Assembly (NCBI GenBank): GCA_903821875.1 | Contig: CAIJMU010000165.1 | Span: 1 to 40,695, forward strand | Length of the DNA: 40,695 nt | Direction of reading: 5' to 3' | Source: an uncultured Spirochaetota bacterium | Lineage (GTDB): Bacteria; Spirochaetota; Spirochaetia; Treponematales; Rectinemataceae | In this document: one piece after another, positions 1-40,695 of the stretch | Numbering within the stretch: position 1 is the first letter of the stretch | Layout of the letters: each line of letters begins with the position of its first letter | Program-made: the position numbers and the translations under genes | Notes under the pieces: generated by a model | Database searches by the model: none | The model's input: the letters and a program-made list of their open reading frames with translations, nothing else | Told to the model about the DNA's origin: nothing

Positions 1-80
1 AGAAGAAAGACAGGAATAGGCTGGGGAATCAAGGACTGCGTAACTTGACCGTGGCGACGAATCTCTTCCCTGCCCTCAGG

Positions 81-731
81 TCACTCCAAAAAACCCAGAA
101 TTTCCTCAGGCCTGTTCACCAGGACGGCCGCCCCCGCTGCCTCGAGTTCCGCCCGCTCGCGGTAGCCCCAGGTGACACCGATGCTCAGCATCCCCGCAGC
201 CCTCCCCGTTGCGATGTCCACTCCCGAGTCCCCGACAAAGGCACAGGAAGCAGGCTCGACGCCGAGGCGGCGAGCAATGTCGAGGGCGGAGGCGGGGTCA
301 GGCTTCTTGGGGAAATCTGTACGCTCGCCCCGGGCCTCGGCAAAGGTCCCCTCAGGGAAGAGGGCACCAAGGATCCGGAGGACAAAGGCGTCGGGCTTGT
401 TGGAAAGTACGGCTACAGCGATGCCGCGCGCGCAGAGGCCTTCGAGGAGGGGCTGAACTCCTGGGTAGGGGCGGGTTTTCTCGATGCAGCGGCGGTCATA
501 GTCGGCATTGGCAGCGGCGAGCATGCGGGTTTCAAGCTCGGTTCCGTGCAGGCTTTCGGGGATGGCGCGGCGCACGAGATTGGCCATGCCCTGGCCTATC
601 ATCAGGCGTATCTCATCTCTTTCGCGCAGGGGAAGATCCTCGCGGGCAAGAACCGTATTGATGGAAGTGACGAGGTCGGCGAGGCTGTCCACGAGGGTGC
701 CGTCGAGGTCGAAGATCATTGCCTTGATCAT
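81..731 (-). CDS. gph: HAD-family phosphatase, probable phosphoglycolate phosphatase
   Basis: 216 residues, full length for the phosphoglycolate phosphatase/PpaX branch of the HAD superfamily. All HAD motifs are visible: motif I DLDGTLVDS (residues 8-16; nucleophile D8, acid/base D10), motif II serine in SNKPD (S110), motif III lysine in PKKPDP (K142/K143) and motif IV GDSGVD (D168, D172). Residues 17-85 form the helical cap expected of subfamily I. Family knowledge: cytosolic Mg-dependent hydrolysis of small phosphate esters, classically 2-phosphoglycolate formed during repair of oxidised DNA ends; PpaX-type pyrophosphatase is an alternative the sequence cannot exclude. The ATG at 731 is preceded by AGGAAGG at suitable spacing, so it looks like a downstream operon gene. 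It lies 27 bases after the small anchored protein and in line with tmk on the same strand. Confidence 0.85.
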   Translation of the reverse strand: MIKAMIFDLDGTLVDSLADLVTSINTVLAREDLPLRERDEIRLMIGQGMANLVRRAIPESLHGTELETRMLAAANADYDRRCIEKTRPYPGVQPLLEGLCARGIAVAVLSNKPDAFVLRILGALFPEGTFAEARGERTDFPKKPDPASALDIARRLGVEPASCAFVGDSGVDIATGRAAGMLSIGVTWGYRERAELEAAGAAVLVNRPEEILGFLE

Positions 732-758
732 TGTGCCTTCCTGGGGAATGGTTTCGCT

Positions 759-1367
759 TCAGTATCTGGCAGGATCCATCGCCATGAACTCGGCCCTGAC
801 CCTGTCCAGGCGCTTGAGCTCGCGCGCGATGGTCTTGCCGAAATCGAGGTCGCCTGACACGATGCGGGCTGATTCGTCAGCCCAAAAGGCGACGCCTTCG
901 ACCTCGACGTAGGGCATAGTCGCTGCCTTGGCAGCCAGTGCCTGGATTTCGGGCCAATAGGCGAGGGCAGCCTTGTAGGCTGCCTCGGCGATCTTGAGGC
1001 TTTCGAGGTTCTGGTCCTTCCAGGGCGCGTTGAAAAAATATGCGACGCGCTTGTCGTACTTGGAACCAAGGGCCAGATGGGCTTGGAGGAGCTTGAGGTC
1101 AAGGTGCATGTCCAGGAGGTAGCGGTAGCGTTCCCACTGTTTTTTGTCGTCGATCTTTGCCAGGGCATACAAAGGATTGCAGAATTCAGCCTTCCTGGCG
1201 CGCTCGAGCCATGCGATGTTCTCAATGATATCGTCGGGGTACTGGATGTAGTGCTCGTGCCAGAGCCGGTAATACTGCTCCTTGTAATAGACCGTCCACG
1301 CAGTGAGACCACTGGCCATGAAGGCTACGAGGCAGGCAAGGGCTAGCATCCTTTTTGGAGTCCGCAT
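759..1367 (-). CDS. Small membrane-anchored protein of unknown function
   Basis: 202 residues. I do not recognise a characterised family. Residues 1-6 are basic (MRTPKR) and 7-25 hydrophobic, ending in a Thr-Ala-Trp-Thr stretch, so it is either an uncleaved membrane anchor or a signal peptide; no lipobox cysteine is present. The remainder is soluble, rich in Tyr, Trp, Lys and Glu (for example around residues 27-42 and 75-95), predicted mostly helical, and probably sits in the periplasm. It lies between tmk (89 bases upstream) and gph (27 bases downstream) on the same strand. The start has no Shine-Dalgarno; instead GATAAT lies 6 bases before the ATG, which suggests its own leaderless promoter. 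Coding status is supported by codon use and position between two recognised co-oriented genes. Confidence 0.65.
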   Translation of the reverse strand: MRTPKRMLALACLVAFMASGLTAWTVYYKEQYYRLWHEHYIQYPDDIIENIAWLERARKAEFCNPLYALAKIDDKKQWERYRYLLDMHLDLKLLQAHLALGSKYDKRVAYFFNAPWKDQNLESLKIAEAAYKAALAYWPEIQALAAKAATMPYVEVEGVAFWADESARIVSGDLDFGKTIARELKRLDRVRAEFMAMDPARY

Positions 1368-1456
1368 TACCCGATTATCGGCAGGAGGGAGGGGTGACGA
1401 AAGTGCGCCGGTCGTCGGTATCCGCGAAACCTTCAGGCTGCCAGGCTGGTTTGCAC

Positions 1457-2116
1457 TTAGTGAGCCGGATTCCTCCCTGCGGCAAGCCCCGCCAATACCC
1501 CCTCGACCAGCGCGTCGATAACTCGGGATACCTCATCCAGGGGGGCCGAGGCATCGACATGCACAATGCGCATCCCGGAGTCGGCAAAGGCTGCGAGTAC
1601 CTCGATGTAGGCGCTTCGAACGCGCTCGAGGGCGGCGTGCGTTTCGTAGATGTCACGGCCGGGTCTCCTCGCGACCCTCGTCATTGCGACCTCCACACCG
1701 AGGTCGAAGTACACAAGGAGGCCAGGAAGGGGGAAGGCTGCGTTCAGCCCGGCGGGCAGTTCAAGGCCGCAGTCCATTCCCTGATAGGCAAGGCTCGAGA
1801 AGAGGTAGCGATCGAAGACGACAAGTTCTCCACGACCGAGGCGTTCCATGGCGCCGCCCTTTCCGTAGAGGTGCTCGTTGCGGTCTGCGGAAAAAAGCCG
1901 GGCAATGGTCGCGGGTTCCGCAGGCACCTCACCCGAAAGCACCTGCCTGAGAAAGGTGCCGGTAGGGAGATCAGTCGGCTCGAAGCTCGTCCAGTGAGGG
2001 ACGCCGAGCTTTTCGAGACGCGTTTCTATACGCTTCAGCTGTGTTGTCGTGCCGGTTCCGTCGATACCTTCAAGGACGATGAAACCGGGAATGATCTCTC
2101 GTTCGGGCGTAAACAT
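1457..2116 (-). CDS. tmk: Thymidylate kinase (dTMP kinase)
   Basis: 219 residues, usual length for bacterial Tmk. It phosphorylates dTMP to dTDP in the cytosol for DNA synthesis. Visible motifs: P-loop region EGIDGTGTTTQ (residues 16-26), the dTMP-binding FDRY motif (101-104), SSLAYQG (107-113) and an arginine-rich LID (R147, R150, R151, R154) in the position where E. coli-type enzymes carry catalytic arginine. Oddity: the Walker A lysine of the usual GxxxxGK[ST] is replaced by threonine (T23, codon ACG), so the loop reads GTGTTT. All other family marks are intact, so this is probably a working variant rather than a pseudogene. The start at 2116 lacks a Shine-Dalgarno, while GATAGT lies 8 bases upstream, consistent with leaderless initiation. 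First gene of the minus-strand group tmk, anchored protein, gph. Confidence 0.9.
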   Translation of the reverse strand: MFTPEREIIPGFIVLEGIDGTGTTTQLKRIETRLEKLGVPHWTSFEPTDLPTGTFLRQVLSGEVPAEPATIARLFSADRNEHLYGKGGAMERLGRGELVVFDRYLFSSLAYQGMDCGLELPAGLNAAFPLPGLLVYFDLGVEVAMTRVARRPGRDIYETHAALERVRSAYIEVLAAFADSGMRIVHVDASAPLDEVSRVIDALVEGVLAGLAAGRNPAH

Positions 2117-2124
2117 GTCCGAAG

Positions 2125-2152
2125 ACTATCCGGGGCGGCACCGGCGCGGCAA
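2125..2152 (-). promoter_or_regulatory. Probable promoter of tmk
   Basis: On the minus strand, TTGCCG (2147-2152) and GATAGT (2125-2130) are separated by 16 bases, and the -10 box ends 8 bases before the tmk ATG. Predicted transcription would begin 1-2 bases before or at the start codon. Read by eye; not measured. Confidence 0.4.
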
Positions 2153-2193
2153 GCAGAAGGCTCCTGGAACGATGGCCCGCGAGGCGATGCAGA

Positions 2194-2223
2194 ATGACGG
2201 GAAGCTTCCTTCCGTGCTAGTCT
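2194..2223 (+). promoter_or_regulatory. Candidate promoter of tamB
   Basis: ATGACG (2194-2199) and TAGTCT (2218-2223) are 18 bases apart. The predicted start near 2230 leaves a leader of about 8 bases before the ATG at 2238. The -35 matches consensus at four of six positions and the -10 only in TAnnnT, so this is weak. Confidence 0.25.
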
Positions 2224-2237
2224 CCACGCCATCTCCC

Positions 2238-5200
2238 ATGCTGGCAACCGCCCGTCGGGTCCGTCCCGTCATCGCGGCCTCGGGGGCCGCCCTTCTTCTC
2301 GTCCTCGCAGGCCTCGTGGCCCTCCCCGCTGACCGTGAAATACGTCGGCGCATTGCTGCGTACACAATCGACCTCGGTGCCTCCTTCCTGAAACTGACCG
2401 GATACTCGATAGCCTACGAGAGCCTCTCCCCCTCTATCCTTGGAGGCTTGGGGCTCCGCCAGCTCAGGATCACCGATGCCGAGGGGCGCAGGGTCCTTGA
2501 AGCGCGTCGTGTTTCCCTCCGCTATGACCTGTGGGCGCTCATCCGCCATCGCGGAGACCCCTTCATAACCGGAATAGCCCTCGAGGGAGCCACAGCGTCC
2601 ATTGCCCGCTCCGATCTCGACAGGCTCCGGGTGCTTTTCGGCTCACGCGATGGGAGTGCCAGCCAATCGATAGTGCTTCCCAGGCTCGTTCTGGACGCCA
2701 AGGATCTCCAGCTCGAGCTCCCTGATCTCCTTGAGGGAGGGCTGGTCATCGACGCGAGGAAGATCGGCATCGACACGACGAAGGTGGAACCAGAGATCAG
2801 CCTGGCGGGAACGGCCTCGGCGCGGGTTCCAGGGCTAGGTCCACTCTCCTCGGTGCTGGTATTGGCCGGTTCCTTCTCACCGAAGCTCGATGCGGTCAGG
2901 CTCCGTGCGACCGCCAGCGCCACCGCTTCCTCCTTCACGCTCTCTACCCAGGACATCGATCTTGCCTTTGCCAAGGGGGTCATAGAGGTCAGGAAGGTCC
3001 GCGACTCGGCTCCGATCGACCTCTATGGGCGCTACGTCGTCGGGTCGCGCGATCTTTCGGTGAACCTGCGCTGTGTCGACTTCCGCCCCGAAACGCTCTT
3101 TGTCCCCGGGAAGGGTCTCGCCTTTATCGCGCCCTGGTTCCACGAATCCTGGACCGGCCTCCTGACGCTTGAGCTTCCTGGCATGAATACCTCCCTGCTC
3201 AGCTTCGATGGCGATCTCGAGGGCAGGATTCCTGATTCGGTGGATGGGGGGGACTGGAAGGTCCGTGTTTCTGCCCTCGGCACGCCGGAGGCCTTCACTG
3301 TCCGCAGCGCCCGCGCCGAGGGCAAGCTTGGTACCTTTGCCTTCTCAGGATCCCTCCGGAGGAAGGACCTCCTGGTGAAGGGCGAGTTCAGCGCTGATGC
3401 TCGTCCCCTCGGAGGCAGGCTGCCGATCGTCGGTGCAGTGATGATCGACGGCATGGCGGGCGATTATTCCGCAAGGAGCGCGAAGCTCTCGGTAGCGGGG
3501 GTGGTCTTCAGGGACCTGGCCCTGGGCCTGAAGATACGGGACGAGCTGTACACCGCATCCCTCGCCTTCCTCCTGCCCACCAAGGATGCTGACGTGGCAA
3601 TCCCGGCCGCGCCCGCTATCAACACAGCAGCGAGTCCAGAGGTCACCCTTGCCGGGGTTACCGCTGCCATGAAGGCTAAGGCAGCGCGGGACCATCGCTT
3701 TGAACTCGAGGGGAGCTGGTCGCGCAAGGCCGACGGCATCGTGGAGTGCGGAGCTTCCTGGGACCTTCTGGAACTGAGAGCCATCACCCCACTCCTCGGC
3801 TTTTTCATGGGCAAGGATCTCATAGACCGACTTTCGCCCTTTGAACTCGGGGGGGGCGTCCAGGTCCAGTCCGACCTGACCCATGTGTCCTGGAGCACGA
3901 CGAACCTCACCATCACGTCAGGTGACCTTCCCGGAGGCGCGGCCATCGTTTCTGCCTCGGGCAGGGACAGCGACATCACCATCCGCAAGGCCCAGATAGC
4001 CTGGAAGGACTACAAGACCGAGCTATCGGGCACACTGGCGATCCTGCCCAAGGGCGACGTGAGCTTCGAGACCTCCATCCTCTATTCGGGCATACCCTAC
4101 GCGCTCAAGGGTACCTGGAACGGGAGCATCCTCAAGGCGGCAGGCGACTACGGCCTCAACCTGACCGGCCGCTTCTACGACGGGAGCATCACCGCTTCCG
4201 TCAGCCTCGAGTCGATGCCTGTGCCCATCAAGGATCTGCCCCTAGCGCTGACCTGCGCCTTCGACATCCGCTTCAGGGACTCCTCAGACTGGAACCTCTC
4301 CGTGCAGCGGCTCGAAGTGCAGCCAAGTTCGCGCAACTTCGGAATGAGCCCCCCGGAGGTGACCCTGGCGGGGACCTTCGGTCCAGAGGGTGGCAGCATC
4401 TCGGCCGCGAGCGTCGCCGATGCCTTCTCGAAGGTGCAGGGCTCCGGTTCCCTCGTTCTGGCCAAGGGTGGAAGGGAGGGAGAGATCAAACTCCACCTTG
4501 CCGGTACCACGGCCGAAAGCTACGAACTCGATGCCAGTTACGCCGAGGGCCTGCTGAAGGCCAGACTCGACTGCACGTCCTCACCTCTGGTCCGGGTAGT
4601 AAAGGACCGCCTCTTCGGAGTCGTGGACGGCAGCCTGACCGTGTCAGGCGCCCTCGACCGGCTCGAGGGCACATGGCAGGCGACGCTGCGTTCGGGCAAA
4701 CTGGACGGCTCGCCCATCGTGATGAGCGTCAACGGAGCCTTCGCACCCGGGAACTTCGCCCTCAGCGAGGGCCATGTCCTCTGGCGCGGCTATGAGGTTA
4801 CGGGCCTCGCGACGGGTCTCGACCTCGACGGCGGGGCCGGTACCATGACCGGGCACTTCCACAGCAAGACTACGCTGTCGGGGATGGACTTCAACTTCGC
4901 CCTCGCCCTTGCGTCCAGGGCGTCCAGCACCCACGACTTCCTCGCAAAGCTCAGCGACTGCCGCTATGAAGGCCAGTTCACCGACTTTGTCTTCCAGGAC
5001 ATGAAGACAGCCAGTTGGCCTTTCTTCCTGGATATTTCATCCAAGGGCCTGTTCATAAAGGGAGGCTTGAAGAACGAGTTCGCGCTGAGCCTCCTGGCTG
5101 ACGGGAGCATCAGCGCGAAGACTACAAACCCCTTCGCTTTCACGGTCGACCTCAAGGGCAGGATACGGGGGCTGGACATCGATCTGGAAGCCAAGGGGCT

Positions 5201-6623
5201 CGGCATCGACATGAAGGTGCTCTCGAACCTCGTCGGCGGCTTGCCGGTGATCTTCGAGGGAGGCAGGCTCTCCGGCGATGTCCTTATCCGGGGTAACGGC
5301 AACGACCCGGATTTTTCCGGGGCGATGCGCCTGGACGACTGCAAGCTCTCGCTTCCGGGCTGGATCTCGGAGGTGGCCGGGCCGATCAGCGCTCCCATCG
5401 TCGCCGACGGCAAGCGACTCCTCCTGTCTGTCCCCTCGGTGCCCATCCACAACTCGAATTTCGCGCTGACCCTCGAACTCATCTTCGACCAGTGGGTACC
5501 CACCGACATCCGGATCGGCATGCGCAGCCTTGCCTCGACGATAGTACCAATTGAAACTAAAATACTCGGCGTGACGATAAAGGGCTTCGCGGTTCCGAAC
5601 CTCGACCTGCGGATCATGGGTTCGGTGCTCTCGGTCAAGGGCAAGCTCGAGCTCCGCAAGACCGACATCACGGTCACGCCCGAAACCCTCGCCGGTGGGG
5701 TGGAAGCCACCCAGGCACCTTCCTCCCTCCTGGACATCGACCTCGGCATCTCCTTCGCCAAGAGCGTTCGCGTGTTTTTTCCCGACCGGAACTACCCGAT
5801 CATCGCAGGCAATACCGAGCCCTCGAGCCATCTGAGCGTGCGCTACGACCAGGCCCGCGAGGACATGTCGGTGAAGGGCGAGGTCCTGATGCGCGGGGGC
5901 GAGGCCTTCTACATCCAGCGCAACTTCTTCCTGCGCTCGGCGAAACTCGTGTTCAACGAGAGCTCCAACAAGCCCTTTGACCCACTTGTGTCCATGCGCG
6001 CAGAACTCCGGGACAGTACCGCGGAGGGGCCGATCATCGTGACGCTCCGCGCTGACAGCGTCCCCGTGGCCAGTTTCAAGCCGAGGCTCACCTCGGTGCC
6101 GCCCAAGAGCGAGTCTGACATCGCCCTCCTCCTCGGTCAGAACCTCCTGGGCGTGGCGGATGGCGGCGATCTCAACCTCGCGAACATCGCGATCTCGGGG
6201 ATGGACTTCGTGCCCCAGCTCAATCTCACCAAGGCCTTCGAGGCGAGCGTACGCGAGGCCCTCAACCTCGATGTGTTCTACATCCATTCGCTCACGCTCC
6301 AGCGTCTCCTCTTCGCAGTGGCGAATCCCGGCTCGGGCGCGGCAGTGAAGGGACTCGGGGAGAACCTCAAGGATTACCTCGGCGACACGAGTGTCTTCGC
6401 CGGGAAATACCTCTCCGACTCGGTGTTCGCCCACGCCTCGGCCCGACTGACCTCGGAACCACTTGTTCCCCTCCAAATGTTCGGGGTAGGCTTGGATTCC
6501 GAGGTAGGCGTTGATTTCGAGACCCCGTTCGGGCTCCTTCAGTGGACCTTCCAGCCGAAACACCCTGAACAATTATTCATAGATGACCAGAGCTTCAACC
6601 TGACCTGGAAACTCTCCCTATGA
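2238..6623 (+). CDS. tamB: TamB-like translocation and assembly protein (AsmA/DUF490 family)
   Basis: 1461 residues from the chosen start. A short basic N-terminus (ARRVRP) is followed by one transmembrane segment (about 10-29), then a very long, repetitive beta-rich body, then a C-terminal TamB (DUF490) domain over roughly the last 330 residues. That domain includes the FYIQRNFFLR...LVFN segment near residue 1225 and the DIALLLGQNLLG motif near 1294, both typical of TamB. Known role: inner-membrane-anchored, periplasm-spanning hydrophobic groove working with BamA-family proteins in outer-membrane assembly and probably lipid transport. bamA follows after 18 bases, which supports that role. 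Start choice: the ATG at 2238 gives a compact signal-anchor. ATG at 2172 (1483 residues) has AGAAGG 11 bases upstream and is a real alternative. The frame stays open to 2049, overlapping tmk, but that part looks non-coding. Confidence 0.85.
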   Translation: MLATARRVRPVIAASGAALLLVLAGLVALPADREIRRRIAAYTIDLGASFLKLTGYSIAYESLSPSILGGLGLRQLRITDAEGRRVLEARRVSLRYDLWALIRHRGDPFITGIALEGATASIARSDLDRLRVLFGSRDGSASQSIVLPRLVLDAKDLQLELPDLLEGGLVIDARKIGIDTTKVEPEISLAGTASARVPGLGPLSSVLVLAGSFSPKLDAVRLRATASATASSFTLSTQDIDLAFAKGVIEVRKVRDSAPIDLYGRYVVGSRDLSVNLRCVDFRPETLFVPGKGLAFIAPWFHESWTGLLTLELPGMNTSLLSFDGDLEGRIPDSVDGGDWKVRVSALGTPEAFTVRSARAEGKLGTFAFSGSLRRKDLLVKGEFSADARPLGGRLPIVGAVMIDGMAGDYSARSAKLSVAGVVFRDLALGLKIRDELYTASLAFLLPTKDADVAIPAAPAINTAASPEVTLAGVTAAMKAKAARDHRFELEGSWSRKADGIVECGASWDLLELRAITPLLGFFMGKDLIDRLSPFELGGGVQVQSDLTHVSWSTTNLTITSGDLPGGAAIVSASGRDSDITIRKAQIAWKDYKTELSGTLAILPKGDVSFETSILYSGIPYALKGTWNGSILKAAGDYGLNLTGRFYDGSITASVSLESMPVPIKDLPLALTCAFDIRFRDSSDWNLSVQRLEVQPSSRNFGMSPPEVTLAGTFGPEGGSISAASVADAFSKVQGSGSLVLAKGGREGEIKLHLAGTTAESYELDASYAEGLLKARLDCTSSPLVRVVKDRLFGVVDGSLTVSGALDRLEGTWQATLRSGKLDGSPIVMSVNGAFAPGNFALSEGHVLWRGYEVTGLATGLDLDGGAGTMTGHFHSKTTLSGMDFNFALALASRASSTHDFLAKLSDCRYEGQFTDFVFQDMKTASWPFFLDISSKGLFIKGGLKNEFALSLLADGSISAKTTNPFAFTVDLKGRIRGLDIDLEAKGLGIDMKVLSNLVGGLPVIFEGGRLSGDVLIRGNGNDPDFSGAMRLDDCKLSLPGWISEVAGPISAPIVADGKRLLLSVPSVPIHNSNFALTLELIFDQWVPTDIRIGMRSLASTIVPIETKILGVTIKGFAVPNLDLRIMGSVLSVKGKLELRKTDITVTPETLAGGVEATQAPSSLLDIDLGISFAKSVRVFFPDRNYPIIAGNTEPSSHLSVRYDQAREDMSVKGEVLMRGGEAFYIQRNFFLRSAKLVFNESSNKPFDPLVSMRAELRDSTAEGPIIVTLRADSVPVASFKPRLTSVPPKSESDIALLLGQNLLGVADGGDLNLANIAISGMDFVPQLNLTKAFEASVREALNLDVFYIHSLTLQRLLFAVANPGSGAAVKGLGENLKDYLGDTSVFAGKYLSDSVFAHASARLTSEPLVPLQMFGVGLDSEVGVDFETPFGLLQWTFQPKHPEQLFIDDQSFNLTWKLSL

Positions 6624-6641
6624 GGAAGTGAGGAATATCAC

Positions 6642-9149
6642 ATGAAACGAACGATGCTGGCCTGCGCCCTCCTGCTGGCCACCTTCGCGCTGACGGCCGA
6701 GGACGAATGGTTCTGGGGAAAGCCCATCAGCGGGATACAGTGGCAGGGAGTCAATCACGCCGACCGGCGTGGCCTCGATTCGCTTGCCTCGACCTACATC
6801 GGGAAACCCTTCACGCAGGAGCTCTGGGCTGAGCTCCAGGGCCGTGTCTACGAACTCGACTGGTTCGACACCATCGATCCCGAGGCCTTTCCAGGCGATG
6901 CATCAAAGACCTCCGTCATCGTCAAGCTCATCGTCAAGGAAAAGCCCGCCATCGGCCACGTAAAGGTGCAGGGAAATTCCGGTCTCCACGCTACGGAAAT
7001 CCTCGACGCTGTGAAAACCAAGACCGGCGACATCTATGCCCCGCAGTCGGCCAAGCTCGACGAGCTCGCGGTGAAACGACTCTACCTCGAGAAGGGCTTC
7101 ACCGAGGCGACGGTGACTTCCACGGTGACCGAGCCCACCGAGGCCGGCGAAGTCGACCTGGTGTTCGTGGTGGCCGAGGGATCCAAGCTCGCGGTGCGGT
7201 CCATCAAGTTCTCGGGCAGCGCCGCCTTCGGCGACAAGACCCTCAAGGCAGCGATGGTCCTCAAGGAGGCGGGGCTTTTCCAGGACGGATCCTTCCAGGA
7301 GTCGAAGCTCGAGGAGGACCGCCAGAAGATCGTCGAACTCTACCGGAGCAAGGGTTACGTCGACGCAGCTGTCGCTGACGTGGTGCGGACCTACACCAAG
7401 GACCCCAAGGGTGGGAAGGGCCTCCTTGACCTGACCTTCGTCATCAGCGAGGGCAAGCCCTGGGTACTCGGGGGGATCGGCTTCGAGGGCAACCGCATCT
7501 TCAGCAGCGAAAAGCTCTCGGTCTTCATGCAGCAGAAACCGGGTGGGGCGGTCAATCTCCAGCGACTCCTGGCCGACAAGCAGCGGGTCGAGGACCTCTA
7601 CTATGAAAGCGGGTATATTTTCAATTCCATCGATCTTGTGGACAAGCGCGACGAGGAAAAGCTTGTCGTCAGCTACACCATCAGGATCACGGAGCGCGAC
7701 CGCGCCCACATCGAGAGCATCGCCTTTGCGGGCAACACCAAGAGCAAGGAGAGCGTGCTCTTCCGCGAGCTCCCGCTCAAGGTCGGCGACGTGTTCTCGA
7801 AAGCCAAGATCGTCGAGGGTCTCCGCAACCTCTACAACCTGCAGTATTTCTCTTCGGTAGTGCCCGACATGAAGCCAGGCAGTGCCGAGGGACTCATGGA
7901 CCTCGTGATAAACCTCGAGGAGCAGAGCACTGCGGACATAAACTTCGGCGTCACGCTTTCTGGACTCGGCGATCCCAATGCCTTCCCGGTCTCCGGCCTC
8001 ATCAAGTGGAGCGACCGCAACTTCCTCGGCAACGGCCAGACCTTCTCGATCGAACTCAACGCCGCGCCGGACGACCAGAGCCTCACCTTTTCCTTCCTCG
8101 ACAACTGGCTTCTCGACCGGAGACTGTCGGGCGGGATCGACCTTGCCTTGTCACACAAGACGACCACGACTCCCGCGGACACCGCCGCTCCGGTCTTCGC
8201 CGACGGCGTACCCGATCCTTACAATTCATACGAAGAGTACAAGGCTGCCAACTTCGTCGTGCCCGCAGCCTACCAGATGCCCTACGACAAGACTGCCCTC
8301 ACCCTCGGGCTCAACACCGGGTATGGATGGACAATGCCCGGGGGGAACTACGGTCTCGGGCTCGGCATGGCCAGCGGCCTTACCAACGTCGCCTACGACA
8401 GCGAGAAGTACCGGCCAGCCACGGCCAGCGTCAGGACCGAGCAGGGCCGGTGGGTCCTTGGCAACAAGGTCACAGGCAAGGTCTACATCAACAACCTCGA
8501 CTACTGGGTCAATCCTACCAAGGGCTTCTATTCGAGCCAGAAGCTGAGCTACGCCGGTTTCCTCGACTTCGAGCCCGAGCACTTTATCCGGTCAGACACG
8601 CGGCTCGACGCCTTCATGACCCTGTTCTCCTTTCCAGTCCTCGATTCCTGGAAGCTCAAGATGGTCGCAGGAGCCCATAGCGGTTTCCAGGCCCTCCTTG
8701 CCCAGCCAGGTCATTCAGAGGTGCTCGTCAACACCGAGAATGCGGTGCACATCGACGGGACCTTCTACGGAAGGGGCTGGCACAGCCTTTATTCCTACGA
8801 CGGGCTCCAGCTCTGGGAGAACTGGATCGAACTCAGGATGCCACTCGTGGAATCCATAGTCTGGCTGGACGGCTTCCTCGACGCAGCGGTACTCAACACA
8901 AGGCAGGGGCTCCTCCTGCCCTCGGGTAAGGCGAATGTCAACAGCTCGATAGACTCGACGACCAGGGACTTCACGGGCCTCGGTTTCAAGAACTTCGCAC
9001 TCTCGGCGGGCTTCGGCTTCCGCTTCACGGTTGCCCAGTTCCCCTTCCGCTTCTACTTCGCCAAGCGCGCCGTCTTTGACGGCAGCACGATCAGCTTTCC
9101 GAACTCGGCCCTTGATTTCGTGATCAGTATCAGTCAACCTCTCAATTGA
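6642..9149 (+). CDS. bamA: Outer-membrane protein assembly factor BamA
   Basis: 835 residues. Signal peptide residues 1-19 (cleavage after ALTA). Five POTRA domains can be followed from about 28 to 425, each with the alternating beta/helix pattern and GN or GNT turns (VQGNSG, FEGNRIF, FAGNTKS). A 16-stranded Omp85 barrel follows from about 430, with the conserved WSDRNFLGNGQ near its start and the loop-6 RG signature as GRGW (R711-W713). Known role: central outer-membrane insertase; homologue of T. pallidum Tp92/TP0326. The usual C-terminal aromatic residue of the barrel is absent: the protein ends SISQPLN. Clear Shine-Dalgarno AGGAA 6 bases before the ATG. Placed between tamB and ompH, the classical outer-membrane biogenesis arrangement, probably co-transcribed with both. 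Confidence 0.95.
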   Translation: MKRTMLACALLLATFALTAEDEWFWGKPISGIQWQGVNHADRRGLDSLASTYIGKPFTQELWAELQGRVYELDWFDTIDPEAFPGDASKTSVIVKLIVKEKPAIGHVKVQGNSGLHATEILDAVKTKTGDIYAPQSAKLDELAVKRLYLEKGFTEATVTSTVTEPTEAGEVDLVFVVAEGSKLAVRSIKFSGSAAFGDKTLKAAMVLKEAGLFQDGSFQESKLEEDRQKIVELYRSKGYVDAAVADVVRTYTKDPKGGKGLLDLTFVISEGKPWVLGGIGFEGNRIFSSEKLSVFMQQKPGGAVNLQRLLADKQRVEDLYYESGYIFNSIDLVDKRDEEKLVVSYTIRITERDRAHIESIAFAGNTKSKESVLFRELPLKVGDVFSKAKIVEGLRNLYNLQYFSSVVPDMKPGSAEGLMDLVINLEEQSTADINFGVTLSGLGDPNAFPVSGLIKWSDRNFLGNGQTFSIELNAAPDDQSLTFSFLDNWLLDRRLSGGIDLALSHKTTTTPADTAAPVFADGVPDPYNSYEEYKAANFVVPAAYQMPYDKTALTLGLNTGYGWTMPGGNYGLGLGMASGLTNVAYDSEKYRPATASVRTEQGRWVLGNKVTGKVYINNLDYWVNPTKGFYSSQKLSYAGFLDFEPEHFIRSDTRLDAFMTLFSFPVLDSWKLKMVAGAHSGFQALLAQPGHSEVLVNTENAVHIDGTFYGRGWHSLYSYDGLQLWENWIELRMPLVESIVWLDGFLDAAVLNTRQGLLLPSGKANVNSSIDSTTRDFTGLGFKNFALSAGFGFRFTVAQFPFRFYFAKRAVFDGSTISFPNSALDFVISISQPLN

Positions 9150-9164
9150 TCCAATGAGATCGGC

Positions 9165-9191
9165 GGACCGGGGCTATCGCAGTCCCGGTCC
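9165..9191 (+). other. Intergenic stem-loop between bamA and ompH
   Basis: GGACCGGG (9165-9172) and CCCGGTCC (9184-9191) form a perfect 8-bp stem with an 11-base loop. Only CTTTCC follows, so it is a poor intrinsic terminator. It may protect the upstream mRNA end or reduce read-through so that bamA and ompH are expressed in different amounts. Confidence 0.45.
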
Positions 9192-9208
9192 CTTTCCTGG
9201 GGGTACCA

Positions 9209-9754
9209 ATGCGGAACAGTCGAAGGCTTTCGGCCACTATCGCGCTCCTTTTCCTTGCCGCCCTTGGCCTGGGGGCCCAGCAGATCACCCGTATCGCGGT
9301 GGTCGATCTCGGGAAGATCATCATCGCCTATTCCCGGGACGCCGCCGTACTCCATGATTACGAGGCGAAGAAGGCCAGCATCCAGCTCGAGATCGATTCA
9401 ATGTCTACCGAGATCAAGGCCCTCAAGGCCAGGAAGGCCGAAGCTGACAAGGCCAAGGATGCCCAGGCTTCCGCCAGGCTCGAATCCGACATCGCGAAGC
9501 GCACCGATGCCTATCGGGTTTTTGTGCGCTCGAAGCAGGAGGAGCTCGACGTCGAGGCCGGGAAGATCAATGCTTCCGATTCCTTCATGCAGCTCGTCTA
9601 CTCGAACATCCAGTCGGTTGCCGAAACCGAGGGCTATTCCCTCGTGCTCAACCTCCGCAGCGCGGATTCGGTGATGAGCGCGGTGCTCTGGTACAGTCCC
9701 ATGATCGACATTACCGACAAGGTCATCGCAGCCATGCTTGGAAAGGCGAGATAG
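9209..9754 (+). CDS. ompH: Periplasmic OmpH/Skp-like chaperone
   Basis: 181 residues. Signal peptide about 1-23 (hydrophobic core ALLFLAALGL, cleavage near GLGA before QQ). The mature N-terminus ITRIAVVDLGKIIIAYSRD matches the start of Skp/OmpH proteins, where 'VVDxxxI' opens the trimerisation beta segment. Residues 50-125 are a charged, Ala/Lys/Glu-rich coiled coil (the jellyfish tentacle), and the C-terminal part returns to a small beta segment (YSLVLNLRSADSVM...). Known role: trimeric periplasmic holdase that carries unfolded outer-membrane proteins to BamA. It directly follows bamA, as T. pallidum TP0327 follows TP0326. A GGGGG run about 5 bases before the ATG serves as ribosome-binding site. 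Convergent with the STAS gene, only 9 bases between stops. Confidence 0.88.
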   Translation: MRNSRRLSATIALLFLAALGLGAQQITRIAVVDLGKIIIAYSRDAAVLHDYEAKKASIQLEIDSMSTEIKALKARKAEADKAKDAQASARLESDIAKRTDAYRVFVRSKQEELDVEAGKINASDSFMQLVYSNIQSVAETEGYSLVLNLRSADSVMSAVLWYSPMIDITDKVIAAMLGKAR

Positions 9755-9763
9755 GGTAGTCCC

Positions 9764-10270
9764 TCAGCCGGGTTCCTTCCTATTCTCGATCGACTCGCGG
9801 AGAAGGGTATTGAGGGCCAGGAACCTGGCGCGGTTGCTGTCGGAGATTGCTGCGAGTTCCTCGTGCGCGTCCAGGAGAAATTCAGCTGAAGCACCGTCTG
9901 ACGGTTTTGCGCCCTCGCCGATGCCCTCGAGTTCAGGGAAGTCCGGACCTTCCCGGACGCTTTCCACGAGACCAAGGACCCCGATGGTCTTGAGGAGCCC
10001 GATACAGTTGTCGTTCGTAGCGACGAGGGTGATCTTCTTCCCGGTCTTCGCCATGAGTTTTTTCGTAAGGCCTACGATGAGGCCGAGGAAGGTGGAGTCC
10101 ATATACTCGCAGTGCGCGAGGTCCATGAAGATTCCGGAAATCGGGGCGGAGTCTTCCAGGCGGGCGAAGCATTTCGCCTTGAGAAGGGGGCAAAGGGCCG
10201 CTGTGACATGGCCTGTCGCCCGTATGAACAGGCGGTCGTCGACCGCCCGCGCGAACAGCGCTTCTTCCAC
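9764..10270 (-). CDS. STAS-domain protein (anti-sigma-factor-antagonist type)
   Basis: 168 residues from the GTG at 10270. Residues about 8-105 form a STAS domain. Its signature CEYMDSTFLGLIVGL contains the DS pair (D58, S59), the serine position phosphorylated in SpoIIAA/RsbV-type antagonists. A hydrophilic C-terminal tail of about 60 residues has no recognised motif. Family knowledge: the unphosphorylated form binds a partner anti-sigma kinase or other switch protein; no kinase or phosphatase partner is encoded in this window. Start choice: GTG is preceded by GGAGG with a 4-base gap. An in-frame ATG at 10309 would add 13 residues but has no Shine-Dalgarno, and the predicted minus-strand promoter would start transcription about there. 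Divergent from mutS, convergent with ompH, therefore its own transcription unit. Confidence 0.85.
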   Translation of the reverse strand: MEEALFARAVDDRLFIRATGHVTAALCPLLKAKCFARLEDSAPISGIFMDLAHCEYMDSTFLGLIVGLTKKLMAKTGKKITLVATNDNCIGLLKTIGVLGLVESVREGPDFPELEGIGEGAKPSDGASAEFLLDAHEELAAISDSNRARFLALNTLLRESIENRKEPG

Positions 10271-10311
10271 GTGACCTCCAAAGCCATCCCTTGCGGGCAG
10301 GCCGCGCATTG

Positions 10312-10340
10312 TTGAAGCCTAATGCTCCGATCGCTATAAT
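10312..10340 (+). promoter_or_regulatory. Promoter of mutS (consensus sigma-70 type)
   Basis: TTGAAG (10312-10317), 17-base spacer, perfect TATAAT (10335-10340). Predicted transcription starts near 10347, only about 3 bases before the mutS ATG, implying a leaderless or nearly leaderless transcript. Its boxes overlap those of the divergent STAS promoter. Confidence 0.65.
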
Positions 10341-10344
10341 ACAA
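10316..10344 (-). promoter_or_regulatory. Probable promoter of the STAS gene
   Basis: Minus strand: TTGTAT (10339-10344), 17-base spacer, TAGGCT (10316-10321). Predicted transcription starts near 10309, leaving a leader of about 38 bases with GGAGG ahead of the GTG start. It is interleaved with the mutS promoter. Confidence 0.4.
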
Positions 10345-10349
10345 CGGCA

Positions 10350-13205
10350 ATGCCCGATACACCCATGCCTGATACAGCTATACCTGCTGATACGCCTATG
10401 ATGCAGCAATACAGGAAGGCCAAGGCGAGGAACCGCGACGCGGTCCTTTTTTTTCGCCTGGGCGACTTCTACGAGATGTTTTTCGAGGATGCCATCGAAG
10501 TCAGCTCCCTCCTCAACCTGACCCTCACAAAGCGGCAGGGCGAGCCGATGTGCGGCATTCCCTGGCATTCGGCGCGATCCTATATCGCAAGGCTCCTCAA
10601 GGCCGGGAAAAAAGTTGCCATTTGCGAGCAGATCGGGGAGGTAGGTGCGGGCAGGGGTCCTGGAAAAGGCATCGTGGAACGCGATGTCGTCGAAGTCATT
10701 ACCCCGGGTACGGCCATGGAGGAGGATTTCCTCGACCGGGCCTCGAACAACTGGCTCTTCGCCCTCTGCGCCGCCCCGGTCCCCGGTGGGGGTAGCCGCC
10801 TCGGTTCAGCCTGGCTCGATCTCGGGACGGCTGAGTTCCGCTGCGCTCCGGTAGGCACCGAAGGCGGAGCCGCGGCTCTTGGAGTTGCGTCTCCAGAAGC
10901 CGCCGAGGATGAGGTGGAAGCCTGGTTGTCCCGCGAACTCCTCAGGCTCGATCCCCGCGAAGTACTCATCCAGCATAGCCTCCTTGAGCGGCCGGAGGTG
11001 GCGCGTGTCCTGGCCTCCCGCCCGGGCCTCATCCTGAACCGTTTGCCGGACTGGTCTTTTGACGTGAAGACGGCGGCTTCGGAACTCCGCGAGCGCTTCG
11101 GGCTGGCTACGCTGAAGGGCCTGGGCTTTGGCGAAGAGGGGCCGGAGCTGGCCGCAGCCCGGGCCCTCCTACGCTACGCTGACGACATGTCGCAGACCTC
11201 GAGCGCACAGATCCGGGGCCTCCTGCCCTGGGAGGCAGGCAACTACGCCCGCATCGACGATTCAACCCTCCGCAACCTCGAGCTCGTCCGCAACCTCGAA
11301 GACTCCACGCGCTCCTTCAGCCTCCTCGAAACCATGGACTTCACAAGGACCAGCCCGGGGGCCCGCCTGATCCGGCAGTGGATCATGGAACCCCTTCGCA
11401 GGAAGGCCGCCATCGAGGCCCGCCTCGAGGCGGTCGAATTCCTTTACCGGCGCCAGCGCCTCCTCGGGGAGCTGCGGGGCCGTCTCTCGCGGGTACTCGA
11501 CACCGAGCGCCTCGCCTCGCGCGTGGCCATGAAAAAGGCGCATGCCAAGGATCTTCTGGCCCTCCGCGATTCCCTTGCGGCCTCCCTCGAAGCCCTGGCC
11601 TTGATGGACAGGGAGGGGGGAAGCGCCACGATGGCCGCTGCCGGGGCTGCCCCTCCCGCGCCTCCAGACGCGGCAGCCATCAGCGAAGCCATTCGGGACA
11701 TCTCCGACACTGTCCTCGACGAGCCCTCGGTCCTCCTCACGGAGGGCAGGCTCATCAAGCCTGGCATCGACGCCGGGCTCGACCACCTCCACTCGCTGCA
11801 GGACAACGCACGGAGCCTCCTCGAGACCTACCTCGAGGAGGAGAAGTCCGCCTCGGGCATCGCCAACCTCCGGGTGAGATATAATCGCATAATTGGATAT
11901 TATCTCGAGGTATCCAAAGGAAAGCTCGAGGCGGTGCCTGCCCACTTCGTCCGGAGGCAGTCCCTGGTCACCGGGGAGCGCTACTCCACCGCCAGGCTCG
12001 CCGAGCTCGAGAGCGAGATCAACGGGGCGACGGAGCGCATCGTCGAGATCGAGAGGCGGCTCTTCCTGGAGCTGCGCGACCGGGTCGAGGCTGCTGTGCC
12101 CCCGGTCCTCGGCCTCGCCCGCGCGCTGGCCGTCCACGACTGCCTGGCCTCCTTCGCGTGGGCGGCGACCGAGCGGGCCTGGGTGAGGCCGCGCCTCTTC
12201 GAGGATGGGAGGCTCCGCATCGCGGATGGCCGCCATCCCGTGGTGGAGGCCCACCTCCCGCCGGGAACCTTCGTACCAAATGGTATCATACTTTCGGCGG
12301 CAGGCGTCCATGCCGCGCTGGATGGTCTGCCGGCGGCTGGCAGCGCGACCGTGGCAGGACCTGCAGGTCCCGCGGGACCTGTTGGTCCCGGGGACGGGGC
12401 CCCTTCCTTTGCGCTCATCACCGGGCCCAACATGGCTGGCAAGTCAACCTTCCTCCGTCAGACTGCCCTCATCGTCCTGATGGCCCAGGCAGGCAGCTTT
12501 GTCCCTGCCTCCGAGGCTGAGATAGGCATAGCCGACCGTATTTTCTGCCGTGTCGGTGCCCACGATGACCTGGCGCGTGGCGAAAGCACCTTCCTCGTCG
12601 AGATGCATGAAACCGCGCGCATCCTCAATACTGCCACAGTCTCAAGCCTCGTCATCATGGACGAGGTCGGGCGCGGCACGAGCACCCTCGACGGGCTCGC
12701 GATCGCACGGGCCGTCATGGAACGCCTCCTCGATCCGATCGGCGCGAGAACCCTCTTCGCTACGCACTACCACGAACTCACCGCCATCGGTCATCCGCGG
12801 CTGCGCAACTTCAGGCTCGCGGTGCTCGAGGAGGAGGGTGACGTCGTCTTCCTCAAGCGCATCGAGGAAGGCGCGGCCCTGGGCTCCTATGGCCTGCACG
12901 TCGCCCGGCTGGCAGGCATCCCGCCTGAGGTCCTCGCGCGGGCAGCCAGCCTGCGCCACGAACTCGAGTCCCGGGAGGCCGGGATGCGAAGCGGGAGTGA
13001 AGTGAAAAGCGGGGTCGAGGGTGGGCTGCCCCTGCGTCAGGGGGCCCCGCACCCGCTTCCTGCAAGGCTTCCGGCTACCCTTGATCTCTTCGATCCGGGC
13101 GAGCTCGTGCTCGCCGAGCTGGCTTCCATCGACATCGATCGCCTCACTCCCCTCGAAGCCCTCAACCGCCTGTCGAAATTGAAGAAATCCCTCAGGAAAA
13201 ACTGA
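10350..13205 (+). CDS. mutS: DNA mismatch repair protein MutS
   Basis: 951 residues. The mismatch-recognition motif DFYEMF (F40, E42) sits in domain I. The lever/clamp region spans about 290-600. The ATPase has Walker A GPNMAGKST (from G692) and Walker B VIMDE (D771, E772) followed by GRGTSTLDG. The C-terminal TPLEALNRLSKLKK (near 930-945) is the typical MutS tail. Known role: recognises mismatches and loops and recruits MutL. Two low-complexity insertions stand out: an Ala/Pro-rich one in the clamp (about 420-450) and a collagen-like GPAGPAGPVGPG directly before Walker A (about 670-683). The ATG at 10350 has no Shine-Dalgarno and lies 9 bases after a perfect TATAAT, suggesting leaderless initiation; ATGs at 10365 and 10398 also lack ribosome-binding sites. 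comF follows after 35 bases. Confidence 0.96.
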   Translation: MPDTPMPDTAIPADTPMMQQYRKAKARNRDAVLFFRLGDFYEMFFEDAIEVSSLLNLTLTKRQGEPMCGIPWHSARSYIARLLKAGKKVAICEQIGEVGAGRGPGKGIVERDVVEVITPGTAMEEDFLDRASNNWLFALCAAPVPGGGSRLGSAWLDLGTAEFRCAPVGTEGGAAALGVASPEAAEDEVEAWLSRELLRLDPREVLIQHSLLERPEVARVLASRPGLILNRLPDWSFDVKTAASELRERFGLATLKGLGFGEEGPELAAARALLRYADDMSQTSSAQIRGLLPWEAGNYARIDDSTLRNLELVRNLEDSTRSFSLLETMDFTRTSPGARLIRQWIMEPLRRKAAIEARLEAVEFLYRRQRLLGELRGRLSRVLDTERLASRVAMKKAHAKDLLALRDSLAASLEALALMDREGGSATMAAAGAAPPAPPDAAAISEAIRDISDTVLDEPSVLLTEGRLIKPGIDAGLDHLHSLQDNARSLLETYLEEEKSASGIANLRVRYNRIIGYYLEVSKGKLEAVPAHFVRRQSLVTGERYSTARLAELESEINGATERIVEIERRLFLELRDRVEAAVPPVLGLARALAVHDCLASFAWAATERAWVRPRLFEDGRLRIADGRHPVVEAHLPPGTFVPNGIILSAAGVHAALDGLPAAGSATVAGPAGPAGPVGPGDGAPSFALITGPNMAGKSTFLRQTALIVLMAQAGSFVPASEAEIGIADRIFCRVGAHDDLARGESTFLVEMHETARILNTATVSSLVIMDEVGRGTSTLDGLAIARAVMERLLDPIGARTLFATHYHELTAIGHPRLRNFRLAVLEEEGDVVFLKRIEEGAALGSYGLHVARLAGIPPEVLARAASLRHELESREAGMRSGSEVKSGVEGGLPLRQGAPHPLPARLPATLDLFDPGELVLAELASIDIDRLTPLEALNRLSKLKKSLRKN

Positions 13206-13240
13206 ATTCCCGAGGGGGGCCGCGGGCGTACTGTCCTTTC

Positions 13241-13945
13241 ATGAAGCTCAGCCCGCCCAGCATTCTTTCAGGACTCCTTGGAATCCTCGCGCCCCTTCCC
13301 TGCGTAGTCTGCGGACAGCCCTGTGGCTCCGACGATTCGCTGCCCCAGCTCTGCGGAGCCTGCGCTGCAGCGATCCGCCCCCTCCCTGAGCCTCGCTGTG
13401 AACGCTGTGGCCGCCCCCTCGTCTCGGAAGCGGGAGCCTGTCTGCGCTGTCGCTCGAAGTCCCCGGACTGGGACGAGGCCTATCCTCTTTTTGACTGGAG
13501 GGGGCCTGCTGGTGTGGCCCTGGCCGCCTACAAGCTCGGAGGAAGGCCTGGCCTTGCGCGTTTCTTCGCAGATGCCCTCGAGCCGGTCATCAGGGCACGC
13601 TGGCCAGACTCTGTCCTCGTGCCAGTACCACCGAGGGCAGAACGCCTCCGGAAGCAGGGCTGGGATCACGTTGAGCTCATTGCGAGGGTCCTTGAGCGTC
13701 GCGGCTTCGAGGTAGCCAGGGTACTCCAGCGAGGCAGCTCCCTTGAGCAGAAAAAACTCGGCCTCGATGCCCGGAGGGAGAACGCGCTCCGCGCCTACCA
13801 CGTCATGGAGGGGCGCGCGGTACCACGCCGTGCCCTGGTGCTTGACGATGTGTACACCAGCGGCGCAACAGCCGGCGCCTGCTCGATGGCACTCAAGGGA
13901 GCCGGGAGCGAGAAGGTCGCCTTTGTCGCAATTGCCGCTGATTGA
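13241..13945 (+). CDS. comF: ComF-family phosphoribosyltransferase-like protein
   Basis: 234 residues, normal for the family. The N-terminal part has zinc-binding CxxC pairs: C21/C24, C38/C41, C53/C56 and C67/C70, i.e. two ribbons. The C-terminal part is a type I phosphoribosyltransferase fold with the PRPP-loop motif LDDVYTSGAT (201-210) and the conserved PVPPRAERLRKQGWDHVELIA segment starting near 128, which is typical of ComF/GntX. Family knowledge: in competent bacteria ComF acts in DNA uptake; in most others the role is unknown, and no reaction should be assumed. The ATG lacks a Shine-Dalgarno; TACTGT lies 6 bases upstream, but with a poor -35. It is probably transcribed mainly with mutS. 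Followed by a 326-base gap before rimP. Confidence 0.88.
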   Translation: MKLSPPSILSGLLGILAPLPCVVCGQPCGSDDSLPQLCGACAAAIRPLPEPRCERCGRPLVSEAGACLRCRSKSPDWDEAYPLFDWRGPAGVALAAYKLGGRPGLARFFADALEPVIRARWPDSVLVPVPPRAERLRKQGWDHVELIARVLERRGFEVARVLQRGSSLEQKKLGLDARRENALRAYHVMEGRAVPRRALVLDDVYTSGATAGACSMALKGAGSEKVAFVAIAAD

Positions 13946-13976
13946 AGGCGTCTGGGGAACTGCCACCTTCGTCGGC

Positions 13977-14006
13977 TTGACAGCCGGCGGCGATAGCGGG
14001 TATTCT
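13977..14006 (+). promoter_or_regulatory. Strong promoter of the rimP-nusA-infB operon leader
   Basis: Perfect TTGACA (13977-13982), 18-base spacer, TATTCT (14001-14006). Predicted start near 14013. It lies in the only sizeable gap between comF and rimP, about 265 bases ahead of rimP, and is the best -35 element I found in the window. Confidence 0.65.
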
Positions 14007-14012
14007 CCCCTA

Positions 14013-14076
14013 TCGGAAAATACTACAGGATTCTCCTCGGGAAGCAGGAAGAGAGTCGCGGGGCGGCTCTTTTTTT
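14013..14076 (+). ncRNA. Putative attenuator leader RNA (or short terminated RNA) ahead of rimP-nusA
   Basis: About 64 bases between the predicted transcription start and the U-run. Two mutually exclusive hairpins can be drawn. The first, antiterminator-like, pairs GATTCTCCTC (14029-14038) with GAAGAGAGTC (14048-14057): 9 of 10 positions pair, including one G-U, with a 9-base loop. The second is the intrinsic terminator at 14052-14076, whose left arm shares bases 14052-14057 with the first. This is the layout of a transcription attenuator. There is no ATG in the segment, so a leader peptide is unlikely. It resembles no riboswitch class I know. A NusA-responsive leader terminator is known ahead of the homologous ylxS(rimP)-nusA operon in Bacillus subtilis; whether this one responds to NusA is inference. 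The alternative is an independent small RNA of about 64 nucleotides. Confidence 0.5.
14052..14076 (+). terminator. Intrinsic terminator in the rimP leader
   Basis: AGAGTCGC (14052-14059), triloop GGG, GCGGCTCT (14063-14070): an 8-bp stem with one G-U pair, followed by an uninterrupted run of seven T (14070-14076, the first shared with the stem). It could end comF transcripts as well as those from the promoter at 13977. Confidence 0.7.
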
Positions 14077-14271
14077 ATTGCTTGGCTGCAATGGAAAGTA
14101 CCGGTGCCGAGGGCAATGTGGAACCCGGGTAATGGTCTGGAACGAAATGTGGGTCGATCGGCTTCTTGGATCGACTGATGGCAAGATGTAGAAGCAGACA
14201 GGATCGATGGGGGTCGGGCGGCCAGTGGCCGTGCCCCACGAGGGATTTGCGGGACGGAGTGGCCCCAGTAC
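14077..14271 (+). other. Rest of the 5' leader of rimP, no gene seen
   Basis: No ORF with coding character and no tRNA (none of the expected clover-leaf arms), although some bacteria carry tRNA-fMet here. Two further hairpins: GTCGATC (14153-14159) with GATCGAC (14169-14175), a perfect 7-bp stem, and GGGCGGCC (14216-14223) with GGCC/GCCC (14227-14236) with a 2-base bulge. The second ends 35 bases before the rimP ATG. No second promoter with good boxes was found here, so rimP expression probably depends on read-through of the terminator. Confidence 0.4.
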
Positions 14272-14745
14272 ATGCAGGAACAGGAAGCGATCCGGAAGGA
14301 CATCGAGGCAGCACTCGCTGCGGTCAAGATCGACCTTCTCGAGTTCACGGTGGGACGGCATCGGGGCGATGTCCAGGTCCATGCTGTCATCTATTCTGCG
14401 ACGGGAACCGGAACCGCCGAGTGTACCAAGGCCCACAAGCTCATTGCTTCCCGGCTTGAAACAGGTTTTGAGATCATCGAGCCTTTTATTGAAGTCTCGA
14501 GTCCCGGCATCGACAGGGTATTCCGTTCAGCGCACGAGTATGAGGTTTTCGCGGGTCAAGGTATCCGCTATCTTCCCGGGGACGAGACGGAGTGGCGGAG
14601 CGGCCGCCTCCTGGGCCTCGGGGACGGCCTGGTCCGCATCGAGGCGGACGGGGAAACGATCGCCATTCCCCTGGCCGGAATTTGCAAGGCGAAACTGGAT
14701 TCGACACGCGAGGGCAAAGCGCCCTCCGCGCGGGGGGGGGAATAA
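14272..14745 (+). CDS. rimP: Ribosome maturation factor RimP
   Basis: 157 residues, the usual RimP (YhbC/YlxS, DUF150) size. Diagnostic features are the CTKAHKLI segment near residue 53 and VSSPGIDRVF (75-84) at the boundary of the N-terminal alpha/beta domain; the C-terminal half is an Sm-like barrel. Known role: binds free 30S subunits and assists late maturation around S12/S19. The start ATG has only a distant GGAG (12 bases), which with the preceding hairpins suggests modest initiation. The stop is followed by nusA after 3 bases, so the two are almost certainly translationally coupled. First gene of the operon, preceded by the putative attenuator leader. Confidence 0.9.
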   Translation: MQEQEAIRKDIEAALAAVKIDLLEFTVGRHRGDVQVHAVIYSATGTGTAECTKAHKLIASRLETGFEIIEPFIEVSSPGIDRVFRSAHEYEVFAGQGIRYLPGDETEWRSGRLLGLGDGLVRIEADGETIAIPLAGICKAKLDSTREGKAPSARGGE

Positions 14746-14748
14746 GCC

Positions 14749-16191
14749 ATGGCTTCGGAAATGGCAGAGGCGATCCGCCAGCTGATCAACGAAAAAGGTA
14801 TCTCTGAGGATCTCATCCTGAAAACGCTCGAGGATGCCCTCCTCGCGGCCTACAAGAAGAAGTACGGCACCAACGAGAACGCGGTGGTGCGCTTCCGTGA
14901 CGATTACGAGGGAGTGGACATCTTCGCGAAGAAGACCATCGTCGAGGAACTCGACGACCCGGTCCTCGAGATCGAGCTCTCCGAGGCCAAGGAGATCTAC
15001 GAGGAGGCCGAGGTCGGCGACGTGCTCGAGCTGCCCGTCGATCCGAAGGAATTCGACCTCCAGTCCGTCATGCTCGCAAAGCAGACCACCCGCACCTCGC
15101 TCCGCGAGATTTCCCGCGACACCCAGTACGCCGAGTACAAGTCCAAGGTCGGAGAGATCATAATTGGTTATTATCAGCGGGAGCGGAACGGCAACATCTT
15201 CGTGGACCTCGGCAAGGTCGAGGGCATCTTCCCGAAGAAGTACCAGTCGCCCCGCGAGGCCTACCACATGGGCGACCGCATCAAGGCCTATATAGTAGAG
15301 GTCGAAAAGGGCCGCATGGGCGGGCCCCAGATCATCCTCTCCCGTTCGCACCCCGAGTTCGTACGCAAGATCCTGGAGCTCGAGGTTCCCGAGATCTACG
15401 ACAAGAGCGTAGAGGTGTTCAAGATCGTCCGCGAGCCCGGCTACCGGACAAAGATCGCAGTCTATTCGCGCCGGGAAGACATCGATCCCGTAGGCGCCTG
15501 CGTGGGCCTGAAGGGCATCCGCATCCAGGCCATCATCCGCGAGCTCGAGGGCGAGAAGGTCGACATCCTCCGCTACGACATCGACTCCAAGCGTTTCATC
15601 CACAATGCCCTCTCACCCGCCGAGGTGCGCGACGTCTACATACTCGACGAAGCCAAGCACACGGCCCTCGTTGTGGTGCCCGACAGCCAGTTTTCGGTGG
15701 CGATCGGCAAGCAGGGCCTCAACGTGCGGCTCGCCAACCGGCTCTGCGACTGGAACATCGATGTGAAGAGCGAGGAGCAGTTCCGCGAGATGGACCGCTC
15801 CGGCGGCTACATGAAGGCCGTCGAGGAACTCTTCGGAGAGGGCGATGTGGGCAACGGCATCTCCGATCTTCCCGGCATGGTGCCGGAGTGGGTCGAAGCG
15901 CTCGCGGTGGCCGGAATCTCCACGCTGGAGGACCTCCTCGATCTTGCCCCGCTCGAACTGCAAGGCATCGAGGGACTCGACGAGGCCGCTGCCAAAGCGA
16001 TACAGTCCATCATCGATGAGAATATAGAGGTCGTCGAAGAGGGCGAAGAAGAAGGCGTCGAAGAAGAGGACGCAACCGAAGATGAATACCAGTGCCCGGA
16101 TTGCGGGGCAAGCGTGACTCCCGAGATGAGTCATTGCCCCTCCTGCGGTGTCGAGTTGAGCTTTGAGTACGAGGACGAGCAGCAAGCTTAA
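14749..16191 (+). CDS. nusA: Transcription termination/antitermination factor NusA with C-terminal zinc ribbon
   Basis: 480 residues. N-terminal RNA-polymerase-binding domain 1-110; S1 domain about 130-200 (GNIFVDLGKVEGIFP); KH1 about 230-290 with GACVGLKGIRIQAI; KH2 about 300-370 with VAIGKQGLNVRLA; then one helix-hairpin-helix repeat about 382-430 (ISDLPGMVPEW...LEGIEGLDEAAAKAI-like) and an acidic linker. The end is unusual: CPDCG...CPSCG with C449, C452, C463 and C466, a four-cysteine zinc ribbon not part of E. coli or B. subtilis NusA. Role: controls RNA polymerase pausing, termination and antitermination. Sits between rimP (3-base gap) and infB (9-base gap; AGGGAG overlaps the end of the gap), the conserved bacterial order. 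Whether the ribbon is shared by all spirochaetes I cannot tell from here. Confidence 0.95.
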   Translation: MASEMAEAIRQLINEKGISEDLILKTLEDALLAAYKKKYGTNENAVVRFRDDYEGVDIFAKKTIVEELDDPVLEIELSEAKEIYEEAEVGDVLELPVDPKEFDLQSVMLAKQTTRTSLREISRDTQYAEYKSKVGEIIIGYYQRERNGNIFVDLGKVEGIFPKKYQSPREAYHMGDRIKAYIVEVEKGRMGGPQIILSRSHPEFVRKILELEVPEIYDKSVEVFKIVREPGYRTKIAVYSRREDIDPVGACVGLKGIRIQAIIRELEGEKVDILRYDIDSKRFIHNALSPAEVRDVYILDEAKHTALVVVPDSQFSVAIGKQGLNVRLANRLCDWNIDVKSEEQFREMDRSGGYMKAVEELFGEGDVGNGISDLPGMVPEWVEALAVAGISTLEDLLDLAPLELQGIEGLDEAAAKAIQSIIDENIEVVEEGEEEGVEEEDATEDEYQCPDCGASVTPEMSHCPSCGVELSFEYEDEQQA

Positions 16192-16200
16192 AGGGAGTTT

Positions 16201-19200
16201 ATGACGGATAACAGCGATAGCCCGCAGAAGCAAAAGGCCAATCTCATCAAGCAACCCAAGGTTGTGGCTGCTCCTGAGGCTGAGGTTCCCGCCCCGCCGC
16301 CCGCTGGCGAGGACCTTTCCGGTGAAAAAAAGAAAGTCGTCGTCGTCAAGAAAAAGGTAGTCGTCAAGAAGCCTTCGTCGGCCCTGCCGACAAAAGCCCG
16401 TGTCGTCGCGCATCATGACGAGGGCGATGAAGGCGAGATTCATGCAGCTCCCCAGACCGATGGCCTGGCAGCGCCGGTTTCCGCGCCCGCTGTCCACCAT
16501 GCGCGGCCTGTCGCGCATGTCCATCACGCGCCGGTTCATCAGGTGGCAGAAGGCGCAGCCGAAACTCCCCGGCCTGTGCACGCTGCAGTAGCCCACCCGG
16601 CAGCATCGCATACAACAGCATCACATGCTGTCGCGAGCCATACACCCGCAGCCCCGGGTTCGGTTCCCTCCGAGCCCCCAGCACCGCCCGTGGAAGGCGT
16701 CGCTTCCCCAGCGGTTCGCGTGGTGGTCCGTCCTGCGAATCCGATAGATGCCCGATATCCTCCTGGCACTCCAGCTCCCCGGCCAGCTCCAAGTCCGCGC
16801 CCCGCCTTCGGGCAGGGTTCAGCAGGAGGCCCCGCTCCGAGGCCGCCCATGGGCGATCGCCCAGGCTATGGCGCTCCGCGTCCGGGCTCCGATCCTGGAG
16901 CCCCGGTTTCTCCCCGTCCGAATGGCTATGCAGGCAACAGTCCGCGTAGCGGTGGCTATGGTAGCTCTGGCAGTCCTGGTGCGCCCCGTCCGGGCGGTTA
17001 CCAGGGTGGCGGTTACAGCGGACAGCGCCCCGGCGGCTACCAGGGTGGCGGCCAAGGCGGCGGCTACCAGGGTGGCGGCCAAGGCGGCGGCTACCAGGGT
17101 GGCGGCCAAGGCGGCGGTTACCAGGGTGGCGGCCAAGGCGGCGGCTATCAGGGTGGCGGCCAAGGCGGCGGCTATCAGGGTGGCGGCCAAGGCGGCGGCT
17201 ATCAGGGTGGCGGCCAGCGTCCCGGCGGCTACCAGGGTGGTGGCCAAGGTGGCGGCTACGGCGGGGCACCCCGTCCCGGCGGCTATCAGGGTGGCGGCCA
17301 AGGTGGCGGCGGCTATGGTGGAGCACCCCGCCCCGCTGGCTATCAGGGTGGCACCGGCTACGGTGGGGCACCTCGCCCCGGCGGCTACCAGGGTGGCGGC
17401 CAGGGTGGAGGTTATGGAGCCCAGGGTGGCGGCTACGGTGCACCCAGGCCGGGCGGTTATCAGGGCGGCGGACAGGGTGGAGGCTATGGCGCCCAAGGTG
17501 GCGGCTATGGTGCGCAGGGCGGCGGTTACGGCGCTCCTCGTCCCGGCGGCTACCAAGGTGGCGGTCAGGGTGGAGGCTACGGCGGTGCCCGGCCAGGTGG
17601 CTATGGTGGCGGCGCTCCCCGTCCTGGCGGTCCGGGACGTCCCGGCGGATTTGGCGGCAGGCCTGGTTTTGGTGGTCAACGTCCCGGTGGTCCCGGTGGT
17701 CCCAACGGCGGCCCCGGTTCCGGCCTCGCCAAGGGTGGTCCGGCACGCAAGCCCATCCGAGGCAAGAAGCCTGCCTATACCAAGAAGGAGCAGGAGGAGG
17801 AGAAGGCCCTCAGGCTGAAAAAGAAGCAGGAAGCCCAGGCCCTCGCCATTCCGAAGTCAATCGACATCATGGAGACGATCTCCGTCTCGGAGCTGGCCAA
17901 GAAGATGAACCTCAAGCCTGCCGACCTGATCGGCAAGCTGATGGCCCTCGGCGTCATGGCTACCATGAACCAGAAGATAGATTCCGATACAGCTACCATC
18001 CTGGCCGAGGAATATGGTTGCGTTGTCAACATCGTCTCCCTCTACGACGAGACGGTCATCGAGAAGGCCGACGACATTGCCTCCGACCTCGCACACCGTG
18101 CCCCCATCGTCACGGTCATGGGCCACGTCGACCATGGAAAGACCAAGCTCCTCGACGCCATCCGCAAGACGGATGTCGTCGCCGGAGAGTTTGGTGGCAT
18201 CACGCAGCATATCGGCGCCTACCAGGTCGATACCCATAAGGGCAAGATCACCTTCCTCGATACCCCCGGCCACGCCGCATTCACCGCGATGCGTGCCCGC
18301 GGAGCCGGGATCACCGATATCGTCGTCCTCGTCGTTGCGGCGAACGACGGTGTCATGCCCCAGACCCGCGAGGCCATCGACCACGCCAAGGCGGCCAAGG
18401 TGCCGATCATCGTCGCGATCAACAAGATCGACCTTCCCGAGGCCAATCCCGACCGCGTCATGACCCAGCTCTCGGAACTCGGACTGATTCCCGAGGCTTG
18501 GGGCGGTACTACCATGTTCTGCCTGATCTCGGCCCTCCAGAAGAAGGGCATACCCGAGCTCCTCGAAGCCATCCTCCTCCAGGCAGAAATCCTCGAGCTT
18601 TCAGCCAATTATGATCGTCCGGCAGAGGGCAAGATCCTCGAGTCCAAGATCGACCACGGCCGGGGCATCGTCGCCACGGTGGTCGTCGAGCGGGGGACAC
18701 TCAGGATCGGTGACTGCTTTGTGGCTGGCATCTATCCCGGAAAGGTCCGCGCCCTCTTCAGCGACAAGGGTGTGCGCATCGACGAAGCCATCCCCTCCAC
18801 ACCGGTAGAGGTCATAGGCTTCGAGGGCATGCCCAACGCCGGAGATCCCTACGAAGTCGTAGCCGACGAGAAGTTCGCCCGCGCCATCTCCGACAAGCGG
18901 CAGGAACTCAAGAAGTACGAGCAGGGTCTCAACGTCAAGAAAATCACGCTCGACAACCTCTACGATACCATCCATCAGGGCAACATCCAGGAACTCAAGG
19001 TCCTCATCAAGGGCGATGTCCAGGGTTCCGTGGAAGCGCTCAAGGGCCTCCTCGAGAAACTCTCGACGGTGGAGGTCAGGCTCAACGTGCTCCGTGCCGC
19101 GGCCGGCGCCATCACCGAGGACGACGTCAACATGGCGGCTGCCTCCGATGCCATCATAATTGCCTTCAATGTCAGGCCTACCCCCGCGGCCAAGCTCCTG

Positions 19201-19650
19201 GCCGACCGCGAGAAGGTCGACATCCGCAAGTACAACATCATCTACCGCGCGCAGGAAGAGATCCAGAAAGCCATGGAGGGCATGCTTGCCCCCGAGCTCA
19301 AGGAATCCGAGATCGGCAAGGTGGAGGTCCGCGAGGTCTTCAAGGTACCCAAGATCGGCCTCATCGCAGGTTCCTACGTCACCGAGGGCTGCGTGCGACG
19401 GAACTGCAAGGTCCGAGTCATCCGCGACAGCATCGAGGTGCACGTCGGCAAGATCGTCTCGCTCAGGCGATTCAAGGACGATGCCAAGGAAGTTGTGGCG
19501 GGCTACGAGTGCGGCATCGGCATAGAGGGCATCACCGATCTCCTGGTCGGCGACACCCTCGAGGTCTACGAGATCATCGAGATTGCCCGTACCCTCTCCG
19601 CACCGATGGCCGAAGGAAAACATGGACGAGATAAGGCAGAGAAAGCTTGA
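16201..19650 (+). CDS. infB: Translation initiation factor IF-2 with very long low-complexity N-terminus
   Basis: 1149 residues. The conserved core begins with an IF2_N helical domain (about 550-605). It then has the G domain with G1 GHVDHGKT (641-648), G3 DTPGH (from 687) and G4 NKID (741-744), followed by domains II, III and the fMet-tRNA-binding C-terminal domain. Role: GTPase that places initiator tRNA and joins subunits. The first 545 residues are low-complexity: Lys/Val stretches, an Ala/His-rich part (about 75-150), a Pro-rich part (150-250) and then about 250 residues of Gly/Tyr/Gln with scattered RPGG (about 250-525), including seven 9-residue tandem repeats. All repeats keep the reading frame and the core is intact, so the gene is functional in appearance. 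AGGGAG lies 6 bases before the ATG. The 3' end overlaps rbfA by 29 bases. Confidence 0.97.
17032..17220 (+). repeat. Seven tandem 27-bp repeats inside infB
   Basis: Seven head-to-tail copies of a 27-bp unit encoding GGYQGGGQG. Copies 1-3 are identical, 4-6 differ only at synonymous Tyr codon or adjoining positions, and copy 7 ends in CAGCGT. Degenerate copies continue to about 17640. Unit length is a multiple of three, so copy-number change by slippage or recombination would keep IF-2 in frame. Confidence 0.95.
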
Positions 19651-20053
19651 GGACCAGATCAGGGAGGAACTTTCCTCCCTGATCCTTTCAGGTGAGGTAA
19701 AGGATCCCCGGGTGGGACCCTTCACCTCCCTGACACGGGTAGAGGCCGCACGAGACCTCTCCTACGCCCGGGTTTATGTATCGAGCTTCGCAGCTGCGAC
19801 AATCCCGGTGGCAGCCAGCGATTCCACAGCTCCCGTGGGCAAGGGGACAGGCGAGGGGAAGGCAAGAGCTGACCCCGAATCCGAGGCCCTCGATGCCGCG
19901 GTCGCTGGCCTGAATCACGCGGCCGGTTTCATGCAGGCCCGTCTCGCCCGCCGCATCCACACCCGACTTACCCCAAAGCTCCAGTTCATCGCGGACAGGG
20001 GCATCAGGGAGGGCCTGGCGATGAACGAGAGGATCAAGGGCCTGTTCACGTGA
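19622..20053 (+). CDS. rbfA: Ribosome-binding factor A
   Basis: 143 residues. RbfA marks: the N-terminal helix [20 protein letters not shown], then VKDPRVGPFTSLTRVEAARDLSYARVYVS, and the C-terminal segment RIHTRLTPKLQFIAD. Together these form the KH-like fold. Role: cold-shock and late 30S maturation factor acting at the 16S 5' helix. Start choice: ATG at 19622 with GAAGGA 5 bases upstream; the frame is open further upstream but without coding character. It begins 29 bases inside infB, so translation is coupled. A hydrophilic insert of about 25 residues (around 58-82, Ala/Gly/Thr/Pro-rich) between core strands is longer than in typical RbfA. Confidence 0.88.
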   Translation: MDEIRQRKLEDQIREELSSLILSGEVKDPRVGPFTSLTRVEAARDLSYARVYVSSFAAATIPVAASDSTAPVGKGTGEGKARADPESEALDAAVAGLNHAAGFMQARLARRIHTRLTPKLQFIADRGIREGLAMNERIKGLFT

Positions 20054-20170
20054 CCGGCCGAGGCGGGGAAGATCTGGCGCGCTAGCCCTCCAGGCATGAC
20101 CAAACCCGACATGACAAACCGCGATATTCCTGACTCTGCTCTTCCCGGCCACCTCGATGGAGGTTCTACC

Positions 20171-21079
20171 GTGGTGGCCCCTGTGTCCCTTGTCCGCGCA
20201 GGCATCGCACTCGTCGCCAAGCCCATGGGGGTCACTTCCTTCCAGGCACTCGGACCGCTTAAGCGCATCATGGCTACGACCAGGCTCGGCCACACGGGCA
20301 CACTCGACAGCTTCGCCAGCGGCCTATTGGTTATCCTCGTGGGGAACCTCACGCGCCTGGGCGCGTTTTTCACCGCCCTGGACAAGCGTTACGTCGCGCG
20401 TGTCCGCTTCGGCGAGGAAACAGCGACCCTCGATCCCGAGGGCGAGATTGTCGCGAGGGCCCCCCTCCCGACATTGGCCGCGATAGAGGCGGCCCTCCCT
20501 GCCTTCAGGGGCCCGATCATGCAGGCGCCGCCCGCCTACTCTGCTGTCCATGTCGATGGCGAGCGCGCCTCGGACCGCGCCCGCAGGGGTGAGGCCCTCG
20601 TCATGAAGGAACGGCCTGTCACGATCCACGAGCTCGAACTTCTCGCTTACGAGGGGGGAGATGCCATCATCTCGGTGCGCTGCTCCTCGGGTACCTACAT
20701 CCGCTCGCTCGCCCGCGATCTGGCGAAGGCGGCAGGCAGCGTTGCACGCCTCGAGGCGCTCGAACGATCCTGGGTTGGCCCCTTCTCGCTGGCTCAAGCC
20801 AGGCCAGTAGGGCAGTTTTCCGGCCCGGCTGACCTCCTTCCCTTCGACCCCGCGGCAGCCATCGGACTTGGTCTTTCTGTCCACGTCCTCGCGAAGGGGA
20901 GGGAGGAGGCATTCCGGAACGGACAGCGCCTGGCTCCGGCCTGGCTCTCTCCCTTCGATGGCTCCGCACTGGCTGCTGAAAGTCCCCTCGCGGTATTTTC
21001 TGAAGCCGGCAGCTTTCTCGGCGTCCTTGGCGTGACGGACAGCGAACTCCGCTACATGATGGTCCTGGGTGCCCCGTGA
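20171..21079 (+). CDS. truB: tRNA pseudouridine synthase B (tRNA Psi55)
   Basis: 302 residues from the chosen GTG. The catalytic motif GHTGTLDSFASGLL has its aspartate at D46, very close to D48 of E. coli TruB. Further marks are KPMGVTSF, PPAYSAVHVDGERA (Tyr stacking residue) and RCSSGTYIRSLARDL. Role: converts U55 in the T-loop of tRNAs to pseudouridine. Start choice: GTG at 20171 has GGAGG at a 7-base gap and gives the usual short N-terminus. An in-frame ATG at 20096 would add 25 residues of non-conserved sequence and has no clear ribosome-binding site. The stop TGA overlaps the ribF ATG by one base (TGATG). Confidence 0.93.
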   Translation: MVAPVSLVRAGIALVAKPMGVTSFQALGPLKRIMATTRLGHTGTLDSFASGLLVILVGNLTRLGAFFTALDKRYVARVRFGEETATLDPEGEIVARAPLPTLAAIEAALPAFRGPIMQAPPAYSAVHVDGERASDRARRGEALVMKERPVTIHELELLAYEGGDAIISVRCSSGTYIRSLARDLAKAAGSVARLEALERSWVGPFSLAQARPVGQFSGPADLLPFDPAAAIGLGLSVHVLAKGREEAFRNGQRLAPAWLSPFDGSALAAESPLAVFSEAGSFLGVLGVTDSELRYMMVLGAP

Positions 21080-21852
21080 TGCGCGTTGTTGGCTATGATG
21101 AGGCAGCAGGGGAGTGCGAAGGCATCAAGGGGGCCTCGGTCACCATCGGCGTCTTCGATGGGCTCCATGCGGGGCATCGCGCCCTTATCGAGCGCTGCGT
21201 GAGGAGGGCGGGTGCAGGGCCCTCGGTCGTGTTCACCTTCAGGAACAATCCCAAGAAGCTGCTCAAGCCGGATGCCTTCCCCGGCGATCTGGTGAGTCTG
21301 GACAGAAAGCTCGAGCTCCTCGAGGCCTTCGGGGTCGATCTCGTCGTGCTGATTGACTTTTCCGGCGATTTCAGTAGAATGCCGGGCAGGATTTTCCTGT
21401 CCACGCTGCACGAAAGCGTCCATCCCGACTTTGTCGCGATCGGCTCCGATTTCCATTGCGGAAAGGGCAGGGATACCGACGCTGCGGAGCTCCGGTCCTT
21501 TTTCGGGGAGCGCGGTGTCACGGTTGAGATCTTCGCGCCGGTCGTCGCGGGCGGGGAGGTCGTCAGTTCCACGCGGATCAGGCTCGCCCTCCAGTCCGGC
21601 AACATCGGTGCCGCTTCGGAGTTGCTCGGGCGAGAGGTGGAAGTGGAGTTGGGCGGGCATCTCGGGCTTCGGGATGGCGTCCATCATTTCGCTCGGCCGG
21701 AGGGGCTGGTACTGCCTCCACCCGGCCTCTATCCGGTGACGACCGATGATCCCGAAAGCTCCGGGCAGGGCGGGATCATGGTCAAGGGAAACGGCCTGGA
21801 ACTGGTTGGATTGGGCGGCTGCGAGGGCCTGGCACGGGTTCGCATCATGTAG
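21079..21852 (+). CDS. ribF: FAD synthetase (RibF-type FMN adenylyltransferase domain, kinase domain not recognisable)
   Basis: 257 residues. The N-terminal 180 residues are the nucleotidyltransferase domain of RibF: SVTIGVFDGLHAGHRALI (HxGH-type loop), VVFTFRNNPKKLL, FVAIGSDFHCGK and VVSSTRIR are all in place. Known RibF enzymes are about 300 residues, with a C-terminal riboflavin kinase. Here only about 75 residues follow SSTRIR, and the kinase signatures (GxGRxLGFPTAN and the PxxGVY region with catalytic Glu) are missing apart from a faint LLGRE...PPPGLYPV. I infer an adenylyltransferase that makes FAD from FMN, with kinase activity lost or reduced. ATG overlaps the truB stop (TGATG); a GTG one codon earlier is possible. 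rpsO follows after 57 bases. Confidence 0.82.
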   Translation: MRVVGYDEAAGECEGIKGASVTIGVFDGLHAGHRALIERCVRRAGAGPSVVFTFRNNPKKLLKPDAFPGDLVSLDRKLELLEAFGVDLVVLIDFSGDFSRMPGRIFLSTLHESVHPDFVAIGSDFHCGKGRDTDAAELRSFFGERGVTVEIFAPVVAGGEVVSSTRIRLALQSGNIGAASELLGREVEVELGGHLGLRDGVHHFARPEGLVLPPPGLYPVTTDDPESSGQGGIMVKGNGLELVGLGGCEGLARVRIM

Positions 21853-21909
21853 GCCCGCCGGGAATGTATCAGGCAGCAAGGAACGACGAACATACAAGGA
21901 GTAAGACGA

Positions 21910-22179
21910 ATGGCTCTTACAAAAGCTGACAAGGCCAAGGTCATTGTCGACTATGGCAAGTCGGAGAAGAACACGGGCTCCACCGAGACCCAGGTCGCCC
22001 TCCTCACGGAGCGCATCACCTATCTCACCGAGCATTTCAAGGTCCACAAGAAGGACACGAACTCCCGCCGCGGGCTGCTCAAGCTCGTCGGCCAGCGCAG
22101 GAAGCTTCTCAAGTACCTCCAGCGCACCGACCTCTCGGGTTACCGCGTCCTCATCGAAAAGCTGAACATCCGCAAGTGA
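21910..22179 (+). CDS. rpsO: 30S ribosomal protein S15
   Basis: 89 residues, exact family length. Typical S15 features: [23 protein letters not shown], then [25 protein letters not shown] and [13 protein letters not shown]-type ending (here [13 protein letters not shown]). Binds 16S rRNA central domain early in 30S assembly. Strong AAGGAG 8-9 bases before the ATG, the best ribosome-binding site in this operon, as expected for a ribosomal protein. Followed by two stem-loops and pnp, the ancient rpsO-pnp pair. Confidence 0.97.
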
Positions 22180-22220
22180 CCCCACGAGGGATGCAGATTT
22201 CCCGCGTGGATGTCGCATGG

Positions 22221-22248
22221 AAGGCCCGCCCCGCTGGGGAAGGGCCTT
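22221..22248 (+). terminator. Stem-loop after rpsO, partial terminator
   Basis: AAGGCCC (22221-22227) pairs with GGGCCTT (22242-22248), with an inner CCCC/GGGG stem around GCT. It is followed by TTCGTCGTT rather than a clean T-run, so it is more likely a leaky terminator or mRNA 3'-end stabiliser between rpsO and pnp. Confidence 0.5.
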
Positions 22249-22259
22249 TCGTCGTTCCT

Positions 22260-22292
22260 CGCGACGCCGTGGCGTGACGCCAAGGCGTCGCG
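22260..22292 (+). promoter_or_regulatory. Long hairpin in the pnp 5' leader
   Basis: CGCGACGCC (22260-22268) pairs perfectly with GGCGTCGCG (22284-22292). Inside, TGGCG pairs with CGCCA around a TGA loop, with one G-A mismatch: 14 base pairs in total. It ends 15 bases before the pnp ATG, just upstream of its AGAAGG. In E. coli a stem-loop at the same place is cut by RNase III and mediates PNPase autoregulation; the same use here is inference. Confidence 0.55.
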
Positions 22293-22307
22293 CGAAAGAA
22301 GGTACTA

Positions 22308-24557
22308 ATGCCGACTACAATGAACATCAAGCTGGGCGCCGTGGACATGGTCCTCGAGACGGGCAGGATGGCCAAACAGGCCAATGGCTCCGTTTTCGCG
22401 CAGTACGGCGGAAGCGCCGTACTTGCGACGGCCTGCTGCGCCGCCAGCGCCACCGAGGGCCTCGACTTCGTCCCCCTCACCGTCGAGTACAACGAAAAGT
22501 ACTACGCCGCGGGGAAGATCCCCGGGGGCTTCATCAAGCGTGAGTCAAGGCCCAAGGACCGTGAGATCCTCGTGTCCCGCCTCATCGACCGTCCGATGCG
22601 CCCGCTCTTCGACAAGGCCTTCGGGCGCGAGATCCAGGTCATCCCGACCTGCATCCAGGCGGACGGGGTCAATCCACCGGACATCCTGGCCATCAATGCG
22701 GCCAGCGCGGCCGTGGCCATCTCCGACATTCCCTTCAACGGGCCCATCGGTGCCGTGCGGGTCTGCCTCCTTGGAGATGAATATGTCATCAACCCCAGCT
22801 ACGAGCAGTGGAAGAAGGCCCGCCTCGAGATCGTCGTAGCTGGTACAAAAGACGGCATCACGATGGTAGAGGGCGATTCCGAGGAAGTCTCGGAAGCCGA
22901 GATGATCGGTGCCATCGAAGCTGCCCGCGGCCCGATTGCCGAGGTCTGCAAGAAGATCAATGAGCTCGCCGCCTCCATCGGCAAGCCCAAGCTTCCCCTC
23001 TCGCCCCTCAAGATCAAGCTCAACCGCGCCGACGAGATCCGCTCCTGCGCCCACGGCCTCCTCAACAAGGCCCTCTTCACAAAGATCAAGCAGGAGCGCT
23101 ACGAGGCCATCGCCACGGCCATCTCCGACGTCAAGGCGAAGTTTGCCGATGTCCTGGTCGACGAGACGCAGAAGAAGCTCTTCGCTGCCCTCATGGAGGA
23201 CCTCCAGTACGAGATCCTCCGCGGCGGCATCCTTGATTCCGGCAGCCGTGTCGACGGGCGCGGCCTCGAGGACATCAGGCCGATCACCTGCGAGCTCGGC
23301 GTCCTGCCGCGCACCCACGGCTCTGCCCTCTTCACCCGGGGCGAGACCCAGGCCCTGGCGGTTGTCACACTTGGTACGGTCTTCGACGAGCAGATCTTCG
23401 ATGACATCGAGGGCGACCGCCGCGAGCGCTTCATGCTCCACTACAACTTTCCGCCCTACTCCGTGGGCGAGGTCGGGCGTACCGGTACCGGCCGACGCGA
23501 GATAGGCCACGGCAACCTGGCACGCCGTTCGATCGAGAAGGTCCTTCCCACCAAGGAAGTCTGGCCCTACACGGTGCGTGTCGTTTCCGAGATCCTCGAG
23601 TCCAACGGCTCCTCGTCGATGGCCTCGGTATGCGGAGGCTCGCTGTCCCTGATGTACGCGGGTGTGCCCCTGAAGCGCCCAGTGGCAGGCATTGCCATGG
23701 GTCTGATATCCGAGGGTTCCCGCTGGGCTGTCCTCTCCGACATCCTGGGCGACGAAGACCACCTCGGTGACATGGACTTCAAGGTTGCCGGCACCACGCA
23801 GGGCATTACTGGTTTCCAGCTCGACATCAAGATCGCGGGGCTCTCCCAGGAGATCCTTACAAAGGCCCTCGACCAGGCCAAGCGCGGCAGGCTGCATATC
23901 CTGGGCATCATGAACGCGGCGCTGCCGAACCATGCGGACGAGATCTCCCAGCTCGCGCCGAAGGTCGTAACCATGAAGATCGACGTCGAGAAGATCGGCG
24001 CGATCATCGGCCCGGGTGGCAAGAACATCAAGGCGCTCTGCGAGACCTACACTGTAAAGATCAATGTTGACGACGACGGCTCGGTGACGATCTACGGCAG
24101 CACGCAGAAGAACGCCTACGAGGCCCGCGACGCCATCAAGGGCATCGTCGAGGATCCCGAGGTCGGACGCATCTACGACGGAATCGTCAAGCGCACAATG
24201 GACTTCGGCGCCTTCATCGAGATCCTCCCCGGGAAGGAAGGCCTCTGCCACATCTCCCGCCTCTCGAAGAACCGCGTCGACCGGGTCTCCGACGTGATCA
24301 AGGAAGGCGACAAGGTCAAGGTCAAGCTCCTCGAGGTCGACCGCCTCGGCCGCCTCAATCTCGCCCACATCGATTCACTCGACGAGAACGGCAACGTCGC
24401 GGTAGACGCCAACCGGGAGGCGGGCCACTCCGACAGCGACAGGCCGCCGCGCCCCTATGGAGACCGCCCGCCGCGCCCCGACGGTGATCGTCCTAGATAT
24501 GACGGTCCGCGCCATGACGGGCCCCGCAGGGATGACCGAGGTCCCCGGAGAAGCTAG
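22308..24557 (+). CDS. pnp: Polyribonucleotide nucleotidyltransferase (PNPase)
   Basis: 749 residues. Two RNase PH domains (about 1-215 and 305-545, the second with FNFPPYSVGEVGR-like YNFPPYSVGEVGRTGTGRRE) flank a helical domain. KH domain with GPGG loop (568-571) and S1 domain (about 621-692) follow. Role: phosphorolytic 3'-5' RNA decay. The last 40 residues are an unusual tail rich in Arg, Pro, Asp and Gly with repeated DRPPRP and RxDGPR units, likely disordered. AGAAGG lies 5-6 bases before the ATG at 22308; an ATG four codons later is possible. Its stop TAG overlaps the GTG of the next gene (TAGTG), so the operon continues. Confidence 0.96.
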   Translation: MPTTMNIKLGAVDMVLETGRMAKQANGSVFAQYGGSAVLATACCAASATEGLDFVPLTVEYNEKYYAAGKIPGGFIKRESRPKDREILVSRLIDRPMRPLFDKAFGREIQVIPTCIQADGVNPPDILAINAASAAVAISDIPFNGPIGAVRVCLLGDEYVINPSYEQWKKARLEIVVAGTKDGITMVEGDSEEVSEAEMIGAIEAARGPIAEVCKKINELAASIGKPKLPLSPLKIKLNRADEIRSCAHGLLNKALFTKIKQERYEAIATAISDVKAKFADVLVDETQKKLFAALMEDLQYEILRGGILDSGSRVDGRGLEDIRPITCELGVLPRTHGSALFTRGETQALAVVTLGTVFDEQIFDDIEGDRRERFMLHYNFPPYSVGEVGRTGTGRREIGHGNLARRSIEKVLPTKEVWPYTVRVVSEILESNGSSSMASVCGGSLSLMYAGVPLKRPVAGIAMGLISEGSRWAVLSDILGDEDHLGDMDFKVAGTTQGITGFQLDIKIAGLSQEILTKALDQAKRGRLHILGIMNAALPNHADEISQLAPKVVTMKIDVEKIGAIIGPGGKNIKALCETYTVKINVDDDGSVTIYGSTQKNAYEARDAIKGIVEDPEVGRIYDGIVKRTMDFGAFIEILPGKEGLCHISRLSKNRVDRVSDVIKEGDKVKVKLLEVDRLGRLNLAHIDSLDENGNVAVDANREAGHSDSDRPPRPYGDRPPRPDGDRPRYDGPRHDGPRRDDRGPRRS

Positions 24558-25849
24558 TGCTTGCAGCCATCGCGCTCCCTCGCGGCGCCTCCCTCTACGC
24601 GGAGCGGGTCGCAGGAGCGCGCTCATTCAGCGTGGGATTCTGGTTTCAGATCGGGTCCCGCCACGAGGAAGAGCACGAGCGGGGCTTCGCTCATTTCTCC
24701 GAGCACCTCCTGTTCAAGGGCACTGCGACGCGGAGTGCCCTCGACATAGCCCGCGCTATCGACCGCGTCGGCGGCTACCTTAATGCTTTCACAGAGCGTG
24801 ACACGCTCTGCGTCCATTGCACGGTGCCCGCGCGCCACTGGGAACTCGCCCTCGAGCTCCTCGCAGACCTTTGCTTCAGTTCCACCTTTCCCCCGGAAGA
24901 GGTCGAGCGTGAGCGCGAGGTCATCGAGAGCGAGATCCTTGCTGCCAGGGACGACCCCGAGGAGTGCGTCAACGACCTTCTCCTCGAGATGATATGGCCC
25001 GGGGACCCTCTGGCCCGGCCCATCGCGGGGTCGGAAAAGGATATCCGCTCGGCTGATAGGGACCAGTTGTTTGCTTTCAGTCGGGGTACCCTCAGGCCGG
25101 AACGCCTCCTGGTCACCTTGGCAGGGCCCGAGGAAGCTGCGCAGGCCAGCGCCAGGCTCGGCAGGCTCCTCGATGCCCTTCCCGAGCCCCCCGTACCCGC
25201 GAAGGTCCTCCCTTCGCCGGTCGAGCCTCACTGGCGGGGTGGGATCCGGGCCGTGCCCGAAAGGCTCTCACAGGCCTACCTCCTGGTAGCCTTGCCCTGG
25301 CACCCCCCCTTCCTGGATCGTGACTACTACGCCATGTCCGTACTGAATGGAGCCTTTGGCGAATCCATGAGCTCGCGCCTCTTCCAGGGTCTCAGGGAAA
25401 AGGAAGGTCTGTGCTACTCGGTCGCCTCAGGTTTTTCGCTTTCCCGCACCGAAGGTCTCTGGGTCGCCCAGGCCTCGTCTTCGGTGAAGTCCTTCCCCGA
25501 GCTGCTGGCCTCCCTCGAGCGGGAGATCGATGAGCTCTCCGGCGACCGTCCACTCACTGCCCAGGAGATCTCCGAATCCCTGTCGCGCCTCGAGGGGGGC
25601 TTCGACCTTTCCCTTGACGATCCTGAGTACCGCATGAAGCGCCTGGCCAGGCAGGCCCTCGAGACAGACCAGGTCCTCGACATCGAGGAGACCCGGGCCC
25701 GGATCATAGCGGTCGATCCCGAGGAGATCGCGGCCATGACCAGGCGTGTCTTTGCCGCTGAGGATCGCGCGATCCTCGCCTATGGCCGCCTGGGCGCCAA
25801 GGGCGAGCGCATCATGGCAGCCCGCGCAGGAAGTCCCGCCCATGCCTGA
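24557..25849 (+). CDS. M16-family zinc metalloprotease (processing-peptidase-like)
   Basis: 430 residues, one-chain size typical of bacterial M16B enzymes (YmxG/PqqL-like). The inverted zinc motif is HFSEH (H46, E49, H50), with the downstream zinc ligand E126 at the 76-residue spacing known from mitochondrial processing peptidase beta. The second, non-catalytic M16 half (about 215-420) has the [15 protein letters not shown] segment. Known relatives are cytosolic or periplasmic peptidases acting on small peptides; there is no signal peptide here, so a cytosolic place is likely. Starts with GTG overlapping the pnp stop and overlaps dut by 8 bases at the end. The pnp-M16-dut neighbourhood is common in bacteria, but its substrate is unknown. 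Confidence 0.9.
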
Positions 25850-26282
25850 GCCGCGAGTGCGCTTCGTCGTTGCTCCGGGGGCTCGGCTTCCCGAGTATAA
25901 GTCCAGCGGAGCTGCAGGCGCGGATCTGCGTGCGCGACTCGATGCGCCGCTCCTCCTCGCCCCTGGCATGCGTTTCGCCGTTCCCACGGGCCTCCGCATC
26001 GAATTGCCCCAGGGCTACGAGGCGCAGCTGCGCCCCCGCTCGGGCCTCGCCCTTGAAAAGGGCCTTACCTGCCTGAATTCCCCTGGTACCATCGATTCCG
26101 ACTATCGGGGAGAGGTGAAGGTATTACTGATCAACCTCGGTTCAGCGCCCGTCGAAGTCTCTGACGGTGACAGGATCGCTCAACTGATCGTGGCACCTGT
26201 ATCCCGGGCCAGTTTCGAGGCTGTGGAAGGGCTCGCCGACAGCGAGAGGGGACCTGGCGGCTTCGGCTCGACCGGGCACTGA
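25842..26282 (+). CDS. dut: Deoxyuridine 5'-triphosphate nucleotidohydrolase
   Basis: 146 residues, normal for trimeric dUTPase. All five motifs present: AGADLRA (25-31), RPRSGLA (64-70), [13 protein letters not shown] (82-94, with D85 and Y88 at the active site), GDRIAQLI (109-116) and [10 protein letters not shown] (136-145). Hydrolyses dUTP to dUMP, keeping uracil out of DNA and feeding dTMP synthesis. Start choice: ATG at 25842 with AGGA about 10 bases upstream, inside the end of the M16 gene; a longer open frame upstream is a shadow of the M16 reading frame. Two bases separate its stop from the next ATG. Confidence 0.96.
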
Positions 26283-26284
26283 CC

Positions 26285-27568
26285 ATGCAACGCCGCGGCA
26301 GGCTCCTTCCAGGCATCTTCGAGGCCTACATCGCCAAGGAGTACCTTTTTTCTTTCCTGGTTTCCTTCCTGTTCTTCTTCATCATCTTTTTCGTGAACCA
26401 GCTCCTTCTCATGGCCGAGGACATCCTTTCCAAGCGCGCCCCTGTGAACGAGGTCCTCCTCCTCCTCCTCTTCTCGACACCGGCGGTTGTCGCCATGTCG
26501 GTACCCTTCGCCTCCCTCGTCGGTGCGCTCATGGCCGTGGGCCGGTTCGCGGCGGACAGCGAGTACCTCATCTTCCAGGCCTCGGGAATGCGGAGGCGGC
26601 GGATCTTCCTCCCCTTCCTTGTCGTAGGTCTCCTCCTGTCGGCCCTCTCCTTCGCGGTCAATGACGTTTTCCTCCCACTTGGTACGATCGAGTTCGGGAA
26701 GATCTACCGCAAGCTCCTCGTCTCCGCGCCCTCGCTCGAACTCCAGAGCTGGTCCTCCAAGAAATTCAATGGAATCACCCTCGTGACCGGGGATGTCACC
26801 TCGGACACGGTCTCTGACCTCCTGATCTTCGACCGGACCCCCGAGGGACAGAAGCGGGTCATCTCTGCCAAGAAAGCCTGGCTCGAGACCCTTGCGGACG
26901 AGAATGCGATACTCCTCAAGCTTGACAAGGTATGGACCCAGACCCTCAAGGACGGGGCCTCCCAGCGTTTTGAATACAGCTCCTGCGCAACCATGGAGTA
27001 CCGGATCGAGCTGTCCGGGACCCAGGCAATCCGCACGACGGTCGGCCCGCGCGAGATGAGCTCGCGGGACCTCTGGAAGTCCATCGCGACCCAGGCATCC
27101 ACCTTCGACGGGAAATCCGCCCAGCTTGCCGCAGAGACCGCCACGGTGCGGGGCAACCTGGCAGACGCCTACTACATGGATGTCTCCTCGCCGACAGCCT
27201 GGGAGGGCAACGTTCCCGACCTGTCCAGGCAGCTCTCCATGCTGCGCACGAAGGAGCAGTCCAAGGTTGAGCGGAGGAACCTCGATCTCTACCTCCTTGA
27301 GTATCACAAGAAGTACTCGATCCCGACAGGTGCGGCGGTCTTCGTCCTTCTCGCCTTTCCGATAGGTGCGCGAGCCAGGCGCGCAGGCCGCTCGGTCGGC
27401 TTCGGACTCGGCCTTCTTATCGCCGTCGTCTACTGGGCCCTCCTGATCGGCGGCCAGACCCTTGGCACCAGGCTGGGCTTCGACCCGGCTCTGGCCATGT
27501 GGCTGCCGAACATCGTCATAGGCGCTGTAGGCGTCGTCGCCTGGCTCGGCGGCGGGGCGGGCAGGTAG
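26285..27568 (+). CDS. lptF: LptF/LptG-family permease, first of pair
   Basis: 427 residues. YjgP/YjgQ architecture: N-terminal helices about 20-43, 58-88 and 103-128; a periplasmic beta-jellyroll about 135-320; and three C-terminal helices about 342-420 with GARARRAGRSVGFG in a cytosolic loop. The first helix opens with the family's IAKEYLFSFLVS pattern. Known role: with LptG and the LptB ATPase it extracts lipopolysaccharide from the inner membrane and hands it to LptC/LptA. No lptB, lptA or lptC is in this window. Which of the two neighbours corresponds to E. coli LptF or LptG cannot be told by eye; symbols are by order. Follows dut by 2 bases and precedes its partner by 2 bases. Confidence 0.82.
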   Translation: MQRRGRLLPGIFEAYIAKEYLFSFLVSFLFFFIIFFVNQLLLMAEDILSKRAPVNEVLLLLLFSTPAVVAMSVPFASLVGALMAVGRFAADSEYLIFQASGMRRRRIFLPFLVVGLLLSALSFAVNDVFLPLGTIEFGKIYRKLLVSAPSLELQSWSSKKFNGITLVTGDVTSDTVSDLLIFDRTPEGQKRVISAKKAWLETLADENAILLKLDKVWTQTLKDGASQRFEYSSCATMEYRIELSGTQAIRTTVGPREMSSRDLWKSIATQASTFDGKSAQLAAETATVRGNLADAYYMDVSSPTAWEGNVPDLSRQLSMLRTKEQSKVERRNLDLYLLEYHKKYSIPTGAAVFVLLAFPIGARARRAGRSVGFGLGLLIAVVYWALLIGGQTLGTRLGFDPALAMWLPNIVIGAVGVVAWLGGGAGR

Positions 27569-27570
27569 CC

Positions 27571-29070
27571 GTGCGCGGACCTGGGCTCCTCCACCGCCAC
27601 CTTCTGGCGACCTTCCTGCCCGCCTTCCTCCTGGCGGCCTGCTTCTTCGTGTTCATCCTGGAGCTTGTGGACCTCTTCGCGAACCTCTGGAAATACATGT
27701 CGCTCGAGGTTCCCCTCCAGCAGGTCCTCAAGGTGATGATGCTCTACGCCCCAACCTGCATCAATTGGGCCCTTCCCATCGCGCTGCTCTTCGCCGTCTC
27801 CTTCGCGCTCGGGAGCCTTTACGCGACCAACGAGCTCGTGGCGGTCTTCGGCATGGGTATCCCCCTCGTTCGCTTCACCCTGCCCTTGGTAATCATGGCG
27901 GCCCTCCTCTCTGCCGGGAGCTTTTTCTTCTCCGACTCTGTGGCTCTCCCTTCCTATCGCGAAAAGACAAGGCTCGTAGCCTCCCTCCTGTCCCAGAATC
28001 CAAGCCTCTCGAACAGCGAGGTGACCGTCCTTTCGCGGAAGGGGCGGATAGTCTGGCACGCTTCCTTCTACGACGACGCCGGGAAGACCCTCACTGACCT
28101 TTCCATCTTCGAACGCGATCCCTCAGGCGCTCCCATCGCCCGCACCGATTGCGCCACCGGCCGCTGGGCCGAGGGTCATTGGACCTTTAGCCGTGTACGC
28201 CGCTTTGCCCTCGACAGTACGGCCCCGAAGCCTGCCAGCTTGGCTGCTGCAGCTGCACCCGCACTTGCACCCGAACTGAAAGCAGCCACAGAGCCCGCGG
28301 CAAAGGCAGCCGCTCCAAAGGCAGCCGCCCCAAAGGCAGCCGCCCCAAAGGCAGCCGCCCCAAAGGCAGCCGCCCCAAAGGCAGCCGCCCCAAAGGCAGC
28401 CGCCCCAAAGGCAGCCGCCCCAAAGGCAGCTGCCTCGAAGACAGAGGCAAAAAAGGCTGCCGCTGCGTCCGACCCGAAGCCCCAGAGCGCGGCGATTGAC
28501 GGCAAGGCAGCCAGAGAGACTGATAGTGGCATAAAGGCCCTGGGCATCATGAACAGCCTGAACGCCGTGAATCAGGCTGTTCCTCTAGCGGTCATGGATA
28601 TCGCAGCGATGGCTCTCGCGGGGCCGGAGGCCGAGGGAATCTGGAAGGAAACCGACTATGGCTCCTGGACCAATCCCGATTTCGACGAGGCCCCCGAATC
28701 CTTCCGCAACCAGAATTTTGACCTAGGCGAGCTTTCGACAGCCGAACTCGGGGAGCGTGCGCGTTTCCAGAAGGAGGCTGGCCTCTCCTGGAAGGCCACC
28801 GAGGCAGAGCGCCTGCGCCGCATGGCCTTCGCCTTCACCCCCCTCATCGTGGTACTGCTGTCGTCCTCGATCGGGGGACGCTACCGCAAGAACGTCCTTC
28901 TCATGAGCCTCCTGGTGAGCCTCGTGGTGGCCACCGGATATTACGTGTTCCAGATGGTGACGATGCTTCTGGCCAAGACGGGAGTGCTCGAGCCCGCGAT
29001 CGGCGCCTGGGCACCCGTTGCGGTCTTCGCCCTCCTGTCGCTTGCGCTCTACAGGATGGCCCGGACATGA
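27571..29070 (+). CDS. lptG: LptF/LptG-family permease, second of pair, with AAAPK repeat
   Basis: 499 residues, about 130 more than a typical LptG. N-terminal helices about 10-37, 50-77 and 88-115, a jellyroll part (about 130-225), then a long Ala/Pro/Lys low-complexity insert (about 226-310), the rest of the periplasmic part and three C-terminal helices (about 412-495). The insert holds nine AAAPK-type units and ends before a hydrophilic, Asp/Glu-rich stretch. Family role as for the preceding gene. Start choice: GTG at 27571, 2 bases after the previous stop, with GGCAGG upstream; an earlier in-frame ATG at 27499 reads through the end of the neighbour in another frame and is non-coding in character. 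tgt follows after 14 bases. Confidence 0.8.
   Translation: MRGPGLLHRHLLATFLPAFLLAACFFVFILELVDLFANLWKYMSLEVPLQQVLKVMMLYAPTCINWALPIALLFAVSFALGSLYATNELVAVFGMGIPLVRFTLPLVIMAALLSAGSFFFSDSVALPSYREKTRLVASLLSQNPSLSNSEVTVLSRKGRIVWHASFYDDAGKTLTDLSIFERDPSGAPIARTDCATGRWAEGHWTFSRVRRFALDSTAPKPASLAAAAAPALAPELKAATEPAAKAAAPKAAAPKAAAPKAAAPKAAAPKAAAPKAAAPKAAAPKAAASKTEAKKAAAASDPKPQSAAIDGKAARETDSGIKALGIMNSLNAVNQAVPLAVMDIAAMALAGPEAEGIWKETDYGSWTNPDFDEAPESFRNQNFDLGELSTAELGERARFQKEAGLSWKATEAERLRRMAFAFTPLIVVLLSSSIGGRYRKNVLLMSLLVSLVVATGYYVFQMVTMLLAKTGVLEPAIGAWAPVAVFALLSLALYRMART
28306..28440 (+). repeat. Nine 15-bp tandem repeats in lptG
   Basis: Unit GCAGCCGCCCCAAAG encodes AAAPK. The first copy (28306-28320) has one synonymous change, seven copies (28321-28425) are perfect and the ninth (28426-28440) gives AAASK. 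They correspond to residues 246-290 of the second permease. Perfect identity over seven copies indicates recent expansion. Confidence 0.95.
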
Positions 29071-29084
29071 AAGGAACCAATTAA

Positions 29085-30290
29085 TTGGAACAACCGATAT
29101 TCACCGAGGAGTGCAGGGATGCCGGCACCCGGGCCAGGACGGGGCGCATCCGCCTGCCCCACGGCGAGGTACGGACCCCGGCTTTCATGCCGGTCGGGAC
29201 GAACGCGACGGTCAAGGCCGTGGAGCCCGCCACCCTCGCCGAGCTCGGCTTCGACATCATCCTGGCGAACAGCTACCACCTCATGCTGAGGCCGGGACCC
29301 CAGGTCATCCGCGCGGCCGGTGGCCTTCACGGCTTTTCGGGCTGGAAGGGGAACTTCCTCACCGACTCGGGCGGCTTCCAGGTCTTCTCGCTGTCAGCCC
29401 TCAGGAAGATCACGGAGGAGGGTGTATCCTTCGCCTCGCACCTCGATGGATCGAAGCGCTTCATGTCGCCCGAGAGCGCGGTGGAACTGCAGCTGGCGTT
29501 CAATTCGGATATACAGATGCAATTGGATGTATGCTCGGCCTGGGGTTCGGAACCGGAGGAAGTGGCGAAGGCCCTCCGCCTCACGACCGCCTGGGCGCTC
29601 AGGGCCAAGGTGCGCTGGGAGAGGGGCCGGGAGGAAGAGGGGTATCGCGGTTCGCTCTTCGGCATCGTGCAGGGCGGTTTCGACAGGGAGCTGCGCACAA
29701 GGAGTGCCGGGGAGCTCGTTGAGCTCGATCTTCCCGGCTATGCGATCGGGGGGCTTTCGGTAGGAGAGCCCTTCGAGGTCTACGCCGGACTGCTCGCCCA
29801 CACGGCCCCCCTCCTTCCCGAAGACAGGCCCAGGTACATCATGGGCATCGGCACGCCGGAATACATCCTCGCTGCGATCGGAAACGGAATAGACATATTT
29901 GATTGCGTATTTCCCACAAGGACGGCGAGGAACGGCCTGTGGTTCACCGCGGATGGACCGATGGCGATCAAGAAAGCCCAGTATGCAGCGGATTTCTCGT
30001 CCCCCGATCCGGCCTGCGGGTGCAGGGTCTGCCGCAACCACTCGCGCGCCTACCTCCGGCACCTGTTCCGCTGCGACGAGATCCTGCATTCCATGCTCGC
30101 CTCCTACCACAACCTCTATTTCCTGCATGACCTTGTCAGGCGTTCGCGCGTCTCCATCGTGGAGGGGCAGTTTGCAGCCTTCGCGAAGGCTTTCCTCGAC
30201 CGCTATGGCTCAGGAAAGCGGGCCCGGAAGGGGAGGGAATCCGCCCTGGTGATGGAAGGGGCAGGGAGCGGGGGAGGGGAGGAGACATGA
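29085..30290 (+). CDS. tgt: tRNA-guanine transglycosylase (queuine biosynthesis)
   Basis: 401 residues. Bacterial Tgt: active-site DSGGFQ (D94, equivalent of E. coli D89), GIDIFDCVFPTR with nucleophile D273 (equivalent of D264), and the zinc site CGCRVC (C311, C313, C316) with H342. Role: exchanges G34 for preQ1 in tRNAs with GUN anticodons. Start is a TTG at 29085 preceded by AAGGA at about 9 bases; no ATG fits better. The tail after 375 is Arg/Gly/Glu-rich and non-conserved. It follows lptG closely; its TGA overlaps the next ATG (ATGA), coupling the HEAT-repeat gene to it. No queA or queuosine salvage gene in the window. Confidence 0.96.
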   Translation: MEQPIFTEECRDAGTRARTGRIRLPHGEVRTPAFMPVGTNATVKAVEPATLAELGFDIILANSYHLMLRPGPQVIRAAGGLHGFSGWKGNFLTDSGGFQVFSLSALRKITEEGVSFASHLDGSKRFMSPESAVELQLAFNSDIQMQLDVCSAWGSEPEEVAKALRLTTAWALRAKVRWERGREEEGYRGSLFGIVQGGFDRELRTRSAGELVELDLPGYAIGGLSVGEPFEVYAGLLAHTAPLLPEDRPRYIMGIGTPEYILAAIGNGIDIFDCVFPTRTARNGLWFTADGPMAIKKAQYAADFSSPDPACGCRVCRNHSRAYLRHLFRCDEILHSMLASYHNLYFLHDLVRRSRVSIVEGQFAAFAKAFLDRYGSGKRARKGRESALVMEGAGSGGGEET

Positions 30291-31669
30291 ACAAGCCAGC
30301 AGCCGCTGCGTCCGCGGTCCTTTTCATGCTATTCATGATGAATGCCGGCCCTGCACAGGATGCGTCGAAGGCGCCGGTAACGCAGGCTGGGGCCGCTGTC
30401 CCGGAGGAACCCGACCTCGACGAAAAGCGCCAGGCGATCGTCAAGTATGGTATCGAGTCCGAACTCCTCGACCTCTTCGGCGACCTCCGGACCGAGAAGA
30501 ACGGGCGTTTCAACGAGGACACCAGGGCCCTCTTCATCGCTTCGAGGAGCGTCAAGCTGCGGACCGCGGTCCTCGAGCTGTGGAAGGTCCTCTCGTGGAG
30601 CGGTGGCGAATCCACGACCCTCGACGTGGTCCGTGGCCGTGACAACCAGGACCCTGCCCTCGTCGCAGCCTGCCTCCGCTACCTCGCAGAGATACGGTCG
30701 AAGCAGGCCCTCGAATTCGCAAAGGTCCTCCTCGACGAGAACGACAAGACGATATTGCCCCAATTGTTCATACTTCTCGGGCGTGCCGGAGGCGGGGCCG
30801 AGGAGGACATCCTCCTCACCTGGATGGGAAAGGATACAGGGAACCCCGCTTTCAAGGAGTCGGCGATCAAGGCCCTCGGCGAGATCAAGTCAGGGAAGGC
30901 GGTGGATGCCCTGGTCAAGATCGTCGATGACAGCGCCCAGGCCCAGACGGATCGCCTGGCGGCTGTCGACGCGCTTGGCAAGATCGGGGATGCAAAGGCG
31001 GTAACCAGTCTCGTGAAGGCTTCGACCGGCGACAACGCAAGCGTGCAGGCGGCAGCCATCGAGGCACTCGGTTCCTTCCAGGGTGCCGAAGCCGAGGCAG
31101 CCATCCTGGATGCCCTCCGCTCGAGTTTCCCGAGGACCCGCATCGCTGCCTGCAAGGCCGTAGCCACGCGGAAACTCACGAGGGCAGAGCCCAACCTCGA
31201 ATACAAGGCTAAAAACGATCCCGACAAGGCGGTCAAGACCGAGGCCCTTCGCGCCCTGTCGCTGCTCGGCGGGCGCGAAGCCTTCGCCTTCATCGCCGGT
31301 ATCATGAATGACCGGAAGCTCGATAGCCCCTCACGAAGCCTTGCCTTGGGCCTCCTGGCGAGGAAGGACCCGATGGCTTCGATGGAAGCGATGAGTACCC
31401 TCCTTTCCGCCGAGGCCAAGACGCCGGACCGCTACCTGTTCAAGATCCTTGCGAAGGAGGTGGCCAACGCCCGCGACGCACCGGGCATCGCGCCACTGGC
31501 CCGGATCCTGATGGCCGACAAGGAGTACGAGATACGCATCGGCGGCCTCGAGTGGGCGCGCCTGACAAGTGCTCCTGACATAAGGGCCGATGTAGCGCGT
31601 CTTGCGGAGTCGGACAGCGAGGTAGCCGTGAGGAAGCGGGCCGCCTCGGTGCTGAAGGGCTTCCAGTAA
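30287..31669 (+). CDS. Exported HEAT-repeat protein
   Basis: 460 residues. Signal peptide about 1-24 (AAAASAVLFMLFMMNAGPAQ), no lipobox cysteine, so periplasmic. From about residue 90 the chain is a run of 30-residue helix-pair units of HEAT/PBS-lyase type, e.g. AIKALGEIKSGKAVDALVKI, AVDALGKIGDAKAVTSLVKA, AIEALGSFQGAEAEAAILDA and ALRALSLLGGREAFAFIAG. Such solenoids are protein-binding scaffolds; no enzymatic motif is visible. I recognise similar exported HEAT proteins in treponemes but know no function. It overlaps the tgt stop by ATGA, so is translated from the same mRNA. A strong terminator follows 17 bases after the stop. Confidence 0.8.
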   Translation: MNKPAAAASAVLFMLFMMNAGPAQDASKAPVTQAGAAVPEEPDLDEKRQAIVKYGIESELLDLFGDLRTEKNGRFNEDTRALFIASRSVKLRTAVLELWKVLSWSGGESTTLDVVRGRDNQDPALVAACLRYLAEIRSKQALEFAKVLLDENDKTILPQLFILLGRAGGGAEEDILLTWMGKDTGNPAFKESAIKALGEIKSGKAVDALVKIVDDSAQAQTDRLAAVDALGKIGDAKAVTSLVKASTGDNASVQAAAIEALGSFQGAEAEAAILDALRSSFPRTRIAACKAVATRKLTRAEPNLEYKAKNDPDKAVKTEALRALSLLGGREAFAFIAGIMNDRKLDSPSRSLALGLLARKDPMASMEAMSTLLSAEAKTPDRYLFKILAKEVANARDAPGIAPLARILMADKEYEIRIGGLEWARLTSAPDIRADVARLAESDSEVAVRKRAASVLKGFQ

Positions 31670-31686
31670 GGGGATGAGGGCAAAGA

Positions 31687-31722
31687 AATGGCCGCCGGGC
31701 GATTCCGGCGGCCATTCTTTTG
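31687..31722 (+). terminator. Bidirectional intrinsic terminator
   Basis: AATGGCCGCCGG (31687-31698) pairs perfectly with CCGGCGGCCATT (31705-31716), a 12-bp stem around a 6-base loop. CTTTTG follows on the plus strand and TTTCTTTG on the minus strand. It separates the convergent HEAT-repeat and greA genes and probably serves both. Confidence 0.8.
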
Positions 31723-31728
31723 CAATCA

Positions 31729-31752
31729 TGACAATCGTAATTATGATTGTCA
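31729..31752 (-). terminator. Second stem-loop at the end of greA
   Basis: TGACAATC (31729-31736) and GATTGTCA (31745-31752) form a perfect 8-bp stem with an AT-rich 8-base loop, 4 bases after the greA stop. It has no T-run of its own; the overlapping alternative CAATCAT/ATGATTG can also pair. It may stabilise the greA mRNA end or act together with the stronger hairpin beyond it. Confidence 0.45.
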
Positions 31753-31756
31753 GTAC

Positions 31757-34486
31757 TCAGATCTTCGCGACCTCGATGCGGTCCACCGCGTACTGGAACT
31801 TGCGGTCGTGGATCGTAAAGGCCAGCTTGTCGCCGGGCTTGTGGTTGAGGAGCTTCTTCCCGAGGGGGGAGAGGTAGGAGATCACGTTGCGCTCGGGGTC
31901 GGATTCCCATGGACCGAGGATAGTGAAGGTTTCCTTCTCGCCCGAGATCTCGTTCTCGAGGAAGACCGTCGTTCCGAACTGGACCTTGTTGGAGGTGACG
32001 GTGGTCTTGTCGAAGAGCTGGGCGCGCTCGAGCTCGTTCTTGATCTTGGCGACCTTGGCGTTGAGTTCGTCCTGCTTTTCCTTGGCGGCCTTGTACTCGG
32101 CGTTTTCCCGGAGGTCTCCGAGGGAGAGGGCGTAGGCGATTTCCTTCTGGTTGAGCGGAACGTCGGTGGTCAGGATGTGCTCGAGAAGCCGCTGCTTCTC
32201 GAACATCTTGTCGGAGGTGACGATGAGGCCGCGGGACACGACTTCCTTGCCCTCCTCGCCGGCTACCTTGAAGTCCGGGAAGCGATCGGTGATGCGCCTC
32301 CGGAGGCGGAGCTTGGCGCCGGCGTCGAGGTCCTTGACGTCGGTGACCAGCGTGAAGACGCGTTCGATCATGTCGGCCGTCGAGATGTCCAAGAAGCCTT
32401 CAAGTCTGCCATGGCCCGGGTTCTTGGCGTCCCCGAAGAGGATGCCCTGGACCTGCTTGTTGATCTTGCGGTTCTCGGTGGTGTCGCGGTGGTTCTCGAT
32501 CTCCTTGAAGGAGATGTCGAGGATGTGGATGAGGTTCAAGAGGATCTTCTCGTTCGTGAAGAGCCCGAGTTCCTGGAACCACTCCTTCTCCTCGAGGTTC
32601 TTCACAGTCCAGATAAAGGCCTCGCGGTGGCTGCGGTAGTTCTCGACGATGTCAATTACCATCTTCTTGAGCTTGTCGAAGTTGCCGGTCTCCTCGAGGA
32701 TGACCAGGAGGGAGGGGTCGAGCGACCAGGGGAAGAGGCGGACGTACACGTCGGACCACTCGGGAATGAAGGCCCTGATGTCCTGCACGTAGGCAGCGCG
32801 GAGCTTTGAGTCCTTGATCCCTTCCCAGATGGCCACGGGATCCTCGATCTGCTCGAAGAGCTCGGCGAAGCCCACGGTCAGGGAACTCGCGAGGGACTTG
32901 TTGTCGACGGCGATCTCCTTCAGGAGGAGGTAGGCGGAGACGACCTGCTCGTTGACCTGCTGGAAGGAGCGGGTGAAGCCGGTGAAGTAGGCGAGCATCT
33001 CCACGAAGAATTCGGAGTCGGGCTCCGCCTTGTCGAGGAAGGCCCGGACGTCCTGGACGCGGGCGAAGAAATTCTTCGGGGCCTTGAACTGGTTGTAGAT
33101 CTTCTCCTCGAAGGACAGGGGCCGGTCGCGGACCACGTAGGTCCCCACCGAGTCGGTCGCGTTGCCGAAGGTCGAGTCATCCTTGAGGACATTGCGTGCC
33201 TTCGTACTCCACGAGTTCCATTCCTTCAGGGTCAGCACGGACTCGACAAGTTCTGCCTTTATACGCTTGAGGTCTGCCCGGTTGTCAAAGCTCTTGATGA
33301 GGATGCGGAGGGCCCAGGCCGGGTCGCCGATGAGCTTCTCCTTGAGCTTGTCCTTGGGCCAGACAGCCTTGAGCACCCAGATGTGCTCCTTCGAGAGTGT
33401 CGTGAGGCTGTCGATGGCCATCTTGAGGGACATCCTGTGCCCGCGGCTCTTGGCAAAATCGATGACGAGCTCGTCACCCTGGACGCTGGCTATCTTGCCG
33501 ACGTTCCAGGTGCGGTGGAAGACGAAATTGCCGGCGTCGAAGGAGATGTGTTTCTCGAAGTCGGCCATCGCCTCGTTGATGGAGCGGTAGGTGGTCGCGA
33601 TGTTAGAGAGCCTGAGGTAGTCCTCGAGGTGGGAGTGGGAGGCAAACTTGCCCCTGTAGCATTCGACGACTTCCTTGCGGATGGCGGCGTTGCGCTCGTC
33701 ATAGGAGATGACGAGCCTGAGGATGTCGAGGGAGGTGTTCCAGTCCTGGCCGCTCTTGTAGTGGCGGTAGAGGTCCAGGAGGAGGGCCGCAGCCTTGTCC
33801 TCGGATATCTGCTTGGCAATCTTGCGCTGCACGTGGAAGAAGAAGTCGATGTCGTCGGGGCAGACCTCGCCGAGCTTTCCCCAGAGTTCCTTCACGTTTG
33901 CGAAGGAACCCTTGTTGATGTATCGGTGGAGGGCCTTCTTGTAGAAGTCGATCGCCTCTTCGGTGCGGCCTTCCTTCTCGCGGCGCTCGGCGAGGTGCTT
34001 GACGATGTCGGTCTCTTCGTAGTCTGCCTTGACCAGGCGCTCCCAGACCGCGTACTTCTCGTCGCCGCGGCTCTCTGCCTCGAGGCACTCGGCCAGGCGG
34101 CGCAGGGCAACCTTGTTCTCACCGAAGTCGAGCATGCGGTTGCAGATGAACTCGACGTTGGCCCACCTGCGGTTGTCGGCGAAGAGCTCGATGAGGGTGG
34201 TCATGGCCGAGTCGTCGAGCTGCTGGCGGGTGAGGGCAATCACGCCCGAGAGGTAGAGGGCTATGACGGAGTTCTTGGTGTGGCCGAGGTGCTCATCGCA
34301 GAGGATCTTGATGGCTTCCTCGACCTTGTCCCGCTTGGCTTCCTCGATGATGAGGTCGAGTTCCTTGAAGGTGGCAACTGTATGGGCGGTGAGTGCCGCC
34401 CTCGTCCACTTCTCCTCATTGAGGAGCTCCTGAACCTTAGTCTCGTGGGCGCTGAAGACTTTTTCAGCCTGTTCAGTATCGGACAT
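31757..34486 (-). CDS. greA: GreA transcript-cleavage factor fused to a large N-terminal helical region
   Basis: 909 residues. The last 158 residues are a complete GreA: coiled-coil with YALSLGDLRENAEYKAAKEKQ, carrying the acidic tip (D and E of GDLRENAEY) that reaches the RNA polymerase active site, then the FKBP-like C-terminal domain (GTTVFLENE...ISYLSPLGKKLLNHKPGD). The first ~750 residues are not in E. coli GreA; they are helical, TPR-like in pattern (AIDFYKKALHRYINKG near 190) with no recognised catalytic motif. Treponemes carry such a fusion (TP0019 in T. pallidum, from memory). Role: rescue of backtracked RNA polymerase; the extension may tether partners. Start choice: ATG at 34486 with GAGGAG 5 bases upstream; the GTG two codons earlier lacks spacing. 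Follows the TPR-like gene by 12 bases. Confidence 0.93.
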   Translation of the reverse strand: MSDTEQAEKVFSAHETKVQELLNEEKWTRAALTAHTVATFKELDLIIEEAKRDKVEEAIKILCDEHLGHTKNSVIALYLSGVIALTRQQLDDSAMTTLIELFADNRRWANVEFICNRMLDFGENKVALRRLAECLEAESRGDEKYAVWERLVKADYEETDIVKHLAERREKEGRTEEAIDFYKKALHRYINKGSFANVKELWGKLGEVCPDDIDFFFHVQRKIAKQISEDKAAALLLDLYRHYKSGQDWNTSLDILRLVISYDERNAAIRKEVVECYRGKFASHSHLEDYLRLSNIATTYRSINEAMADFEKHISFDAGNFVFHRTWNVGKIASVQGDELVIDFAKSRGHRMSLKMAIDSLTTLSKEHIWVLKAVWPKDKLKEKLIGDPAWALRILIKSFDNRADLKRIKAELVESVLTLKEWNSWSTKARNVLKDDSTFGNATDSVGTYVVRDRPLSFEEKIYNQFKAPKNFFARVQDVRAFLDKAEPDSEFFVEMLAYFTGFTRSFQQVNEQVVSAYLLLKEIAVDNKSLASSLTVGFAELFEQIEDPVAIWEGIKDSKLRAAYVQDIRAFIPEWSDVYVRLFPWSLDPSLLVILEETGNFDKLKKMVIDIVENYRSHREAFIWTVKNLEEKEWFQELGLFTNEKILLNLIHILDISFKEIENHRDTTENRKINKQVQGILFGDAKNPGHGRLEGFLDISTADMIERVFTLVTDVKDLDAGAKLRLRRRITDRFPDFKVAGEEGKEVVSRGLIVTSDKMFEKQRLLEHILTTDVPLNQKEIAYALSLGDLRENAEYKAAKEKQDELNAKVAKIKNELERAQLFDKTTVTSNKVQFGTTVFLENEISGEKETFTILGPWESDPERNVISYLSPLGKKLLNHKPGDKLAFTIHDRKFQYAVDRIEVAKI

Positions 34487-34498
34487 ATGCACTCCTCT

Positions 34499-35437
34499 TC
34501 ATGCGGTGTAGAGCTTGTGTATCTGGGGATCGAGCAACCGGAGCTTGAGCAGGATCTCATCGATGCGTGCGCGGTCCTCGTGGGCAGCCATGCAGTGGTC
34601 GATGAGCCAGAAATACCGGTTGACGAGCCGGGGGATTATCAGGATCCGATCGGTGGCGTTTTCGCGGAGTTCGTTCTCGAGCTGGTAGATCGACTGCCTG
34701 AGCTTGGCCGCCTCGACGTACTTGAGCTCGCGTTTCACGGTGAAGACTCCGAGGAGGTTGGCGTAGACGGGAATCCACTCCGCCACTTCGGAACCGGTCT
34801 TGCCGGCCTCCCTTACCTTCTCGACGAGCCTCTTGATCATCTCCGACTCAAGGAAATCGAGGGCGATGCGGTGGGGACCCATGTAGAAGGCTTCGCGGAA
34901 CAGGGCCTTGGACTCGCGCATCTCGTTGACCAGTCCGTGCACATCGGCCAGTTCCGCGAGGGCCTCGGGATCATCCCTGCGCTCCTTGGTGGCGACAGAC
35001 AGCTCGGCAAGGGCCTCGTCATAGGATCCTGCGCCCTTGAGGCAGCGGCCTATGCGGAGGGCGAGTTCCCCGAGATTGCTGTCACCCTCCTCGCTGGGCA
35101 GGGCCCGGTACTGCGCGAGGGCGAGTGAGAAACAGTATTGCTTGAATGCGTAGCGGCAGGGTTCGAATGCGCCTTGCAGCCTCGACTGGAAGGTACTGAA
35201 GGTCTTCCATATGCCGAGCACAAGTTCGCCCCGCTCGAAGGGGTTGGCAACCCCGGTCAGGCGGGTCTCGGCGTCCTGCCAGTAGCCGGCACATTTCATG
35301 GCGAAGAGCACCTCGGAATTCTCGTAGTCGACGGCCAGCGCCTTTTCGAGCATCAAGGAAGCCGTGTCGAGATCGACGCCACGCAGCGCCTCGTAGGCAT
35401 TAGCCAGGAGAGAAGTAACCCGTGCGTGCTCGACCAT
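34499..35437 (-). CDS. TPR-like helical protein upstream of greA
   Basis: 312 residues from ATG 35437. All-helical, with tetratricopeptide-type units such as LLANAYEALRGVDLDTASLMLEKALAVD (about 8-35) and CLKGAGSYDEALAELSVATKERRDDPEALAELADVHGLVNEMRESKALFREAFYM (about 130-185). No signal peptide or membrane segment, so cytosolic. Function unknown. It lies immediately before greA, whose long N-terminal region is of similar helical style, and the pair is probably one transcription unit; cooperation is inference. Start is uncertain: ATG 35437 has only a GAGA stretch; the frame stays open to a TTG at 35593, but those 52 residues look non-coding. Confidence 0.72.
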   Translation of the reverse strand: MVEHARVTSLLANAYEALRGVDLDTASLMLEKALAVDYENSEVLFAMKCAGYWQDAETRLTGVANPFERGELVLGIWKTFSTFQSRLQGAFEPCRYAFKQYCFSLALAQYRALPSEEGDSNLGELALRIGRCLKGAGSYDEALAELSVATKERRDDPEALAELADVHGLVNEMRESKALFREAFYMGPHRIALDFLESEMIKRLVEKVREAGKTGSEVAEWIPVYANLLGVFTVKRELKYVEAAKLRQSIYQLENELRENATDRILIIPRLVNRYFWLIDHCMAAHEDRARIDEILLKLRLLDPQIHKLYTA

Positions 35438-35623
35438 GCTTTTCTCAACGCTGCTCTCTACGGTGCTCTCTATGATGACACTTCCAATCGTGCAGGATGG
35501 GCCACTCTCGCCTGATGAGGTCGCCACCCGCATGTCAAGGCTGACCGATACCGCAGACCTCGGCCGGGCAGCCGGTGGATCGTTCCCGGACAACGCGAAC
35601 TCGGTTTGCGTATATGAAATAAG

Positions 35624-35651
35624 CCTATACTGAAAGGGAAGCCTTGGTCAA
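35624..35651 (-). promoter_or_regulatory. Probable promoter of the TPR-greA unit
   Basis: Minus strand: TTGACC (35646-35651), 16-base spacer, TATAGG (35624-35629). Predicted start near 35617. Confidence 0.5.
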
Positions 35652-35734
35652 TCTGGGAGCATTCCACGCCCCTGCGACAGGCGTTCCGGAGGCTTTGAGG
35701 AGACCCCGCCTGGCGTCCGGGTCGGCGGGCCTCG

Positions 35735-35763
35735 TTGCGCGGCAGTCCACGCCATGCTACTGT
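35735..35763 (+). promoter_or_regulatory. Candidate promoter of rpe
   Basis: TTGCGC (35735-35740), 17-base spacer, TACTGT (35758-35763). Predicted start near 35770, directly at the rpe ATG (35771), so the message would be leaderless. The -10 matches only as TAnnnT. Confidence 0.35.
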
Positions 35764-35770
35764 CGCGCCG

Positions 35771-36451
35771 ATGAAGGTACCCCTCGTCGCCCCCTCCCTC
35801 CTCGCTGCGGATTTTTCAGCCATGGGCGCTGCTGTCGAATCCATTTCCCGCTCTGGCGCTGACTGGGCCCATCTCGACGTCATGGACGGGCGATTTGTCC
35901 CCAATCTGAGCTTTGGCCCCAAGATGGTCGCCGACCTCCGCGGCTGTTCCACACTGCCCTTCGACGTCCACCTCATGACTGTCGAGCCCGAATCCCTCAT
36001 CGCTCCCTTTGCCGATGCCGGAGCCGACCTCATTACCTTCCATGTCGAGGCTACCGTCCACGCCCATCGGCACTGCGAAGCGATACGCAAGCTGGGCCGC
36101 AGGCCCGGTATCTCCCTGGTACCTTCTACCCCGCTGTCAGCCATCGAAGAGCTCCTCGCCGTAGTGGATCAGGTCCTTGTCATGACCGTAAATCCGGGCT
36201 TTGGCGGCCAGTCCCTCCTCCCTTCCTGCCTCGACAAGGTGCGCCGCCTCGCCGCGATGCGGAAACGCCTCGGGCTGGGATTCCTGATCTCGGTGGACGG
36301 AGGCATAGGGCGCGATACTGCGGCCCTCGCCATCGAGGCCGGTGCCGATGTGCTGGTCATGGGCTCGGCTTTTTTCGGAATGCCAGAGCCTGCCCGTGAG
36401 GTGGCCTTCGTGAAGGGCTGTATGTCAGGTCTTGAGCCCGGGATGGGATGA
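35771..36451 (+). CDS. rpe: Ribulose-phosphate 3-epimerase
   Basis: 226 residues, usual length. TIM-barrel epimerase with all metal ligands: H34 and D36 in HLDVMDGRFVPN, H67 in FDVHLM and D176 in VDGGI; the phosphate-binding MTVNPGFGGQ (138-147) is intact. Interconverts ribulose-5-phosphate and xylulose-5-phosphate in the pentose phosphate pathway. Start choice: ATG 35771, giving the family start KVPLVAPSLLAADF; an earlier in-frame codon at 35735 is non-coding in character. No Shine-Dalgarno before the ATG; a -10-like TACTGT lies 7 bases upstream, suggesting leaderless initiation. Confidence 0.96.
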   Translation: MKVPLVAPSLLAADFSAMGAAVESISRSGADWAHLDVMDGRFVPNLSFGPKMVADLRGCSTLPFDVHLMTVEPESLIAPFADAGADLITFHVEATVHAHRHCEAIRKLGRRPGISLVPSTPLSAIEELLAVVDQVLVMTVNPGFGGQSLLPSCLDKVRRLAAMRKRLGLGFLISVDGGIGRDTAALAIEAGADVLVMGSAFFGMPEPAREVAFVKGCMSGLEPGMG

Positions 36452-36488
36452 CAGATGGATATCCCCTTCCCTGGCTCCGGCAAAGCGA

Positions 36489-36517
36489 TTGAGTTTCCAT
36501 CACGCTGGGCCGATACT
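36489..36517 (+). promoter_or_regulatory. Probable promoter of the envelope TPR cluster
   Basis: TTGAGT (36489-36494), 17-base spacer, GATACT (36512-36517). Predicted start near 36524, followed by GGAGG and the ATG at 36535. It shows that the three-gene cluster can be expressed apart from rpe. Confidence 0.45.
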
Positions 36518-36534
36518 GAAAGCGGAGGATTCCC

Positions 36535-37563
36535 ATGCGAAAATGCGTCCTAGTTCTCGCGATGGTCCTGCCGCTGGGCTTTGGCGCCTTTGGCCAGGAA
36601 AATGCGCGAAGCCGTCTCGACAGCGGCATTTCGTCCTTCCAGGCCGGTGGTTATGCACAGGCGCTCGAGGCCTTCGGTGCGGTGCTCGCGGACCCGACAG
36701 CTACCGAAGAGCGTCCTGAAGCGCTCTATTGGAGCGCCCTGGCTACCATGGCCGTCGGGGACATGCAGACCACGGAGCGGTCCATCCAGACCTTCCTCGC
36801 TTCCTATCCAAGCAATCCCCATGTACCCGACCTCCTCTACCAGAAGGGGCGCATCCAGTTCGGCAAGGCCGACTACCAGGGTGCCCTGGTGTCCTTTGCG
36901 GCCTTCATGTCGGCCGCCCCCTCCCATGACCTGCGTTCTTCCGCACTTTTCTGGAGCGGCGAATCCCTCTATGCCCTCGGCCGCCTCGATGAGGCTCGCC
37001 GGGCCTTTGCCGCCCTCATCGAGCGCTATCCCCAAAGCGTGAAGCTCGAGTCAGCCACCCATCGCCGTGACCTCATCGACCTGGAGTTCCGTGAGGAGGA
37101 GCTCCTGAAGCTCCTGACCTGGAGCCACGAGGAATCCCTCCGCTCCATCGATGATTTCAGGCGGAAGGAACGGGCATACGAGCAGGCCATCACCGTCTAC
37201 CAGAAAGAACTCGCCGACCTCAAGCGAGGGGCTGTGACCGATGCCGAACGCGATGCGGCAGACCTCAGGGCGAAGGTTGCAGACCTATCGGCCAAGCTGG
37301 CCGTATCCGGAGCCAACCTCGCCTCGGCCCGCTCGGAGCTCGATGCCATGCGAAGTGCCTCCTCGAAGAGTCAGGAGGATGCAGTGGCCAAGGCCATCGC
37401 CAAGGCCAAGGCCGAGGCAGACGCGGCTGCGAAGGCCGCCGCTCCCGGTTCGGTGGTCCCGACGACAGCAGTGCTTTCAGCAGAGGTACTCGCCACCAAG
37501 GCGCGCGCCCTCGATCTCCTTGCTTTCTATCTGACCAAGCTTTCGGCTGGAGGTAGCCAATGA
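36535..37563 (+). CDS. Exported TPR and coiled-coil protein
   Basis: 342 residues. Signal peptide 1-20 (LVLAMVLPLGFGAFGQ; cleavage near FGQ/E). Residues 25-170 hold four TPR-like units (GISSFQAGGYAQALEAFGAVLAD, ALYWSALATMAVGDMQTTERSI, LLYQKGRIQFGKADYQGALVSF, ALFWSGESLYALGRLDEARRAF), in the style of BamD and YbgF/CpoB. Residues 190-310 are a long coiled coil rich in Ala, Lys and Glu. No lipobox, so soluble periplasmic. Function not known; a BamD-like or polar-scaffold role is only a guess from fold. GGAGG 6 bases before ATG; own promoter upstream. The stop overlaps the next ATG (ATGA). Confidence 0.8.
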   Translation: MRKCVLVLAMVLPLGFGAFGQENARSRLDSGISSFQAGGYAQALEAFGAVLADPTATEERPEALYWSALATMAVGDMQTTERSIQTFLASYPSNPHVPDLLYQKGRIQFGKADYQGALVSFAAFMSAAPSHDLRSSALFWSGESLYALGRLDEARRAFAALIERYPQSVKLESATHRRDLIDLEFREEELLKLLTWSHEESLRSIDDFRRKERAYEQAITVYQKELADLKRGAVTDAERDAADLRAKVADLSAKLAVSGANLASARSELDAMRSASSKSQEDAVAKAIAKAKAEADAAAKAAAPGSVVPTTAVLSAEVLATKARALDLLAFYLTKLSAGGSQ

Positions 37564-38621
37564 GCCGTCTTGCCAGGGGTATTGGCCGCGGCATCGGCAG
37601 CATGGCCCTCGCGCTGCTGGCCAGCCTTTCCATCCACGCCCTCGAGGTGAAGGAGGGGCTCTGCCGGATCGTCATAGATGAATCCAACGCCCGTTTTTCC
37701 CTCTACAGGCTTGTCGATGTCGCAAAGGACAAGTATGAACCCTTCTTCTTCGACCAGGACCCAAGGACGAGCCACCTCGACCTCTCCTTCGAGGGTCGAC
37801 AGTATCGTCTCGGGGATTCCTCGGAATTCCGCCAGGCCATCTCGCGCATCCCTACCGGAGCCAGCATCGAGTTCAAGTCGGCTTTTGCCCGCGTAACCCA
37901 GAAGCTGGAGTTCGCCCGCTCCGCTGGAGGGGCCATTCCCGATGGCATCAGGATGACCGTGACCGTCGAGAACGTCTCCCAGAAGGACGCAATGGTCGGT
38001 ATCCGTTTTATCCTGGATACCTTTCTTGCCGAGAAGTCGGGAGTGCATTTCAGGACTCCGACAAAGGAGAAGCTCCCCGGAGAGTTTGTCTTCGAGGGGA
38101 GCAGCTTCGAGGACTGGGTCAGGACTCCTGGAGACAACGCCGACTTCATGGTTGTCTTCCAGGGTGAGGGCTACACGAAGCCCGACCGCGTGCATTTCGC
38201 CAACTGGAAGCGCATCAACGAGGCGACCTGGACCCTTGACGCCTCGACCGCCCGGAATTTCACCTTGCTGCCCTACTCCGTGAACGACTCGGCCCTTTCC
38301 GAGTACTGGAATGCCCGCTCGGTCGGCAAGGGCTCGTCGATGTCAGTCGTCATCGGGATGGGGGCCTTCAACCCGAAGGGCTATCCTCCTAGCGTGGCAG
38401 GAAGCGATTCGGATACCTCAGCCCTCTTTTCCAAGACCGTTCTGAGCCAGCAGGGCACTGGGGACACGAGGTCCCTCATCTCAGGCGACCTCCTGTCGGT
38501 GCGCGACCTCCTGTCACGGATCGACCTCGTCCTTTCCTCGGGTACGATCCCCGGGCAAGACGAGATCGCCGCCTGGAAGAAGATCCTCGATCTCCTCGAG
38601 GAGCGGAAAAAGGCCTATTGA
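37560..38621 (+). CDS. Exported beta-rich protein of unknown function
   Basis: 353 residues. Basic start then hydrophobic stretch about 12-27 (GSMALALLASLSIHA) gives a signal peptide. The mature part alternates short hydrophobic strands with polar turns (RFSLYRLVD, SHLDLSFEGRQYRL, GIRMTVTVENVSQKDAMVGIRFILDT, ADFMVVFQGEG), suggesting a beta-sandwich like those of periplasmic or surface proteins, and ends in a helical tail (AAWKKILDLLEERKKAY). I recognise no catalytic motif and no named family. ATG overlaps the stop of the upstream TPR gene with GGAGG before it, so expression is coupled; the next gene begins 10 bases after. Confidence 0.75.
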   Translation: MSRLARGIGRGIGSMALALLASLSIHALEVKEGLCRIVIDESNARFSLYRLVDVAKDKYEPFFFDQDPRTSHLDLSFEGRQYRLGDSSEFRQAISRIPTGASIEFKSAFARVTQKLEFARSAGGAIPDGIRMTVTVENVSQKDAMVGIRFILDTFLAEKSGVHFRTPTKEKLPGEFVFEGSSFEDWVRTPGDNADFMVVFQGEGYTKPDRVHFANWKRINEATWTLDASTARNFTLLPYSVNDSALSEYWNARSVGKGSSMSVVIGMGAFNPKGYPPSVAGSDSDTSALFSKTVLSQQGTGDTRSLISGDLLSVRDLLSRIDLVLSSGTIPGQDEIAAWKKILDLLEERKKAY

Positions 38622-38631
38622 AGGCCGTACC

Positions 38632-39732
38632 ATGGCACGATCCGCGCTTGACGAGGCCAGGCGGCTCGCTTCGGCTGGAAAGCATGCCGCCGTCATCACC
38701 CTTCTCGAGCCGAAGCTGCCGCTCTTCAGGGATTCTCATAGCTATTACTATCTTTTGGGCTCGGCCTGCCTCCGTTCGGGCGACCTCGGCGGCGCGAACA
38801 GCTACCTCCGCCGGGCGGAGCAGCTCGAGCCGGCCGACATCGACACGCGGCTCTGCGTCGCCGCGCTGCAGCTCCGGCGTGGGGAGGCGGAGAAGGCCAT
38901 CGCCACCTACCTGTCGATACTCGAGGAGAAGCCCGGCCACCGCGTAGCCACTCGCGCCCTGTCAAGGCTCAGGGACTCCGAGATCCTCGAGCGGGTGGTC
39001 GATGCGGGCAGGTCCGTAGAGCTCGAGCCCTTCCTGCCAGCCTCGCGGGCCATCCCGCCCTCCCTGCTATGGTCCATCGTCGCGCTGCTCGCCATCGGCG
39101 CTGCCGTCCTCGCCTGGCCCTTGGCCGTCTCGGCCTGGACCTCGCTGTCCAAGGCCTCCGCCCCGCGCGGAGAGGTGGCTGCGATCAATCTTACCACCGC
39201 GGAACTGAAGGCTCCCGTCGGCAGTGTCGGCAGTGCCCGTTACATACTCACGGAAAAGGAAGCAGTTGCGGCCTTCGAACGGGCCAAGGCCCTCCTCCAG
39301 GAATACCGGGACAACGCCGCGCGGGTCGAACTCAACCGCATCGTGGATTCCAACGCAAGCGTGACGCTCAAGGAAAAGGCGCGGACCCTCCTGGGCTTTG
39401 CCCTGCCTCCCGACTGGCGTACGCTCAAGGATATCCCCAGCTTCGCAGCCCTGCGAGCCGATCCCCTCCTGTACAGGGAGTGTGCGGTCATCTGGGAGGG
39501 GAGGGCGGCCAACATCTCGGGGAGCGGCGCCGCCCGTGAGTTCGATTTCCTGGCAGGCTACGGGGACAGGACGAGGCTTGACGGCATCCTGCGCGTCTCG
39601 GTGGCCGATCCCTCCATCCCGGTCCCCGTCGACAACCCCTTCGAGCTGCTCGCCTTCGTCGAGGGCGGCGACGACGGCCTACCACGTCTCAGGGCCATCG
39701 CCGTCCACGAGTTGCGCGACACAAAGCACTGA
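38632..39732 (+). CDS. Single-pass membrane protein with cytosolic TPRs
   Basis: 366 residues. N-terminal 1-125 has three TPR-like units (ARRLASAGKHAAVITLLEPK, YYLLGSACLRSGDLGGANSYLRRAEQLEP, LCVAALQLRRGEAEKAIATYLSILEEKPG). One transmembrane segment at about 143-165 (LLWSIVALLAIGAAVLAWPLAV). A periplasmic C-terminal domain of about 200 residues has a helical part with AFERAKALLQEYRDNAARVELNRIV and a beta part (ECAVIWEGRAANISG, ILRVSVAD) reminiscent of small OB/SH3-like barrels. With no signal sequence, the TPRs should be cytosolic. AAGG lies 7 bases before the ATG. Last gene of the envelope cluster; could connect a cytosolic process to the two exported neighbours. Function unknown. Confidence 0.78.
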   Translation: MARSALDEARRLASAGKHAAVITLLEPKLPLFRDSHSYYYLLGSACLRSGDLGGANSYLRRAEQLEPADIDTRLCVAALQLRRGEAEKAIATYLSILEEKPGHRVATRALSRLRDSEILERVVDAGRSVELEPFLPASRAIPPSLLWSIVALLAIGAAVLAWPLAVSAWTSLSKASAPRGEVAAINLTTAELKAPVGSVGSARYILTEKEAVAAFERAKALLQEYRDNAARVELNRIVDSNASVTLKEKARTLLGFALPPDWRTLKDIPSFAALRADPLLYRECAVIWEGRAANISGSGAAREFDFLAGYGDRTRLDGILRVSVADPSIPVPVDNPFELLAFVEGGDDGLPRLRAIAVHELRDTKH

Positions 39733-39753
39733 GGATGAAGCGCTGATCGGTCC

Positions 39754-40674
39754 CTAGGGAACCAGATCCTTGAGCCCCGCCAGTTCGCCATGGTCGAAGT
39801 CCAGGGGCACAAGGCAGGGCAGGGCGGGATCAGGAGATACAAGCACGCCCCGGGCCAGGGCCGCCTCGAAGAAGGCCGTATGCCGCTCAGGCGGTACTTT
39901 CATGAAAAGCCAGGGACCGCGCCGCCTGAAAAGATGGTGGCAGGCCCTGTCGAAGCGCTCCCAGGAGGCTTCGTCGGCGCTTGCCTCCAGGCGCGCCAGA
40001 GCGTAGAGGGCCTTGGCCGCCGAGTCGGCCATGAGGGGCGGGACGAGATCCGAGGGCCAGGCTAAAGCAGCCGCACTGGTCGAGCCGAAGGCGAGCACTC
40101 CGGGACCGCTTCCGCGCGGAAGCGGGAGGAGGGCCACGGCCACAGCGGGAAAGGGTTCAGGCAGGCCGTCCACCCACTGTGCGAAGGGTCTCAGCAGGCC
40201 TGCGCTGCCTACCGGCCTGGCGGAGGCTTCGCCCGTCGACGCGGGAGTGACCTCCTCCTGCCCGGGATGCCCTGCTGCGTGAAGCTCCCGCGCCGGATCT
40301 CTGACGGGATCGCCGCCGAGGAAGCCAGAGAGGGAGAGTGACACGGGATCGGCGCCGATAACCCTGGCAAGCGAGACCAGCGCCCTGTCTTCGTTGCGGT
40401 AGATCCGGAAGGCGACGGCCCCTGGCCAGCGCGCTTCCAGGGCCCTTTCAAGGCGCGCGTCGTGGATCGAGGGCAGGGCGCGGTCGAGTCCCCTGTCGAG
40501 CAGCGCCTTGACGGAGACGCCGAGTCCCGCATGCCGGGCTCCCAGCACTCCCCGGCCGCCGTCCTGCCAGAGGTCGAGGATCCTGTCCCCGTTGCCGAGG
40601 TAGAACCTGTGGAGGCGGGCCCTCCGCACCTGGGGCAGGCAGCGGAGAAGGACATCATTGGCTGTTTCGCTCAT
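39754..40674 (-). CDS. Unrecognised protein, faintly aminotransferase-like N-terminus
   Basis: 306 residues, complete. The start ATG has GGAG 8 bases upstream. Residues 22-60 (HRFYLGNGDRILDLWQDGG, then VLGARHAGLGVSVKALLD) resemble the entry segment of class III, PLP-dependent aminotransferases (an RF/RY-DG-KR-hydrophobic-D-x-x-GG pattern followed by LGH). However, the protein lacks the large PLP domain with its lysine and Asp motifs and is far too short. The rest is Ala/Leu/Arg/Pro-rich with FRRRGPWLFMKVPPE near 250. It may be a degenerate fold-type I derivative or unrelated. Convergent with the TPR membrane protein (21 bases between stops); promoter beyond the window edge. Confidence 0.6.
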   Translation of the reverse strand: MSETANDVLLRCLPQVRRARLHRFYLGNGDRILDLWQDGGRGVLGARHAGLGVSVKALLDRGLDRALPSIHDARLERALEARWPGAVAFRIYRNEDRALVSLARVIGADPVSLSLSGFLGGDPVRDPARELHAAGHPGQEEVTPASTGEASARPVGSAGLLRPFAQWVDGLPEPFPAVAVALLPLPRGSGPGVLAFGSTSAAALAWPSDLVPPLMADSAAKALYALARLEASADEASWERFDRACHHLFRRRGPWLFMKVPPERHTAFFEAALARGVLVSPDPALPCLVPLDFDHGELAGLKDLVP

Positions 40675-40695
40675 CGTGTACGCTCCAGCTTCGAG

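Follow-up and report, generated by a model that had tools for sequence, protein, structure and literature searches.

A candidate transcription attenuator with two overlapping helices in the rimP-nusA-infB leader of a spirochaete

A single promoter and a short leader precede the rimP-nusA-infB operon in the genome of an uncultured spirochaete, which raises the question of whether this operon is governed by a terminate-or-continue decision taken in its own 5' leader and, if so, which factor takes part in it. Our answer, to which we give a probability of about 0.7, is that the element is a transcription attenuator and that NusA is the most likely factor, acting by negative feedback.

The locus and its two helices

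The window, by which we mean the whole 40,695-nucleotide stretch analysed, lies on contig C165 of a 4.68-Mb assembly (G000) to which Spirochaetes and Treponema MAGs are the closest named relatives. It carries the gene order mutS, comF, rimP, nusA, infB, rbfA, truB, ribF, rpsO and pnp, in which rimP, nusA and infB are identified by Pfam and the remaining genes are named from their own sequence and the usual order. The controlled operon begins on the forward strand with rimP, encoding a ribosome maturation factor (14272-14745, RimP_N PF02576), followed on the same strand by nusA (14749-16191), the gene of the proposed effector, with S1 and KH domains and a C-terminal zinc ribbon, and by infB (16201-19650), encoding translation initiation factor IF-2. 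A long run of YQGGGQGGG repeats lies in the N-terminal part of the infB product. The comF-like gene (13241-13945, forward strand) lies outside the switch and is assigned from the synteny mutS-comF-rimP-nusA and a double zinc ribbon; its zinc-ribbon domain alone is matched in Pfam.

A sequence scan places a sigma-70-type promoter at 13977-14006 on the forward strand. Direct reading gives a -35 TTGACA at 13977-13982, a spacer of 18 and a -10 TATTCT at 14001-14006, so that the 'perfect' promoter of the earlier, sequence-only reading is perfect in its -35 box, but the pair as a whole scores 10/12. It is the sole promoter-like site across 13001-15500, where 0.3 would be expected, and its spacing to the terminator is the same in relatives. 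The RNA is expected to start at about 14012-14015. Between the terminator and rimP lies a spacer of 195 bases (14077-14271, forward strand), delimited by the promoter scan and by comparison with relatives, in which no second promoter scores above 7/12, as had been claimed; the corresponding spacer is 9 bases long in the same-genus relative G001. The spacer also contains a GTCGATC...GATCGAC hairpin without a U-run. In many relatives, AGGT alone stands directly 5' of the rimP ATG.

Both helices of the sequence-only reading are present on the forward strand as it described them. The upstream hairpin (14029-14057), hereafter the antiterminator, pairs GATTCTCCTC at 14029-14038 with GAAGAGAGTC at 14048-14057 across a 9-nt loop, with 9 of 10 standard pairs. 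The intrinsic terminator (14052-14076) is built from AGAGTCGC (14052-14059), a GGG loop, GCGGCTCT (14063-14070) and seven T at 14070-14076, with a folding energy of -14.6 kcal/mol. It was not listed by an automated terminator scan, probably because greedy stem extension consumes the U-run. Alignment and folding both show that positions 14052-14057 belong to both structures: this shared arm, AGAGTC, can pair either with GATTCT (14029-14034) or with GGCTCT (14065-14070), and the two helices are therefore mutually exclusive.

Taken by itself, the window is not decisive. With the terminator left arm held fixed, shuffles of a 37-nt region gave an antiterminator equal to the -8.5 kcal/mol one in 16% of cases, and a stricter arm over 36 nt gave an equally good one in 4.6%. 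The antiterminator of the window is thus weakly beyond chance (shuffle p 0.05-0.16), and it is conservation that settles the case. It is also the most divergent antiterminator of its family, and the GNRA loop is absent from it.

Conservation of the terminator and of the antiterminator

The terminator is the widely kept part of the element. Its positions are paired in 99.4% of alignment cells, and the signature GAGTCG-N(2-7)-CGRCTC-T5 is matched in 32 of 59 relatives, whereas a control stem of the same composition is matched in 2 of the 59. Class-wide, the signature is found in 62 of 199 genomes when one extra C or T is allowed before the T run. In both searches each matching genome has one site, the doubled rows in G035, G038 and G345 being a single hairpin read on both strands. 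In all 45 genomes for which both a stem and a RimP match are listed, the stem is immediately 5' of rimP and in the same orientation, with 45-232 bases separating it from the RimP domain. Of 30 loci sampled across the class, a terminator is present at the site in 29 and the GAG(T/C)C core in 28. Nearly every order relative inspected has the terminator, as do many families elsewhere in the class; G039, a 1.1-Mb relative from the order, has no such terminator ahead of rimP. Many Treponema relatives use a GGACTCG...CGGGTC stem, and some f5 members (L040) a GGGCC stem.

The distances within the leader show how the terminator is placed. From the end of the -10 to the U-run we count about 58-67 nt in the family members worked out, whereas from the U-run to the rimP ATG the distance varies from 5 to 262 nt across relatives; the terminator therefore appears to be positioned by the promoter and not by the gene. 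In many relatives the U-run ends 5-12 nt before the rimP start codon, which leaves no room for a promoter between them, and rimP transcripts must cross the terminator. A start for rimP downstream of the terminator, which the sequence-only reading had named as the finding that would speak against it, is thereby argued against. Genus g12 (L002, L006, L007, L010, L012 and L013) has a spacer of 200-260 nt in which a short reading frame, beginning MRFRLS and apparently conserved, may encode a leader peptide.

This terminator raises the possibility of a plain 3' end for the mutS-comF unit, with rimP driven from elsewhere. The comF gene, transcribed in the same direction, stops 31 bases short of the promoter, and any readthrough from it must meet the terminator. 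Against this arrangement stand the conserved promoter between comF and the terminator, the many relatives without room for a promoter after it, the occurrence of the element ahead of rimP where comF is not detected, and the stem itself, since ordinary terminators would not share a single sequence that is absent elsewhere in the genome. We regard it as improbable.

The antiterminator is conserved more narrowly, its range covering essentially the whole of the same family and some of its neighbours. Family relatives with an intact region keep the order promoter, antiterminator, terminator and rimP. Across 23 distinct antiterminators from three families, 8-11 of 11 positions are paired, and every four-base loop is a GNRA tetraloop (12/12, in seven versions). 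The changed 5' arms GGTTTTTCTTA and AACTTTTCTTA, from genomes outside model building, still pair. In shuffle tests 24 of 26 family leaders reach p<=0.05; taking one member from each of 13 genera of the family, the combined p is about 7.5e-13, a figure to be used as a guide and not as a probability since related sequences are not independent.

A covariance model built for the element matches 26 of 30 family genomes. The four misses are G011 and G028, which have no rimP match, G027, where a contig edge falls inside the region, and G019, where the terminator is lost. The locus of this last member (L009) retains the promoter and the 5' antiterminator arm. As the model was trained on most of the family sequences, the fair test is on new genomes, and seven f4 members outside the training set are matched at E values of 3e-7 to 6e-9. 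A search of G000 for further copies of the switch found none beyond the one strong match, the next being at E=6. The covariance search of rimP leaders proposed in the sequence-only reading thus recovers the element, but column-by-column analysis of the antiterminator (MAFFT alignment) shows no significant excess of two-sided changes. We attribute this to the shared arm being near-invariant and to the 3' arm being constrained by its second pairing, with the right arm of the terminator.

The idea that the antiterminator belongs to the class at large was rejected: shuffles give it no support, and the hairpin is lacking in many f3, f4 and f5 members and in other orders, from which it follows that it is not needed for control everywhere. 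By eye, the Treponema relatives L110-L162 have a different upstream hairpin, of the CATTTTAA...TTAAGATG type, which abuts the GGACTCG...CGGGTC terminator and may be an independent variant. The attenuator that had been proposed ahead of rimP-nusA-infB is thus supported both by helix conservation, the terminator being near-universal among the order relatives inspected and the antiterminator among family members, and by position in relatives.

Two further readings need to be weighed against these patterns. The released RNA of 64 nt could be a stand-alone small RNA acting in trans; it would have its own promoter and terminator and would end in a stable hairpin. The sequence-only reading offered this as an alternative, which we consider very unlikely: the element is present in one copy per genome, is strictly linked to rimP wherever checked, and its conservation is confined to the two competing helices instead of an unpaired seed. 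The terminator could instead be a constitutive brake that fixes the level of the operon, with the antiterminator merely tuning its strength. The leader is short and holds no aptamer-like conserved segment, and the antiterminator is present in some clades and missing from others, all of which would suit a brake; the conservation of the stem sequence far exceeds what termination needs, suggesting recognition, and we judge a simple brake to be unlikely, though clearly less so than a small RNA.

Relation to known rimP leaders

Leader terminators at this operon are known. Naville and Gautheret (2010) named the rimP-leader, whose stem is GGGc...gCCC, a motif specific to that leader, and the leader terminator of rimP-nusA-infB is ranked as the most ubiquitous attenuator in bacteria (PMC2965389). 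The element studied here resembles it (RF01770) in having an intrinsic terminator between the promoter and rimP of rimP-nusA-infB, in its distance to the gene (5-262 nt here, 4-130 nt there), and in a stem sequence that is unusually conserved and peculiar to the locus, being absent from the genome's other terminators. It differs in its stem, AGAGTCGC/GCGGCTCT in the window and GAGTCG/CGRCTC across the class, and in the clear antiterminator of the family, whereas in the published leader an antiterminator was not seen in most species (PMC2965389). The gammaproteobacterial tandem rimP-leader, a CCCg...cGGG terminator with an antiterminator, shares the two exclusive helices and the operon (PMC2965389); here the terminator is single, the sequences are others, and the antiterminator is GNRA-capped in relatives. 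In the B. subtilis ylxS(rimP)-nusA leader (Mondal 2016, reviewed in PMC12288461), a leader terminator likewise stands before nusA, with nusA inside the controlled operon; termination there is NusA-stimulated, whereas here NusA dependence is putative and an overlapping antiterminator hairpin is present.

Searches against known families agree with this placement. The RF01770 covariance model has no match above its gathering score at the window locus, and over 59 genomes it gives weak scattered matches, none above the cut-off and none listed at this locus. Rfam at gathering and relaxed thresholds has no relevant match in the window, which bears out the statement that the element is not a named riboswitch. 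Nor did we find a conserved aptamer or tRNA-reading domain, as expected of a metabolite riboswitch or T-box: about 16-25 nt precede the antiterminator, and their sequence varies between genera. Our literature search on spirochaete antiterminators returned no description of the present one, which may exist elsewhere; the main text of a Borrelia Term-seq paper mentions neither rimP nor the gene numbers looked for. By its sequence and position, the element is best classed as the spirochaete counterpart of the rimP-leader, acting like one and a divergent variant by published sequence criteria. To the sequence-only reading this adds that the terminator motif is class-wide and that rimP-leader attenuators had already been described (PMC2965389). 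Across much of the class, a different stem sequence thus appears to do the rimP-leader job, at one copy per genome.

A proposed switch and the place of NusA

We propose that the RNA starts at about 14013 and that the hairpin at 14029-14057 would form first, sequestering the left arm of the terminator at 14052-14076. If the polymerase crosses the U-run fast, the antiterminator would persist and the operon would be transcribed. If it pauses at the U-run, or if a factor aids the downstream hairpin, the stronger terminator would displace the antiterminator, and termination would release a leader RNA of about 64 nt. NusA, a product of its own operon, would stimulate termination and establish autogenous negative feedback.

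The timing of this switch is a prediction, obtained by folding the nascent RNA at equilibrium while its last 8-12 nt are kept hidden inside the polymerase. For the window leader, the antiterminator is the likely state during most of the passage through the U-run, with the terminator prevailing at or after its end. Among 20 leaders folded, the antiterminator is mostly dominant with 10-12 nt hidden and the terminator is dominant in the free RNA. When the hidden stretch is 8 nt, the terminator is already the preferred fold at the last U in about half of them, so that the default state is model-dependent.

We infer that NusA is the best candidate for the switch partner and that it would act by promoting termination. 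NusG and NusA assist the U-run dwell time and terminator hairpin steps in B. subtilis (PMC8060035), where NusA autoregulation through leader termination is established (PMC12288461), as the sequence-only reading had noted. The E. coli operon is repressed by NusA, as cited in PMC2965389, and the same paper suggests NusA as the actor for rimP-leaders generally. NusA feedback is favoured because the proposed switch is set by the very steps that NusG and NusA assist, and because of these precedents for autoregulation.

An attenuator read by another factor, such as RimP, IF-2, NusG, a ribosomal protein or a 30S precursor, is a less probable but serious alternative. Among the products of the operon are factors for 30S maturation and initiation, and the GNRA-capped antiterminator could serve as a protein site. 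The 5' arm AGGATTCTCCTC may moreover resemble the 3' end of 16S rRNA; within the family several genera have GATTCTTTTTAG and so lack the 16S-like CC, and mimicry of the 16S 3' end by this arm was rejected as not conserved. The class-wide part of the element is also the terminator and not the antiterminator.

Starting again from NusA as the reader of the leader, we tentatively extend the model to a class-wide spirochaete circuit, in which a zinc-ribbon NusA would read the GAGUCG...CGRCUC stem sequence-specifically and, in one family, the GNRA-capped antiterminator would make a two-state RNA switch. The changed stem coexists with a NusA that has an additional zinc ribbon, and a clear antiterminator is present in one family as well; with both the RNA site and the protein changed, the question of NusA recognition becomes testable by swap experiments. 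In the set L001-L162 and L219-L229, drawn from the order and from other members of the class, the C-terminal CxxC...CxxC zinc ribbon of NusA is carried by every order member whose ends are complete (106 of 106) and, outside the order, by 10 of the 11 class members examined. The exception, G319, has the GAGTCG terminator despite a NusA without the zinc ribbon, which shows that ribbon and terminator stem are not strictly tied.

Follow-up and report, generated by a model that had tools for sequence, protein, structure and literature searches.

A 139-residue in-frame insert with an Ala/Pro/Lys tandem array in the LptG of an uncultured Spirochaetota bacterium

The lptG gene found in the window, i.e., the whole stretch of 40,695 nucleotides analyzed here, carries an in-frame insert of 139 residues at a site where its relatives have a short turn (for example RRFVL-NEKG-NWSE in the same-genus genome G001). 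We consider it likely, with a probability of about 75%, that this insert is a recent, low-complexity and tolerated disordered loop, private to its own genome among those examined, in an LptG that is ordinary apart from it. This reading draws on the sequence of the insert, its distribution among relatives, the repeat content of the genome and the place of the insert in the fold of the permease (Table 1).

Table 1. Features of the lptF-lptG region, with positions counted in the window
Feature	Position	Strand	Remarks
lptF, 427 aa, directly upstream of lptG	26285..27568	+	Pfam LptF_LptG 249.4 bits
lptG, 499 aa, GTG start assumed	27571..29070	+	Pfam LptF_LptG 211.8 bits; Foldseek to 6mit_G, E 1.1e-12
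Whole insert, 139 aa, private to the genome among those examined	28213..28629	+	LptG residues 215-353; core alignment, boundaries good to a few residues
Proximal insert flank, Ala/Pro-rich	28213..28305	+	LptG residues 215-245; third-position GC (GC3) 0.52 vs 0.81 in upstream core
Tandem array, nine 15-bp units, (AAAPK)8 + AAASK	28306..28440	+	LptG residues 246-290; TRF and unit reading
Distal insert flank, mildly hydrophobic stretch near its end	28441..28629	+	LptG residues 291-353; weak low-confidence helix at 311-349

The insert and its tandem array

The tandem array makes up the middle third of the insert (45 of 139 residues). Analysis of the window with TRF detected a repeat of period 15 at positions 28301-28434, with 8.9 copies, 98% match and a score of 254, and reading unit by unit resolved it into nine in-frame units: the first (28306-28320) differs from the repeat consensus by a single base, the following seven (28321-28425) are perfect copies of GCAGCCGCCCCAAAG, and the last (28426-28440) reads AAASK. 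The array had been described before as (AAAPK)9 with seven perfect and two near-perfect units; its existence, place and number of units are borne out, and the ninth unit has to be read as AAASK. A chance origin could be ruled out, as exact repetition with period 15 continues for as many as 101 bases in the window, whereas 2,000 codon shuffles of lptG reached a maximum of 12. Since the units are near-identical, recent growth of the array is suggested.

The insert extends well beyond the array. Between the two halves of the LptG core, 417 nucleotides are found in the window gene as compared to -3 to 12 in the relatives L010-L020, the reading frame is kept throughout, and both flanks are LptG. 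The GC3 of the insert (0.52-0.68) is lower than that of the core (0.81-0.82). With regard to charge, the array contributes 9 lysines in 45 residues, whereas the insert as a whole has 18 Lys and Arg as compared to 10 Asp and Glu. The flexible, strongly basic Ala/Pro/Lys arm of the original prediction is thus in frame and, judging from low pLDDT, probably flexible, but as a whole less basic than had been thought.

No convincing relative of the non-repeat part of the insert was detected in the own genome, in 30 family genomes, or among plasmids and phages. Outside the own genome, the best match of the distal stretch in the 30 family genomes had an E-value of 0.27 and plasmids and phages returned none, by which a mobile or phage source was rejected. 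A second copy in the own genome was likewise rejected, since the search returned the gene, a reading of it in another frame and, beyond these, five weak matches of low complexity, with E-values from 0.002 to 7.3. Local duplication within the window was discarded because, apart from the array matching itself, only matches of 16-28 bases with E-values of 0.014 or worse were seen, and a pattern match on contig C131 was dismissed because its frame is not Ala/Pro/Lys-rich.

Occurrence among relatives and repeat content of the genome

The insert was seen in no other LptG examined. In the core alignment, the length at the site deviates from that of the core by -15 to +2 residues in the 50 LptG copies besides that of the window, 49 of them being in frame; this count omits L001-L007, which are the own gene again, and L049-L051, which are second pieces of genes already included, and it contains L048, which was left unaligned because of stops. 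Of the eleven named relatives in the comparison, ten carry the label Treponema and one the label Spirochaetaceae, so that a spirochaete is the most likely source of the window. Because the Treponema loci L052-L062 may repeat species of some of the G genomes, the sets were kept separate and not summed. In G001 the site is intact and the insert absent, on a contig that ends 36 residues further on. The alignment of the relatives leads us to reject an insert common to the genus or family.

Wider searches gave the same picture. At the level of the order, LptG was matched in 232 of 241 genomes at E <= 1e-15, nine being without a match, and it was split into two pieces in four: the own genome, G009, G092 and G095. 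For part of these genomes only the number of pieces at E <= 1e-15 is available, so that an insert with a weaker second piece would escape. None of the other three qualified as a further case, as the pieces in G092 and G095 lie on different contigs and lptG of G009 is frame-shifted. The gene of this family member (L048, G009:C48:1665-2742) consists of two overlapping pieces, owing to either sequencing error or decay. At the level of the phylum, 159 of 198 genomes were matched at E <= 1e-12 and 39 were not; among the matches listed, 120 near-full-length ones from 120 genomes, the own genome excluded (336-356 of 356 profile positions), span 1,032-1,095 bases, i.e., -4 to +13 residues relative to the profile. 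Two pieces were also seen in G248 and G250, 168 and 129 nucleotides apart, near profile position 180, which is a different place from that of the insert. Altogether, a second case was found neither among the 50 copies, nor among the 232 matching order genomes, nor among the 120 near-full-length phylum matches listed, and the search for inserts at the same site in spirochaete LptG that the original prediction had proposed is negative within this range. The titles and abstract openings among the literature matches listed report no LptG insert of comparable kind. The fact that no examined relative has the insert favors a recent, tolerated repeat expansion over a new device.

The genome itself is rich in repeats. 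Sampling 575,757 bases revealed 53 non-overlapping TRF arrays with scores of at least 50, of which 43 have a period divisible by 3, 19 score 100 or more and six equal or exceed the LptG array with its score of 254. The resulting density is 92 arrays per Mb, from a sample of 40 stretches taken from every fourth contig between C1 and C157, mostly their first 20 kb (C105 at 20001-40000), which over-represents contig ends and thereby favors repeats. Two controls gave 45 per Mb (G033, 9 arrays in 200,000 bases, mid-contig) and 67 per Mb (G004, 11 arrays in 164,243 bases), both differing from the own genome in GC or sampling. Within the longest open frames, sampled arrays would read for instance as TGATSGAS (L094, 9933-10162, in a frame of 984 residues), TAEVGL, PEPELE and AKAKPAAKAGAK repeats, the last occurring at 1044-1304 of L117 in a frame of 1054 residues. 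At 5704-5802 of L110 on contig C101, a perfect 5-bp repeat, ACAGG, is present in 19.8 copies; with a period not divisible by 3, it is a possible phase-variation site if coding.

The window also holds an array that scores above that of LptG (TRF score 384), in the gene for IF-2 (open reading frame 16201-19650). Here, positions 17031-17584 encode a Gly/Gln/Tyr-rich N-terminal stretch of 185 residues (107 G, 28 Q and 22 Y), which we take to resemble prion-like or phase-separating sequences. In the family member G004, a stretch of similar kind lies ahead of the IF-2-like frame (L162, first 380 bases); it is common to both genomes, unlike the LptG insert.

Where relatives have a short surface turn, in the last hairpin of the lipid-binding domain on the periplasmic side, the window LptG has 139 in-frame residues rich in Ala, Pro and Lys. 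We propose that the array in their middle expanded when a 15-bp unit that keeps the frame was multiplied by replication slippage or unequal exchange, in a GC-rich and repeat-rich genome. Slippage fits the distal part less well: its 63 residues form no simple repeat, and a hydrophobic, possibly helical stretch is not explained by plain slippage.

The host permease and the place of the insert in its fold

The LptG product exceeds the Pfam LptF_LptG gathering score by far (211.8 as compared to 27.9 bits). Against the NCBIfam models it scores 148.2 bits with TIGR04408 (LptG), below the equivalog cut-off of 240, and 75 bits with TIGR04407 (LptF), so that its profile is closer to LptG than to LptF; LptF of the window likewise misses its own equivalog cut-off (162.5 as compared to 230 bits). 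Because these cut-offs are missed, the name LptG refers here to family membership and gene order and does not denote a certified equivalog. A second in-frame GTG lies upstream of the assumed start, at 27499. The best seven Foldseek matches of the LptG model are LptG chains, with LptF chains ranking after them; 6mit_G, 6mjp_G and 8frl_G were matched with E-values of 1.1e-12 (6mit_G) to 7.0e-12, at TM-scores by target length of 0.65-0.67, that of 6mit_G being 0.66, and rmsd values of 8.4-9.4 for a query model of low confidence. The half following the insert is normal, with 52-61% identity in nine family members (L011-L018 and L020). As to the partners of LptG, the lptF gene is adjacent and LptC is encoded in the genome (38.6 bits in Pfam as compared to a cut-off of 21). 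Like LptG of the LptB2FG complexes in these structures, the window protein is a permease with a periplasmic jellyroll, and its gene is adjacent to lptF; unlike it, the window protein carries, at the turn of the last hairpin, a loop of 139 residues that is probably disordered, and it belongs to a genome without an LpxC match.

Sequence alignment and modelling locate the insert between the last two strands of the jellyroll, the lipid-binding domain, at the turn of its final beta-hairpin. In an AlphaFold2 control, LptG of Treponema berlinense, which is without the insert, strands 204-209 and 212-216 flank the turn with block-mean pLDDT values of 79 and 77, and the helices that follow run into the final transmembrane segments, a poorly modelled part (236-276 and 291-301 below pLDDT 50). 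In the original prediction, the insert follows the jellyroll and precedes the last helices; the core alignment and the control model place it one strand earlier. The membrane topology of LptG is known and was used to assign the side of the membrane. Together with homology to solved LptG, it supports the periplasmic location originally predicted. In the model of the window LptG, residues 225-363 have pLDDT values below 50, and a weak helix is drawn at 311-349, with block means of 37-41 at 311-350. The alignments behind the models are shallow (12 rows for the window protein and 11 for the control; mean pLDDT 64.3 and 65.0, pTM 0.56 and 0.46, respectively) and alignment A1 moves the gap of the insert by some residues, and for these reasons the boundary was taken from the core alignment.

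The insert is therefore described here as a predicted disordered loop, which would bulge into the periplasm while anchored at both ends. Since closure of the hairpin would still be possible, we propose that the loop is tolerated, at a surface turn that may be permissive. The site would be so because LptC pairs with LptF rather than LptG, as reported in E. coli work cited in the available text of PMC10353723. The periplasmic domains of LptF and LptG are both described as critical in the available part of the Klebsiella and E. coli work (PMC5548808), so that a loop of 139 residues in that of LptG would not be free of risk. Against pure tolerance it can be said that the units of the array follow one another in frame and without interruption, a state that selection would also maintain.

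The Lpt pathway and other readings of the insert

LpxC (PF03331) was not matched in the own genome, which is 97% complete, in a search that was positive in 4 of 14 control genomes. LptD (PF04453) gave no Pfam match in the own genome either, with a model that may miss spirochaete LptD. Besides LptF, LptG and LptC, the genome has an LptA-like gene next to LptC, named by eye and position. It thus appears, by sequence, to encode an Lpt system without evident LPS. The same set, LptF, LptG, LptC and an LptA-like gene without an LpxC match, is shared with the LPS-less Borrelia burgdorferi as far as the available text of PMC10353723 describes it; that text mentions no such insert, and in the genome studied here LptD is without a Pfam match. 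Since LpxC is not matched, the cargo of LptG is probably not LPS and an acidic LPS path is doubtful; a glycolipid is the cargo proposed for LPS-less spirochaetes in the available text of PMC10353723. The lysines next to an acidic lipid path that the original prediction had envisaged thus find no support.

The LptA-like protein of the genome (G000:C105:28818-29609; L084, L125) ends in a Pro/Ala/Gly-rich tail of 62 residues. Tails of 49-68 residues, Pro/Ala-rich, were seen in G001, G004, G005 and G017, and tails of 6-23 residues in 20 of 26 family copies, L142 being left out as its alignment ends early. Given this Pro/Ala-rich tail in the own genome and several relatives, extra disorder in the pathway may be no pure accident.

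Resemblance to known extended segments was considered as well. The linkers of domain II of TonB and TolA are likewise Pro- or Ala-rich, disordered and periplasmic, and the length of the insert falls within the range printed in the available part of PMC12204202 (medians of 113 residues for TonB and 192 for TolA). However, both ends of the insert are joined to neighboring strands inside a folded domain, which makes it a loop and not a reaching linker, and Pfam detected no TonB or TolA domain in LptG, so that the comparison with such linkers is not supported. Histone H1-like arms are similar in Ala/Pro/Lys composition, and to this extent the earlier comparison holds; the insert, in contrast, is internal and periplasmic and no DNA-binding tail, and HC2 scored 17.6 bits on LptG, under the cut-off of 40. 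A TopA-like protein of the own genome, named by eye, ends in an Ala/Pro/Lys tail.

A selected function of the loop, with lysines that bind peptidoglycan or anionic head groups or steady the trans-envelope bridge, is unlikely in our view. The periplasmic side and the positive array would suit such an arm, as would two probably exported proteins of G017 with Ala/Pro/Lys linkers or Ala-Ala-Ala-Asp-Lys repeats, the GerMN-like L078 and the NlpC/P60-like L076 (G017:C194), the latter a cell-wall enzyme, putatively exported, in which an Ala-Ala-Ala-Asp-Lys repeat follows the catalytic part, their domains being named by eye. However, the insert occurs in a single genome among those examined, its tied ends would limit its reach to about half the contour length, the unmatched LpxC leaves no obvious acidic LPS to bind, and Pfam detects no peptidoglycan-binding domain in LptG. 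Decidedly improbable is the broader idea that the disordered cationic loop and the hydrophobic distal segment, along with the Pro/Ala-rich tail of the LptA-like protein, serve an LPS-less spirochaete to tether the bridge that exports its glycolipids, or to gate it.

We give very little credence to a regulatory lid, in which the repeat would be a tether and the distal stretch would fold onto the membrane or the LptG groove and gate lipid transfer. A mean hydropathy of 1.53 at residues 332-350 and the modelled helix would be in line with it, but the pLDDT of that helix is low, the helical moment amounts to 0.05-0.31 in 18-residue windows starting from residue 317 on, and the distal stretch has no good match in the family genomes, plasmids or phages. 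An assembly artefact is highly improbable, too: the assembly has 193 contigs, and with an array of 135 bp, near common short-read lengths, the number of units could be wrong if short reads were used, yet the insert is in frame between LptG flanks, a wrong join would rarely fall in frame at a hairpin turn, and elsewhere in the genome only weak low-complexity matches (best E 0.002) could be its source.

As a recent and tolerated loop, the insert would likely have a minor biological effect, such as crowding or weak electrostatic contact with peptidoglycan or head groups, and it leaves existing knowledge of Lpt transport unchanged. It also draws attention to a spirochaete genome with many repeat arrays. 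Moreover, the lipid-binding domain of LptG seems to accept 139 extra residues at this site, which could guide the insertion of tags or probes.
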